Below, in pieces: positions 1 through 64,000 of a DNA stretch of 64,000 nt (position 1 is the stretch's first letter; each line of letters begins with the position of its first letter). Source of the DNA: Agarophyton chilense. Its lineage: Eukaryota > Rhodophyta > Florideophyceae > Gracilariales > Gracilariaceae. A program made the position numbers and the translations under genes. The notes beneath the pieces were generated by a model that worked only from the letters and a program-made list of their open reading frames with translations, was not told the origin of the DNA and made no database searches. Where the stretch lies: contig JARGXX010000105.1 of NCBI GenBank assembly GCA_030374765.1, forward strand, positions 806,001 to 870,000, read 5' to 3'.

Positions 1-873
1 GATGAGTGAGAATGGTTGCTATGGATTAAAGCGCTCTTTTTGGCTCAAAGGCGCTGTCGGTTTGAGTGGCGCGCGCGTTTTGGACAATGTGTTGTCGTGC
101 TCGAGACGGCGGATGGGTTGACGGCCTGCGAAGGCAACGAGACTGCGGACACTTGCACTTTTGGCGGCCAAGGACACGAGGTCTGTGGCCTGTGAACGTT
201 TTGCACGTGTTTTTGTATGGTAATACACGGCGCACAAAGGGCGCACGCGTTTGAGATACTTTGGTATGGCATTGTACTCTACTAGAGTATCTACGTGGTG
301 GTGGTGGTGGTGGTGGTCTGGGGCCGATTGCACACAACAAGGCGCGCTCATGGGCGCATTCTGAGCGCGCACCGCCATGTTGCACAGACGAAGGCTGAAT
401 ATGCATTCGAGACAAGCTGACAGTGGCCAAGACGCACCCAATGTTTTGAGCTTGCACGTACTTTGCAAAACAGCAGCGTCGGATACAAGCGGGTGGGGGT
501 GGGGGGGTTGGTGATGTTCTCGAGACGGATGACGAAAAACGTGCAAGTGAAGCGGTTGTTGAAATGAGTCGTGCGCTTTGGCGCAACGGGATGCAAGCCA
601 GGCGAGGCGGTGATGGAGGTGATTGATTCACATGACGACGCGCAGGAGGGGGGATGTGGGAAGACGTGGCTCGTGACTGACGCGTCGATGAAGGGCAGAG
701 CTATGCACAATTCACAGCACACAACAAACCGGGGGAACACCGGCACTGGGTGGCACCTATTTTATACACAGCAGAAAAGGCTCACATAGCGGGGCGCTCG
801 CGGGCAGGAAGACACACGTGTGATCAAAAAACCAAACCCCCCCCCCCCCAAAAAAAAAAGAAAAAGGGAACGC
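1..873. other. Gene-free GC-rich stretch
   Basis: I see no supportable gene here. Overlapping open frames on both strands reflect high GC content and low stop frequency; none shows a recognisable domain. The stretch holds a short GTG/GGT microsatellite near 297-318, a G run near 494-508, and adjoining C and A homopolymers at about 838-859 just downstream of the histone H4 stop. The part next to 873 must contain the H4 3' UTR. Confidence 0.6.
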
Positions 874-1841
<968 letters not shown>

Positions 1842-3149
1842 TTAGTTGGACATGACGTGCGCAACAGCGCGCGCGTCAATGGCATCAAGACGGACGGCGC
1901 GCGCATGCGAGCGCGCCTCGCGCTCGCAGGCGGCCACAAACAGCTCAAACACGTCGACGGCGCGCTTGAGACGGCGCGTCATCTCGCCGTCGCCTTGGCG
2001 CATCTCCGCCAGCAGACCGTCCAGCACGGGCGCGTCTCGCGCAGGGTCGAACTCATGCGCGCGGTCGGCGCGAAACGGCACGCACACGCGACCCGTCGCG
2101 GGATGCACACAGAACGGCGCCTTGAGCAGATGGCCCATGTCGCGACTGACGTTGACATCCAGGCGCGGGTACGTGTAGCGAAACACAATCGCATCCAGCG
2201 TGGTGCGCAACGCATAGTCTGTGCGCGCCGCGCGCGTCACTTCCGTCTCAATGACGTGCCAACGGTGCGCAGGCGTGACGACGACGGCCGATTGCACGCG
2301 ACGCAGAATGGCCGCACGCACGGCGGCGCTCGGCACGAGCTTGAGCATGGGCGTGAGCGCGGCGTGGTCGCAAAGCACCAGCTTGCGCTGCAGCAATTGG
2401 TGGAAAAGCGCGGTACATTGCGGCTTGGCGTGTTGCAACGCGGGGTGCAGCGGGTGCGTCAGGGCGCGACGGTGCGACGCGTTGGGGTTGAGATGCAGAT
2501 AGTCGGCGACGGCGGTGCGTTGCTCGTTGGACAGCGCGCGCGCACGACGGTCAGCCACCCAACAATGCACGCCGCGGCGGCCCGAGTACACACACAGAAT
2601 GTTGTTGAAGCCAAAGTCGCGGCGCAGAGCATCGTGCAGAAGGCGCACAGCAAGCGCCATGTAGCACCAATACGCATCGCACACAGCGGTGGGGGAGAGG
2701 GCGGCGGCGGCGGGCGGCAGCACATCGGCATAGTCGGTAATGTCCACATCCAGCACGAATTCCTTCTCGCACGGCACGAGCGGACCCTGTCCACCGTAGC
2801 GCTTGCACGGGGCTCGGTTGTACACGGCACCGATGTCCAGCTTGAGCGGGGCAGCGGTGGTGAGTCGGGTGTGCAGATCTTCGGGGTTTGCAAACGAGTT
2901 CCAGCGCACGAAGATGTGCGCCGGTAGCGTGAGCGAGATCTCGCGGCGCTGGAGCGCGTGGTCGGGGCCCAGCTGCAGCCAGCGCGCCAGCTGCGACAGC
3001 GGGAACAGGCGGGCGTAGTACCAGCGCAGCTTGGCCGGCAGGTGCAGCGCGGCGGCGTCGTCGGGGGGGGCGTCGTCGGCGTCGGGGGGGGCGTCGTCGG
3101 GGGGGGCGTCGTCGGGGGGGGCGTCGGGGACGGGGACGGGAGCGGGCAT
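1842..3149 (-). CDS. PRIM1: DNA primase catalytic (small) subunit
   Basis: Catalytic subunit of the primase that, with DNA polymerase alpha, makes RNA primers for replication. I chose the ATG at 3149 (435 residues, near the usual size); an in-frame ATG at 3266 would add a Pro/Arg-rich leader. After an Asp/Pro repeat leader (residues 1-33) come LRWYYARLF (41-49), the catalytic LDVDITD (Asp134 and Asp136), the nucleotide-binding SGRRGVHCWV (189-198) and, later, RLDVNVS with the third catalytic Asp. All catalytic residues are present. The zinc motif that normally lies between the catalytic Asp pair and the SGRRG motif is eroded: only Cys157 matches, and the other three ligand positions are not Cys. 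Codon use is extremely GC-rich, like the neighbouring genes. Confidence 0.93.
   Translation of the reverse strand: MPAPVPVPDAPPDDAPPDDAPPDADDAPPDDAAALHLPAKLRWYYARLFPLSQLARWLQLGPDHALQRREISLTLPAHIFVRWNSFANPEDLHTRLTTAAPLKLDIGAVYNRAPCKRYGGQGPLVPCEKEFVLDVDITDYADVLPPAAAALSPTAVCDAYWCYMALAVRLLHDALRRDFGFNNILCVYSGRRGVHCWVADRRARALSNEQRTAVADYLHLNPNASHRRALTHPLHPALQHAKPQCTALFHQLLQRKLVLCDHAALTPMLKLVPSAAVRAAILRRVQSAVVVTPAHRWHVIETEVTRAARTDYALRTTLDAIVFRYTYPRLDVNVSRDMGHLLKAPFCVHPATGRVCVPFRADRAHEFDPARDAPVLDGLLAEMRQGDGEMTRRLKRAVDVFELFVAACEREARSHARAVRLDAIDARAVAHVMSN
3057..3135. repeat. G-rich minisatellite in primase 5' coding end
   Basis: Imperfect units built from GTCGTC followed by runs of 7-8 G on the plus strand. 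They encode the Asp-Asp-Ala-Pro-Pro repeat at the N terminus of primase on the other strand. Four or more long G runs within 80 bp could form a G-quadruplex on the template strand. Unit number is likely to vary between strains. Confidence 0.75.
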
Positions 3150-3773
3150 GGTGAGGGCGCGGGGTGCGAGGGCGACGGGGCAAAGCGGCGGCGTGGCGGC
3201 GGGGGGAGGGGCGCGAGACGGAAGGCGGAGGAGGGGGCGCGAGGGCGCGAAAAGGGCGCCAAACACAGGGCGCGCGCGCGCGGGCGGGGGGGGGTGTGTG
3301 TGTAATTGTGATGCGCGCGCAAAAAGCAGCGCGGGGCGGAAAAAAGGCGGCTGTAACGCGACAGAAAAGAAAAAAAGGAAAAAACGATCCGCGATTGGCG
3401 GCGCTGGTGCGTCAAAGCGTCAATTCCATCGCGGCTCGCGCGCAAGCGCGCTTTCGCAACCGTTTTCCGGCCAAAGCGAAAAAGACGCGCCGGTTCCAAC
3501 CGCGACGGCGGCGCGCTTACCGTCGTGCGTCACGTACGCGCGCGCGGCGCGCGCTCGCGCGAGCGAGTGGCGGCGGCGGCGGCAGCGGCGGCGGCAGGCG
3601 GCAGGAAGGGAGCACGGTTGAGAGGGGAGGCGGGCTGTTGCGCGTGCGCGTGCGCGCACGCGTGGCTGGCTATATCAACACGACGCGGGGGGGGGGGGGA
3701 GGGTGCGAAGCAGCGGTTAGCGCCGCCAAGAGGCTACGACCCCCGTCGTTGAGTCACCCCCCTCCCCCCCGCA
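3150..3773. promoter_or_regulatory. Divergent promoter region, primase / zinc-finger gene
   Basis: This interval separates the primase (minus) and zinc-finger (plus) starts, so it should carry both promoters. On the plus strand a TATATCAA element at 3671-3678 lies about 100 bp upstream of the zinc-finger ATG. The rest is GC-rich with alternating CG (around 3271-3285 and 3536-3560) and an 11-nt G run near 3690. Open frames through it have no recognisable domain. Confidence 0.4.
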
Positions 3774-4742
3774 ATGTTCGCCGCCAGCCCCAACGCAATG
3801 CTGCCGCCGCTGCGTCTGCCGCCGCTGCAGTCGCTGACGCGACAGTTGCCGCCGCCACCCCCCCCGCCCGCCGCCGCACCGCCGCTGCCGTCCGTGCGCT
3901 CGCTCTACTCGTCGGCACGTCGCTCGCATGCGCGCGCGCCGCGCGCCTCCGCCGCCAGCTGTGCCAACGCCAGTGGTAGCGGCAGCAGCAGTGTAACAAG
4001 CAGCGGCAGCAGCAGGCGCGCGGCGGCACAGGCGGCGCCGTCCGACGACGCGCTCATTGCGCAGCTTCGCACGTACGCGCCGCGCCACGCCTCCGCGCTC
4101 ATCCAACGCTCGCCAATGGCCGTGCCCACGCCCACGCCCACGCCCACGCCCACGCCCACGCCCACGCCCACGCCCACGCCCACGCCCACGGCGACGGAGG
4201 CGTACCGATGCGGGACGTGTAGAGCGTCGTTTGCGCGACGCGACAAGCTGACGGCGCACGCTCGAGCGCAGCACGGCGGCGAGCGACCGTTCGAGTGCAA
4301 CGTTTGTGGGTACCGGTTCATCAAGAAGGACCACGCGGTGAAGCACCTGCGTGTGGTGCACCTCAAGGAGCGACCGCACGTGTGTGCGTACTGCAACAGT
4401 CGCTTCGGACAGCGGTCGGACCTTAACAAGCACGTACGCTCCGTGCATCTGCGCATCAAACCGTTTGCGTGCGAGCACTGCGGCATCAAGTTCTCGCACC
4501 GCGGCAACCAGATCCGCCACCAGCACGTGGTGCACGAGAAGAGGAAACCGTTTGCTTGCGGTGTGTGTCGCGCCACGTTTGCCGAGAAGTCCAACCTGGT
4601 CAAGCACTGCCACGCCGTGCACCGCGTCGCCGCCGCCGCCGCCGCCGCCGCTGCCGCCGCTGCCGCCGCTACTGCCGCCACCACCACCACCGTCTGTACA
4701 GAAGAACGCTCACACATGCGTCGCCCCCCGCGCGCCAAGTAA
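3774..4742 (+). CDS. Five-finger C2H2 zinc-finger protein
   Basis: Probable nuclear DNA-binding protein of 322 residues. Residues 1-110 are low-complexity (Pro, Ala, Ser, Arg), followed by eleven Pro-Thr pairs (about 117-139). Five consecutive C2H2 fingers fill about 145-280, each CX2CX12HX4H, with H/C-linker-like spacers such as GERPF, KERPH and RKPF. A polyalanine tract follows (about 284-297) before a short basic tail. The fingers begin FECNVC, HVCAYC, FACEHC and FACGVC after the first YRCGTC. The ATG at 3774 is the first in frame after a TATA-like element. I cannot name an orthologue; five-finger proteins of this kind are usually transcription regulators. No partner gene is indicated by the neighbourhood. 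Confidence 0.85.
   Translation: MFAASPNAMLPPLRLPPLQSLTRQLPPPPPPPAAAPPLPSVRSLYSSARRSHARAPRASAASCANASGSGSSSVTSSGSSRRAAAQAAPSDDALIAQLRTYAPRHASALIQRSPMAVPTPTPTPTPTPTPTPTPTPTPTATEAYRCGTCRASFARRDKLTAHARAQHGGERPFECNVCGYRFIKKDHAVKHLRVVHLKERPHVCAYCNSRFGQRSDLNKHVRSVHLRIKPFACEHCGIKFSHRGNQIRHQHVVHEKRKPFACGVCRATFAEKSNLVKHCHAVHRVAAAAAAAAAAAAAATAATTTTVCTEERSHMRRPPRAK
4125..4190 (+). repeat. CCCACG hexanucleotide repeat (11 copies)
   Basis: Eleven perfect tandem copies of CCCACG inside the zinc-finger coding region, encoding (Pro-Thr)11 immediately before the first finger. The copies show no variation, so the tract is probably young and length-polymorphic; the reading frame survives any whole-unit change. 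Confidence 0.95.
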
Positions 4743-5730
4743 AAAAACCTACTGCTCTTCGCCCTTCGAGCCGCGTTTTTCGCAATAGCCGTCGCACCCA
4801 CCAATCAACACCCCCCAAAACGCGCACATTCCGCGTTTGTGTACATATGGCCCCCCGTGCGCTCGCGCCCTTCGCCGCCGCCGCACCCCCTCGGACGCTC
4901 ACCACCGACTTCGCGCGCGCGCGCCTCGCGTCCGCGTCGCACTCCCGCCCGCCCCCCACTCGGGTCGCGCCCTCAGCGCGCGCCTCTGAGAGCGTCGTCG
5001 CGTCGTCGCGTCGTCGCGTCGTCGCAATCGTCGCGCGCGCCCGGCGCGAGTCCGGCGCCCTAAACCCCTCGCCTCCCCCGCCCCAGCCCTTTCTTCCTGG
5101 TTCTGGCGCGGCGCCATAGTCGACGCGCGTGCGCGCGCGCGCGGCAGCCCGGTGTGTCCGTCGCGCTCGCCGCGGATCACCACACACGACACCCCGTCGG
5201 TGCCGCGCAACCCATGTGCGGCGGCGGTGTGTGCCGCCCCCTCCCCCACGTCCGCGCGCGCGCTGCGCGCCGCCACCTCGCGCGCGCGGTAACACGCTGC
5301 GTCAGCCGCTGCTCTTGCTCTTGCTGTTGCTGCTCGCTCGTGTGCGCCCCGTCGCGGACGCCGTCGCGGACGCCGCCGCCGCCGCCGCACACGCGAGCGA
5401 CTTGCTCGCGCGGCGAGACGCGCGCTACTGTGCGCGCGGCCCGTCGCCGTCGTCGTGTCCATCCGCCCCGCGGGGGACGCCGTGCGCGACGTTTTCGTGC
5501 GCTTCACCGCCCCACCGAGGTCCCCCACCCAAAAAAACGCGGCTCGGCGCGGGCGTGCTGCGCCCGTCCGCCCCGCAGCGTGGGTGTGAAAGACCACGGC
5601 CGCGCGTCTCTCTTATTCTTGTTGTCGTTGTTGCGATGCTTTTGCGTTTGTGTGCCGCGTCTCTGACTCGTTATGCTTTTGTGTGTCTTGTGCGTGTTTA
5701 CTCTGCGTCCCAACTATTCGCCGCGCGCGC
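4743..5730. other. GC-rich intergenic region
   Basis: About 1 kb between the convergent ends of the zinc-finger gene and the carrier gene. Open frames on both strands are Arg/Ala/Pro-rich and lack domains, which is typical noise in GC-rich DNA. Short GTCGTC runs occur at about 4996-5030, CG alternation near 5129-5141 and a CTTGCT/CTGTTG run near 5310-5335. I see no RNA gene here. Confidence 0.55.
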
Positions 5731-6759
5731 TCAGTCGTCGCGCTGCAGCCCGAGCGCGCCGCGCAGCAGCTCGTAGCAGCCCATCATGATGGCGCACGCC
5801 GGCGCCACCTTGGCCACGCGCGGTCCGGCGCCGCGGAACAGCGCGCGCGCGCCCTCTTCGCGCACCAGCCGCCGCGCCACCGTCACCACCCCGTCGCGCC
5901 CACCCGCCGCCGCCGCCGCCGTCGCCGCCTGCCGCCGCGTCTTGAGAACATCCGCCGGCACCGTGCACGCCGCCGCCAGCGCCCCCGCGCTCGTCCCGGC
6001 CACCACAAACACGCTCCCGTGGTTGCGCCCGCGCGCAAACACCCCCTTCGGCAGCGGCGACCGCGCCGGGTCCTTGAGCCTCTCGTACGCGCTCCAGTAA
6101 ATCGCCGAGAACGGCGCGTCGCGCAGCAGCGTTGGCGTTAACCCGCGCCACCACGCGCGCACCCCGCTGCGCTGCGCCACCTGCCGTAGCACGGACAAGG
6201 CCGTCGCGTCGCGCCCGCCTACGCCCGCTTGCACGCTCGTGCGCGCCAGCTCCAGCGGACTCGTCACGCTTGCCGTCAGGGCGCGCGCCGTCGCCCCGGC
6301 CACCAGCGGCACTACGCCCTCCGCCTCGCCGCCTGCCGCCGCCGCCGACGCCGCCGACGCCGACAGCCGCTCGCGCAGCGCCTCGTACAGCGTAAAGTAC
6401 AGCCCCGTGGTGGGAATGGCCAGCAGCAGCGTGGCGTGCAGACCGCGCCACAGACCGCGCACCCCGTCCGCGCTCACTATCTTGCGTGCCGCGTCAAACG
6501 ACCCGCGCATGTGCTGTGCGTCGCCGCACGTCGCCGCCCCGCCCACAGGACACACGTGCGCCTGCAGACGCACCTTGACCACGTCCAGCGGCGTCACAAC
6601 CGTGGCCACCACCGCCGCGCCCACCGTCGACGACAGCGCGTTGCGCACCGTCGGCGGCAACGACGCCGCACGCGCCGCCACTGTCGCGCCCCACGTCGTC
6701 CGATCGCCGCCGTCGCCCTTGCGCACAGTCTCGCGCTCGCGCCCCGCCGCGCATCCCAT
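5731..6759 (-). CDS. Mitochondrial carrier, MTM1 / SLC25A39-40 type
   Basis: Inner-membrane solute carrier of 342 residues with three carrier repeats. The signatures are TPLDVVKVRLQ (56-66), SPLELARTSVQ (167-177) and a third, VPADVLKTRRQ (268-278). The combination of RGSFDAARKIV, GLTPTLLRDAPFSAIYW and RVAKVAPACAIMM is characteristic of the MTM1/SLC25A39/SLC25A40 group, linked to mitochondrial glutathione import and manganese/iron homeostasis. The first matrix loop has two cysteines (70 and 78); in animal SLC25A39, cysteines of this loop are tied to iron-sulfur sensing. The start at 6759 gives a short polar N terminus and no separate targeting peptide, as is usual for carriers. The gene ends the GC-rich island; sequence upstream of it drops sharply in GC. 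Confidence 0.88.
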   Translation of the reverse strand: MGCAAGRERETVRKGDGGDRTTWGATVAARAASLPPTVRNALSSTVGAAVVATVVTPLDVVKVRLQAHVCPVGGAATCGDAQHMRGSFDAARKIVSADGVRGLWRGLHATLLLAIPTTGLYFTLYEALRERLSASAASAAAAGGEAEGVVPLVAGATARALTASVTSPLELARTSVQAGVGGRDATALSVLRQVAQRSGVRAWWRGLTPTLLRDAPFSAIYWSAYERLKDPARSPLPKGVFARGRNHGSVFVVAGTSAGALAAACTVPADVLKTRRQAATAAAAAGGRDGVVTVARRLVREEGARALFRGAGPRVAKVAPACAIMMGCYELLRGALGLQRDD

Positions 6760-7990
6760 CCCGTCTGCTGTGTGTTACTACCACTCTTCTTCCGCCATCG
6801 CCCCAGTCGCCTGCCGCCGTTGCCTTGCCGCCGGTGCGCCCGCGTCCGCGTCCGCGCCCGCGTGCTGCTCGCGTGCTCGCGCCACGCGTACACATTTCGC
6901 TTCGCACAGCGCATGTCCACGCCTCCTTCGTGTCGCCTTTCGCCCAATGCTCGTTTTGCATCAACGCCCATAATTACAACATTGATTTGTCAATTTTCTT
7001 CAATTTTTCTGTAAAAATCTCAACATCTACTCATACACAACGCGTGGTCGGAAACAGAGTGTCGGCCTCTGTATGGGGCCGTGTTCACGTGTGGCGCGGA
7101 CAGAGCCCCCCCGCGAGCTCGAATATCGCAACCGGCCTCGAGGGCGCCACATCTGGAGGGGGACCCCAAGGAGAAAAGGAAAAACCAAAAAAGGTACGCT
7201 TGCCCAAATACACAAGCATTCACGGTACCGCATCAAAAGTTCGAACAAGCTATAATTTCATCGTCTTCAGCAGCTCCCCACCTTGTTTTTACCTGCGATT
7301 CGTCAGCCGGCGTCGAACATTTCTTTTTCGCTAACGAAAATGTTTTCATGCAAAAAAAGTGGAACAAATACATAAACCTTCAATTTTTTCTGTCATATTA
7401 AAGACACAGCGTTTGATATAGTCTATCAGAGCTTTGCATGTGACGGTGACTTGTTTGACAGGATCTAGGAGTACACCATTGTAAATTTGAAGCTCCTTGT
7501 AGATTTCAAGGAGTAAACATCTCTCGAAGAGAATTTGCCCTTTAATATCAATGCTAAACTTAACAAAATGGATGTATTAGTATCAAAAGCACGGATTGAA
7601 TCATTTTACATTCGCGCTGGGTTTAATTAAAAGCCCTCTTTTCGGATTCTTTTCAATGCTATCGCGGAAATCTTGGAGAAGACTCTTTTTGTGAGTATCA
7701 CTCCCCTAGTTACTACACTGCATTGGAGAAAACAGTTGAGACGTATGGGATGGGCTGCAAGGCTATCTTTGCTTATCAAAAAGCTCATGTTGTCGTCACA
7801 GACGGCAAGACGAAGATACTCCGGAGGTCTGTCGCTCGCTCTGGAACTGATAAACAGTTTTAGAGTATGTTTCACCAGTTGACGACGCAGCTCTTGGAGC
7901 TCTCTTCAGTACTGGGAAAAAAGTTGGAAGCCTCTGGAGCTTCTGCAGAGAATAAACTGGACTTGTAGTTATTTCAGACATTCAGGGCAT
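6760..7990. other. Carrier upstream region and compositional boundary
   Basis: The first 200 bp should hold the carrier promoter. At about 6,960 the sequence changes abruptly from GC-rich to AT-rich. From there to the first retrotransposon motif I see short, unrecognised open frames only. The 7,400-7,990 part may be the decayed 5' end of Ty3-like relic 1, but I cannot identify an LTR or gag core in it. Confidence 0.5.
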
Positions 7991-8032
7991 GGTGCACGCC
8001 GCTGCCTTTCCAACCCGCACTGCGAAAACAGA

Positions 8033-8074
8033 TGTATTCGTTGTGGAAGAATGGGGCACTCTATGTCTACTTGT
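8033..8074 (+). pseudogene. Gag CCHC zinc knuckle, relic 1
   Basis: A perfect CX2CX4HX4C knuckle (Cys, Cys, His, Cys at codons 8033, 8042, 8057 and 8072) marks the nucleocapsid end of Gag. It is followed by a short basic/acidic stretch and then stops, so the surrounding Gag frame is broken. Confidence 0.75.
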
Positions 8075-8416
8075 TGGTCGAAGGTAAAATGGGAAGGCAC
8101 TCGTGCCGTCGGTTTCGAGGGCGCAAGGTTCGAATCGACCGATGAGTTGAAACTAAAGAAGGTACACCAAGTCGATCATGTCGCAGTTTTACAGGCGGGT
8201 ACCGCGGAAAATTTTGTTGCCGCTGCGAAGAGGAATGCGGATTAGCAGGTCCTTCTTAACCGGTTTCGTGGAAACGTGATGAAAATTGACGCCTCGGTCG
8301 ATCGCACTACCGTTCATCGTGTTGGAGCGAAACTAATAGCGAAGAAGAAAACCAAGAATTCCATGAATGCGAAGAGTTCATCTCACGGTGGACAGGATCG
8401 CGTTGGGAAATAAAAC

Positions 8417-8785
8417 GTGATGGCAGAGTTAGCAGCTGCTGCGTCCGGATTGACTTTTGGTCACATGCTTTGCGGTGATGCAGAGGAGGCTAGGAAGCTC
8501 TTGAAGCTTTTGGCGGGGACAGTGCCAATAACTCATGTTTCCGTTCTGCACCTGACATTCCTACCCCTCCATTTTAAAATAGTCGCTGGCATGCTCTACA
8601 AAACTGAGTCAATTGCCCTCCTGGACGGCGTAGCAGATCCTAACCTTCTTTCGTTCCAAATGTGTGAGCAGTTCACAATCCAACCTTCACCTGCCACTAG
8701 GAAATTGACCGTAGTAGATGGGACCGCCACGAATATGTTGGGTTTTGTGAAGGACATTCCGGTCTCTTTCAGGAGTCTTTGAGTC
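8417..8785 (+). pseudogene. Protease-like fragment, relic 1
   Basis: A 121-codon open stretch between the zinc knuckle and the reverse transcriptase. It contains ALLDGVADPNLLS and VVDGTATNMLGFV, which resemble a retropepsin core whose catalytic Asp-Ser/Thr-Gly triplet has been lost. The call rests on position and partial pattern only. Confidence 0.45.
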
Positions 8786-8899
8786 CCTTTGGGCTTTTTA
8801 GATCTTCAGAAAAAACCCTCTGACTTGATTATAAAATGCCCGACCCTGGAAGCCCTGCAGGCGCAGCTGGACTAACGCCGCCAACAGTTTAGTCTTTCT

Positions 8900-10786
8900 G
8901 TGGGCGCGGAAGAAGTGTTGTTTCCTTTTTACGACGAGCCTCTCATCATCCAAAGAGCTTGTACTGATAGCGAGGACTGTATATCCCCAGAACACTCAGG
9001 ACCAGATGGGACGCCGGTTGAGTCTTCTTCGTCCTCGTTGGGTTCAGGGGACGAATCAGATGCCGAACCTGAGATGGTTCTTTCCATCTTGAACAAAGAG
9101 CCCTTTGAACCGGACTTGGAGTCGGATGTGGACGCAGTGGAGACCTCGAGTGAGTATGAGGAGAGTAGGCACTCGTCGCTCCTTGCTTCGAAGTTGAAGC
9201 ACCTTCCGCAAGACGTTCATGCGAGCATGACCGTCGCCCTCAAGGAGACTGATATTATCGGGTGCCACATGAGTAGCCTCCCCGTAGCTGAATTTCCCGT
9301 GGTGCACTCTTTAGAGTTGACGGATAATACCCCTGTCTATTCTAGGGCACGCAGAGTCCCGCCAAAATATAACGCCACTGTGCATAAAGAGGTGGCTAAG
9401 CTGCTACAGGTGAGTGTGATCACCCCATCCAGTTTGGTCTGGTCCTTCTCCGAGGTCATTGCCACAAAGAAGGACGGCAGGCCAGGGTTCTGTGTCGACT
9501 ATCGTCAGCTTCATCGAGTGATGAAGGCTGACCGTCGGCCTCTACCCAAGACTGAAGATATCACCGATCACCTATTGAGGGCGAAGATCTTTACCACGCT
9601 GGAATTGTACACAGGATACAGGCAGGTTCGGATGTCAGAGACCTGAAAGGAGATGGCGTATTTCACCTTCCCTTACGGCACATACAAGTTTGAAGTGATG
9701 CCATTTCGGTTGATGAACGCCCCGTCGACGTTCCAGAGAATGATGGACTGTGTCCTTCATGGGCTGCCATTCGTGATGGTGTATGCCGACGAATTCGTCA
9801 TCTTCTCGAAGAACTTGGATGAACATCTCCACCATTGTCGGGAGGTGTTCGATAGGATTCATGCCGCCACCTTGAAAGTCAAGGTAACCAAGTGTAGCTT
9901 TGCCCAGTCTGAGATTGAACTACTTGGCCATATGATCAGTGGAGTAGGCATTCAAGTGAATAGAGAGAGGATAGCGGACATTGCAGACGCTCCTGTACCT
10001 AGAAACACTGCGGATTTGAGAAGCTTTTTGGGGTTGGCAGGCTACTATCGCCCCTTCATCAAGAACATCGCGGAAAGCTCAGCGATCTTACATGCCGCCA
10101 CCTAGATTAAGAAGGAGTTTCGGTGGACTCCGGAGATGCAGGCCGCCTTTGAGAACCATAAAAGAAAGTTGAAGACGCCGCCTGTGCAGGCGTTCCCCGA
10201 ATTCGAAGTGCCATTCGTCGTGGAGACCGAGGCATCGGCGGTCGCACTTGGAGTGGTGCTGGCCCAGAAGAAAGAAGACGGAAAGGTTCACCCCATCCAA
10301 TACGCTTTTAGGACGATGACTGAAGCGGAGAGAAAGTACACCGCGTGCGATAGAGAGGCTCTGGCAGTCGTGTTTGCTTTTAAGAAGTTCCGGTTATATC
10401 TACTGTCGGACGTACGGTTTACCGTGACTATGGATTATCAGCCGCTACTTTGCGCCTTCAAGAAGAAAGACCTTCACGAAAGACTGACTCGTTGGTTGAA
10501 CCTCTTGGCAGAGTATGACTTCGAGATCAAATACCGCCCAGGGGCTGCTAACACGGCAGCGGATTATCTTTCCAAGATCCCTAGAGAGGAAGAAGCAAGT
10601 CCGTGGATTGAAGATAGGTTGCGGAGGGAAGTGGTCGCAACTATCTCGTGGGTTGATCCCAAACTGTCGGGGTTGGACCTGTGTTGGTTGAACGACGCCC
10701 AATTTCTCTCAGGATCTCGAGTACAGGAAGAAAAACCGCGTGGCTGCCCGGCAATATGCCGTAACGCGAAGAACTTCATGCTGTAG
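8900..10786 (+). pseudogene. Reverse transcriptase and RNase H, relic 1
   Basis: Three open blocks read as one Pol segment. The first ends in the palm start (FTTLELYTGYRQ), then a TGA where related elements usually have Trp. The second has MPFRLMNAPSTFQRMMD, the palm motif VYADEFVIFSKN and the connection FLGLAGYYRPFI. After another stop comes RNase H with PFVVETEASAVALGVVLAQ, YTACDREALAVVFAFKKFR and AADYLSKIP. The usual palm residue Asp is Glu in TLEL, and the YXDD box reads YADE. The block ends a few bases after the solo LTR begins. Confidence 0.88.
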
Positions 10787-11497
10787 TATCCGCTCTAACG
10801 GAGAGAGCAGACACCTGCGACAGCGTTCAGAATGCCGATGGGTCGCTTGCGGCGAAGGAAAAGGGGTGGTAGAGCTACAACACCAGCGAGCTGGAAGTGG
10901 GGTGTAAGGCCACTACTCGCCAGCGAGGGTGAACAGTGCAACTGTAAAACGTTGATGGGACGTAGGTACGAGACGGCTCGTGAAGTGTTTGGGGGCTGAC
11001 TATCTCTGTTAGCTCGTCCGGATCTCCTGTTAAGGAATCCTAAGCGAGGAACAGAATAGTCATGATGCCCATGTTGTCTCCTTTACTAGGAGTTGGCGCT
11101 CACCTCTGGTACATTATATACTGTGTGCCAGGGTGAGTGCCCAAATAAATATATAAATAATACCCAGTGGTCAGCCACTTAGCCAAACCACTGTATGGGT
11201 ATGGTACCTAATAGAAGTCTAGCTACAAAGGGTAGTAAAGCCCTCTACGTGGATCGCCACTACTTGCGCCGTTGCCAATATGGCATTCCCCTAGGAAGGG
11301 TCGCAACTATGCGCGCGCCGTGGTAAGCCACTCGACCCATGACGCCACGTGTTCCACTAAGACATTCTGCCTCTAGGCATCCTATGCGGGATGCCGCTTC
11401 ATATCACAATGCTATTGACAACACTCACTCATGAGTTCCAACCGCGACTTCGCGAAAAACCAACCTATCGGATTCCCCGACATAGTAGAATACTTCA
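10782..11497. repeat. Solo LTR, element-3 family, with 5-bp duplication
   Basis: A 716-bp LTR starting TGTAGTATCC and ending in GAATACTTCA (the other copies end GAATACTACA). It is flanked by identical CATGC at 10777-10781 and 11498-11502, a perfect 5-bp target duplication. No internal domain remains, so it arose by LTR-LTR recombination. It is about 49 bp longer than the 667-bp copies because of extra sequence near 11277-11325. It split the pol region of relic 1, so relic 1 is older. Orientation follows the left-to-right reading of the LTRs of element 3, meaning the element's own sense strand is minus. Confidence 0.93.
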
Positions 11498-11502
11498 CAT
11501 GC

Positions 11503-12600
11503 TGTGGAACGATATGCTTTTCAGCAGGAGGCCGCTGGTTTGCGGGCCCTCCCACCAGTCGATGTTCGCAGAGATATCATAGGAATGCTCCATGAAGAGA
11601 TCAGACATTGGGACGCCTCGACGACGAGAAACGTTTTTCGAGACAAGTTCTGGTGGCATGGCGTTAACAGGGATGTCGCGGACTAGGTCCGAGGTTTTGA
11701 TGGGTGCAACCACGCGGAGAGGCTCCTGACCTACCACAAGAACCTTCGAGCTCCTGTAAAAGGACTGTTCGAAACGTTCTCGATCGACTGCGCGGGTCAT
11801 CTCGCCGCATCGAAGAATGGAAAGAGATTTGTTATCATTGCAGTGGAGCATATCACATGATGGACTACTTCAGGGTCTATGGAGGATTTCACTGCAAGCA
11901 CAGTGATAGACTTCATTCGAAAGGAGACCATACTGCCATTCGGGCGACCGAAAACGATCATTTCGGATAACACTAACGCCTTCACCGCTGGAGCAGTGAG
12001 TACCGTTATAACGAAGCATGAGATTTTGTTGAAAACTTTTATCCCTTACGCGTCTATGACGAATGGGTGAGCTGAACGTATGGGAACTACGATCAATTTT
12101 TCCATCAAGGGGACAGTAGTCCGTACCAACTTCGACTGGACAGACGCTCTCCCGCCGATTTTTGTATGGCTACCTTCGCCGCGATACGGGAACCCTTCCG
12201 TCCCTGTTCCAGTTGATGAACGGAATCAAGCCATGAATGGTGGCGAATGACACGGTATCCCTCGGGCAGGGTGGCACGCCGCGTCACCGAGAATTAGAAC
12301 GTATGGGCGAGTCTGGGGCACGCGCGATGCAAATCGAAAGAGCGTGCATCCCTCTTGTGCCCAAGGAGAAAGTCAAATACTATCATACAGGAGACGATGT
12401 ATTGGTTGCACATAGGCCTGCCTTGACCCGTCGCGTTAATAGCCGGCATTCGAGTCGTAATACTATGGATCATGTCGTGTTACGAGGGCGAACCACCCTC
12501 GGTATGAACTGGTGTCCTTCACCGTACGGGTAACTCGTACAGACTTCCACGCGAGAAGGTTGGTTCTTTACAAAAGGCACCCAGTTCATCTACACAATTA
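11503..12600 (+). pseudogene. Integrase, relic 1
   Basis: Directly after the solo LTR the Pol reading resumes with the zinc-binding HHCC region (LHEEIRHWDASTTRNVFRDK, then DGCNHAERL). The catalytic core follows with Asp in FETFSIDCAGHL, Asp in IISDNTNAF and the Glu region AERM just after a TGA. Near 12,470-12,590 a GPY/F-like end (RANHPRYELVS, then DFHARRLVLYK) is visible. At least five stops or frame changes interrupt it. Confidence 0.8.
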
Positions 12601-12639
12601 AAGGATGAGAGAACGGGTGAATAAACGGAAGAAAGATGG

Positions 12640-14950
12640 GAAGAAGACGTAGTATATTGAATTCTCTTTCGTCAAGCGGATTCAGAGCCACAAAGCTTGA
12701 GCTGATGTATGTTTGTAAGCGTGCTTTGTGAAGGGATCATAAGGAACTGTTAATTGTAGCATTGTAAGACTTTGATGTATGGAGGTACCTTAGCATATGG
12801 GTTCTAGAACCATTAATAAAGCCATTCTGCACGATGCTCCTCGGTCCTCCCGCGCTCGATCGCTAGCTTGCGAAGCTTCTTCTTATTGTTCGTTCCATTT
12901 CGATGACGAGATTTCTGGGAGCTTCCTTCAGTATCGGGTACATGGACCCTTTGCACTTCTCGGATACCGGTGAAGGTCGAAGTATCGCCGACGCAGCCCT
13001 CGAGGGCCCTTCGGTATGGTTATCAACAGATACTCATCAACACAATCGAGGATGATTCGACGGCCGGTGTCGATAACCAGAGTTTGTATCAAGCCGTTGG
13101 TTGCGTCGATGGTGAGAACATAAACTCCGGATGAAAGAGCAAGAACATCTCATATACTCAGATAGTTACCACTGGTGACATGTTGGAAACTCACGTTTCA
13201 TTGTTGCAGATGCTTCCGAGCATCACGGAAGTCTTGAGTGCGTGGCGGAAGGTCGTGGTTGGTCTCGAAGAAGCGAGCAATTCTGCAGAAGTACTCCCAA
13301 TACTTCTCCGACTAAAGTGAACCGAGAAGATCGAGCCCATCACATGTGGTAGCCTAGATACAAAGGTCTAATAAATCCTGGAAAGGAACGACCCGATACG
13401 AAATATTTCAAAATACCTCGGCGTAATGGAACTATGCATTCAAGAACGAGAATGAGCCATGAGCAAGTTTCGTCCTTGTTTTCCTGTCTTCACGCACCAC
13501 CCGTGGATTTGAAATATAGCCAGTTCTCGGCTTGGTCTACCACGGACAAAGCGACGTTGTTTGCTCTCCATACGGCGTAGATGTCCTTCGTCGGCACACT
13601 GGAAAAACAGGGTGTAAAGGATGATGGAGTGATGGACGTCTGTGGCTTGTTCAATTCCCACGAATATTGAATGAGAATTGCTCCAATATATGGCAGAGAT
13701 GTTCCGATCCGGACCGGAACGCTGAGACGAATAGTTATTGATATCGTGAACGGACTCAGCCAACCCGAGTTCACGCAACATAATTCCCGAAAGCTCGTAG
13801 TCCGGGGTTTCTTCAAGGAACAATACAATTTGCTTCCCTACGATCCTGACATGCTCCTCGCGATAAAGGCGAACCATCTACTCAGGATCGGAAAGAGAAA
13901 AGTTGTACTGGTTCAACACAAAAAGAACAAGCGACACAAAGACGTTTGGTATCAAATTGTGTCCTTCGGGAAGGTGGTTTTCTACGACCTCGACATTTTC
14001 ACCGCTTGTGCGTGTTATGATTGTTACCCCCATTAGGGAGCATTATTGTCCGCCTGACTCGTCGTGCATGCAAGGTTTTCACATGTGCGCCCAGCAGTAC
14101 TGGTCACTTATATCTTCTAATTATCTGCACTATTTCAAGGTAGGAAGTTTGCTTTAGTAGTCTATACTATAAAGTGACTTTGCGATTACGCCTTGCCGCT
14201 CAGTAAATTTTCCCCACTTGGGATCTTGTGACTCTAAGTATTTTCCGCTTACGCGTGCTACTAATTTCTTCGCAGGTCGTGCCATTTCACTTACGGTATA
14301 CTTGCATACCTCACGTCTTCAAGCAAAGTACTGCCTCTGCTGGCGTTTGTTTATTACTACTTATATATTCTTGTCCCTGTATAGGATTGTCCTTTATCAT
14401 TTACTTTGAATCCAGTGCCCTGCGCTGCGCTCGCCCTATTGAGTGCACTCTTTTCCCTTTTTCCCAATCACGTGGCTGACTATTGCCGTTGCGCCAATAC
14501 TATTGGACCTACTCATTAAAATCAATCCTCCCCAATTGTCGAGCAGGATTGCTTCAGGCTTAAAACCAGACTTCTCCGTTGATTGCCATAGATGCTCCGT
14601 CGCAGTGATACCCCCCTCCCTCCCCCTTCAAAGGGGAAGATACAGAATGTCTTCGGGTTATTTGGTCAGCAAAACCTGCACCAAAAAGTGGTCTCCCGAT
14701 TAAGAATAAGTTGAGCCCATCCCTTGTTTTTAGTCTATAAGGTAGTCACTACACTCGTGTGTCAGTTCTCTTTGAGATTCGTTTCCCATTTCGTGGATTG
14801 TTAGCCCTTCGTGGAAAGATTTGGCTACCTGGATACCGGTGGATTTTTCGAGTATGTCACGACGGCCGTCGTATGCCGACCCTACCCAGACGCAGAGCCG
14901 TTCCGTCTTCGATGTGATCCCCAAAGCAGGTGTCCATTCTCCGAAGACGA
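12640..14950. other. Unassigned degenerate sequence
   Basis: No intact gene. On the minus strand, about 13,900 down to 12,880, several frames give protein-like stretches, for example FETNHDLPPRTQDFRDARK and YVLTIDATNGLIQTLVID, suggesting a decayed coding region of unknown type. The 14.0-14.9 kb part is AT-rich, with a pyrimidine tract near 14,609-14,627. The unseen 5' LTR of relic 2 could lie here, but I cannot define it. Confidence 0.4.
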
Positions 14951-15029
14951 TCGTTTTTGGCCCCTCTCTGATGATTAACTGTAAACTTTAAGGTAATGGC
15001 CAGGAATTTTTGAAGAGTCGAAATCCACT

Positions 15030-16310
15030 GCCGAATGCGTCGCATGAAGGACACATTACTGAAGACAATTCGGAATATGCGAAGGACACGCACATTCTGC
15101 CAGATTCTGCTACGCTACAGGAGGAGTAATTTTTCATTGAAAACGATGCCGAACTGCGAAGGAAGTTCGCTAAGATGCGTGAAGCTCATATTGCCCTCGC
15201 GGAGAAATTTGAACTCGTATGTGTCAGGTTTGATACTTCTTCTGTGAACGATTTGTATGAAGACTCCCATGTCTGACGGGCGGATGTTAACATCCTGTTG
15301 GAATGCTTTGGTGTTCCTCTAATTTACGTGAAGAACGTTGAAACCCGAATCGATCCTGTGAGTTCCCGTCTATAGACGTTAGAGCAAACCATCTCGATTG
15401 ATGATAACGTCCCAGCGGAGCCGATAGCTGTCTCGCAAAATTCGAAGCACTATAAAAAGGGCTGCAACTGCCGGAAACTTAAGAAGAAAGATAATAACGA
15501 TTCGGATTCCTCGGATTCCTCTCGGTCTTCACGGAACTCTTACCATTCGATTGGGTCTATATCATCAGATTTCACATCCGAAGACGTTGAACGAGGGCAC
15601 GTCTCGTGCTACAAGGTCTTCTGATACTCACGGTATTGTTAGTATCCGTACAAAAAAAAGCATTCTGGTTTGAAGGAACTGAAGTGTACCAACCCCCTGT
15701 ATAGAAAACTGGTATTATATCGGTATCATCGTCTTGAGCGCTTTGCATTAGATCGTACACCTTGAGGCACGGGTGAGGTGCAGGACTGCATAAAGAGTAT
15801 GCTGCTTTCTCTCCGTAACCATTCCTTGTTGGAAACGACCCCATCTTTGTGTTGGATTTTCTTGCACGTTGGTTGTGAAAGCCGACATACATGGTATGAA
15901 TGAATGTCAAATTTGTATTGCGCTACCATCCTTTCCACTTGGCCTCGTTGGAGATCAGCGTAAATCTGTGAAATGTGCAGCCCGAGCCTCCGAAGGAGGA
16001 GTTATGTGCTGGCTCGAAGCTTTTTACTATCTCTTGAAATCCTTTTGCCCATAATCAAGCGATTCAGTCGGCTATTCATGCTCTTTGCGACACCTACCAG
16101 AAGCCTGGAGAAATTGAAACAGAGTTCTCGATACGTCTGAATAAGACTTCCCACCATTGTCGAAATGCCTACTCTACAGAAGAGCGCACCACAATGTACA
16201 GCGATGGATTGGATCTCACAATCCGTACCCTGGTGGCCGGATATTGCTAAAATCGAAGCAAAACCACATATTTTGAGTCAGTTTAAACAGCGCAAGCGCA
16301 AGGCGATGCC
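15030..16310 (+). pseudogene. Gag region, relic 2
   Basis: Fragmented Gag. A coiled-coil-like ELRRKFAKMREAHIALAEKF is followed by VKNVETRIDPVSSRL and a basic, then Ser/Asp-rich, tract (KKGCNCRKLKKKDNNDSDSS), in the same order as in element 3. Around 16,080-16,310 a capsid piece aligns with element 3, including IRLNKTSHHCRNAYSTEER and YSDGLDLTIRTLVAGY. Stops and frame changes separate the pieces. Confidence 0.7.
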
Positions 16311-17310
16311 ATAAGTAACCTTATCTCTGGTCAGAAGTTCCGTCCCACCAAGTTATTGATGATTCAAGCGAATTCTCTATCTTTATCGCTGGTCAAGAGT
16401 GAATACCCCCAAAGAGATTTTAATAATTTCCAATTTGCTCGCCGCGAGATACTTTCTGTTCAGAAAACAGAACTTCCGTTCAATACGGATGTCTTTTACG
16501 TCACTGTTCAGAATTACCATCTGCTTCAAGCACCTTCACATCTTGTCTAAGGGCTTTGTATTCTCTCTGTGAACTCGGTCATTCGACAGAGTCGTCTCGG
16601 ATGGGGGATGTTTGCCCTGCCCAAAAGTTCACAGATGCTCGTTCTGGTTTGTCGCCCCTTCGCCTTTAAATCATATTTCACATATGTTATGAGCATGGTC
16701 AAATTTACTGGAAATGTATTCCGACATTATGAAAAGTCGCCCGAGCTATCGGTAACTTTGAATCATTGAGCACTTATGAGGAGCACATCATCCTGATGAC
16801 TTCGTATCACAGTGCGAAAAAGGACGTTCTACGGAACATCTAGGATACGAACACGCGGAATGCGTTGCTCAACCCTGTTTATCCAAAAACCGACCACTAT
16901 CCTATTCATTAAAAAAAAATGCCACTGGAACCACCATACCGGTGGTTTAGGATTCTGATGCCTCGCCCCTAGAGGTGCAGGCCCAGTAACCCGAATACAG
17001 AAGTCTCCCCTTTGTAAATGGCTTTCCCGACTATAAGGCTGTCGACGCCTGAGGCGTCCTTTCCTCCCTCCCCGGTCAAAACATATATAAGAAAACATGT
17101 CATCTTAGACGTGCACTCTGAAATATTTGGTGCTCTGCGTTGACAGTTAAACCGCAGTAAAAATAACAGATTCCAGAATAGAGTCATGTTCATGTCAAAG
17201 CGAAATTAAGAAGTGTTGGCCGATCTTGGTTTATCTACCCAGTTGTATGCCTATAATTGGTGGCCTCTATGTTACTTAAATAGAATTATTGCGATATATT
17301 CGTTGACCCA

Positions 17311-20300
17311 ATGAGACCCCGCGTAATGCTTGTGGAACTGGGAGACGGTTCTTCAGTTCCCATCTTCCATCGCCCGTTAAGTCGAGCCTCAAAGAAGCTC
17401 GCACCTTTATTTGCGGCGCAGAAGACCCACCCGTCTTTGCAGAAATCTACAAAGCTTGGTATGGCCGTGTCGATACGAATCCCACCTGAGTCCTAGGTCT
17501 GCGTACGTGTCAACTCTCGGAAACACAAGTTTCGGGTTACTCCATCTTTATACGATAAATATCAAATAGTTGTAGCGGATGGCGTTGCTCAGACTAATTC
17601 GTGCAAAACTTTCACGGTACTAGGTGCCAATCTAGGCGACACATGGAAATTACTGATGAAAAACAAAGTTTTTGGGTCTGTCATGCATCATTGCACCGCA
17701 ATGGTCCCTACTTAATTGACCGCCGTTGCGATACCCCACCTTGTCTACCCTTCAAAGGGGATGACATGTTCACTCAATCACCCAGTAAAATGGACCGATA
17801 AAATGCAGAAGCAGAGAAAGACTTCCTTCTAACGATCTATGACCGGATGGACCCCGGAAAAGAGATCAAATATATCAACCTCGTCCATGTGCCTGAATCG
17901 CATCGCGAACGTCTCCGTAAAATGTTACGAGAGTTTACGTCAATGTGGGGTGGCACTCTTGGTTAGAATATTGAAACGGAACACCGGATAGACTTCTTAC
18001 AGAACGTTAGACCGGTTTCTCCACATCCTTCCAGAGCAGACCCCAAGGCTGGTGAAGAAGAATAGTTTCAAGTAGACAAGTGATCTGAGCTGGAGTTCGC
18101 GAACCGGCTCAGGCGCCGTGAGCATCTCCAGTTGTCATGGTTCCGAAACTGAAAGGTCCCGGTGTTTATTTATCTATTACCATAGCTTGAACAATGTAGC
18201 TGTCAAGGACGTGGAACCGATTTTATTTATGGATGGGTATATTGATTCACTCGGCACCGCCACCGTGTTTCGGCTTTAGACTCCAATTAAGGATACTGGC
18301 AAGTTTTTGTTAGAAAAGAGGACCATGATTAGACTTCTTGTGCCTGTTATTCGAAACACTACCATTTCAAACGGATGGGACTTGGTCTGCCTAAAGCTCC
18401 CTCTACCTTTCAGCGGGCTCTTGATATTATACAAGCCCGCTTTTAGTGGCGTACATGCTTCGTCTATCTGGACGATATATATTTTTTCTTAAATAAACTT
18501 GATGAACACCTCACTCAATTCAGGGATGTTACGACCACGTTACGAGAAACCGGGATTATACTCAAGTTAGAGAAATGTAATTTTCTCACAGATACCGTCA
18601 AGTATCTGTGTCACCTTATCCGTCCTCGGCAGATTATGATCGAAGAAGCTCGAATGAAATCATTTTTTCTATCGATATAAAACACAAGCCAGAAGGAACC
18701 ATGATCCTTTCTAAGATTGGTCAACGTCCGCAGAAGATTAACACCCCGCTTCACAGATGTCGCCAAGCCTCTAAACGCACTTCTCCGGAAAAGTGAACCG
18801 CCTAAGTTAGAAACCTCCATCTCCGCCCAGACGGATGCTTTTAATTTTATGATTGAGGCCGTATCATAATCACCGATGCTTTCGTTGCTGAAAACCGTAC
18901 TACCGGTTGCAGTGGACATGGACGCCAGTGAGTACCAGGTGGGATGTGCTCTCTTTCAAATAAATCCTGAAAAAGAACGGAAACCAATTGGGTATTGTTC
19001 ATGTTTTTTGAATTTCTACAAACACAGCTACTTAGTATCGGAGAAAGAGTTTCTCGCCGTTGTATGGGCCCTCTCTATTCTTCGCCTCTCTCTCAAGGGT
19101 GTGAAATTTACTGTTTACACGGATCACTCTTCTCTACAATGGCTTTTGACGGTCTTGGAAGCAGTACGGCGTTTATTGCGTTGGCGACTCCGTCCAACGG
19201 AATATGACTTCGAAATGATGTAGGAGAAGGGCACGCAAAACGTGCAAGCGGACGCGCTCTTACGTTTATCGGCGAATGGAGAAGCTCTGCCCACAGAGGA
19301 CGAAGATATATTTGTCTTCTTCGTATGTGACCGAGCGCCGGACCAGCCGCACTGCATACACCAAAACGTGGCCTGAAGACTGCGAATCAGATGCCGAATG
19401 GGACACATTTGTCGTCTTTGACGAAACTGAGAAGTACCGACCGGGTAGTCTTGTGCCGATATCACCGAAGGAAAATATTACAGAACACAAAGGTGACACT
19501 TTCTGTACAAAGATACTCACACGCCTTAACGGTGGTGCCCCACTTCTTCTCGACATAAAAGAAAGTAGATACCTCGTCAAGATGGTACAGTCCTCCCCAA
19601 AAATAGGGGTTCTGCATTTTCTACGGTCAGGAGTATTTCATATATCGCATTATTCCAGACATGATGGAAACGCTGGTGGGCGGAAACTCTACCTCACTTT
19701 GCGGAGGAACTTTTATTTGACAGCCACGGCTGTGGACTTTTACGCAAAAGTGCAGTTTTGCACCGAATATGCCAGGAATTGCCTGAGAGTATGCAAAAAG
19801 TCAACAAAGATCACGCCTTTCCCTGCAAGCTGTCCACTCGAGTTTTTCGCAATCGACAATCTCGGCCCTCTCCTCACTACCCGACTTCGACGAAAATTTG
19901 TTCTCCGTATTACGGTTCGTTTATCGTAGCTGGTTCGGCCAATGCTTTTAAGGAAGATATCCAGATTCACGGTTCCAGAAGCTTTTGTAACCCACTGGGT
20001 ATCTATCTCAGGCCCACCGGTGTATCTTCTGTCAGACAATGGAAATCATTTTGCATCGCGAGTTTTTGAGGACGTGTGTCAGATTCTCGACATCAAGAAT
20101 ATCTTCGAGACGACCTACCACTTCCAGTGTAACGGAACAACTGAGCGGTTTCAACAACGCTACTAGCACCCCTCCGTTTTTACGTGGCCAATCACCTCAA
20201 ACGTTAAGATCTGTTTACTGACCGGTTATCGTTCGCGTACACTACGAAAATAAACGGAATAACGAATCTGATTCCAGTTGAATTTGATTTGTCCAAGACT

Positions 20301-20420
20301 TCGCACACTCTCGGGTTGGAACCCCAGCCTACGCTTAGGCACTTCTCTTTCGTGAAGTATTATCGCTATTAGTAAAAAGAGTGGCTGACCAAGTTGACTC
20401 CAGCCGCTCGCATTTCAATG
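17311..20420 (+). pseudogene. Pol region (RT, RNase H, integrase), relic 2
   Basis: The segment near 17,311 reads LVELGDGSSVPIFHRPLSR, matching the post-protease part of element 3. RT is very broken (near 18,230-18,600). RNase H is clearest at 18,876-19,223 (MDASEYQVGCALFQINPEK, EKEFLAVVWALSILRLSL, TDHSSLQWLL). Integrase at about 19,600-20,165 keeps HISHYSRHDGNAGG, LEFFAIDNLGPL, VYLLSDNGNHF and the Glu of TTERFQQRY, but its second zinc Cys is Tyr in CTEYA. Identity to element 3 is visible throughout. Confidence 0.82.
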
Positions 20421-21493
20421 GCCCGTGCTCAAGCCGCCCATAAGCGTGGTTTTTTACTCTGGACTACGCCATACTGCACAACCGATCAACTTGGGCGACT
20501 ACTTCCTCACTCGTAGGGACTACTCGAACCACGATAACGAGAAACCTCATAAATTATTGCCTGTCTCGTAGGACCCTACAAAATAAGCTCGGCTAGAAAA
20601 CACGTCACTGTGGTGTAAATGGACGAAGATCAAGAGCTCACCTCCTGCGACGGCGTTTTCATAGCCCTACAACCGCTTTTAGAAGTATTCGCTAGTGGTG
20701 TACAACCGACAACCGTGGATAGTGGTCAGCGGCACACATCAGTTTCTCAGTCCGCTTCAGTGGTTACAAGATCTTCTGTCTTGGTACAATCTACTCGCAA
20801 GACTCTTTGATCTACCGATCTTGTCACAAAGTACCCAGAAGAATCCCTCTTCAGCCCCCACACGTGGTGTCTACCGTCGCTGGTTCGCAATCACCACTGC
20901 TCCACTCGCCGCCCTATTTGAAGAAGGCGCGGAGGATGATACGATAGACCGCGAAAAAGCCTTTGAGCCCAAGCCAGTCACGGACAATCTTTACGCCAAA
21001 AGCGAAATTAACTTGTTACCAAGTGTAGTAGTGGGGACGCCTAAATGAGTACGCTGCGGTGCCAATGCTATCCAGGGAGATTTAATTCACCCACACTTTC
21101 GATAATTAGTCGAAAGGAATACGGAGACTTTAGAATAAAACCTTAGCATCCATACTGTAACGCCAAAGCGTTCAAACTCACTCACAACAATACCGCACGA
21201 GCCTTTATGTGAGCAGGCAAAACACGCCACGGTGCAGACACTTGGCCCAGAGCGCTCTTAGAATCAGTTGAAACGCGCACGTGATAGAAAGCCCTTCACC
21301 GCCGCAGATATATAAATCAGCGCACAGTGAGGTCAACTCCCCGGTACATTGTGCATATCGGCACAAACGCCTCACTCCTCAGTTTTTTTCAGCGTCAAAA
21401 CGGGTATTAGCACTTAAGCTCATTGAGCGCGACCCAGGAGCCCATCTTTGAGGGGAGTCTGCATCACAAACGTGGCCTAGCCGGAAAATCGAC

Positions 21494-21648
21494 GAGCAGG
21501 AATTCGTTTTCGACTATATCGGTCAGCACGTATACCATGGGGATGGATACATTCATCATGTTGTTGTTGAGTACTCCTATGGTCCTAACGCAGAGTCGGA
21601 TGAACCAATTGCGCGTCTCCGACGTTCAGAAGTGGTTTCATATCACCG
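21494..21648 (+). pseudogene. Chromodomain relic, element 2
   Basis: One frame reads QEFVFDYIGQHVYHGDGYIH and ends EPIARLRRSEVV. Position by position this parallels the element-3 chromodomain QEYVMDRICEHGEHEDTREL ending EPIAHMPRSQLV. The usual aromatic-cage Trp residues are lost (the YRVRWYGF block reads VVVEYSYGP). It lies after integrase, as expected for a chromovirus-type Ty3 element. Confidence 0.75.
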
Positions 21649-21899
21649 CAAAACGAAGACAGGGATCTACGCAATGACCATAAATACCCAAGTAGGGTAG
21701 TTGAGCGACCGTTGTGGAAGAATAGGAACAGGAGGAGGAGGAGAAGGAGGGTAGAAGAATGTTTAAAAGTTGTAATTAGAAGTAAAAAGAATCCCACAGT
21801 AACCCGTTGTTGATTTGAATACATCGGTTCCGTGCGGAGAACTCGGAAAATATTTTACATCGAGAAGCTACAGGCCCATTTCGGGATCAACACCCCTTT

Positions 21900-23232
21900 A
21901 CGGATTGGGATAGTGACTTCTTGAGTGGTTTCTTAAAGACGGGAAAAAAGGTGCTCGCATTTTGGCAACGTCACTACTGGCAGCGTTACTACCAAGCACA
22001 ACATAACGGAGGAACTCGGAGACCACGTTCACCTGACCCGCAGAGATGGCAATTTCCCCGCCGGTAGTGAAACTCAAAAAGGATGCCCAATGGCGAAGCC
22101 AAAGATTCCAAACCAACTGTAACAGCTGGGACAGCCCCCGCAAGGTCATCCAAGTCTCTAAAATGAACCAACAGGGTTCTCTGCGGTGTGTGACTTACAT
22201 ATAACTTTGGACTCAATCACCTCAACGGACGGCACCCTATCATTGGGTTCATTATCAATCATCTGTTCCTCGCCGTCGTAGAGGGGTAGTACTCGCCGTG
22301 GTCCAAGAAACTGGCCGAAATTCCCTTAAGGATACACCGCGGAGCAAACCGAAGGTTGTTAGCCTCCTCCGAAGAGATCTCATGTCCCTACCAGGTGTTG
22401 AAATAGATGGACTCACCTGCGTGGAGAGTTGGACGTCCTGCTGACATGTCCTGCAGTCGATTACCGGCTGCACGTCCACTCTATAAAAAACAATGAGGCC
22501 CAGTCACCCTGGTCGAAGAAATCGAGAAGTTTCGCCACCTTTTGGATGTTGATCTAACCACGTAGCGGGATGCGCATGTCGAAAGCACGAATGCCGGAAC
22601 GAACTCGCAATGGGATAAGTCAGAGTCGGTAGCTAGCGGTCATTATCCCCTCAAAGAATGAAAATGCCGTGCGGATAGCCAACTAGGTGACGAGAAGGGA
22701 CCAAAGTCCGTACTGAGAATCCCCGAGCAGGTAGGACCCGTAATACGTACTAAAAGGAGCTACCTCGATGTAAGAGCCTTGACAAGCTCCAGGATACCGC
22801 CACCAAGGTGGAATGGGAACATATCGGCCGCGTCGGTCGTCTGCTCGAATGCGTTCGATCTCCACGTTTTTGTACGGGACCATATACCCGAACCAGAATC
22901 GTGCTCTCCGTTCTAAGCGGATCATCTCAAAAAATTTCGCTCGCCCAATCCGTTGCATGAAGCAAAATTGAGTCCGAATACTCGGCCGGGCGCAGCAATC
23001 TGAGTCCTGGCATACATATGTACAGCCTCTCCATGGGATGGTTTTGCAAACCCGAAAGGTGGGCGAGATATGTAATTTCACCTTGGATGCTGTAAAGCCT
23101 TACATCGGAGCCCAGAACATCGGGTATGGGATATGTAGCATTCGGGATGCACATTGACTCGAATGATCGAAAAATCATCGAAGTCGATATACAGCATTTA
23201 TAATATTTTCTTGGTACTATATGCGAGAACAA
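21900..23232 (-). pseudogene. Antisense accessory-gene relic, element 2
   Basis: The minus-strand segment 23,081-22,683 contains FGYMVPYKNVEIERIR, RRGRYVPIPPWW and YYGSYLLGDSQYGLWSL. These align in order with GYLVPYQMIEIDRIR, RFGRYIGIPEHW and YIGSALVNDPFSGYW of the plus-strand ORF beside element 3's 3' LTR. In both elements this gene runs opposite to gag-pol and lies beyond the chromodomain. The N-terminal part (to 23,232) and the C-terminal part (to about 21,900) are frame-broken and align only weakly. Function is unknown; no known domain was recognised. Confidence 0.7.
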
Positions 23233-23249
23233 GATGTTATGAGAAGAAT

Positions 23250-24955
23250 TATTCAGCGAAAATTGGAAATTAGAATTAATTTATTAGCACCACACTTGCA
23301 CGGTGTGAACACCAAATAATTAATTTGTTTTTTAAAATAATTGTTTTGTAGCACACCACACAGTAGATCTTACAGTATAGGAGCTCCTTTGCCTCCTGGA
23401 ACAATAGAGAGCACTTGGCCCCGGGTGAGTAAGGAAGAGGCCAAACCAGCACACAACCATCTTGGTGTTCGTTAGGAATCCTAAAATGTTTATCGACGAA
23501 GAAGCACCTATAGCATCAGTGATAACCATATCTGAGCTATATCTTTTGTTCCGACGATCTCCTCCATTACTGCGCTGTTTTCCCATGTTCACCTCTGGCC
23601 ATTGTGTGTTTGCTTGTCTGTTTTGTTGCCGTTTTTTTTATTTCGTTACATTTTTATACTTTTGCTTCTGCCTGTCACACATATACTAATCACTTTATTA
23701 TTCGCATTCTCTACCTATTATATTTCTTTTTTCTGTCGTTTCTATTTGAGTTCTTTTCTTTGCGCTATTCTAGGCTGGTGCTCCCAAGAGCATAAGTACT
23801 ACTTTTGTCACCTTGGGTTATAACCTGCGTTGTCTTCATTTTTCACTTTACCGATATGACGTTTGCGAAGAGCTTGACTACTATATTTGTTGATTTCAAC
23901 TGTAGGGCCGATGCGCGTTGCTTGTAATAATATAAACAAAGTTGCCAGCGTTTCAGGCGTGCGTTTTACACGCATCGATATGCGAAAAAGAAGCTTAAGA
24001 CGTTTACTGAACTGTTGAACAATAAAAAATCAATATATTCAATATTTCTTATTGATTCTGGATACTGCTTCATTTATAACTCGTGAAATTGGGAACGTTT
24101 TAAAACGCGGTTGGTATGGTTGGAATAATGATATATATAGCTTTCAGATAAATGTTCTTTCTATACTGAATTTTATCACACTGTTGGTGAATGTGGAAAG
24201 AAACGGGGTTTGACGTTTCGCGCGAAAAAGGCACGGAGCGAGGAAGAAAGAAAAAAAGAAAAAAATGCAGATGATGGTCGAGAAAGTTGGTAAACTCTTC
24301 TTTAGCTTCTTCGCTTTTTAATGTGATTACTTCTTTCCAAATTAAGAAACACGTGCTCTATTCTAACCGACAGTAGTCCTAAATTTTAAATAGGATTGCG
24401 TTTGAATAAATCGTGAATTCACGCATAGTGAAACAATGTTTAGAAGCTCTTGTGACATAGAGAAAGCGATGAACGGACTTCCACCGAGCCGATATGGCGA
24501 CTGTTTGCTTGTGTTTTGTCAACCATATGTGTACAGCTACACTATGCGTGATGATCTGCGTGATGTAGTGCACTGCGGAGAGGTGAGCCCGCCTAAACTT
24601 TTTTGGCAGTCTGTGCGTGATGACACGCACACTGACTTGTGCGCGTGCGAGCTCCGGTGCGTTGAAGAGAAGGTCGCGCTCACTGGGCTGGGCGCTGTTG
24701 TGTCTCGCGGTTCGATGGGAGGCGTTCAATTCCAATGTTGTAGACGTTTGGTAATTGTAAAGAACTGAATATGAGGCAATTGCTTCGTTATAATGTCAGC
24801 CAGCATATTTTTAGACGGAACGTGGTGGATAGACATGGTTTTGTGGACTTGTTGCGGCAAATAAGTGGTGCTTCACGTCTATGGACTTGCAGCGTTCTTA
24901 ACTGCTCGTGTTCGAAACGAGGAAAATGGTGGCTACGGTGTATAGGTAATTCGGC
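23250..24955. other. AT-rich interval without a recognised gene
   Basis: Mostly AT-rich, with a T/C-rich stretch at about 23,600-23,760. The only notable structure is a dispersed repeat near 24,462-24,556 (listed separately). A 110-codon open frame at 24,436-24,768 overlaps it but has no domain; I do not call it a gene. Confidence 0.5.
24462..24556 (+). repeat. Dispersed ~95-bp repeat, copy 1
   Basis: Begins GAAAGCGATG and contains a conserved core reading TTGTGTTTTGTC, ACCATATGTGTACAGC, TACACT. A second copy in the same orientation lies at 52,885-52,983. By eye they are roughly three-quarters identical. The two lie next to unrelated sequences, so this is a dispersed repeat family of unknown nature. 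Confidence 0.6.
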
Positions 24956-25622
24956 TGTAGTATCCGTTCTAACGGAGCGAGAAGACACCTGCGACAGCGT
25001 TCGGACTGCCGATGGGTCGCTCGCGGCGAAGTAAAAGGGGTGGTAGAGCTACAACACCAGCGAGCTGGAAGTGGGGTGTAAGGCCACTACTCGCCAGCGA
25101 GGGTGAACAGTGCAACTGTAAGACGTTGATGGGACGTTGGTACGAGACGGCTCTTGAAGTGGTTGGCGGCTGACTATCTATTATAGCTCGTCCGGATCTC
25201 CGGTTACGGAATCCTAAGCGAGGAACAGAATAGTCATGATGCCCATGTTGTCTCCTTTACTTGGAGTCGGCGCTCACCTCTGGTACACTATATACTGTGT
25301 GCCAGGGTGAGTGCTCAAATAAATATATAAATAATACCCAGTGGTCAGCCACTGAGCCAAACCACTGTATGGGTACGGTCCCTAATGGACGTCTAGCTAC
25401 AAAGGGTAGTAAAACCAGCCACGTGGATGGCCACTACATGCGCCGTTGCAAGCCACTCCACTCGTGATGCCACGTGTTCCACTAATGTACCCTGCCTCCT
25501 GGCATCCTACGCGGTGTGCCGATTCATATCAAAAGTTTGATGGCATCACTCACTTATGAGTTCCAACCGCGACTTCGCGAAAAATCATCCTATCGGATTC
25601 CCCGACATAGTAGAATACTACA
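24956..25622 (-). repeat. 3' LTR of element 3
   Basis: 667 bp with terminal inverted octamers TGTAGTAT and ATACTACA. It contains an AT-rich block (CAAATAAATATATAAATAAT, near 25,316) that is TATA-like on both strands. On the plus strand this block lies about 300 bp upstream of the antisense ORF start at 25,647, so this LTR could provide an antisense promoter. Confidence 0.93.
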
Positions 25623-25633
25623 TACCCCCCTCG
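25623..25633 (-). other. Polypurine tract of element 3
   Basis: On the minus strand the bases immediately before the 3' LTR read GAGGGGGGTA. A purine tract here is the expected site of plus-strand DNA priming and confirms that the left LTR is the 3' one. Confidence 0.75.
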
Positions 25634-25646
25634 TTAAGCGCGAACC

Positions 25647-27473
25647 ATGGGGGACGCAAGAAGCGTTTATACGCAGTCGGACCGGTGTTCCAGGTACTCA
25701 TCGTCATCACGAATTCCTCGCCGCACGACCAACTCGTACAGTTCTCAACAGCACTCTGTTCCTCACCGCTCTTCAGCTCGATCTCTCGCGCTGGATCCAA
25801 ACGCCGGGTCCAACCCGTTTCAGCCCTCCTCTGAGGATGTGCCTTCTGGGGCTCCGTCCAACACTGCTGGTTCTGCATCGCAGCCTACTGCTCAACTCGG
25901 TCCATACCGTTCGTTCCCCACACCGTACGCCGGATTCCGGTCGGTACCGTTACCTCAGCCAACCGTGGCTCCAATGCCGAACGCGGCTTACGTCGCCTCT
26001 GCAGGTGTGATTCGAGCTCCTTCTCGTCGTGCTCAGCGGAGCTACCCGCACCCTGCGGATTTCTATAGACGAGATCCTCTCGACGACGTCGAACTTTTCG
26101 CACAAGCGCCCTGGTTTGATCCAGTTGCTATCCGCGATGACGCGTTGATACAACAGTATGTACACGGTGGGTACTTCCCTGACGGTATTCCGGAACACGC
26201 GATTCATAGCGACGACTGGGCGAGCCATATTGCTTTGCCAGACAACGCGATTGCGCGATATTCAACGGAAACCTTTTCCGAAGCCCGTACGCGGTTCACC
26301 AAGCTGATTTACCAGCGTCTTCACTCATTCATCAGTACGGTTCTACTCCCGCAGGACTGGGAACTAGATATCTGGAAAGCCCGTACCGACGGTGAAGGTT
26401 CCTCGTATATCGAGACACTGGTTGAAGTCGATGTTAGCGGTTGGCGCGGTGTGCGCGGTGTGCGTGATGCAGCTCTCTGCTTTCAGCAACCTCTTCTCCG
26501 TGCGGAGTTCCGCTTCCTTTGAAAGTGTGACATTCCCTATTGGGATTATCCCCGTTGGGAATGTCGTACTCGACCACGTTTGGGCTATTTGGTGCCGTAT
26601 CAAATGATAGAGATTGACCGCATCCGGCGGAAGGCGCGCTTCGGGCGCTACATCGGTATTCCGGAGCATTGGGCGGCGATCGAGAGTCCTCGTGGTTGCC
26701 CTGTGGAGCTCCCACCGGCGATCTTTTATATCGGGTCCGCGTTGGTTAACGACCCGTTCTCGGGATATTGGACGGTGGTTTATACCGAGTTTATCGCCAA
26801 GATGGCCGTCTTCCTCCTGTGGGATGCTTATGATACCTTTAGAGTTTGGTACATGTCGCCCACAGCGCGAAAGTATGCGAGAGAACTCGATGTTTCCCTT
26901 GTCCTGGGATCCCGTGCGAACCATGCCGAATTCCTCCATCTTGGGGATTTGATCGACAGTGTCGATTGGTCTGGATTACCAGCTGATCAATCCGCTCGCC
27001 GAACCCGTGCAAGACAACACGACCATTCTCCTGGAAGAACAGCAAGTGTTGGAGATTTCGTTTGGTACGACCCCTGGACGCGCCAGTTGATCACCTCCGA
27101 GCAGACTCGCTTTCTTCGGGAGAATCCGCGTGACATGCCACCGAACCAGCTTACTGGATACGTGTTAGATGCTACTCCATCCGAGAACGGAGAGGAACCG
27201 TATGAGAAAGCGCCGGGAGCTGAGGCTGAACTCAGTTACGAGGACGAGTCAGAGCTGGCAGGCGTAGAGACTTCCGTCGATCAATCCGCAGCGGCGGGAG
27301 TTGCTCAAGAGTACTTTCATGGGTTTACCCAACAACCAAGTGCAGTGCCGGTCGAATATCCAGGCTTCGATCCGCTGAGGCAGTTCCTCTTAGATGCGGG
27401 CTTTCCCGTGGACCAAGTTGAGGGTGATCGCGCACAGCTTCTTGCGAACCTGCGTGATCGCATGTCTCTTTGA
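25647..27473 (+). pseudogene. Antisense accessory gene of element 3
   Basis: A 609-codon reading frame opposite to gag-pol, starting 25 bp inside the 3' LTR with ATG in good context (AACCATGG). One TGA at 26520-26522 divides it into 291 and about 316 codons in the same frame, so the ancestor was probably one protein. Residues 1-130 are rich in Ser, Pro, Gln and Arg. The middle is mixed and acidic/aromatic (DPLDDVELFAQAPWFDP). The second half has GYLVPYQMIEIDRIR, DFVWYDPWTRQLITSEQ and an acidic tail. I see no signal peptide, membrane segment, zinc motif or known domain. An AATAAA follows at 27527-27532. A homologue sits in the same antisense position in relic 2. Confidence 0.72.
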
Positions 27474-27575
27474 TGATCCCAGAAAAGACTTCTAGTCAAC
27501 ACACCTGGCAGTGACATCTTGATACCAATAAAACTCCGGTGACTTCGTGTCTTCACGTTCCCTTCGTATCTTCTA

Positions 27576-27722
27576 GTCTTCATCTCTTCTCGCTTCTCGA
27601 GTTCTTAACTTCTTCTTCTCGCTTCTCGAGTTTGATACTTCCCTTCTCGCTTCTCGAGTTCTTCAATCCTTCTCCTCTCGCTTCTCGAGTTCTTCAATCC
27701 TTCTTCTCTCTTCTCAAGTTTG
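27576..27722 (+). repeat. CTTCTCGCTTCTCGAGTT minisatellite
   Basis: Several imperfect units of CTTCTCGCTTCTCGAGTT with short T/C-rich spacers, just after the stop and AATAAA of the antisense gene. A shorter array of the same unit follows the second copy at about 28,655-28,712. On the gag-pol (minus) strand the array is purine-rich. Confidence 0.85.
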
Positions 27723-27728
27723 TCCTAG

Positions 27729-28550
27729 GTGATAATCAGTAAATGTCGTGTGCAGGGCAACCCCCCTTGTGGTTGCCCTGTGGAGCTCCCACCGGCGATC
27801 TCCTACATCAGGTCCGCGTTGGTTAACGACACGTTCTCGGGATATTGGGCGGTGGTTTATACCGAGTTTATCGCCAAGATGGCCGTCTTTCTCCTGTGGG
27901 ATGCTTATGTTACCTTTAGAGTTTGGTTCATGTCCCCCACAGCGCGAAAGTGTGCGAGAGAACTCGATCATTCCCTTGTCTTGGGATCCCGTGCGAACCA
28001 TGCCGACTTCTTTAATCCTGTGGATTTGATCGACAGAGTCGATTGGTCTGGATTGACAGCTGATCAGTACGCTCGCGGACCCCATGCAAGACACCACGAC
28101 CATTCTCCTGGACGAACAGCAAGTGCTAGAGATTTCGTTTGGTACGACCCCTGGACGCGCCAGTTGATCACCTCCGAGCAGGCTCGCTTTCTTCGGGAGA
28201 ACCCGCGTGACATGCCACCGAACCAGCTTACTGGATACGTGTTAGATGCTACTCCATCCGAGAACGGAGAGGAACCGTATGAGAAAGCGCCGGGAGCTGA
28301 GGCTGAACTCAGTTACGAGGACGAGTCAGAGCTGGCAGGCGTAGCGACTTCCGTCGATCAATCCGCAGCGGCGGGAGTTGCTCAAGAGTACTTTCATGGG
28401 TTTACCCAACAACCAAGTGCAGTGCCGGTCGAATATCCAGGCTTCGATCCGCTGAGGCAGTTCCTCTTAGATGCGGGCTTTCCCGTGGACCAAGTTGAGG
28501 TTGATCGCGCACAGCTTCTTGCGAACCTGCGCGATCGCATGTCTCTTTGA
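27729..28550 (+). pseudogene. Duplicated C-terminal half of antisense gene
   Basis: Second tandem copy of the C-terminal half of the antisense accessory gene, about 260 codons of homology. It lacks the N-terminal half and has no suitable ATG at its upstream end, so on its own it could start only at an internal Met. AATAAA follows at 28603-28608. It differs from copy 1 at about 25-30 residues, mostly in the first third. Confidence 0.75.
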
Positions 28551-28903
28551 TGATCCCAGAAAAGACTCCTATTCAACACCCTTGCAGTGGTATCTTGATA
28601 CCAATAAAACTCCGGTGACTTCGTGTCTTCACGTTCCCTCCTTATCTTCTAGTATTTATCTCTTCTCGCTTCTCGAGTTCTTCAATCCTTCTTCTCGCTT
28701 CTCGAGTTTGTCATAGGTTATAATCAGTAAATGTCCTTTCCTTGCGTGTCTTCACGTTTCCTCTTCATGATTTCTTGTTTTCTTCTCGCCTTTCGAGGTT
28801 TTACTACCTTTGTAGCCCATACTTAGAAGTGGGATGTGCCCATGAGCGCGACTATCGAGGAGTCGATCTCCCTGGGGAGTGGTAATCGCATGTGTCGATG
28901 ATA
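28551..28903. other. Convergent spacer in element 3
   Basis: Spacer between the 3' end of the antisense duplicate (plus) and the end of the chromodomain ORF (minus). It holds AATAAA, the second minisatellite block and a partial third repeat of the unit end (TTCACGTTTCC). Transcripts from the two strands would converge here. Confidence 0.55.
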
Positions 28904-29860
28904 TTACACGAGCTGCGAACGGGGCATATGAGCTATAGGTTCCCACGTATCCGCTTCTGAAGGAAAACCGTACCAACGGACTCGATACAGTAATTCTCTA
29001 GTATCTTCATGCTCGCCATGTTCACATATGCGATCCATAACATATTCCTGGGCGTTTCCCAATGTTTTCGCTGTTGGCGCGAGACTCCTGTTAACAGGTT
29101 TGAAATGCCCTAGGGCTGACCCAAGCGTCTCTGTTTTAGCAGTCTCAGCGTCGCTAAGCGTTCGCTCGTCGACTAACTGTCGTTCTGCCCGCAGGGGCAG
29201 TGTACTCATTCCTTGACAACCTTTCTCAGATAAAGAGCTATCCGGTTTTCCAGGTTCCATAGAAGCGTACTTCTTGCTACTTCTCAATTCCATTCGTGGA
29301 TGAACTTCCTTCGGTTTATCCGATTCTGACCGCTGTTCGGTGGACGATGGTGCTTGCTCCACGACAGGAGGCGATACCTCTTCTTCTTCCTGTTCACGAG
29401 GGATGGGAGCCGATATCGGCGGAACAGCGAGTGGCGCTTCACCTGACAGTTCAGCCTGAAGCGGCAACGGCGCGTTTTCGCGTGCACTCGTTTCCAAGTC
29501 CTTGGAGCCAAAGTCCAAGACATCTTTCCTGCTTTCAGGTTCCATTTCTGTACTTACGGGTGTGCCCGTGCCACGGAGCATATCCCGATACTTCGGAAGC
29601 TGTCCGTGATTGGCGTACGCAACCGCCGGCGGTGGGAGATCAAGAGCTTTCTCCTCCGCTCGAGCCATTGGTGGCGGTTCACTCTCCTCAGAGTCACTTG
29701 GGCTTTTGCCTTGACGTTCTGTCGCATATGCCTCCTTAGTTCTACCAGATACCTGGACTTCCATTTGCGGGTCAGGCGCGACTTCAACGCCATTGCGCGA
29801 TACACTTTCAACGTCCTCACCTGTCTTGATGACCACTATGTCTTCATTAAGGTCCACCAC
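28904..29860 (-). pseudogene. Pol C-terminal extension with chromodomain, element 3
   Basis: A 318-codon open block whose last 50 residues form a chromodomain: EYVMDRICEHGEHEDTRELL, then YRVRWYGFPSEADTWEPIAH. The three cage aromatics (Tyr, Trp, Trp) are in place. In Ty3 chromoviruses this domain follows integrase and can guide insertion to marked chromatin. The long segment before it is acidic, Ser/Glu/Pro-rich and unstructured. One stop separates it from the integrase block. Confidence 0.88.
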
Positions 29861-30841
29861 TTAGAAGGGTCCAGCCGCCATCGGCAACAACTTATGACGA
29901 GATTCTTCCTGTTTGTCAGGTCTTTCGTCTTGCACGAAAACGTGACCTCCTACTCGGATTGCCGGATTTCCTCTTCGCCTTCTGGCTTCATAGTTTCGCT
30001 TATAGCGAGCTTGCGTCTTTGATAACTCCTTAGCGGCTTCTTCCGCTCTGGCCTTCAGGTCATTCCTCCATTTCAGATGGTACTTAGCCGGGGTCGGCGC
30101 GTCCAATTCTGTCTCGTCGTCGAGCGCAACCGGTAAAGCCGGAGGGTTACGTGAGAGCACGAGGTCGAACGGTGCCTTCCTTGTAGAGGTATGCACTTGC
30201 GTATTGTACGCGTAGCACAGAGTATCAGTAAACATGTCCCATTCTTTCGGGTGGTCCGCGATGTAGTGTCATAATGCTGCTATAAGCGTGCGGTTGAAAC
30301 GCTACACCTGACCGTTGCATTGCGGATGATAGGTCGTGGTAAACACGTTTCGAATGCACATAATGCTGCAAACATTCTGAAAGAACTTCGCAACGAATTG
30401 CTTTCCATTGTCTGATAACAGAACTTCTGGTGGTCTGTACATAAATACCGAGTGTTTGATAAACGCTTGTGCGATTACGGTTGCGGTTATCCGCCTCAGC
30501 GGCACAGTCCGCACTAGCTTCGAGAAGCGGTCGGTGATTACCAATAGGTAGCGATAACCTCGCCTTGAGCGAATCAATTCCCCTAGGATGTCGATACTGA
30601 CGTATTGTAAAGGCGCTTTCGCCTGGAATAAAGTCATAGGTTTCCGCTTCCTGTAAGGCTTTACGCGATTCTTCGCACATGTTGTACACAACCTCACTGT
30701 AGCATGGCAGTCCATTGCCAAAGTAGGCCAGTAAAAATCTCTTCTTAGAGTCATGAACAACTTCGTTCCTCCTAGATGACCAGACAGCCTGCTGTAGTGT
30801 GCCAGATGGAGTACTCGACTCTTCAAGACGTGTGGAATCAC
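29861..30841 (-). pseudogene. Integrase, element 3
   Basis: The zinc region HLAHYSRLSGHLGG and CTTCAKN is intact. The core has Asp in YVSIDILGEL and Asp in VLLSDNGKQF. At the expected NGQVERFN motif the catalytic Glu codon is TAG (at about 30,302), a single-base change from GAG. A further stop follows within 12 codons, then a distal block (YNTQVHTSTRKAPFDLVLS) and a GPY-like end. A frameshift at about 30,845 separates it from RNase H. Confidence 0.9.
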
Positions 30842-30848
30842 GATTTGA

Positions 30849-31814
30849 TCATGCTTTTAGACATGTCTTAACAGTATTCCTCGTGAATCGAGTGAAAAGG
30901 GGAGCTCCTCCCCCCCCGTTAACACGAGAGTGTATCGACGCACAAAATATATCGGCGTGTTGCTCATTGAGGAGCTCAGTGCACGAGATTCGCTCGAGTT
31001 GAACTGAAGGGTCAGTGTCTGCTAATGCAAGGAACGGGTCTGCATCCGAAAAATAATCAAGGGTCTCTTGTTCCTCTTCTTCAAAAGATGGTGAATGGGT
31101 CTCCATGTAGAAGCAAGGTATCTCTTCATCGATTTCGCCTTGGGTTTCGCCCAGTGTTTTAAGTCGCGATAGCGCGTCAGCTTGGACATTGGCCAATCCC
31201 TTCTTATGCTTCACTTCAAAATCGAATTCAGAAAGGCGTAAGCGCCATCGTGTGAGACGACCAGACGGGTCTGTAATGGACAGTAACCATCGTAAAGACG
31301 AATGATCCGTGTTGACGGTAAAACGTTCTCCCTGGAGATACGGTCGCAATGTGGTTAGAGCCCAAACGACTGCAAGGCATTCCTTTTCTGAAACTGAATA
31401 CTTCTTCTCAGCTGCGTTCAGCGATCTTGACCAGTAACAAATGGGGTTGCGTTCACTATCAGGGTGTGCTTAAAAAAGGGCACACCCTACTTGGTACTCG
31501 CTAGAGTCGGTATCCAATGAGTATGGCAGATAGAGGATGGACAGCACCAAGACTGGGGCTGTAATAATCTTTGTCTTCAGCGTGTCAAACGCTTCCGCTT
31601 CAGCTTGTCTGAATTGTTCCAGCTGTACTGGTTGTCCTTTACGCAGCTTTGCGTTGAGCGGTGCCGCTATGTGCGAGTATCGCGGCACGAATCGTCGGTA
31701 GACGTTGAACAAGCCGAGGAAAGAACGCAATTGCTTCTGTGTCGAAGGAGGTTGTACTTCGCGGAGAGCCGCTGTTTGTGCCTCTTGAATGGCAAGCTGT
31801 CCCGGCTTGATCAT
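30849..31814 (-). pseudogene. RT end and RNase H, element 3
   Basis: RT connection (FLGLFNVYRRFVPRYSHIAA) leads into RNase H: SLDTDSSEYQVGCALF, EKECLAVVWALTTLRPYL, TDHSSLRWLLS and NVQADALSRL. A TAA at 31,470 sits where relic 2 has Gln (ALFQ), a single-base change from CAA. The catalytic Asp and Glu positions look intact. A Glu/Asp-rich linker follows. Confidence 0.88.
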
Positions 31815-31844
31815 ATGTCCTAAGTACCTGACGGTGCCAGCGAA

Positions 31845-33602
31845 CTATTCGCATTTCTTGAACTTCAAGGTGATACCTGCGCTCTGTAGTGGTTTGAGGA
31901 TCTCCTCGCCGTGCCGTAAATGGCTTTCCACATCCTGGGAAAAGATGATCACATCGTCCAAATAGACTAAACAAGTCTTCCACTTGTATCTTGAGAGCAA
32001 GATGTCTAGACTACGCTGGAAAGTAGCAGGTGCATTCGTTAAGCCAAAGGGCATCCTTTTGAAACGGTAGAGACCGGTGTGACACGCAAATGAGCTTTTG
32101 TCTTGGTCTTCTTCCGCTACAGGCACCTGCCAATAGGCAGAGTTGGCTTCAAACGTGGTGAACACGTTCGCTTCTCCTAAGCCGTCAATACATTCGTCCA
32201 TTCGAGGCAACGGGTATGTATCTCGAATTGTAACTGCGTTCAGTTTTCGTTAATCGATACAGAATCGTAAAGAACCATCAGGTTTTGGAACCAGCACCAC
32301 TGGTAAGGCCCAAGCAGATTGAGCTGCTTCGATTACTCCTTCTTCCAGCATTTTGCTGACATTCTCCTCCTCCACTTGACGAGTTCGCGGTCCCGCTCTG
32401 TAGGGTGGTTGGGAGATGGGTCGTGACCCTGGGACCAAATCAATGTGATGTTCCGTAGCGGAGGTCTTTCCTAGTTTTCCACTCCGCATGGATGTATACT
32501 TCTTCAGCATAGACCTGATCTTCGTTCTGTAGTGTCCTGACACATGTGCTAAGTCTAGCTCATCGACCAGGCCCTCTGGATCCTTTGCCGTTTGCAATTG
32601 ATCTCCAGACGGAGTTTGCAGTTCTTCTTCTGTGTCACCGACATGGGTTTGTCCCAATAGTTCTGCAGTAGAAATATGAGTAGGGACCACCACTATGGGA
32701 TGAGGCAAAGCTGTTGCAACAACCTGATTCTTCGGTATCTCATAATCGTTGTCGGTGAAATTACTCACTAGTATCCAAAAGGGGCTACCAAGATCAACCT
32801 GAGCAATGCCGTTAGCGACTAGCAATCCACGGGATTCGTACATCCGATTATTCGGTTGAATAACCACGAGTCCGTGTCGATCTGATCTTACTTGAACCCA
32901 AGTTTGGGTTTGCACCGTCAGCATGGAACTCTTCGCTACTCTAATTTTCGGCGAGACACGTCCTCGGGGTTTCCCGTATTCCATAGATGGTGGAAATGGA
33001 GGTGCTTCAGAGCAATGACGCATTGGCTTGCGAACAATTGGTACCATTGATCCATCATCTAGTTCCACTAGTTTTCTTCGCGGGCGAATAGCTTCGGCAA
33101 ACTTGTCGCAATAATCACATCCCAGTACCACTGGTGCAGCTAACTTCTTACAGACGATGAAGTCGACTAGGACTGCAAAGCGTCCCAAACGCACCACGAG
33201 TCGAACTGTTCCCAGTGTCTTCACAGCATTTTTGTTGGCATCCCGGATGTCCGACAAAGGACCGTATCGAATACGTTCTAAGTCAGCAGGAGCGAGTTCC
33301 GATTCCCGTATAAAGTTCGGACCAGCACCTGTATCCAGGATAGTCAATCGACGAGATAACAGATTCCTGTCAGAGCCGAAGTCGCCATAGACCTTATAGT
33401 TTCTTTTAGACATTACCATGAGGTAACTTTCCAGTTTTGACGGACAAGTATAACGTCTCAAAGGACGATGAAACTCACAGTCAAACTGTACTCGCTTTCC
33501 GTCCGGCGGATTGATTCCGTACGGCGGAAATTTCTGAGGCCTCAAGAGAATCTTGGGGTTCCAAGCACGGGAGCAGGGAGGCGATCTCTCCCTGGTCATC
33601 AC
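31845..33602 (-). pseudogene. Protease and reverse transcriptase, element 3
   Basis: Starts with a linker and a retropepsin active site ILDTGAGPNFI (Asp near 33,335). A long spacer leads to RT: MLEEGVIEAAQSAWALPVVL, PDGSLRFCID, a TAA where Tyr is usual, RKLNAVTIRDTYPLPRMDE, MPFGLTNAPATFQ and the active site VYLDDVIIFS. The first palm aspartate motif reads TTFEANSAYW, with Glu. The TAA (32,250) and a TAG at 31,845 are the only breaks in this Pol part. Confidence 0.9.
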
Positions 33603-33643
33603 TACGAGATCGACTAGTGCCGACCCCCTAGGGGCTCCCTCAC

Positions 33644-35655
33644 TTAGTTTTCCGGTTGCACCGCCTTATTCGCCTCAAAAGCGTCTCTTCCTACCGGGGT
33701 TCCGGGTTGTAACACTTCAGCATTCTGAGCAACCGGCTTGTCCGTCCGGCACATTGGTGTCTGAGAAAACCAACTTTTGGCTTTCCAATACATGCCCGCC
33801 GGTACGCGGCTCCTTTCCTCTTCTGAGAACGCTTCATAATTCGTCATGATACGACTCAGATCCTTTGCAGGAAGCGTGCATTCTGCACTCAAATGGTGTT
33901 TTCCATAACATGAATAACATATCAAACCGTCACGAAGGTTGGTCAACATAGGTTGTGAACAGTATGCCGTGCGAGTATCCACCCATCCGGGTTTCCCGTT
34001 CTTAAAACCTCCTTGTAGAGGCACCTTGTAGGGACGGTACATAGGTCGACGGCCCTCCACAGCCATTAGGGCTTCCTCGTCCTGAGACTTCGAGTGTGGG
34101 AGATCCACTGTAGGAACAGAAGAGTCCGCATATTCCATTAAATGGACCGCCTCCTCATGCAAGTCACTCCCTTTGGGTGCCAACGACTAATCTCGCGAGT
34201 GCACTGGAGATTCCGGATGTAGCAGTTTGCTGCGCTGATTAACTCTGGCGGAGATCTTCTCCTTACCCATTGAGGTTCCAAAAGACACTGAACCACGGGG
34301 GCTACCACGCGCTCTGGCTGCGTCTCCTTCAGCTTTCGCAATCTGAACTAACTCCAAAAAGGAGACTTTTCCATGCTTCTCTCGATATCGAGCTACCAAC
34401 GACTTGATGCTCGGGTCCAGCCCGTCGATGTACAAGGTAATCTTGTCCTCCGTCGAGTGAACGTTTCCACAGTGGACTGGAGCTTTGTTAAGCCTTGAGC
34501 TGTACTCAGCTTCGCCCTCCTCAGGCTTCTGGCTCACATCCCTTAGGTCCAGGATCGCCTGACGTATGGCGTTTGAAGTCGCGTAACTGCCCAGCAAATA
34601 CTGCACCGCCTCTGCTGTCAATGATCCGCATACGGAACGATATTGCTCTAAAGAAAAACTCTTCAGGAAGTGTGGTAAAGACACAAATGCCTGTGGTTCA
34701 CTCATCTCTAGAGTGTCTGCTTCGGCAACGAATCGAGTGAGAAACTCAATAACGAGAATGGGGGTTTTCCCATCAAATGTTAAATCATTAAGGCCGATCT
34801 TCAATCGTTTGATGTGATCCTTCACCTTCGCGGTGTCGCGTCCTGAGCTCTTCTTGCTCTTCACCTTCAGACGGTAGTACCTGTAATTCAGGACCTTCCG
34901 ATAAAGCGGAATCGTGCACGGGAGCACCTTCAATCCTCTGTAAGGTGAGCCTTTTTATCTCATTAACCACGAAGACGTGTTCTTCTTCCGAGATCGGGAC
35001 CTTCGATGACCATCATCACTGTCGTCCTCATCTGAAGTATCTGAATCATCTGAATCATCAGCACTGGAACTGAAGCCCTCCGTACTTGACGATTCATCAC
35101 TCGTATCACGTGCGGACTTCCGCTTCTTAGGTCGTGACTTCGACTTCTTCGAATGAGCTTCCTCCAAAGGAGCTCCTTCCTCTTCCAGCACAATTGGTTT
35201 AGCAGCAGTCTGCGCATGAACTACTGCCTCCAGGCGTTCTAAAAGAGGGTTAACTCGAGTGAGGACTTCCTCTACATCCACAGTTAAGCCAGGTAGCGCA
35301 TCGGGCGTATTCCCGTACCTTCCAGTAGATGGTTCAAATCCTCACGTAGTGTTTTCACTGATGCAAAGACCTGCTTCCCATCGTCTTGAAGAACGAGTGC
35401 TTGATGCGCACTGCGTAATTGTTCGACATCAGCGATAAGAGCAGCGATCTGCGATTCCAGCGCAACCATGCGCACACGCGAAGCGCTTGACTCAGACTTG
35501 AGACGACGCACTTCCCTGCGCAAATAATCCTCATCTTGAGGTCCGACGACCTCAGGGTCAACTATGGCTTCTATGGTGGGCGTGACTGCCGCTGCCACGG
35601 GGACCGGTACATCCGAGAGATCTCGTTCATCATTCACCGAGCGTGAGCGCGACAT
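33644..35655 (-). pseudogene. Gag region, element 3
   Basis: Four open blocks. 35655-35284 is a coiled coil (LRREVRRLKSESSASRVRM and onward). 35281-34955 is basic then very acidic (KKSKSRPKKRKSARD, DDSDDSDTSDEDD). 34933-34187 is the capsid-like domain with FVAEADTLEM, EYSSRLNKAPVHCG and YIDGLDPSIKSLVARY. 34183-33644 contains one CCHC knuckle (33,919-33,878; CYSCYGKHHLSAEC). Stops or frame changes separate the blocks. The first block starts about 225 bp inside the 5' LTR. Confidence 0.85.
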
Positions 35656-35880
35656 CGCTTGACGATACAGCCGCTCTCCGGCTTCAGGTGCGAACCAAAT
35701 GGGGTCTTCGACTTCTCGACCACGTGTTCAACCACGATGAATTCCGCAATTGCCGGAGGTGGTTCGATAAACAATAACTGTAGTGATTCCACTTGTTCCA
35801 AGTATCGATATCGATTCCACGTTCCCGGAACGAATTGTTCAGTGCAGCTGACCACAGTGGTTCTAAGTCGGGAGGCCACT

Positions 35881-36547
35881 TGTAGTATCCGCTCCAACGG
35901 AGAGAGCTGACACCTGCGACAGCGTTCGGACTGCCGATGGGTCGCTTGCGGAGAAGTAAAAATGGTGGTAGAGCTACAATACCAGGGAGCTGGAAATGGG
36001 GCGTAAGGCCACTACTCGCCAGCGAGGGTGAACAGTGCAACTGTAAAACGTTGATGGGACGTAGGTACGAGACGGCTCTTGAAGTGGTTGGGGGCTGACT
36101 ATCTATTATAGTTCGTCCGGATCTCCGGTTACGGAATCCTAAGCGAGGAACAGAATAGTCATGATGCCCATGTTGTCTCCTTTACTTGGAGTCGGCGCTC
36201 ACCTTTGGTACACCTTATACTGTGTGCCAGGGTGAGTGCCCAAATAAATATATAAATACTATCCTGTGGTCAGCCACTTAGCCCAACCACTGTATGGGTA
36301 CGGTCCCTAATGGACGTCTAGCTACAAAGGGTAGTAAAACCGGCCACGTGGATCGCCACTACATGCGCCGTTGCAAGCCAGTTCACTCGTGATACCACGT
36401 GTTCCACTAATGTACCCTGCCTCCTGGCATCCTACGCGGTGTGCCGTTTCATGTCACAAGTTTGATGACATCACTCACTTATTAGTTCCAACCGCGACTT
36501 CGCGAAAAACCAACCTATCGGATTCCCCGACATAGTAGAATACTACA
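35881..36547 (-). repeat. 5' LTR of element 3
   Basis: 667 bp with the same TGTAGTAT/ATACTACA ends as the left LTR and about 38 differences from it counted by eye. On the minus strand a TATTTATATATTTATTTG block near 36,257-36,240 is a candidate TATA region for the gag-pol transcript. Beyond its inner edge the minus strand reads AGTGGCCTCCCGACTTAG; no standard tRNA complement is evident. Confidence 0.92.
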
Positions 36548-37960
36548 CTTTGCATGCTCTGGATCTCGGAATATTTCGGATACTTCCAGGTATAGCGGGC
36601 GAACTACTCGGACAAGATCGTGACTGATTTTACCAGACCACCCGTGCTGTGTCCATTGCAAACCAGCGCATCATTGATATTTCGATATCTTCAAGAATCC
36701 CTAGAATACCACCATTCACAGAGACCGCTAATGAAAAGCAAGATTTTACGTCAGGATTTGTGAAAAGAGAGCACTGTACGTTTCTCTGGTTCGAATGGAT
36801 GGGAATATCCAACAGAAAGCCTGACGAAATCAGTTTGGTACAAGCGACCCTCCAGGTTACGACCGTGTGCAAAGAATTTCTCGGAGTTAACTGCGCACCA
36901 ACCACGTCGCAAAGAACTTAGAAGAATATTGAGCAGCTTGAACGAAAATGCTTTGACTTTGGAGTTATGCTGTCTAAAGATCTTGGGATCCGAATTAATA
37001 CGAAAATTCATCGTTTGATGGGACATGTACAAGATCATCTATTAAGCTTTGGACGTATCCAGACGGGCGCAACAGATACGAACGAATCGATGCCTAAGGT
37101 AACGGAGAAAGCATACTATTCTTCTTACCGACATCGTCTCCGAATTGCTCCACAGCTGCTCTCAGGGAGGTGCGCACTAGGTTATGATAATCCGGAGTTA
37201 CCATCCCCTGAAAAATACCAGCCTTCTCTTCACAAGAGCGGCGAACGAAACACAGATTAGAGTAGAACAACGTCCAGAAAAGGTGCCTTTCTTACACGGA
37301 AGCAAAGAGGACATCTCAGAATTTTGCTGTGCCATGAACAAACGAATCTGCACTTGCAAAACCGTTGAAGCTGCAGAAACGAAAGCTTCTTGTCCTGTCT
37401 ATAAGCACGATGGATTGCTTTATTTGAAACGTTGGTATGAAATGGTTATTGAAGTCAAGTACGACTGGTGGAATACGGCAGTTTCAAGGCATGTAAAGCA
37501 TATTATTGCAGCCGGAGAAAACGTTCATGGGCATTCTCGTCATGACGCTGTAATATAATTAACGGAGAAGATGGTGTTGGTTTTGTGCAAGACATCTTCG
37601 CCATCCCTGGCCGCCAGAGAGTTCGAGTCGCGTTAATGAGCAGATTGGAGAGAATTGAACCAGAAGAAGGAAACCGTGAGGTTGTCATGCGCCACGGGAA
37701 CAAACTATAGAAGTACAGGATTGGTGATAACGATGTGGAAGTAGATTGCATCCCCTTGTCTGCAATTCGGAGACCAACTATGATGGTGGTGGATCCATAT
37801 GACTTGCTTCAACGAAAATCAGCAGATCTTCGCATAACTGATATCTCAGATGATTTTGAGTAACGAAAGTTCATGAAATTCTTTGAAGTATCTTCCTACC
37901 GCTTCACATCCTATGCCGAATCCATGAGTTTTAGTAAAATGAGACAACTGTTAAAAACCT
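36548..37960 (+). pseudogene. Unclassified transposon-like coding relic
   Basis: Mainly plus-strand frames give long protein-like blocks with few stops: HALDLGIFRILPGIAGELLG, then LGIRINTKIHRLMGHVQDHL with FGRIQTGATDTNE, and later INGEDGVGFVQDIFAIPGRQ with RLERIEPEEGNREVVMRHG. The order of a leucine-rich start, a K-HRLM-HV segment and a Glu/Asn segment recalls the C-terminal parts of large cut-and-paste transposases of CACTA/KDZ type, but I cannot confirm the family. Several stops and frameshifts break it. Confidence 0.4.
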
Positions 37961-40900
37961 CACACTGACATGTGCATGACGGTTTGGGCTTCCTTGTTGT
38001 TTGGTCATGCAAAAATCGCGTATTCTGGTCCAAAGCCAGATGCAATACGTTCCTTCGAAGGCGAGGAATACGAGACTAAGAAGAATGTTACGTTGTCCTT
38101 CCCAGATATTCCATGCTTCTGGTTGTCGTAGCGCTGCTCTCTCCCCGAGATAGAGAGAATTATGGGCTTATGAACGCCGCATTCTTGGTACAAAGCTTGT
38201 CACACCGCATCGTGAGGTCAAAATTCTGACGGCGACATGCGTATGGCATATATGTTCAGGAGATATTTCCACTATCACAAGATCGACGTCTTACCAGCAT
38301 AATCAAGTCCTTTGGCTTCATCGGTGCCGAAAAGAATATGAACTTACGGTTCCCCTGGTGAATCAGGCAGCGCAAGCGCGATGATTTGATGCTCTGAAGT
38401 TTGGCCTAACGTACAATGTTTTGGCTAATTGACATATCCAAGATCGATTTTCCTAAGAGTCTTCATGGTCATTAATTAATTCTTTTTCAACCGTCTCCCA
38501 GATAATTATAATCGCAACATTAGCAGCAATATTTCCACCGCGCGTTCGCAACATGTACTACTTGCCACGCTCAAGAGGAAACCCAATGTCCTCCATGTCC
38601 CCCTAATTTAACTCCACATTGCAACGCACAGCGTCCAGCTCTGAGAAACCCGAATTATGTATCTAAAGATATACCACAAATCATTTCTAGATACTCCAGA
38701 ATATACTTAAGGTAGTGATACTACACTCCCAATACTCCATCACCCAACAACAGAAGGAATCAAACGAGTGAAAAAACGATAAATATGAAAACCAAAGGGA
38801 ACATCATCTCATTTGCAGAGTCCTGTAGCTGTATGAGCATTGGAACCAATATTAGATTGCCTACCGCATGAATCACTCCATTCATATACGTGCGTTCGCT
38901 AGAACGCAAAGAACCAAACAGCATTCGACGCCTGTTTTCGAAAAGATCCCCAGTGAGTTTCTTGAGAGAGTAAGAGACTTTGTCACACCGATACTGTGTC
39001 TCGCGTGATAATTTGAACTTTGCTTACCAAAAAGGGTACAATATGTGAGGGTAGTCGCAAGAGAACAGACCCGGGAAAAGCGAAAAGCGAAAAGAAGACT
39101 TATCAGCAAGCCCTATTTCATTGGCATCCAACAAGCCCGCGATCTGCTCGCTCCCAGACGAGTTGGAAAGGACATAATTAGCAATACGACTTCCTTTGTT
39201 ACGTGCAAGTTTGGATCCTTTCCGGCAAATCCGTGACATGCCCCAAGCGAGAAAGTGGGAATACTGCGAATATACGAAGATACTTAAGGCAGGATTTTAG
39301 AGGCACTGAAACCAAGCAGAGGCGCTTAACACTCAGGGTGGCAGGCCTTTCATGTCGTGAACGTATTCAACGACCAAGCCACTAGGCCTGAGCGTTCGGG
39401 ATGGTTTGTAGTCACGTGGAAGAGGTCGAAAAGATTCTACAGGGTTGGGTGAAGGGTCTGTGTTAACCTCTCTGGTTCTACGAAGTGTATTACAACGGTC
39501 TACTGTAGGCTTTTTGAAAGAAATGTTTTGGGCTGTTACGCTCTTCGTATCTTTGGTCACTGTGAAATTGACAGTGACGACTATTATCGGAGCATGCCAT
39601 GTGACAACCGCACATTGGGTTAGTGCCGAAAATCAAGAACCTTGTTCCTGATGATGCAGTTTTGGATGATGAAAGGGGTCGGGGGTTTTGTGCTGCAGAG
39701 TCAAGCCAATATTTACCAAACGTGTGGTTGTCGTTTGCTTCGTCGGTGTCTGCGGTTGTAACGTACTGCAAGAATGCTGCAGTGAGTTCATGTGCGGAGA
39801 GATAGGAAGCTCCTATAGCCGAGGAACGTTTTCTGGTTATGTTGGTAGCCTGCTTAAAGGTGTCAAACCATTTGGTGATATCCTGAATAGTCTGGCCCAG
39901 GCTGTCACTAAGACCCCCGTATTGACCTCTTCTGCCACCTCTTTCGGAATGTCGCGGATGATGGCTTCGTGTTTGGAGTGTTAGCTTTCGATCCAGTGCA
40001 GTGGTTGATTTCTGTGTAAATCATTCATACTGTTCTGTGGTATTCCACTGAAGACTGTAGGGGTCTCGGTGCAGTGTGTATCCACAGAAATAACCGCGAA
40101 GAGCGGATGTCGCCTTGCGAGCGACGGTTCTTAGATAAGAAGAGAGTTTGCGGAAAGCAGCCAAGTGTGCCTGAACAATGGGGATAATACGTGTATTCAA
40201 CAGGCGGATGTCCAAATACGGCGGCATATAATGCACAAGAGATCGGCTCGACAACCCCTGTGAGAACACAAATAATCAGGTGACAGTAGAGAAAACAATA
40301 AAGAAACAACTCACACACATACACACAGAAAGCTGTAGGTAAAGGGCGGTAAACGCGCAACAGTAGAGGGTATCCTCGAAACAAGAGCTATAGCTCAGAA
40401 CTGTTAAGAATTGATGCTATAGGTGCCCCTTTGTGTTGAACCACTTTTAGGATTTCTAGGTCTCACCAAGAAGGAGTTCAGGTTGGTTGGTTGTTGGTTG
40501 GCCTTCGCCGTCCTCACCTGGGCCTTGCGCCCTTTAATGTGCCAAGAGGCAAAGCAAGTACTGTACAGTAAGGCATACACGTGGCGTTCCGCTACATAAT
40601 TATCTAAATAATACCAAATAGAATATTGTGATGGCACCTTACAGTGTACACTAAATACAGTACTTCCTAATTTAATTTCTCCTGTCCTGATCATTCCATG
40701 AAGTAATTGTTCTCATAACTTCTCGTAATCGAGTATAGCCGAAGCAATGACTTATGAATGCCATATCGCAACTTCGTAGTATTTCGAACGGTCGAACTCA
40801 GGTACATCCAGAATGCTACATGTCCCAGACATATTTAGGTATGACCTATGATTGATGGAGATTATGGAATATCATGTGAATTGCAATCTTTCCAAATGTC

Positions 40901-41360
40901 TCTTCGTTGACGAGGTCTTGAAGAAGAAAATTTATCGTGGGACTTCCATCTCATATTCCCAATGTTTCTGGTAGTAGTTGGTTGCGGCGTATGAGCATGC
41001 GGGCTGTGAAGAAGCGATAATAACGGTTAAGCCCGGTAAGCCGCTGGACCCTGAAGGATCTTGCAGGTGACACGTGTACGGGTCGACCTCAGGTGCACTC
41101 ATGAAGATTATTTTTTTAGTTTAATTAGTGTAATAGAATAACACTAAAGTGCCAGGGAGATCTCAGCGCCTCGCCAGTACTATTAACTTGGCTCGAGTGA
41201 CGCTTCTCTCTTAGAGTACGGTAGGCCCCGATAGGATACTAAATAACCCCCTTTGGTATATCAGTTCCACCCTTTAGTATTCAAGGCATCGTTTCCGTAG
41301 CTCCAACCTGTAGGACGACGCAGTAAACGCCGTCCCATTGCACCAAGTACTCTGGGAGTG
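37961..41360. other. Degenerate sequence, no supportable gene
   Basis: About 3.4 kb of mixed-composition sequence with only short open frames. The minus strand around 39,980-39,030 gives several protein-like stretches in shifting frames (for example IIRDIPKEVAEEVNTGVLVT), probably another decayed element. Nothing could be assigned to a family. Confidence 0.45.
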
Positions 41361-41412
41361 CCACCGTCAAGGATTCGAACCTTACGATCCGCTCTACCAC
41401 GCTACCACCGGT
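41361..41412 (-). other. tRNA-like fragment with pol III boxes
   Basis: On the minus strand TAGCGTGGTAGAGCGG (A-box-like) is followed after seven bases by a perfect B-box, GGTTCGAATCC, within a good T-arm (TAAGG stem, CCTTG). The anticodon arm is missing and the outer arms do not pair (GGTGG occurs on both sides), so it cannot fold as a normal tRNA. It may be a tRNA-derived SINE head or a deleted tRNA pseudogene. Confidence 0.4.
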
Positions 41413-41929
41413 CGAGACCCGTTACACGAGCCTGGACTTATTCTGCGACCGTTCTAATGAAACGGGAATTCAGTGCTTTTTTCATTAACGCGAATTAATT
41501 GGAGACTTTTTAAGCCACAATTGCGTTTAATAGTTTTTGAACAATGTCAGAAGAAGTCTTAGCAAAGAGGTGAAGTTCCGCAAGAAAGTAGAATACTTTT
41601 CGGGTTACACTTTTTGTGATCATGCTGCGAACACATGCGATGGCTTTGTGGTCGTTAATGCTTTTGGAAATTAAAGTCCAATTTGAAAATTTTAAGTTGA
41701 TTGTGCTGTACAGTGCGCGAAATCTGGATAAAACCAACACCTTGTTCGTCCTAACTGCAATTCACAGTCGGAAAATGGGCCTTTTGTTGTATTTAGAACA
41801 TAGGAACCCATTATGAAACTAGTTTGAGAGCTTTGCTGAACCAGCCCTAAACAACATTTTCCGAACTTCTAAAAAACTTAACAAGATAGCGAACTATAAA
41901 TAAAGGCCAAAACAAAGAAACAAATTCAT

Positions 41930-42530
41930 TTCATTCAATACTTAGTCATTTCACCCTTTTTTTTCTACCATTTGAATACAGCGCTCCTGCATGGAGCCGT
42001 GAAGTGATTTCCAAACTCTTCGTTCAAAATATTCCAACATTCAATAACTCATTCCAAGATCGTTCCAACATCTTGGAATTGGCGCTGATTAGCGTAAAAA
42101 AGACGTTCTGAAACCCCTCAAATGTTTTTCATAATGCTTAAGTCAGGGGAATTAGCTGGTCACTGTCAAACATTAACATTATGATCAGCTAACCACTTAG
42201 TAGTATAAACTGAACGGTGTATAGAAGCCCCGTATTGCTGAACACTAAAACTTTCTCGAATTGTGTCGGACGCAAATGGTTATAATAATTTATGCTACAC
42301 CTTGAAGCACTTCGTAAAATTCATGGTACCGACGCAAACGACCAAATTACTTAAACTTTAGTAAGAAAAAGCATACTAAAGCACCACAGAATCCACTCCA
42401 TTTTTTACTTAGAAAACCTAATCTTTTTCTTCTTTCTATCATGCTGATTATCACCAAACCCATCTGGTCCATATAGGTTAAGATTTTTTCATCGGAAAAA
42501 TAGTTTCCTATCACATTGTCATATAAAAAT
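41930..42530 (-). pseudogene. Tc1/mariner transposase relic
   Basis: Minus-strand frames read FSDEK, LYGPDGFGDNQHD, then QQYGASIHRSVYTTKWLADH, NVNV, PANSPDLSIMKNI and near the end KSLHGSMQERCIQMVEKKG. These are the ordered landmarks of a Tc1/mariner (DDE/D) transposase: the FSDEK first Asp, the QQDNA-IH second Asp region (here QQYGA, Asp lost), the WPA-SPDLNP-EN motif and the SM-R C-terminus. At least five stops or frameshifts. Terminal inverted repeats were not recognised. The relic lies in the most AT-rich part of the window. Confidence 0.8.
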
Positions 42531-43490
42531 CCATTTGTTTTTTGAGGCCATATGAACCGTTTTTATTTATGTATTTTATTCATTATTGGTATCTTTTTCA
42601 TCTTTACATGGATTTATTTTTGCTCATCATGAAATACTTGTTGTATGCATCTGAAAAGTTCCGGAAAAGAAAAATCAATACAGAATTATTTTGCAGATCT
42701 ATACGAGTATGATTGTGAGCGAAAGAGAGCGTTTTTAGCTGTCAAACTCATTTCTTGTTGTTAGAGCCTTTGTAGCGTTTTCTGCAGTTTTTAAAATCTT
42801 TGAGAAAGTTTTGGACCACAAAGCGATAGCGTCAAATGGGTTGAGCAATCTTTTTTTAAGAACATCAATGAAATGAAACTGCAAGTAACATACCCTTTTT
42901 TTTATCCGTCAAAGGGTATCCATGGTCCATTTTTGTTTTTGTTTTTGGACTTTGCAGTTGTAGAAAGTGTGTAGGAGAATGTTGTTAGAGCTTTTATTTT
43001 ATTTTAAATGCGCGCGCGTTCGTTCAACGGAAAAATACTGTGGTGAACTTTAATTAGACTTCGGGTTTTTTTTGTATATAGTGTTATTGACAGTGTAGAA
43101 AAGTAGAAAAGTTTTATTAATAGGGTCTAAAGTGTTTCATATGTTCTTTTTAAGCGTTAAAAGAGATACGGATGAGAGAAACACGAGAGAATTTGAGTGC
43201 ATCAACAAAAAGGGGAATGGCTTTATTTGGATTTCGCGCACTGTATATACACATCATTACCTGCCGTGCGAACCCTCGCTTTTGGGCACTTTATTGCCAC
43301 CCCCGTAAAATATAGTAAAATTACTGGCGTGACTGAAAGTTCGTCTGAGAACCCGCCGTGACAACCACCAAAATGCGCCCCTTACCTTACAATATTAGCG
43401 TAAGTAACCTCATGGAGACTGTACACGTCTCCAAAATTTTGATAGACACCGTATCTCAGTAAACTGTTCTTCTTTGTACACTCAAGTATC
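42531..43490. other. AT-rich interval, no gene seen
   Basis: Long T and A runs and no open frame with a domain. A short CG-rich spot (GCGCGCG near 43,011) stands out. The last 150 bp probably includes the promoter of the RING-like gene, but no clear TATA box decides this. Confidence 0.5.
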
Positions 43491-43526
43491 TTGTACGTTG
43501 TTTGTTCGTTTTGGGCCACCTCTATT

Positions 43527-43955
43527 ATGTCTTCTTCTGCACCCGTTTCGCGCATCAACCATCCAAAAGAATGTTTGATCTGCCTCGAAATTCTTGAAGT
43601 AAATGTAGCAAAACATTTCTGTCAATATGTGTTTTGTAACGATTGCCTTTCGAGACACATGAACACAGATGATGGATGGAAATGCCCAATTTTCCGTCGC
43701 TACATTCACAGCGGACATGTTCTCACTTATATTGACTACAACCCTCAGGTTTCAATTCAGGAAAAACTGCAATGTCCCTCACTCACGAACAATGAGCGTC
43801 AACGTTTAGAAAAAAAATGGTGGCAAACTGTAAGCGCCGCGAGCGCAGAGAGAAGAAGAAAAGGCTACGCCCATCTTCTTCTCATAATCAAAATGGGGAT
43901 AGTGGGGATAATGGAGCACCATTGCAGTCACCCGAAAGCTGTATCTGAAGTTTGA
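43527..43955 (+). CDS. Degenerate RING-type protein
   Basis: A 142-residue ORF from the Met at 43527 (an upstream frame start at 43491 is less likely). It resembles a C3HC4 RING: ECLICLEIL, then KHFCQYVFCNDCLSRHM and KCPIFRRYI. Two of the eight zinc ligands are replaced: the His of the usual CQH is Tyr and the last Cys of CPXC is Phe, each one base from the expected codon. A functional RING would recruit an E2 enzyme for ubiquitin transfer; this copy probably could not fold around two zinc ions. The tail is basic. It may be a pseudogene or a diverged paralogue. Confidence 0.55.
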   Translation: MSSSAPVSRINHPKECLICLEILEVNVAKHFCQYVFCNDCLSRHMNTDDGWKCPIFRRYIHSGHVLTYIDYNPQVSIQEKLQCPSLTNNERQRLEKKWWQTVSAASAERRRKGYAHLLLIIKMGIVGIMEHHCSHPKAVSEV

Positions 43956-44144
43956 ACCAAATACCCAGGAGATAAAGAAGAGAACTGAGACTCTAGTGAA
44001 GTTGCTCTGCTGTACCTCCTTTGAATTTTCTACAGCACGGATCTTGGTAGCCTCTTCAAAGTCTACTAAACTGTCTCGGTAATCATCGTAAAGCTCTTCT
44101 TGGAGATATCGGTATTCATTGGAACCAAGATATTCATTGACATT

Positions 44145-44760
44145 TTAGCCTCGATTCAATCCTATCCTCGAAGCTCCTCGCCCTCCATTCGCCCCTCGTT
44201 CATCTCGGCCACCTCGTCCACCTCTTCTGCCGCGTCCGCCGCATCCACCTCCGCCACCCTGTCCGCGGTTCTCGCGGCGATGACTTGCGCTATCGCGGCT
44301 TAGAGCCGACCGCCAACACGGACCAGAGAGAAAAACATTCTCCATCCCATTCCAGAAATGTCCCGATCGATCGTTAAGATGTGTAATATGTTTTCCCGCT
44401 AGCTGGGCTCTTCCAACGGTGGCTGAAATACCAGCACGAGCTCGAACCGGCTGGCAAACAACAATTCCACGCGAAGAGGTTGTACCAAAGACATGAGCGA
44501 CTTAACTGTATCCTCCTTCTACTGATTTTTACAGACCTCTCGTGGCGCCAGATCTTCGCGAACAGCGGCGCTTTCGAGACGCCGCGCCAGGGGTGCAAGG
44601 TGCCGCTGTGATTCGTCGAGAGAAAGGCCTGTGGCGCTGAATTGAATTTCGAAAGCCCAGTCATTAGTCCATCGCGTCTTCGGCGCAAGGCCTCTTTTCC
44701 ATTCGCAGCATATGTCCAGTTGCCTCCGCCATGCTGCGTTTCAATCAGTGCCAGCACCTA
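44145..44760 (-). other. Possible spliced or broken gene, unknown
   Basis: One minus-strand frame shows protein-like text, WAFEIQFSATGLSLDESQRH with LARRLESAAVRED, then SLMSLVQPLRVELLFASRFE with RENILHILTIDRDISGMGW, interrupted by a TAG and followed by an Ala/Glu-rich or (another frame) Gly/Arg-rich segment. Exons of one gene are possible, but I could not define reliable splice sites and do not recognise the family. Confidence 0.3.
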
Positions 44761-44843
44761 ACAAGTGAATAATTTAAAGCGTCCTCCGTACCGTGTTTGT
44801 GAGTTCAGAAACAGCGCGCTAAGCATGCACGGACCACCACAAA

Positions 44844-46520
44844 TTACTTCTTTCTCATAAAGCGCTTTAGAGCATCCGGCAAAGGAGAAGACGCCCAAAG
44901 CCGCCCAGCACTAATTCCAGCTTTTTCATCGGCCGAGTCCTTCTTCCGAATCTTGTCAACCAAGTCTTTTGTCTTCTGTCGTTCCTCGCGCATGTGCCCC
45001 TCCTCAAGCTTTCTAGCTTGCACAACAGTTTCTTGCACTTTCTTAAGACGCTTCGAAATCTTGTTTCGTCCTCTCTGTTTCTTCTTCGCACCGCGCTTGT
45101 CGATTTTCTCCAGGTTCGCGCGGCGCTGCTGGTCCCGAATTTCGCGCAAACGCTCGTGAGGGTTGCGTTCAATGGAGTTAACGGACGATGGATCCAACAC
45201 AATGGACGCTGGTGGCATTTTGTCGATGAGAGATCGCACTTCGTTTTGGGACCGCTGTTTTCTGGTTTCGTACGGATTGGGCGCGTTGGTATCGAACGTA
45301 GGCTCCCTGGCGCCGGGAACAATCATGTTGCGAACACCTGTCTCATGACATACAGCAAGAACGTCTTCGAACGGACAAAAATATAGACCAGTAATGACTG
45401 AACCGGAATATGTCTGTCTCATGTACGGTTCGGTGCGCCCTTCTAAAAGCGGCAGGCCAGCGCGAGTGAGGAAGGGGGCCCAGACATGAACGGATGCACC
45501 AAAAGAGAGTGCAACCATTTGACGTTGTGACACACAAAGCGAAGTGGCATGAGCTGGAACGGGCCGCTGGAAGACCGTTCGGTACGTGCGCATGTCTCAG
45601 CAGGCAACGACCGAATCTGCTCCTGTAGTGTACATGTAGCGGCCTTTAGGGTCGACTTCAACGTGATGCACAGCGGAGTGATGGGTGAGCATGCGCAATA
45701 GAGGGCGTCCTGTTACAGGGGACCAAAGGGAAACAACTCGGGAGGTGTGCGCGAGGTGAATGATACCATTTGACAAATTGGCACAAGCGTCTGTGGCGGC
45801 ATTGAATCGCAGGTGATGAGCTGCGTAATCATGCTCGTTTATGACCTGAACCGTGGAGGTATCAGTGTAAACGAGACGGCCATAAGGTGCAGCTTGCGCA
45901 GAAGTAGACGCCAACAACATATGATGGGGCAAAAAGACAAGATTATCTGGATCTCTGTGATTCCTCAACACATGCAGCTGCAATCCGCGGGAATCGTACA
46001 GGTAGACAAATTGCTTTTTGGCAGTATCGAAAAAGGAATCGTTGTGCAAAAACGCAGCAGATCGGACAGTTTCATCAAGCGTGAGCTCGGTTCGTAGCTT
46101 GAAAGAACGGCAATCGACCATTGAAACATGACCAAGTCTACTGGCAATCAACAAAGAGCGGGAAGAGCGCGAAAAACATACGGTGTGGTAGGGGGCCAAA
46201 CCGGAGTCGTCCAGTCTGAGTTGGAAGTCGGCCTTGGCCGCAGTAGCCATGTCAACGTTTGGTCGCAGCGCTTGCTGCGTGAAATGGTAGGTGCGTTCGA
46301 GGTCGTTTTGCGGCTGAAGCACACCGGGTGCGTCGGTTTGCAAGATGGTGGCATCGATGACTTCCCTGCGCACGACGTACGATAAATGGGCGGCGTGGTT
46401 GGCGCGGGAGACGCGCTTGCGCGCGGTTGGCTTCACATCGGCGAGAAGGATCTGCTGGCGCGGGCGCGGGCGACGGCCCATTTGCGCGAAGCTCACGGGG
46501 GCGCGGGGCACTGAGCTCAC
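44844..46520 (-). CDS. UTP7: U3 snoRNP / SSU processome WD protein UTP7 (WDR46)
   Basis: Nucleolar WD-repeat protein of the small-subunit processome, needed for 18S rRNA maturation. The frame runs 557 codons from ATG 46520 to a TAA at 44844, with one TGA at 45597-45599. The N terminus is basic. WD repeats fill about residues 110-400 (GRYMYTTGADSVVAC just before the TGA, MRTYRTVFQRPVPAH after it). The BING4 C-terminal domain follows with PYMRQTYSGSVITGLYFCPF, EDVLAVCHETGVRN, and PNPYETRKQRSQNEVRSLID, then a Lys/Arg/Glu coiled tail. The TGA stands where a WD repeat expects Trp (TGG). Either a base error, a null allele or readthrough is possible; the frame downstream is perfectly kept. Confidence 0.9.
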
Positions 46521-47306
46521 CTGAACTGAGCGGATTTAGGAAGGCGATGGCGACGGCGAAGGCGACGGCGACGTCGAAGGCGAAGGCGAAGGCGAAGGAA
46601 AAGGCGACGGTGATGGTGCCGGTGACTGTGAATGCGACCGCGGGCAAGGGGGACGAGGCTCGTCGAAATGATGTGCTTTTCGTAGAAAGAAGCGCCCCAT
46701 TTCGCCGTTGCTTGTGGACGGACATGATCTCGTGAAGACATGGACGAACCCTACATACACGCACGTGCGCCCGCCATTTGGCGCTGTGATTGGCCGAAGT
46801 GCATCGCCGTGCGTCGCCGTGCGACTGCCTGAGCTCCATCGTTGCACCGCCTTGCATCGCAACCAAACTTCACCTCGCCCGCTGCCCCGCGCCCTCGCCA
46901 CGCACCATGGCCGCCTTCGTCGCATTGCTCCCGCCGCGCCACGCTGCGCTGCGCCACGCTGCGCGCACCGTCTCGCCGATACGCAGCACTCCGCCCATAC
47001 GGCACATCCCTCGCCGCCGAGTATTCACGCCGTGCTGCAATCCCCGCCGTCTTCAACCACCACGCCTGCCGCGACGGGGAGACGACGAAGGCGGCGGGCG
47101 ACATGTGGGCGGGAGGAGGAGAAGGATGCACAGACACTGCGACGAAGACGCGCGACGTGAGCGAGAAGAGCGGTGGAAGAGGGGGGGGATGCGGGGGGTA
47201 AATGCGGGGCGAGGCAGGATGGTTGCAGCGTTTATTGGGCAGAGTGCAGGGTGCACAGAGAGCTGGCAGCCGCACAAGCCAAAATATCCGCGGCGCGTGT
47301 GCGTCG
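46521..47306. other. Intergenic region with GGCGAA/GGCGAC microsatellite
   Basis: From 46,543 to about 46,612 imperfect hexamers GGCGAC, GGCGAA and GGCGAT repeat, close upstream of UTP7. Overlapping frames on both strands are Arg/Ala/Pro-rich noise. The interval should contain the UTP7 promoter and the 3' end of the BT1-like gene. No RNA gene seen. Confidence 0.5.
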
Positions 47307-48378
47307 TCACTGCGGCGGCGCGGCGGCTGCTCCCCACGCCACCGGCGCCCCGCGGCTGCTGCTGTTCGGCAGCAAGCTCAGCGCTGTGCCCATCACGGCG
47401 GCGGCGGTGGCGCCACCGTACGCCCCCGCGGGATCCATCACACTGCCTGGCGCGCTGCCGCTGCCGTCAACGCCCGCAGGCGCCATCGCATTCACCGCTG
47501 CGCCGCCGCCGCCGTCGCCAACCACACTTACCGGCACGCCGCCTCCGCCGTCCGCGCCCGCAGGCGCCATCGCGCTCACCGCCGCGCCGCTGCCACCGTC
47601 GCCAACCACACTTACCGCCGCGCCGCCGCAGCCGCCCCCGTCAACGCCCGCAGGCATCATCGCGCTCACCGCCGCGCCGCCGCCGCCACCGTCAGCGCCC
47701 AAAGGCGCCGTCGAACTCATCGCTGTGCCGCCGCTTCCCCCGTCGCCGCCCATCAGCTCCGCCGATCTGCTCCCGCTCCCACCAACAGCTACTGCTGCGA
47801 TCGTCATCGCGGCGGATAACTTGAATAAGTCAGGATGGTCGCGAATCTTGTCCATCCTCAAATGGCGCTGTTCCGGAGGTAGTCGCTCTTTTGGAAGCCA
47901 CCCAGCCAGAGTAGGGAAAATAACTTGAGCGGCGAATGGTAGGCATATAAGCCAGATGCAACGCGGATTAAAACGGTCGGCCATAGGCCCCGCTATGAGT
48001 GACCCGAAGAAATTACCCGCCGTGTACAGTCCCCATACAAATGATACAAGGTCACTTCCACTTTCCGGCTTTGCGACCATCGTCTCCGCATATTTGCCTT
48101 CGCATAACAAATCTACGGGTGCAAGCTGTAGATTTCCCAGCATAAGAAGGAAAGCAGCAATGGGTGCGATAGCATGACTTAACTGCAGGCTGCCCAACAC
48201 AGCCAACTCAATTGTGTCCGCAATGGAAACCAGTACAATATAGGAGCGCCTATGGAAGCCCAAAAGGGGAACTGTATCAGACAAGAGTCCGAAAGCGGCC
48301 TTAAGCGCCCAAGGCGTCTGCGCTGCAGTACGACTGGTACTTATCACCTGTGCCTCCAAGCGACTTGAGGAACAGCAG
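47307..48378 (-). pseudogene. BT1 / folate-biopterin transporter, damaged
   Basis: Major-facilitator protein of the BT1 (folate-biopterin) family. One frame gives FLKSLGGTGDKYQSY; a frame change near 48,315-48,335 leads to QTPWALKAAFGLLSDTVPLLG and then four or five membrane segments (IVLVSIADTIELAVLGSLQL, SFVWGLYTAGNFFGSLIAG and others). The segment start at 48378 follows CACTAAACACCCAG, a plausible intron end, so an upstream exon may exist. After residue about 190, where a BT1 protein would have six more helices, the frame is instead a Gly/Ala/Ser repeat (47,400-47,760) ending at 47307. The transporter therefore lacks its C-terminal half; it is probably a pseudogene. Confidence 0.7.
47400..47760. 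repeat. GC-rich minisatellite in BT1-like gene
   Basis: About five to six imperfect units of roughly 60-70 bp containing GCGCCCGCAGGCGCCATCGC and GTCGCCAACCACACTTACCG. They replace the distal half of the BT1-like coding region and encode Gly/Ala/Val-rich text on the minus strand and Pro/Ala-rich text on the plus strand. Confidence 0.75.
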
Positions 48379-48421
48379 CTGGGTGTTTAGTGCAAGCTGA
48401 CTTCATGGCAGTACTCAAAGA

Positions 48422-49158
48422 GTGACAGTTAGCGCACTCGTTTTGGATACGTGTGAGATTAGAAAGTTGGCTTATTGCTACTCACAATATAAAACCCTTC
48501 AAGCCAATATACACGGATGTGAGCATCAAAGCAAAATTCCATGCAAAGTTGTGGACGATGGAGTGGACCCGCACGCCCGCACGCGCGCTGCCGCTGACGA
48601 TTACGACTACGATGATGACTTTATCGATGGTGGTGATGTCGACCAACTCGATGAAGATGAAAAGCAGCATTCCGACTATGTCGGCTTAGCAGCGTCTGGG
48701 AGGGTGCAGACGACGCTGCAAACAGGCATCCAGTGGTAGATCGAAATTGGCTGGAAAACATGGTGCTTGAAGGAATTCCTGCGCAACACATCAGTGGTGC
48801 TTCTCAGCCAGGCGCCCATTCTCTACCGGGTGCCCCCACTGTCAACGGCCGCACAGCTGCTCTAGAACAAGCCCCCATTAGCCCCAACCCTACAAACGCT
48901 AAAAGCGCTCAGAAGCACCCTTTACCCTCTGGAGCCATAGCAGGACCATCGGCTGTGGCTCCCAGTATATCACAGAATGCGCACAACACACATACTTCGG
49001 CTGCTGGCTCCACTGCGGGCACCCTCGCAAACACCGCGTCACATGCCGTTCACCCCACGCCAGTTGCGCCACAAACAACGCCAAAGCCTAGCAAGGAGCA
49101 AGAAATGGAGCATCATGCCAACCAAAAGCAGGGCATTGCACTGACGGCGGTGAAATGA
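48422..49158 (+). other. Gene fragment with HPC2/ubinuclein-like motif
   Basis: Two plus-strand open blocks in different frames (48422-48739 and 48733-49158). The first has DDYDYDDDFIDGGDVDQLDE, matching the core of the Hpc2-related domain (Tyr-Asp-x-Asp-Asp-x-Phe-Ile-Asp) of HPC2/ubinuclein subunits of the HIRA histone-chaperone complex. The second starts VVDRNWLENMVLEGIP and is a Ser/Pro/Ala/Thr-rich tail ending at a TGA. A frame change or an unrecognised splice joins them near 48,700-48,740. No good start ATG is evident. The motif is short, so the call is moderate. Confidence 0.45.
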
Positions 49159-49376
49159 AGTAGGACGCCCAACTCATGGTTTGCAAAGCCCAATATGCTC
49201 CTCTAAACTTGCACTTCTTCTTCCACCAGGTCCATTTCTTTCAACCACTCCCTAAAGTAAATATCATTTTCAACTATGTTTCCCTCCTTCACAAGTGTCC
49301 TGGCATGTGATACGTACTCTTCTCAAGCCGCAAACCGAGGCAGCTCCTTTGGAGCGCAGTCATTGTAAGCCTTACA

Positions 49377-50468
49377 TTAGTTTGCATACGCGTTATATCC
49401 ACTCATTTGAATCAATTCCATTACCATCTCATCCTTCAATCCAAGCGATCTGTACAATTGTACGCTACCACGCTTTAAGGAATGGCCCGTAAACATCTCA
49501 AGATCACCTCTACCTACTCCAATTTGCGAAAGACGCTTCTGAAAAACACATCTGAAGCTCTTGCACGTCCAATTCCTTGATACATTTAACGCTTCTCCTC
49601 CTTTTGTGCTCTTGATTTGACAGAATAGAAAACCAATCGTGTTTCCTCTGATGACCAACCACGAAAGTACTGCCTCAAACGGATCCATCAACAAAGAATG
49701 GCGAAGTCCACTGTTCCCGTCCCACTCTCGAACCGTGTACTTTCTTTGAACTGTTGAATTCTTTACGGCCTCACAGAGAGTCATAGTTATTCCACCGGAC
49801 CATACGGAAACGTTATCAATTTTAAGCTTCGATATTTCATCGTATCTCAAACCCAAATTAAGACCTAAAACCATCACGCAGTGCAGAGCGATATCAGTTG
49901 CACTTGGTTGATTACCACTTCCGTACCAAAACTTTTCGGCAATATCGCAGATATGTTCTGGCGTTATAGGCCTTGCACGAATCGTAACGGCTCCAAAGCG
50001 CGACAGGTGCACACGATGTGCTCTTCTCAGACGATCGAGATCTGGATTACCTATTAAGGGATTACCATTTGCACTTCCATTTTCATGAACAGACCAGGTT
50101 TGATCATGGCCGTTTTAGCAATTCACTATCCTTAATCCTTGTATTACTCCTCCCATAGAATCATTTTTGAGTGCTTGTGGCGTTCCAAATCTGCAATAGT
50201 CGGCCAATAGGTTAATAACCAGGACAGAACTGTCTTTGTTAACGGTTATTGGATCATTGGCATTCTTCAGGGTTGCGTATTTCTCAATAAGTCTCTTGGC
50301 TAGCTTTATATTTGTTTGAGTTGACTTACTATGTGCCGAGTGCAAAAGTTTGTGGCGCTCTTTTAGCGGAGCACTGTCAAAGAGGCGATTCTCACATCTC
50401 CTTATTCGCTTCCTACACCTCGGATTATCGAACTCTTGCAATTCCAACGTTCTTTGAGATGAATCCAT
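49377..50468 (-). pseudogene. Tyrosine recombinase (Crypton-like)
   Basis: A 364-codon frame with a single TAA at 50115. The N-terminal part (50468-50115) is a helical, Lys/Arg-rich DNA-binding region with SAM-like ARRLIEKYATL-type helices (KLAKRLIEKYATLKN). The C-terminal part (50012-49377) is the catalytic fold of a tyrosine recombinase: Arg in LGLNLGLRYDEISKL, HXXR in TGHSLKRGSVQLYRSLGL and the nucleophile region SGYNAYAN at the C terminus. Such enzymes cut and rejoin DNA through a 3'-phosphotyrosine. No reverse transcriptase is near, so a Crypton-type DNA transposon fits better than DIRS. It diverges from the ORF at 50755. Confidence 0.8.
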
Positions 50469-50754
50469 GCTGATTCAGCTTCGATTTGCCAATTACGATC
50501 ACTATCGTAGGAAAAAGTGAAGAAGTTAGAAAGAGGTTTCTTGACGCTCATCATTTAAGGCTCAGAAAAAAACCGAGCTCAAAAGGTTTCAACGTTTTTG
50601 GCTCAAAGTCATCTGTAAAGTTATTTTGATATTGCCATACTACTACTGTATTTTCGAACGTGTGGCATAATTTCAGCAATATTCAAAGCTTTGCATCGAT
50701 CTTCATCCAAGACGACGATGATCATCTCTCCTTTTCCCAGTCGTCGAAGATAGC

Positions 50755-51539
50755 TTGGCGGGTGGGATTTTTTGGATCATGGAGCGCCTTGGTGTGAAAA
50801 AATATATTCAAGGAGGAGGAACTGGATCGGGTTTCAAACTGCCACGTCAGATTAGTAGAATGGAACCTACAATTTGGAAAAAAGCCTGCCGCTCGCTTTT
50901 GTCAAGTACAAATAATCGTTTCGCGAAGGGTTGCACGGAGAGTGAAGATGACATCAACAAAATGGGAGTTTGGCAGAAAGAACTGAGAAACCGCTTGTTT
51001 TTGCTTGAGCGTAGGAAAAATCTCATGGACCGAACCAATCTGACATGTTTTTCTATTCCAGTGACACCGAGATCGACAACAGTGAGACAAGCAGATCCAG
51101 TACCTGTACCTCAACCACCGCAATGTCCAGCTATACTCACGGAAAAGTTTGTACCAGAGCTTCCGAAGAGTTTGATTGAGCGTGTCGTATTGTGGAGGGA
51201 TGGGTGTAAGAAAAGAAATTTTGTCGCAGTGCGACTATTAAGTACAGCGGAGACCAGAAGAAGACTGCTGAAGAACTACTCAAACAATCTTTGGAACATA
51301 ATATTGCAGAAACCCGCTTACTACCGCTTCAAGGATTTGATAGAGCACATTTCACTTCAGCACAGTCTATTACTTGCATTAACCAAAGAGGTGAGGACCA
51401 TCTATGGTTGGAAGCCGTGCATAAAGCCGAAAGTGCTATGCTACAAAACTTAGGAGAGACAGAAGTCCAATCGCTCAGGGCTTATCTTCGTTCCATTCGA
51501 AAAGGAAAACGATCAAATACTCTCAATACAAACGAATAA
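50755..51539 (+). CDS. Unknown ORF divergent from tyrosine recombinase
   Basis: A 200-plus-residue basic protein, frame-broken near 51,200-51,260. The first block (50755-51453) has GGGTGSGFKLPRQISRMEPT, ESEDDINKMGVWQKELRNRL and a Pro-rich linker (PVPVPQPPQCP); the distal block (to 51539) has KKTAEELLKQSLEHNIAETR and AESAMLQNLGETEVQSLRAY, helical. I do not recognise it. It shares a 287-bp divergent promoter with the recombinase and is followed by the stem-loop array, so it may be an accessory protein of the same mobile unit. The frame break suggests an inactive copy. Confidence 0.45.
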
Positions 51540-51672
51540 AGACCAGCTTCTGTTCTTAACCTACACATATATGCAAACAACAAAACCCGGTTGAAAACCA
51601 AGCCTCTTCCGCAGCAGAATTTCGTCGTTAAAACCATTAAGATTGTACGTAAATCCGAAGTGCGAGAAACAC

Positions 51673-51925
51673 GAAGTGAGGTGTGGGCTAAGCCCAACCT
51701 CACTTCAAACACTCGGACGAAGCCCAAGTGCTCAAGAAACAGTGGTGCATGGGCTGAGCCCTGAGCCCGTGCAACACGTACAGTTTCATGCGGAGCCCAA
51801 AACCGGTAGCAGGCAATACGATGTGAGGTTTAGGCGAAGCCCAACCTCACTCCAAGCACTAGGAAGAAGCCCGAGTGCTCAATGAACAGTGGTGCATAAG
51901 CTAAGCTCGTGAAACACTTATAGGA
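51673..51925. repeat. Duplicated triplet of stem-loops
   Basis: Two copies, offset about 145-150 bp, each of three inverted repeats. The first stem-loop of copy 1 (51673-51706) has arms GAAGTGAGGTGTGGGCT and AAGCCCAACCTCACTTC, complementary except for one bulge. The second (51710-51730) pairs CACTCGG with its partner imperfectly; the third (about 51745-51773) has a ten-pair stem around GAGCCCTG. Copy 2 has matching hairpins at 51823-51850, 51855-51879 and about 51891-51917. The array begins 130 bp after the ORF next to the tyrosine recombinase. Confidence 0.75.
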
Positions 51926-53370
51926 TTCGTTGAAGCTCCTGAAATAATGGTTATGCGTTATGTCGGAAGATTGTATCAGTAACAATTTGAAATTATGTCT
52001 TTTTTTTAGAAGTTTGTAATGGTATTAAGAAAGGTTACGTTACGGGAAGAGTTATGATCGAAGGAGCTATTGATTTTCAATAAAAGAAGAAAGCGTTAGA
52101 AAAAAGCGAGTTGAAGAGGTTTACGTCGTATGAACGATGGTATATCATCAATGTTTGAGAACCATTAGTGGAGTTTGCACAGAAAAAACGAAGGTTTTTA
52201 GTACTCATATAATACAACCTTTTTATTATTTTTCAGTTGAGTCCCTTTTAGAAAATGACAAAAAACGTTGAATCTCGTATTTGTTTCATATAGTGTTCAT
52301 GTAGGCTATAGTGGACTGTTCTAAGAACCCTCTGAACATGACCAACTTTCGGTAGTCAAGATATAGACATTTCTGAATTTATACAAAAATTTCTATCATG
52401 TCCCAATAAATTATTTAACAGTGCCGTTTAGTAGTCTTGCTATTAAGAGAACCCGTCAGTCACGCTACTGTGGGGTTCTTATCGACAAATAATCCACCAT
52501 TGAGGTGTTTTGTCTACTGCGAGTGATTGGATTTGGTTAGCGTGACATTATTTTGTAAAGAACGATGAGGGACCGGAAGGACTAGAAATTGATGTGTCTA
52601 TGGTTACGTGCGCATGGGTTTTGTTTTGTTATTTTTGTCTCTTCAATTTTTGCTAAATATCAAGTCAAATGTATTTTGTCAACCTATAATGCGCGCATTA
52701 CCAGCTTGTAGAAGCAGTGAGTAGGCCGATTGTAGGACGAGGATTTATGACGCGAAGAGAAAAGATCGTTTAGTTAAACCGCGCTAGAACGGCAGCAAGG
52801 CTCAGTTGGACAGTTGTTGCGGGAGTGAGGCTCTGTTGATCGCGGTGGTTTTGCGTGAGTGGTGCTCATAACCTGTTAGCTGGTGAAAGCGATGGTCGGA
52901 CACCCGCCGTCGTGTGCCGAGGTCGCAACCGTTTACTTGTGTTATGTCGACCATACGTGTACAGCTACACTGTACGTTATGACACTACTACCCCGTTTCA
53001 CAGTGGGCTCGCCGGTCCTATATTATTGACGCGCACGGTAGAAGCGTCAAATAATTGTCATGAGGGGTTAATGGTTGCCCTCAGTAACACAGATTGTCAG
53101 TATTATTTGATATTAGCAAATGACTGAAAAAGGAATTGCAATACCATATTAACGGCAATTCGATTGAGATTGCCGTAGGGGATTGCAATCGGATTGCTAC
53201 GGGGGCTCCAATATGCAATTCCATCCCCATCGGATTGGATACACCCATCTACTAGAAGTGCTTCAACCCATGTTCGCAGTTAACAGGCCAGAAGACAATT
53301 CCAATTTTTTTCCTTCATGGCTAGAGGATGCTGCAGCTGTGCACAGAGCTTGTTTCTGCTCATCCCGTGA
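51926..53370. other. AT-rich intergenic region
   Basis: No supportable gene. A dispersed repeat copy lies at 52,885-52,983. Around 53,135-53,240 the word GATTGCAAT/GGATTG recurs several times with variations. The final 150 bp should contain the 3' UTR of the XPD gene. Confidence 0.5.
52885..52983 (+). repeat. Dispersed ~95-bp repeat, copy 2
   Basis: Same family as 24,462-24,556: begins GAAAGCGATG and has TTGTGTTATGTCGACC, ATACGTGTACAGCTACACTG. Both copies lie at the same orientation in gene-poor sequence; flanks differ. Confidence 0.6.
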
Positions 53371-55710
53371 CTATGTCACCATCGTCGAGAAACGTGCTTT
53401 ACTCAACTCTGCCACTTGTTTTTCTGTCAAAAGTGCGGTTTCCAACTCTCCCTCAGCAGGCGGTTGAGCCATCTCTCGTACATACATTCGGCTGACACTG
53501 AGAGCTGCTTGGGTGTCTAAATCCACTTGTGAGTCCGGCATGAGTTCTAGAATCCACTGAGGGAGTTTGTTCTTCTTGTCTGCCCGAACATATCTCTTAT
53601 CGGCGAAGATGACAACTCCATAGTCATTCTTGTTGCGGATGACGCGACCCGCGCACTGTGCCGTCTGACGCATGGCGTCAAAAGACAAATAGTCTCCTTC
53701 CCGGATATTAAGCATTGAGCGCATATACTCCAGTCTCGCACGCAGCACACGGCTTTCAGTGTATTGGAAAGGAACTCCCAAAACTAGCACAGCGCGTCCA
53801 TAATGCTTGTCAAAATCGATACCCTCTGCCACTTTCCCCCTTGCCACACAGAGAAAAATGGCACCTCTTCCCGTGTCACATGCTCGCCGGTACCGATCAA
53901 GGGCAAGCGCTGACTCAATCGCATCGGGAGTTTCGATGAACACGAGCTTCTTCTCAAACAGCCTGTTGATGATACCCATTTCATGCCACATGGATATCAT
54001 TTGCTCCATGTACACATACGATGTGAAGAAGGCCACTACGCCGTCCGGTATTATACTGGACAGCTCGACCGTCAGATTTCCGTAGTTTCGAACCACTGAG
54101 ACATCTGCACGACAGTCATATTTCGAACTTATTGCAACCTGGTCCGGTCCTCTTGAAACGATAAGAGGACACATCGCTTGTCTTTGCATGGACATTGACA
54201 ATGATCGCATTATTGTCGGTTGGAAGCCAAGAATCTTCGCGTACAGAGGCAACGGCGAAATCGTGCCCGATGTCAAGATGACGCTCTGGAATCTTCGAAA
54301 AACTGGACGCATCGCCAGAGACGCATCCAAGCACGCTAGTTGCAGCACGGGATCTGGAATATTAGGGAGGCGTTCATCGAACGGCTCGTAAACAACTCCA
54401 AAACTGCGCGTATGCCCATAAGTTCCAAGAAGAGTGGCAAAGTCCGCTACAAGTTGCAGTGGTGTATACTCGGAAACCTCTGCGATTTCCAAGGTTTGCA
54501 TCAGGGATTTTAACCGATCGCTACAAAATCGGAGAGGGCGGATATCTTCTTGCATGTCATTCCGCATGTCATGAAGAAATCGCGCTGGCTGCTCTTGCTT
54601 TGATTCTCTTCCGCTCATCTTTTTATCGCGAATATACTGCACAAGACGCCGCATAAACTGAATGAAGTGCTCGGCCTTACGGATATTCCCGGGCACTGTT
54701 TCCTCGACAATATCTTGGGGTATGCGGGGGCTCGCCAACAGCATATCTGATGCTTCAAGCTCTGGTAAAATTCCTGTTGTCGACAAGCCTTTAACTAGCC
54801 TTTGATACTCATTGCGGAGACGCTGCTCGCCACTTTGTCGAAGGCTCTGGACGCGATCTCGGAGCTTGGCGATATTGGCCAGACTCCGACGCAACGTAAC
54901 TTCTCGAATATTCACACTTAAAGCATCTATACAAATCGTATCAATATTGTGAGCCTCGTCAAACACCACGATACTTTCCTTGGACAAAGTATTTGATATG
55001 AGTCCTGCGATCTTCGGGTCTAAAAGATACTGGTAATTGTATACAATGACATTAGCAAAACTGAGACTATGTCTCGCAGTGTAGTACGGACACCATTTTC
55101 GTTGTCGGCCAAACTCCATCAGATCATCCAAGGTATAAATTCCAGAAGGTATAAACGAATTGACCCCCTCCTTTTCATGTCCTTCATAGTATTCACACAA
55201 AGAAGGTTTGTGGGAGAGGCCCTTCGCTTGAGCAGGCTGGTCAACTTGAATTGCTGAGGAACGCACCCAAGAAGCAGTTAGAGCGCGACAGGCGGCGTCC
55301 GATTCTTCGCGGGTTTCCTTCGCAGACACTTCCGGATGCAAACACAGATTGCGTCTGGTGGACAGCCCAATTCCAAGAACTCTAGGTACCGACTTTGCAG
55401 CTCTGGCGTTATCCTGCATGTAGCACTGGTCTCTGTGTTTGATGACAACCTTAAGTTCTTGTAAAACCTTCTCCATTTCCCCGACAGTGCGAGTGCAATA
55501 TATGAGCTTTGCCATTTCTGGGCGTTGAAGGTGGTATGAAGATATGAAGGAAAGCAGTGTAACAGTCTTACCAGTACCAGTGGGCATTTCAATAATGCAG
55601 TGACCACGAGCATCGATAGCCTTCTTGAGCTCACACATGTACTCATACTGCTCTGGATATATGCGGGGGTACGGAAAGTAGACACAGAGGCCGTCGATAT
55701 TGATGCGCAT
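53371..55710 (-). CDS. XPD: TFIIH DNA helicase XPD / Rad3
   Basis: 5'-3' superfamily-2 helicase of TFIIH, acting in nucleotide-excision repair and transcription initiation. 779 residues in one exon, close to the usual 760-780. Features: Walker A PTGTGKT (43-49), four iron-sulfur cysteines at 123, 141, 172 and 207, DEAH at 251-254 (VVFDEAHNID), the SGTISPL motif in helicase domain 2, ARGKVAEGIDF, and QCAGRVIRNKNDYGVVIFAD near the C terminus with the conserved Arg finger region. The ATG at 55710 begins MRINIDGLCVYFPYPRIYPE, the conserved N terminus, so the start is secure. The divergent neighbour is phospholipase D, 600 bp away. Confidence 0.96.
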   Translation of the reverse strand: MRINIDGLCVYFPYPRIYPEQYEYMCELKKAIDARGHCIIEMPTGTGKTVTLLSFISSYHLQRPEMAKLIYCTRTVGEMEKVLQELKVVIKHRDQCYMQDNARAAKSVPRVLGIGLSTRRNLCLHPEVSAKETREESDAACRALTASWVRSSAIQVDQPAQAKGLSHKPSLCEYYEGHEKEGVNSFIPSGIYTLDDLMEFGRQRKWCPYYTARHSLSFANVIVYNYQYLLDPKIAGLISNTLSKESIVVFDEAHNIDTICIDALSVNIREVTLRRSLANIAKLRDRVQSLRQSGEQRLRNEYQRLVKGLSTTGILPELEASDMLLASPRIPQDIVEETVPGNIRKAEHFIQFMRRLVQYIRDKKMSGRESKQEQPARFLHDMRNDMQEDIRPLRFCSDRLKSLMQTLEIAEVSEYTPLQLVADFATLLGTYGHTRSFGVVYEPFDERLPNIPDPVLQLACLDASLAMRPVFRRFQSVILTSGTISPLPLYAKILGFQPTIMRSLSMSMQRQAMCPLIVSRGPDQVAISSKYDCRADVSVVRNYGNLTVELSSIIPDGVVAFFTSYVYMEQMISMWHEMGIINRLFEKKLVFIETPDAIESALALDRYRRACDTGRGAIFLCVARGKVAEGIDFDKHYGRAVLVLGVPFQYTESRVLRARLEYMRSMLNIREGDYLSFDAMRQTAQCAGRVIRNKNDYGVVIFADKRYVRADKKNKLPQWILELMPDSQVDLDTQAALSVSRMYVREMAQPPAEGELETALLTEKQVAELSKARFSTMVT

Positions 55711-56310
55711 TGTTTACGCACATTTGGATCGTACTTAGCTCGGCCAGCCCCCTTCTTGAGCAAATGAAACCGGTTGAGATAGCACCAAAGACAGGTCAGT
55801 TGGATGGTGAGATTGTGGGATTAACGAATGGATCCGAGTTCAGAGCGTCGTCACTTCGCACGTTTTCGCTTCGACTTGCTGCATGTACAAAGATACCCCT
55901 CGGTAACGTTACCTTCGTACATATCATTTTGTTTGGATCTGCTGCCATCTACTTTGACAGATATCAGCCACATGGACGAGTCATCGTGGCAGCTGAGTGG
56001 GGGCAGAGCTGACATAATGACTCACAGGAAATCCTGCCTTACAGTACACATGGTGCTGATTTTCAGCTCTGCAGGCACCTGATGATGATTTCTTGCTGAA
56101 TCAGCCGGGAATTAGATTCACTTAGTGCAGCCCTACTTGAGTGTGCAATGTGTAGATACAGTAAATTACTGTAGATACCGGGGCTGATCAGCACCAACAA
56201 CCGTTAATTAATGTCACTGCTGTCGAGGTTTAAGTCGTAATTCACACCATTCCATCGCGGCCTGCACGGCTGAAGCGCTCCATCCGCTTCATCGACTGGA
56301 CATTCGCACC
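55711..56310. promoter_or_regulatory. Divergent promoter, XPD / phospholipase D
   Basis: A 600-bp interval between the divergent starts. Open frames within it are noise. No clear TATA element is close to either start. Both promoters must be here; a bidirectional arrangement is inferred from the layout alone. Confidence 0.4.
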
Positions 56311-58800
56311 ATGTCGATGAATCCTTCAGAAGCCCAACCTGGAATTGGTGCCTTTCTCCATGGAAGACTGTCGATCTCTGTCCACGAGGCGCGCCACATC
56401 GAAGGCAAAGGCGCTTCGCGATTCTTTGAAAAGCTAGAGAGGGCGGTCACATCCTCCATTGATGGCGTCGATCCGTACGTGTCCGTCAAGATGGGCTATA
56501 ATAAGATTATGCAGACCCCGGTTATCCACAACACGTCATCTCCTGTCTGGAACTCCACTGTCGTTCTGGAAGTGTGTAACGACATAGCCACCCTGGAATT
56601 CCGCGTCAAGGCTGCAAAACGCACTGGTGCCTTTTCCATTCTATCTAAAGTGAAGCACTTGAGTATGGTTTCCATTCCAGCTGCTCAAATAAAGTCTCAG
56701 CGAACCATTTCCGAATGGTTTTCACTTGGCCCCTATGTCAGAGAAATAACCGAAGACTCCGAATTATCGAACGGAGACGAAAAAGACGCCCCAGTCGAGC
56801 CAAAGGAGTCGTCCAATTATTACTTTGGAGAGATGCGAATCTCTGTATCCTATACACCAGTTACGGAGCTGGATGACTATGAAACAGTTGCAATGTCAGA
56901 CATGTATTTCCCTCAGCGTGACGGAATCAACGTAACCTTTTATCAGGATGCAGATTGCGTTCCCGGCCATCTTCCATGTATTCCGTTCCGCGAAGAATTC
57001 AGGCATGCTCGATGCTGGTCGGAGTTGGCGCGAGCCATCATGTCTGCAACCGAGCTCATCTACGTTACAGGCTGGGCCGTTTGGCAAGATCTTGTAATGG
57101 TACGCACCAACTACGACGAAGACGAATGGAATGGACTAACTCTGGGTGAAATGCTCAAACAAAAGGCTGAGGAAGGCGTCACTGTATGTGTAATGGTTTG
57201 GGATGAGTATGCCAGTAATCAGCTTTACCAGGGTATCATGGGCACCCATGATGAGGAGGTAGTGCCCTATTTCGATAACTCGAGGGTCAATTGCATCAAA
57301 GTAGGCCGACAAAACCCAAAAGACGGGCCTCTTGCTGATATGAACAGTGCCATCATGTTCACGCACCATCAAAAGACTGTCATTTTATCCCGCATGGATC
57401 CCAACATTGGCAAGAATCGATTGGAAGCTTGGGTAGGCGGGCTTGATCTAACAGACGGTCGCTATGATAACCAAAACCATAGTCTGTTCCGAACAATCGA
57501 TTCTCTCCACGCGCCTCCCGACTTTTGGCAGGCATGTGCATTAGGTGTTACTGCAGAATCGGGTCCAAGAGAGCCGTGGCACGACATACATTCTCATGTA
57601 ACCGGAATGGCGGCATGGGATATATTGACTAATTTTGAAGGTCGATGGGCGCGTCAGGCACAAGATCACGTGAAGAATTCACTTCATCAACGATCACAAG
57701 AAACCTTTGTGTTGGCTTGGGAAGAAGCTCAGATTCAGGATGGAAGTTTCAGCGTCCAAGTTTTGCGTAGCATAAATGAGGCCTCCACACAACTTAACAA
57801 GGATCGTCCCGGCTTAATGGTTCGAAGGAATGCACTATCGGACCACAGCATCCATCGCGCCTATATTCACCAAATTCGCTCCGCAAAGCACTTTATTTAC
57901 ATTGAGAATCAGTATTTTCTTGGTTCAAGTCACATGTGGGATTCAAATCAGAGAGGCGGGTTCGCAGCACATCTTGTGCCCATCGAAATAGCAGAGAAGG
58001 TCTGTGCTAAAATCAGATCTGGTCAACGATTTGCTGTTTATGTTAACATCCCTCTCTATCCTGAGGGCCCTCCGGATTCTGGGGCCGTCCAGGAAATTCT
58101 TTCTCATCAAAGGAAAACCATAAATCTCATAAGAATGAGAATTAAGAAGACAATTGACGAAGTTGGTAGCGAAACCTCTGTCGAAGATTGGTTCAATGTA
58201 TTCTGCCTCGTAAATCGTGAGTCCATCGAGGGAGGAAAAGGTAACGGAGGAACAAGTGAAGTTGAAGTGAAGCTTTCAACAAGTCGAAGATTCATGATTT
58301 ACATCCATAGCAAATTTGGTATCTTTGATGATACCACAGCTATAATCGGCTCCGCCAATATAAACGGTCGCTCACTGGACGGCTCTCGCGACACCGAAAT
58401 TGCGATTGCAGCATGGCAACCTGAATATCTGGCCACTGGAAGCAACGGGTACATACCAAAGTATGACGAGGGTTCATTGCCGAAGGGGGATGTGGCGGCA
58501 TTCCGCGCAAGCGTGTGGGCCGAGCATTTGGGAGATTATCATGGGGCGCTGGACAACCCCTCTTCTTTAGAGTGTGTCCATTACGTCCGCGAACTCGCAA
58601 GCGCCAATTGGAACCATTTCGCTGCCGACGACCTAGAGTCCATTGGAGACATGCCGCATGGTCATTTGGCACTATACCCGTACCAGTACGATGATGAAAC
58701 GGGTGAAGTTATCGCTGGCAATGAGACTTTCCCCGACTTTCCAACTGCTCTCATCAAAGGCAAAGCTTCACCCGCCCTTCCTAACATGCTTACCGGTTGA
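56311..58800 (+). CDS. Phospholipase D, plant-type C2-PLD
   Basis: Hydrolyses phosphatidylcholine and related lipids to phosphatidic acid, a signalling lipid. 829 residues, single exon. An N-terminal C2 domain (about 15-185; GVDPYVSVKMG, SPVWNSTVVLEV) would bind Ca2+ and membrane. Two catalytic HKD regions follow. The second is canonical (HSKFGIFD at 666-673, then GSANINGRSLDGSRDTEIA). The first reads THHQKTVILS: His353 and Lys355 are present but residue 360, normally Asp, is Ser. The flanking GGLDLTDGRYD is intact. Overall layout matches the plant PLD alpha/beta group rather than animal PX/PH-PLD. The MSMNPSEAQPG start is the first in-frame Met. Confidence 0.93.
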   Translation: MSMNPSEAQPGIGAFLHGRLSISVHEARHIEGKGASRFFEKLERAVTSSIDGVDPYVSVKMGYNKIMQTPVIHNTSSPVWNSTVVLEVCNDIATLEFRVKAAKRTGAFSILSKVKHLSMVSIPAAQIKSQRTISEWFSLGPYVREITEDSELSNGDEKDAPVEPKESSNYYFGEMRISVSYTPVTELDDYETVAMSDMYFPQRDGINVTFYQDADCVPGHLPCIPFREEFRHARCWSELARAIMSATELIYVTGWAVWQDLVMVRTNYDEDEWNGLTLGEMLKQKAEEGVTVCVMVWDEYASNQLYQGIMGTHDEEVVPYFDNSRVNCIKVGRQNPKDGPLADMNSAIMFTHHQKTVILSRMDPNIGKNRLEAWVGGLDLTDGRYDNQNHSLFRTIDSLHAPPDFWQACALGVTAESGPREPWHDIHSHVTGMAAWDILTNFEGRWARQAQDHVKNSLHQRSQETFVLAWEEAQIQDGSFSVQVLRSINEASTQLNKDRPGLMVRRNALSDHSIHRAYIHQIRSAKHFIYIENQYFLGSSHMWDSNQRGGFAAHLVPIEIAEKVCAKIRSGQRFAVYVNIPLYPEGPPDSGAVQEILSHQRKTINLIRMRIKKTIDEVGSETSVEDWFNVFCLVNRESIEGGKGNGGTSEVEVKLSTSRRFMIYIHSKFGIFDDTTAIIGSANINGRSLDGSRDTEIAIAAWQPEYLATGSNGYIPKYDEGSLPKGDVAAFRASVWAEHLGDYHGALDNPSSLECVHYVRELASANWNHFAADDLESIGDMPHGHLALYPYQYDDETGEVIAGNETFPDFPTALIKGKASPALPNMLTG

Positions 58801-59689
58801 GAGTATTCGCCACCGCTATAATTGAAGGTAAGTGGACGAGGAACCAACGCATTTAACCAAGACAGTATGATCCGAAATGTCGACGAAACCGTTGTCGGTG
58901 AGTATAATCCCCAAATTCCTAAGTTGTGATTGTACCCTAAAGTTGTGGTGTGTGTCCGCTTTGCCGTGCTCGTGGCAGCGTTTCCTTCAATTAAGAAGTA
59001 CGAACTTTGTGTAAAAAAGAAGAGCAAGATGAATCACGTCATTCTCTTCTCATAATCTTTCATTTTTTTGTACGTACCTTCTTTTGGGCTCTACAGCCAC
59101 GAGATATATTTACGTTCTACTCGAAAGCCTTCTTCTCTTTCGATAGCACACAACCATGTCCAAGTACGTTTATCCTTATGGCGAACTTCTATCGTGTGTA
59201 TCCATTTTTTTCTCTAGCCGAACATCACGACCATGGCAGAATAATGGCGCCGGATAAAAGCTAAATATTTTTACAATTGCTTATATATGGCAAGCTTCAC
59301 AGCTCAATTTCTTGCTCTTGATCAGAAGCGGTTTAGACAGCGGGCTGGATTTATGTCGAGCTCGGCAACTTCGGCGCAAATTTGCTGTCCCTTTTTGTGC
59401 TGCTGAGGCTAAGATTGCTATCCAACAACGAGGACGAGGGTTGCGATTCACAGCATGGGTTGCGATTCGCAACTTGCGAATAGTACACGTATACAAATAT
59501 ACTAAAATACTTTCGACGAAAGCCATGTTAACTTATTGTGTGCTGTCACAGTGTACAGTGTTACGCGTGACTCTAGAGTGCAGGAAGCCACATTCATGAG
59601 GCACATTGCGTAACGCATGATCGCCACCACCTCCGTGGTGCTCGGCCGAAACGGCAGAGGCATTGAAACCACGCGGCGCCTAGGGGCGA
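58801..59689. other. Intergenic region, PLD / MCM9
   Basis: Holds the PLD 3' UTR and MCM9 promoter. AT-rich, T-rich in 59,030-59,120. Only short open frames; none has a domain. No TATA box is obvious within 100 bp of the MCM9 ATG. Confidence 0.45.
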
Positions 59690-61726
59690 ATGGAAAGAGA
59701 ATCCCATGATGATAGGGCAACCCAGCCAGATTACACGAAAGAATTTGAAGACTACATCCGTCGAGACTGTCTTCCCCGCATAACTGAAATTGCCCAAGCT
59801 GCCAATGACGAAGCCCACTATGGTCTGGAGATTGACCTAATGTCAGTTGGACATTCTGCTCCTCATGTCGTCACCGCCATTCTCAGTGATCCCTATGGAA
59901 CAATTTCCCAGGTAGAAAGTGCAATTCGAACCGTGCAGGACTCAGTCGGGGGCACGAAGAAGTATGTACATGCACGACTCTGTCATCTACCGGCCACACC
60001 AGACACTGTGAAGAGAAATGTCAGTGCATTGCGAAACCGTGACCTTCATAAGCTTATATCTATAATTGGTACAGTTACAAGAACAGGAAGCGTTGTGTTG
60101 CGAGAGGAACAACGCGAGTTTTTGTGTTCAAGGTGCAAGCACTCATTCCTAGTTACGGGCGATATTACAAGAAGTGGTGCGTTTGACCTTCCTTCACGGT
60201 GTCCGAGGCCCGGCGAAAAGCCATGTTACGGTAACAATTTCACCGCAAAGACCGAAATCGCTCCAAGATGCCAAGAGTATCAAGAGATCAAGGTTCAAGA
60301 AAAGGTTCAGCATCTCGACGTCGGCTTCATACCTCGCTCCCTTATTGTTATTCTCACAGATGATATCGCTGATACGGTGAAGCCTGGTGATGATGTGGTC
60401 ATCACAGGAGTATTGCATCGTCGATGGAACAAGAACTTCGTACAGGGTATGAGAGCCGATGTGGAACTCATGCTGGTTGCCTTCCATGTAGCTTCAAACA
60501 ACGACCACAAATCATTTTTGCATGTCACAGAAGAATCAAGGCAATTATTTGCAGCACACTGGGCGTCGAGAAGCCCGAGAAAGCAGTTGGAGGCTCGGAA
60601 TCTCATCATCAGATCTATTTGTCCTCAGATATACGGCATGTATCTCCTGAAATTGATCGTCGCCATGACTCTCACTGGTGGGGTTTCGTATACGGACCCA
60701 TCGGGTACTCGCATTCGTGGCGAATCTCACCTCTTGATTGTCGGAGATCCCGGCACTGCCAAATCCCAAATTCTTCGTTACGCCGCGAAGGTTTCTCCAC
60801 GTTCTGTTCTGACGACTGGAATTGGAACCTCTTCTGCAGGGTTGACTGTTACGGCAGTGAAAGAACCTGGGTCTGGTGAATGGATGTTGGATGCTGGTGC
60901 TTTGGTCCTTGCCGATGGGGGTGTTTGTTGTATTGATGAGTTCGATGGTATAAAGCAACACGACCGTGGCGCCATTCACGAGGCGATGGAGCAGCAAACA
61001 CTTTCGGTTGCGAAAGCAGGGCTTGTTTGTACTCTAGATACTCGGGCTACCGTTTTGGCAGCCGTTAACCCGAAAGGGGGTAAGATATGTACAGAGATTG
61101 GTGTTTCCGAAGCCGATAACGGTGAATATGATCGGGAAAAACTGCCGGTAACGGTAGGAATTGCGTCTCCGCTTCTGAGCCGGTTTGATGTCGTATTGAC
61201 TCTTTTGGACGAGAGAAATGAGGACTGGGATAAAGAACTATCGAGCTTTATTTTGAATGGCTACAACTCCAACACGGTGGTGAACAAGGATGTATGGTCT
61301 ACGGAGAGACTCCGCCAATATCTTTACTTCATCAAGAATAACTTGAAACCCCGCTTATCGAAGCAATGCCAACAAATACTATCAACCTACTATACTCTGG
61401 AGAGGAGTTCAATAAGAAGGAATGCGGCAAGGACAACAGTTCGCCTATTGGAAGCCCTTGTACGCCTCGCACAGGCTCATGCACGCCTCATGTTTCGAGA
61501 AACGGCTACGCCAATGGATGCAGTATTTGCCATTGCTGCTGTCGAAGCCTCTTCCGCCACACAGGAAATTATTGGTGGTATGAATGCGCTTCACGCATCT
61601 TTTCCGGACGATCCAAAAAGAGAGTTTGAGGATTATTGCAAGTATCTCTTGTGTAAGTTAGGATTGGAGAATGATGAGATAGACTTCTATTACAACGACG
61701 CCCCAGTAGATATTGGAGAGGAATGA
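59690..61726 (+). CDS. MCM9: MCM-family helicase MCM9
   Basis: AAA+ helicase of the MCM8-MCM9 pair, which works in homologous recombination and replication-coupled repair rather than origin licensing. 678 residues. N-terminal OB region with a zinc motif starting FLCSRCKHSF (about residue 145) and later RCPRPGEKPC; then RSLIVILTDDIADTVKPGDD. AAA+ core: Walker A GDPGTAKS (352-359), Walker B CIDEFD (414-419), sensor NPKGG, Arg finger SRFD (497-500). The strings HDRGAIHEAMEQQTLSVAKA with LDERNEDWDKELSSFI are hallmarks of MCM9 among MCM proteins. It lacks the very long C-terminal tail of vertebrate MCM9. Single exon; start ATG follows noncoding DNA. Confidence 0.92.
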   Translation: MERESHDDRATQPDYTKEFEDYIRRDCLPRITEIAQAANDEAHYGLEIDLMSVGHSAPHVVTAILSDPYGTISQVESAIRTVQDSVGGTKKYVHARLCHLPATPDTVKRNVSALRNRDLHKLISIIGTVTRTGSVVLREEQREFLCSRCKHSFLVTGDITRSGAFDLPSRCPRPGEKPCYGNNFTAKTEIAPRCQEYQEIKVQEKVQHLDVGFIPRSLIVILTDDIADTVKPGDDVVITGVLHRRWNKNFVQGMRADVELMLVAFHVASNNDHKSFLHVTEESRQLFAAHWASRSPRKQLEARNLIIRSICPQIYGMYLLKLIVAMTLTGGVSYTDPSGTRIRGESHLLIVGDPGTAKSQILRYAAKVSPRSVLTTGIGTSSAGLTVTAVKEPGSGEWMLDAGALVLADGGVCCIDEFDGIKQHDRGAIHEAMEQQTLSVAKAGLVCTLDTRATVLAAVNPKGGKICTEIGVSEADNGEYDREKLPVTVGIASPLLSRFDVVLTLLDERNEDWDKELSSFILNGYNSNTVVNKDVWSTERLRQYLYFIKNNLKPRLSKQCQQILSTYYTLERSSIRRNAARTTVRLLEALVRLAQAHARLMFRETATPMDAVFAIAAVEASSATQEIIGGMNALHASFPDDPKREFEDYCKYLLCKLGLENDEIDFYYNDAPVDIGEE

Positions 61727-62439
61727 CACATTGACCATTGGACCTTATAAGGCCACTGCAAGGACATAGTTCAGGACTGATTCGAATCACGAGGCATTGC
61801 AGAGCGTTGGAACCATATCATTATCATACAAACTGAGGCGGTAGTGAATCGGTCAAGAGACGCGTTTAGTTCTTCGTCTCCAGTTGTCCATCGTACTTTG
61901 AACCTGGAGAAGCGGCCTTTTTGTCGTCAAACGCCGACGTTCGACAGCGCTGCTCGAGCAGTCTGTATATTCAGATTGCTGGTGACAGGCGGCGCGCTGG
62001 ACGAGTAGATGCTAGAGATAGATAGTATGGGGTGAGACCGTCACTTCGCGCTCTGCAACTTACCTACTACGGAAGTTTCTTGTAATAACCCAAATATATC
62101 TCTTGCTCCACAGCGGTTGTAGCTGTCAAACATTACAGTAGAACAGCCAAATCTAAGCTCACTAGAGGATTTACACAAAAGCAATTCTCGTGGTAAATTT
62201 CGTATCCACGATTGACACGCACAGTGCGAGAATTCCCAAGACAACAGGAGAAGTGCACCTTGCGCATTCTTAAATATGGCACCATAGCTATGCGAGTCCA
62301 ATCACGTGGGCGTCATCGTGCGGTTCCGAATCACAACCCAAACACCAACATATACAGTGCGTTTCAAAAACATATCCCTTTACAAAAACTGCGCCAAAAA
62401 CGCATTTCACGAACTGTAGAGCACATTTCACAAAAAATA
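61727..62439. other. MCM9 downstream region
   Basis: About 700 bp with MCM9 3' UTR and unassigned sequence leading into the second recombinase relic. Only short open frames; I see no gene or RNA here. Confidence 0.5.
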
Positions 62440-63227
62440 AAAACCACTAAGTCAATAACACTGTTTTTCCGGCTACTGAAAAAGATGTGTTGGCATACCT
62501 GGGGTACCTTTACCTCAAAGAACCCATCAGGCCAAACTCTGTGAGACAATATGTCAGCGCCGTGGACTGGTTCCATGAAACGCAAGGTCTCAATGCTCCT
62601 ACTCGTACCCCCCCCTTATCTCCGCCATGGTTTTCACTTACATCAACCGCACGGACAGGGATCAACCTCTTAGCCCAAAACGCCTTGATATGAGAGCTAA
62701 GATAATGCATCGCGTCACACTGGCGGGTATGTCTTCGGAACGGATGCCGTAAGTCGGAGCATGTGGGGCATTGGTCTTTGCTTTCATTTTCCAGTGCCAA
62801 ACCCTGTCAGTCGGGCATGTTGGACCAAGTGATGTGAACATAATGGACTCTGCAATGATCTTTATGCTCCCACATCGAAAGGGAAAGTACAGACGCCGTC
62901 CAATTCGCCTTGGATACCCATTAAATCTCTCATGGAGTGGACCTCTAAACCTGATGCAGAAGTGAAATTCCGTTCAACCAGATAGTAGCGAGTTTCTGGA
63001 CAAAAAAGCATATCAGACCCTTGGTTAGACTAATATCGGTGAAACAGTGTACCAAGCCCTGTTAATTGTCTCCTTAACCGCACCAGAAGGATTTATTTAC
63101 GCGTCGCATAATGTTCACATTGGAGTTTATAATGAGTTGCTGGGACTAGGGTTTTCGGATGCTTGGATAATTTCAAGGCTAGACTTAGTAGCATCTGCCT
63201 GATGCAGGTCTACTACGAAAGTAGCAT
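62440..63227 (+). pseudogene. Second tyrosine-recombinase relic
   Basis: Plus-strand frames give, in order, FPATEKDVLAYLGYLYLKEP with VRQYVSAVDWFHETQGLNAP (core-binding SAM-like domain), ACGALVFAFIFQCQTLSVGH (the catalytic Arg region, Arg replaced by Gln), APEGFIYASHNVHIGVYNEL (HXXR region, Arg now His) and ISRLDLVASA with VYYES at the end. This is a different family from the recombinase at 49.4 kb. An LTR starts exactly at the point where the tyrosine region would continue. Stops separate the blocks. Confidence 0.65.
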
Positions 63228-63894
63228 TGTAGTATTCTACTATGTCGGGGAATACGATATGTTGGGTTTTCGCGAAGTCGCGGTTGGAACTCATAAGTGA
63301 GTGATGTCATCAAACTTATGATATGAAACGGCACACCGCGTAAGATGTCTAGAGGCAGAATGTCTTAGTGGGAGAGGTGTGATCACGAGTGGAGTGGCTT
63401 GCAACGGCGCATGTAGTGGCAATCCACGTGGCTGGTCTTACTACCCTTTGTAGCTAGACGTCCATTAAGGACCGTACCCATACAGTGGTTTGGCTAGGTG
63501 GCTGACCACTGGGTATTATTTATATAGTTATTTGGGCACTCACCCTGGTACACAGTATATAGTGTACCAGAGGTGAGCGCCGACTCCAAGTAAAGGAGAC
63601 AACATGGGCATCATGACTATTCTGTTCATCGCTTAGGATTCCTTAACCGGAGATCCGGACGAACTATAATAGATAGTCAGCCCCCAACCACTTCACGAGC
63701 CGTCTCGTACCTACGTTCCATCAACGTTTTACAGTTGCACTGTTCACTTTCGCTGGCGAGTAGTGGCCTTACACCCCACTTCCAGCTCGCTGGTGTTGTA
63801 GCTCTACCACCCCTTTTACTTCGCCGCAAGCGACCCATCGGCAGTACGAACGCTGTCGCAGGTGTCTGCTCTCTCCGTTAGAGCGGATACTACA
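63228..63894 (+). repeat. LTR of element-3 family, inverted copy
   Basis: 667 bp reading TGTAGTATTC at the left and GGATACTACA at the right, i.e. the reverse complement of the LTRs at 10.8, 25.0 and 35.9 kb. Flanks AGCAT and CAAAA are not a duplication. The following bases do not match the 5' internal start of element 3, so this may be a solo LTR with a rearranged flank, or the LTR of an element with a different interior. Confidence 0.9.
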
Positions 63895-64000
63895 CAAAAT
63901 ATCGAAGGCGATGATGTCGTACAAGAAGAATGGCGTGGACCCCAGGCCATAAAATGACGCCAAAGCCGGGGGACAATCGTGCGCACTCATTTGGGACAAG
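63895..64000. other. Window end, unassigned
   Basis: 106 bp downstream of the LTR with no recognisable feature. A minus-strand frame (MSAHDCPPALASFYGLGS) stays open here and into the LTR, without a known domain. Confidence 0.4.

Follow-up and report, generated by a model that had tools for sequence, protein, structure and literature searches.

A conserved antisense gene beside the 3' LTR of chromodomain Ty3 retrotransposons in red algae

The window analysed here, a stretch of 64,000 nucleotides from the red alga Agarophyton chilense, contains a chromodomain retrotransposon of the Ty3 type (element 3) and, next to it, a second copy designated relic 2. Their features are as follows.

18375-19325, plus: reverse transcriptase of relic 2, 57% to the pol of locus L070
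19729-20429, plus: integrase of relic 2, 57-65% to the family-B integrase
21482-21697, plus: chromodomain of relic 2, antisense to the gene, 50% over 72 residues to the family-B chromodomain region
about 23142-21955, minus: decayed antisense-gene homologue of relic 2, 38% over 310 residues to the family-B protein (joined E 1.95e-63)
24956-25622, minus (element sense): 3' LTR of element 3, direct repeat with 35881-36547, ends TGTAGT...CTACA
25623-25633, minus: polypurine tract CGAGGGGGGTA, read from the sequence, between the LTR edge and the antisense ATG
25647-26522, plus: antisense gene, first part, ATG to in-frame TGA, 291 codons, at least 134 scored genome matches
26523-27473, plus: antisense gene, second part, ending at the natural TGA, 316 codons, at least 126 scored genome matches
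27527-27532, plus: candidate poly(A) signal AATAAA, 53 bases past the antisense stop
27765-28550, plus: truncated second gene copy (last 261 codons), from a 1077-bp tandem duplication
28904-29860, minus: C-terminal end of pol and chromodomain of element 3 (PF00385, E 6.4e-07, over the cut-off)
30302-30841, minus: integrase of element 3, H2C2 zinc finger and rve core (PF17921, E 1.1e-14; PF00665, E 1.1e-13)
30996-32054, minus: reverse transcriptase and RNase H of element 3, 58% to the L070 pol
34187-34933, minus: gag-like frame of element 3, by position, without a Pfam match
35881-36547, minus: 5' LTR of element 3, direct repeat with 24956-25622

Element 3 displays the features of a chromovirus: paired LTRs (38 differences over the 667 bases compared), reverse transcriptase ahead of integrase, and a chromodomain after the integrase at the C-terminal end of pol. 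The original prediction that gag-pol occupies the minus strand and that a plus-strand frame stands beside the 3' LTR is borne out, and PF00385 confirms the chromodomain. The antisense ATG at 25647 lies 24 bases from the LTR edge. The frame at 25647-27473, which had been described as a single open frame of 609 codons, is interrupted by one stop (TGA, 26520-26522) that divides it into 291 and 316 codons. The tandem duplication in element 3 had gone without mention in that account. The homologue proposed for relic 2 is real, and it does lie on the minus strand beside a plus-strand chromodomain; its extent of 22683-23230 was too short, as piecewise alignment with the family B to E proteins runs along the minus strand from about 23142 to 21955. 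Chance similarity is discounted because a 131-residue piece of it, used as a query, matches another family with open frames of 652 codons (57% identity, E 2.3e-43).

The gene is widespread in the genome, where the matches listed cover at least 182 places, mostly of family A, to which element 3 belongs, and at least 68 places of a second family. Similarity among the families is 30-56%, and related proteins, down to 36%, are found in A. chilense, Gracilariopsis chorda and further records. Each of the 60 family-A loci L009-L068, which represent 52 distinct places, has an LTR adjoining the 5' end of the gene. Of the 30 loci L009-L038, 29 have a chromodomain on the other strand; the one miss is the window copy, whose locus ends ahead of the chromodomain. 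The family C DNA examined ends before any pol; direct reading of the antisense placement covers families A, B, D and E, relic 2 and two additional copies from D or its kin. Starting from the integrase, the gene was found on the opposite strand and on the 3' side at 109 of 150 integrases (104 from the first search, three of the 46 misses through another search, and both of two misses whose sequence was inspected directly); the other 41 are not counted as absences. On the integrase side the spacing ranges over 1435-3782 bases, with a median of 2705. In families B-E, where the LTR edge is placed by the polypurine motif and not by an LTR pair, the ATG lies 35-97 bases from the same motif as in family A, whose complement TATCCCC recurs ahead of the ATG in the one copy read of each family. 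Past the antisense stop, AATAAA occurs within 100 bp in all 29 family-A loci L010-L038 and is also present in family B, and ATTAAA occurs in the family D copy read; families C and E show neither signal there in the copies inspected.

The comparison between families indicates that this gene is kept as a protein. Of 19 inter-family pairs, seven have infinite dS; the remaining 12 give omega values of 0.17-0.32, which are approximate because dS is near saturation. In each of ten pairs formed from single copies of five families, differences are most numerous at codon position 3, and the five alternative reading frames of these copies contain 3-30 stops. The purifying selection looked for in the original prediction is thus present between families, with family A itself yielding a value near 1, the outcome named there as contrary: singleton variants give an omega of 1.11, that of shared variants is not clearly below it, and other frames scatter as widely. 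Among 51 sequences from the top-scoring copies, nine have an ATG and an uninterrupted frame of 608 codons, four of them near-identical to each other, and 42 are broken or lack the ATG. Neutral decay following insertion in a star-like burst would account for such a value, which says nothing on the time before insertion. The proposal of a functional gene of the lineage, as opposed to a chance capture, is supported and is the best reading of the sequences: the gene keeps its antisense place across families A, B, D and E and in relic 2, occurs in many copies and is under purifying selection between families.

The protein itself has no recognisable domain, as had been supposed: none of the 26 sequences scanned has a Pfam match, and PDB matches stay at chance level. 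The TRP28 domain (Transposase_28, PF04195) was not matched by any of the 26 at E up to 1, and a genome-wide TRP28 search was silent, equally so in 14 control genomes. HBZ of HTLV-1 carries a bZIP domain, which has no counterpart among the Pfam matches of the red-algal sequences scanned. An Ish1-like C-terminal domain was dropped, with one of 15 C-terminal pieces matching (best E 0.0031) and a chance-level best PDB E of 0.48; E3_binding, which hit five of the 26 sequences (best E 0.029) and scored below the cut-off wherever bits are given, was rejected as weak. Descent from gag finds no similarity to draw on in the one gag-like frame compared (BLASTP E 0.92). An Env-like identity was likewise rejected, the gene being antisense whereas Env-like genes lie in sense after pol, and six of seven sequences having no strong hydrophobic segment: their highest 19-residue hydropathy is 1.17-1.39, and the family-B copy reaches 1.79, so that a membrane segment might exist in that family. 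A crude scan for basic runs found runs of three residues only, in 10 of 12 proteins. No relatives were found in the viral contigs or in the prokaryote genomes scanned.

One property of the protein does stand out in its composition. Most homologues are lysine-poor, and two have a single lysine in 591 and in 617 residues, leaving lysine-free stretches of 584 and 610 residues; the poverty is not universal, with 3.1-4.5% lysine in P0017, P0021, P0023 and P0026. Five family proteins contain 18 lysines versus 100 asparagines, as against 161 versus 89 in 12 gag-pol pieces, which are not lysine-poor; the Fisher p of 1.2e-19 for this contrast is only illustrative because the pieces compared are related. 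Base composition alone was rejected as the cause: the expectation from fourfold sites, 2.7-7.6 lysines per protein with 1-8 observed, covers much of the absolute number, but in each of the five proteins asparagine and glutamate clearly surpass this expectation, and lysine exceeds it in 11 of the 12 gag-pol pieces.

Antisense genes in this position have been encountered before. Zhao reportedly described, in 2011, a Boty-like retrotransposon with an extra antisense gene. The Boty-like elements of Botrytis have one such gene, brtn (PMC7264820); they are fungal, and are likened to the red-algal elements by layout alone. Antisense additional ORFs termed aORF-3R lie between pol and the 3' LTR of the plant elements Retand, Grande and RIRE2 and are kept in most copies; the product of the Grande gene is nuclear and is transcribed from its own promoter (PMC7264820; PMC11963269), and the roles of aORF-3R genes in land-plant and fungal elements are described as still unknown (PMC7264820). 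The red-algal gene shares this antisense position ahead of the 3' LTR, as seen in families A, B, D and E, in relic 2 and at 109 of 150 integrases, and is likewise present in most copies with gene-like conservation (41 of 150 integrases not assigned). Unlike Retand, a non-chromovirus lineage of land plants with TRP28 in 97% of its clusters (PMC11963269), it has a red-algal host and an element with a chromodomain, and TRP28 is not matched. In HTLV an antisense promoter resides inside the 3' LTR (PMC7264820), and HBZ of HTLV-1 is an antisense gene (PMC11963269); HTLV-1 being a retrovirus, this likeness is an analogy of layout only. We found no description of such a gene in red algae in the open-access literature searched. 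The aORF-3R layout is thus already known from plants and the fungal Boty elements; what appears to be new is the protein family, together with the red-algal chromodomain lineage that hosts it.

What could be the way in which such a gene is expressed and used? The antisense position between chromodomain and 3' LTR recurs in several diverged families, and selection has kept the protein between them. We consider it likely that this is an aORF-3R-type gene of a red-algal chromodomain Ty3 lineage, served by a two-way LTR promoter and encoding an accessory product. The LTR, or the short gap beside it, would act as the two-way promoter, with gag-pol read forwards from the 5' LTR and the antisense gene backwards from the 3' LTR, and the antisense transcript would end at a putative poly(A) site (AATAAA) after the stop in families A and B. 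The product may serve the element in trans, probably in expression, silencing or nuclear steps. That most homologues have almost no lysine suggests that the product might have to escape ubiquitin-dependent turnover or work beside ubiquitin ligases. Long conserved stretches free of lysine and containing arginine characterise the lysine-desert proteins, such as San1, BAG6 and some viral proteins (PMC10169902); such stretches are shared by the red-algal protein, and a link to ubiquitin would be by analogy. Lysine poverty provides a concrete biochemical lead on the action of the protein, and a two-way LTR promoter is directly testable, given the short distance from the LTR edge to the ATG. That the slot is filled by yet another protein family, one lacking TRP28, in chromodomain elements from a separate major branch of eukaryotes suggests its repeated use for an accessory function.

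The antisense RNA, and not the protein, might be what matters: by pairing with gag-pol RNA in its 3' part, it would set silencing through double-stranded RNA. Judging by coordinates, ~2 kb of that 3' part is covered by the antisense unit, and such a role has been discussed for plant elements (PMC7264820). We regard this as unlikely, given that selection between families acts on codon meaning (the omega values and the variability of position 3) and that an RNA role alone would not hold 591-645 codons open. RNA and protein roles of the gene can coexist.

Within the accessory-protein reading, a specific counter-defence function seems rather improbable: a lysine-desert adaptor made from the reverse promoter of the LTR would bind a host ubiquitin ligase, direct a silencing factor to destruction and itself escape ubiquitylation, in the manner of Vif or Vpu and arisen independently in red-algal chromodomain elements. 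A captured host gene, carried along in one burst without a role for the element, would agree with the family-A copies, which resemble a neutral burst with many frames broken. It is very unlikely in view of the shared antisense place and purifying selection across diverged families, the lack of a Pfam match in the 26 sequences and the absence of any stand-alone host copy noticed among the genome matches listed, of which few neighbours were inspected. Finally, a separate mobile element nested antisense in the retrotransposon, to which the opposite strand and the somewhat higher G+C of the family-A gene (0.55 vs 0.47-0.54 in the gag-pol pieces of the window) might point, is scarcely credible when the ATG stands 24 bases from the LTR edge at nearly the same junction in 60 family-A loci, the same polypurine motif lies close ahead of it in one copy each of families B-E, and the integrase-side spacing stays within the range given above.

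The antisense gene keeps its position and its strand relative to gag-pol, and it is conserved as a protein between families. Both copies in the window (C105:806001-870000 of a 79.8 Mb source genome in 135 contigs) display the arrangement: element 3, a chromodomain Ty3 element, and relic 2, an older and decayed copy with gag-pol on the opposite strand.

24956-25622 and 35881-36547: LTRs of element 3, with 38 differences in 667 bases between the pair
25647-27473, plus: antisense gene of element 3, adjoining the 3' LTR
within 28904-29860, minus: chromodomain of element 3
30302-30841, minus: integrase of element 3 (PF17921, PF00665)
21482-21697, plus: chromodomain of relic 2, adjoining the antisense homologue
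about 23142 to 21955, minus: antisense-gene homologue of relic 2, piecewise homologous to other families' proteins

The original prediction placed an open frame on the plus strand beside the 3' LTR of element 3; strand and position stand, but the frame is not uninterrupted, being cut by a TGA at 26520-26522. The predicted antisense homologue beside the chromodomain of relic 2 is borne out, over a longer match than was claimed. A 1077-bp tandem duplication in element 3 doubles the last 261 codons of the gene. It occupies 26688-28735 and comprises the 3' third of the gene with its 3' flank; in the second copy the 261 codons are still open and the upstream part of the gene is absent.

The arrangement extends across the genome, where we distinguish five diverged families, A (that of element 3) to E, each of B-E read from single copies unless stated. 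The two halves of the element 3 frame have at least 126 and at least 134 scored matches; merged with 11 places from a further search, a few of which may belong to a neighbouring subfamily, they mark at least 182 distinct places. Family B has at least 68 scored matches, at least 25 of them stop-free in the matched stretch and at least 22 of these across all 645 residues. The relic 2 piece finds at least 150 including itself, the rest at 43-61% identity and from several families. An LTR adjoins the 5' end of the gene in all 60 family-A loci fetched, the ATG being lost in some copies, and the chromodomain lies on the opposite strand in 29 of 30 loci (L009-L038). Of 150 integrase matches listed, at least 104 are flanked on their 3' side by an opposite-strand copy of the gene no more than 7 kb away; among the gene copies listed, no opposite-strand copy lies 5' of any of the 150, and three same-strand pairs were seen among the matches listed. 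Three of the 46 integrases lacking a listed partner were paired through another search, and the two unpaired loci fetched both hold broken copies of the gene. Antisense placement was read directly in families B (L069), D (L070) and E (L073 and L074), and the chromodomain end is likewise opposite the gene at L072 and L075; the family-C locus (L071) contains the gene, in DNA that includes no pol. At L069, a second reverse transcriptase, 54% like the L070 pol, and an integrase, 61% like the first, lie at 6275-8200, past the antisense gene and on the same strand, and belong to a neighbouring element. At L070 (7307-9658), the translated RT/RNase H frame passes straight into the chromodomain with no integrase between, and this element may be non-autonomous.

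Is the gene maintained by selection? A dN/dS (omega) near 1, named beforehand as evidence against a functional gene, is found inside family A and not between families. The within-family sample of 60 loci represents 52 distinct places; with one split match dropped and the window copy kept as reference, 51 sequences remain, 48 after removal of three near-duplicates (mean identity 94.6%). Omega is 1.11 for singleton variants, 0.85 for variants in 2-3 sequences, 0.86 for 4-8 and 0.59 for 9 or more (12 variants only), and no clear constraint is visible, because the other five frames scatter equally widely. Nine of the 51 sequences are open across 608 codons with an ATG, four of them near-identical, a fraction that is not representative since the sampled loci were the top-scoring ones. 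Family-A copies thus look like decaying members of a burst. Between families, at 30-56% amino-acid identity, 12 of 19 pairs have a finite dS (1.5-3.2) and an omega of 0.17-0.32, dS being infinite in the other seven. In all 10 pairwise comparisons of five families, each represented by one copy, codon position 3 is the most divergent; read in its five other frames, each family's gene contains 3-30 stops. For gag-pol, dN was low and dS saturated in the single pair of integrases and the single pair of RTs compared.

What could the product be? We found 28 homologues, several exceeding 500 residues at 36-43% identity to the homologue P0005; the closest named relatives are proteins of two red algae, Agarophyton chilense, at 90% identity, and Gracilariopsis chorda, which makes a gracilarioid red alga the probable host. 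The initial impression of no recognisable domain persists: a Pfam scan of 26 sequences (25 of the homologues and the relic) gave a best match of any kind at E 0.029, with Transposase_28 of plant Retand elements absent from the matches, and a PDB search with a profile of the protein gave nothing (best E 2). Hydropathy over 19 residues peaks at 1.17-1.39 in six of seven sequences, whereas the family-B copy reaches 1.79. Inspection shows an N-terminus rich in Ser and Pro, a central part with the best conservation, and an acidic stretch followed by a short conserved motif at the C-terminus. Lysine is scarce and arginine abundant in most homologues (166 K vs 979 R across the 28), the exceptions being P0017, P0021, P0023 and P0026, with 3.1-4.5% lysine; P0023 also has a long additional C-terminal tail. 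The five family proteins (591-645 residues) contain 1 to 8 lysines each. The longest lysine-free stretch covers 584 of 591 residues in family D and 610 of 617 in P0027 from Gracilariopsis chorda, and only 199-218 residues in both family-A proteins. Lysine exceeds asparagine in 11 of 12 gag-pol pieces, and the five antisense-gene proteins reverse this (100 N vs 18 K).

The layout parallels that of the aORF-3R genes, a known class of antisense genes, in Retand, Grande and RIRE2 (PMC7264820; PMC11963269) and in Boty (PMC7264820; PMC8365987), as those sources describe them. Slot and strand are alike, but the host group differs, the element carries a chromodomain and the protein is unlike any family searched; we file the gene as of the aORF-3R kind, with a distinct protein and host lineage. 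On our reading the LTR would drive antisense transcription of the gene, whose product would be a trans-acting accessory protein. A connection of the product with ubiquitin is the most tentative suggestion; conserved lysine deserts are reported to curb ubiquitylation and to be enriched among ubiquitin-system proteins (PMC10169902).

In family A, the ATG and the edge of the LTR are 24 bases apart, and the gap includes the complement of the polypurine tract. The same pyrimidine motif, TATCCCC, starts 35, 97, 47 and 35 bases ahead of the ATG in the copies read from families B, C, D and E, respectively, where the LTR edge was placed by this motif and not by an LTR pair. Given this proximity, the antisense transcript should begin within the LTR or the short gap before the ATG. 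All 29 family-A loci L010-L038, and the copy of family B too, have an AATAAA within 100 bases past the stop, and an ATTAAA follows the stop in the family-D copy; neither motif occurs in the C or the E copy over the next 400 bases or up to the locus end.

Elsewhere in the window, two further family-A LTRs (10782-11497 and 63228-63894, one inverted) have no recognisable antisense gene alongside and are probably solo or truncated. A reverse transcriptase at 9698-10597, only 36% like the element 3 lineage, perhaps represents another Ty3 lineage.
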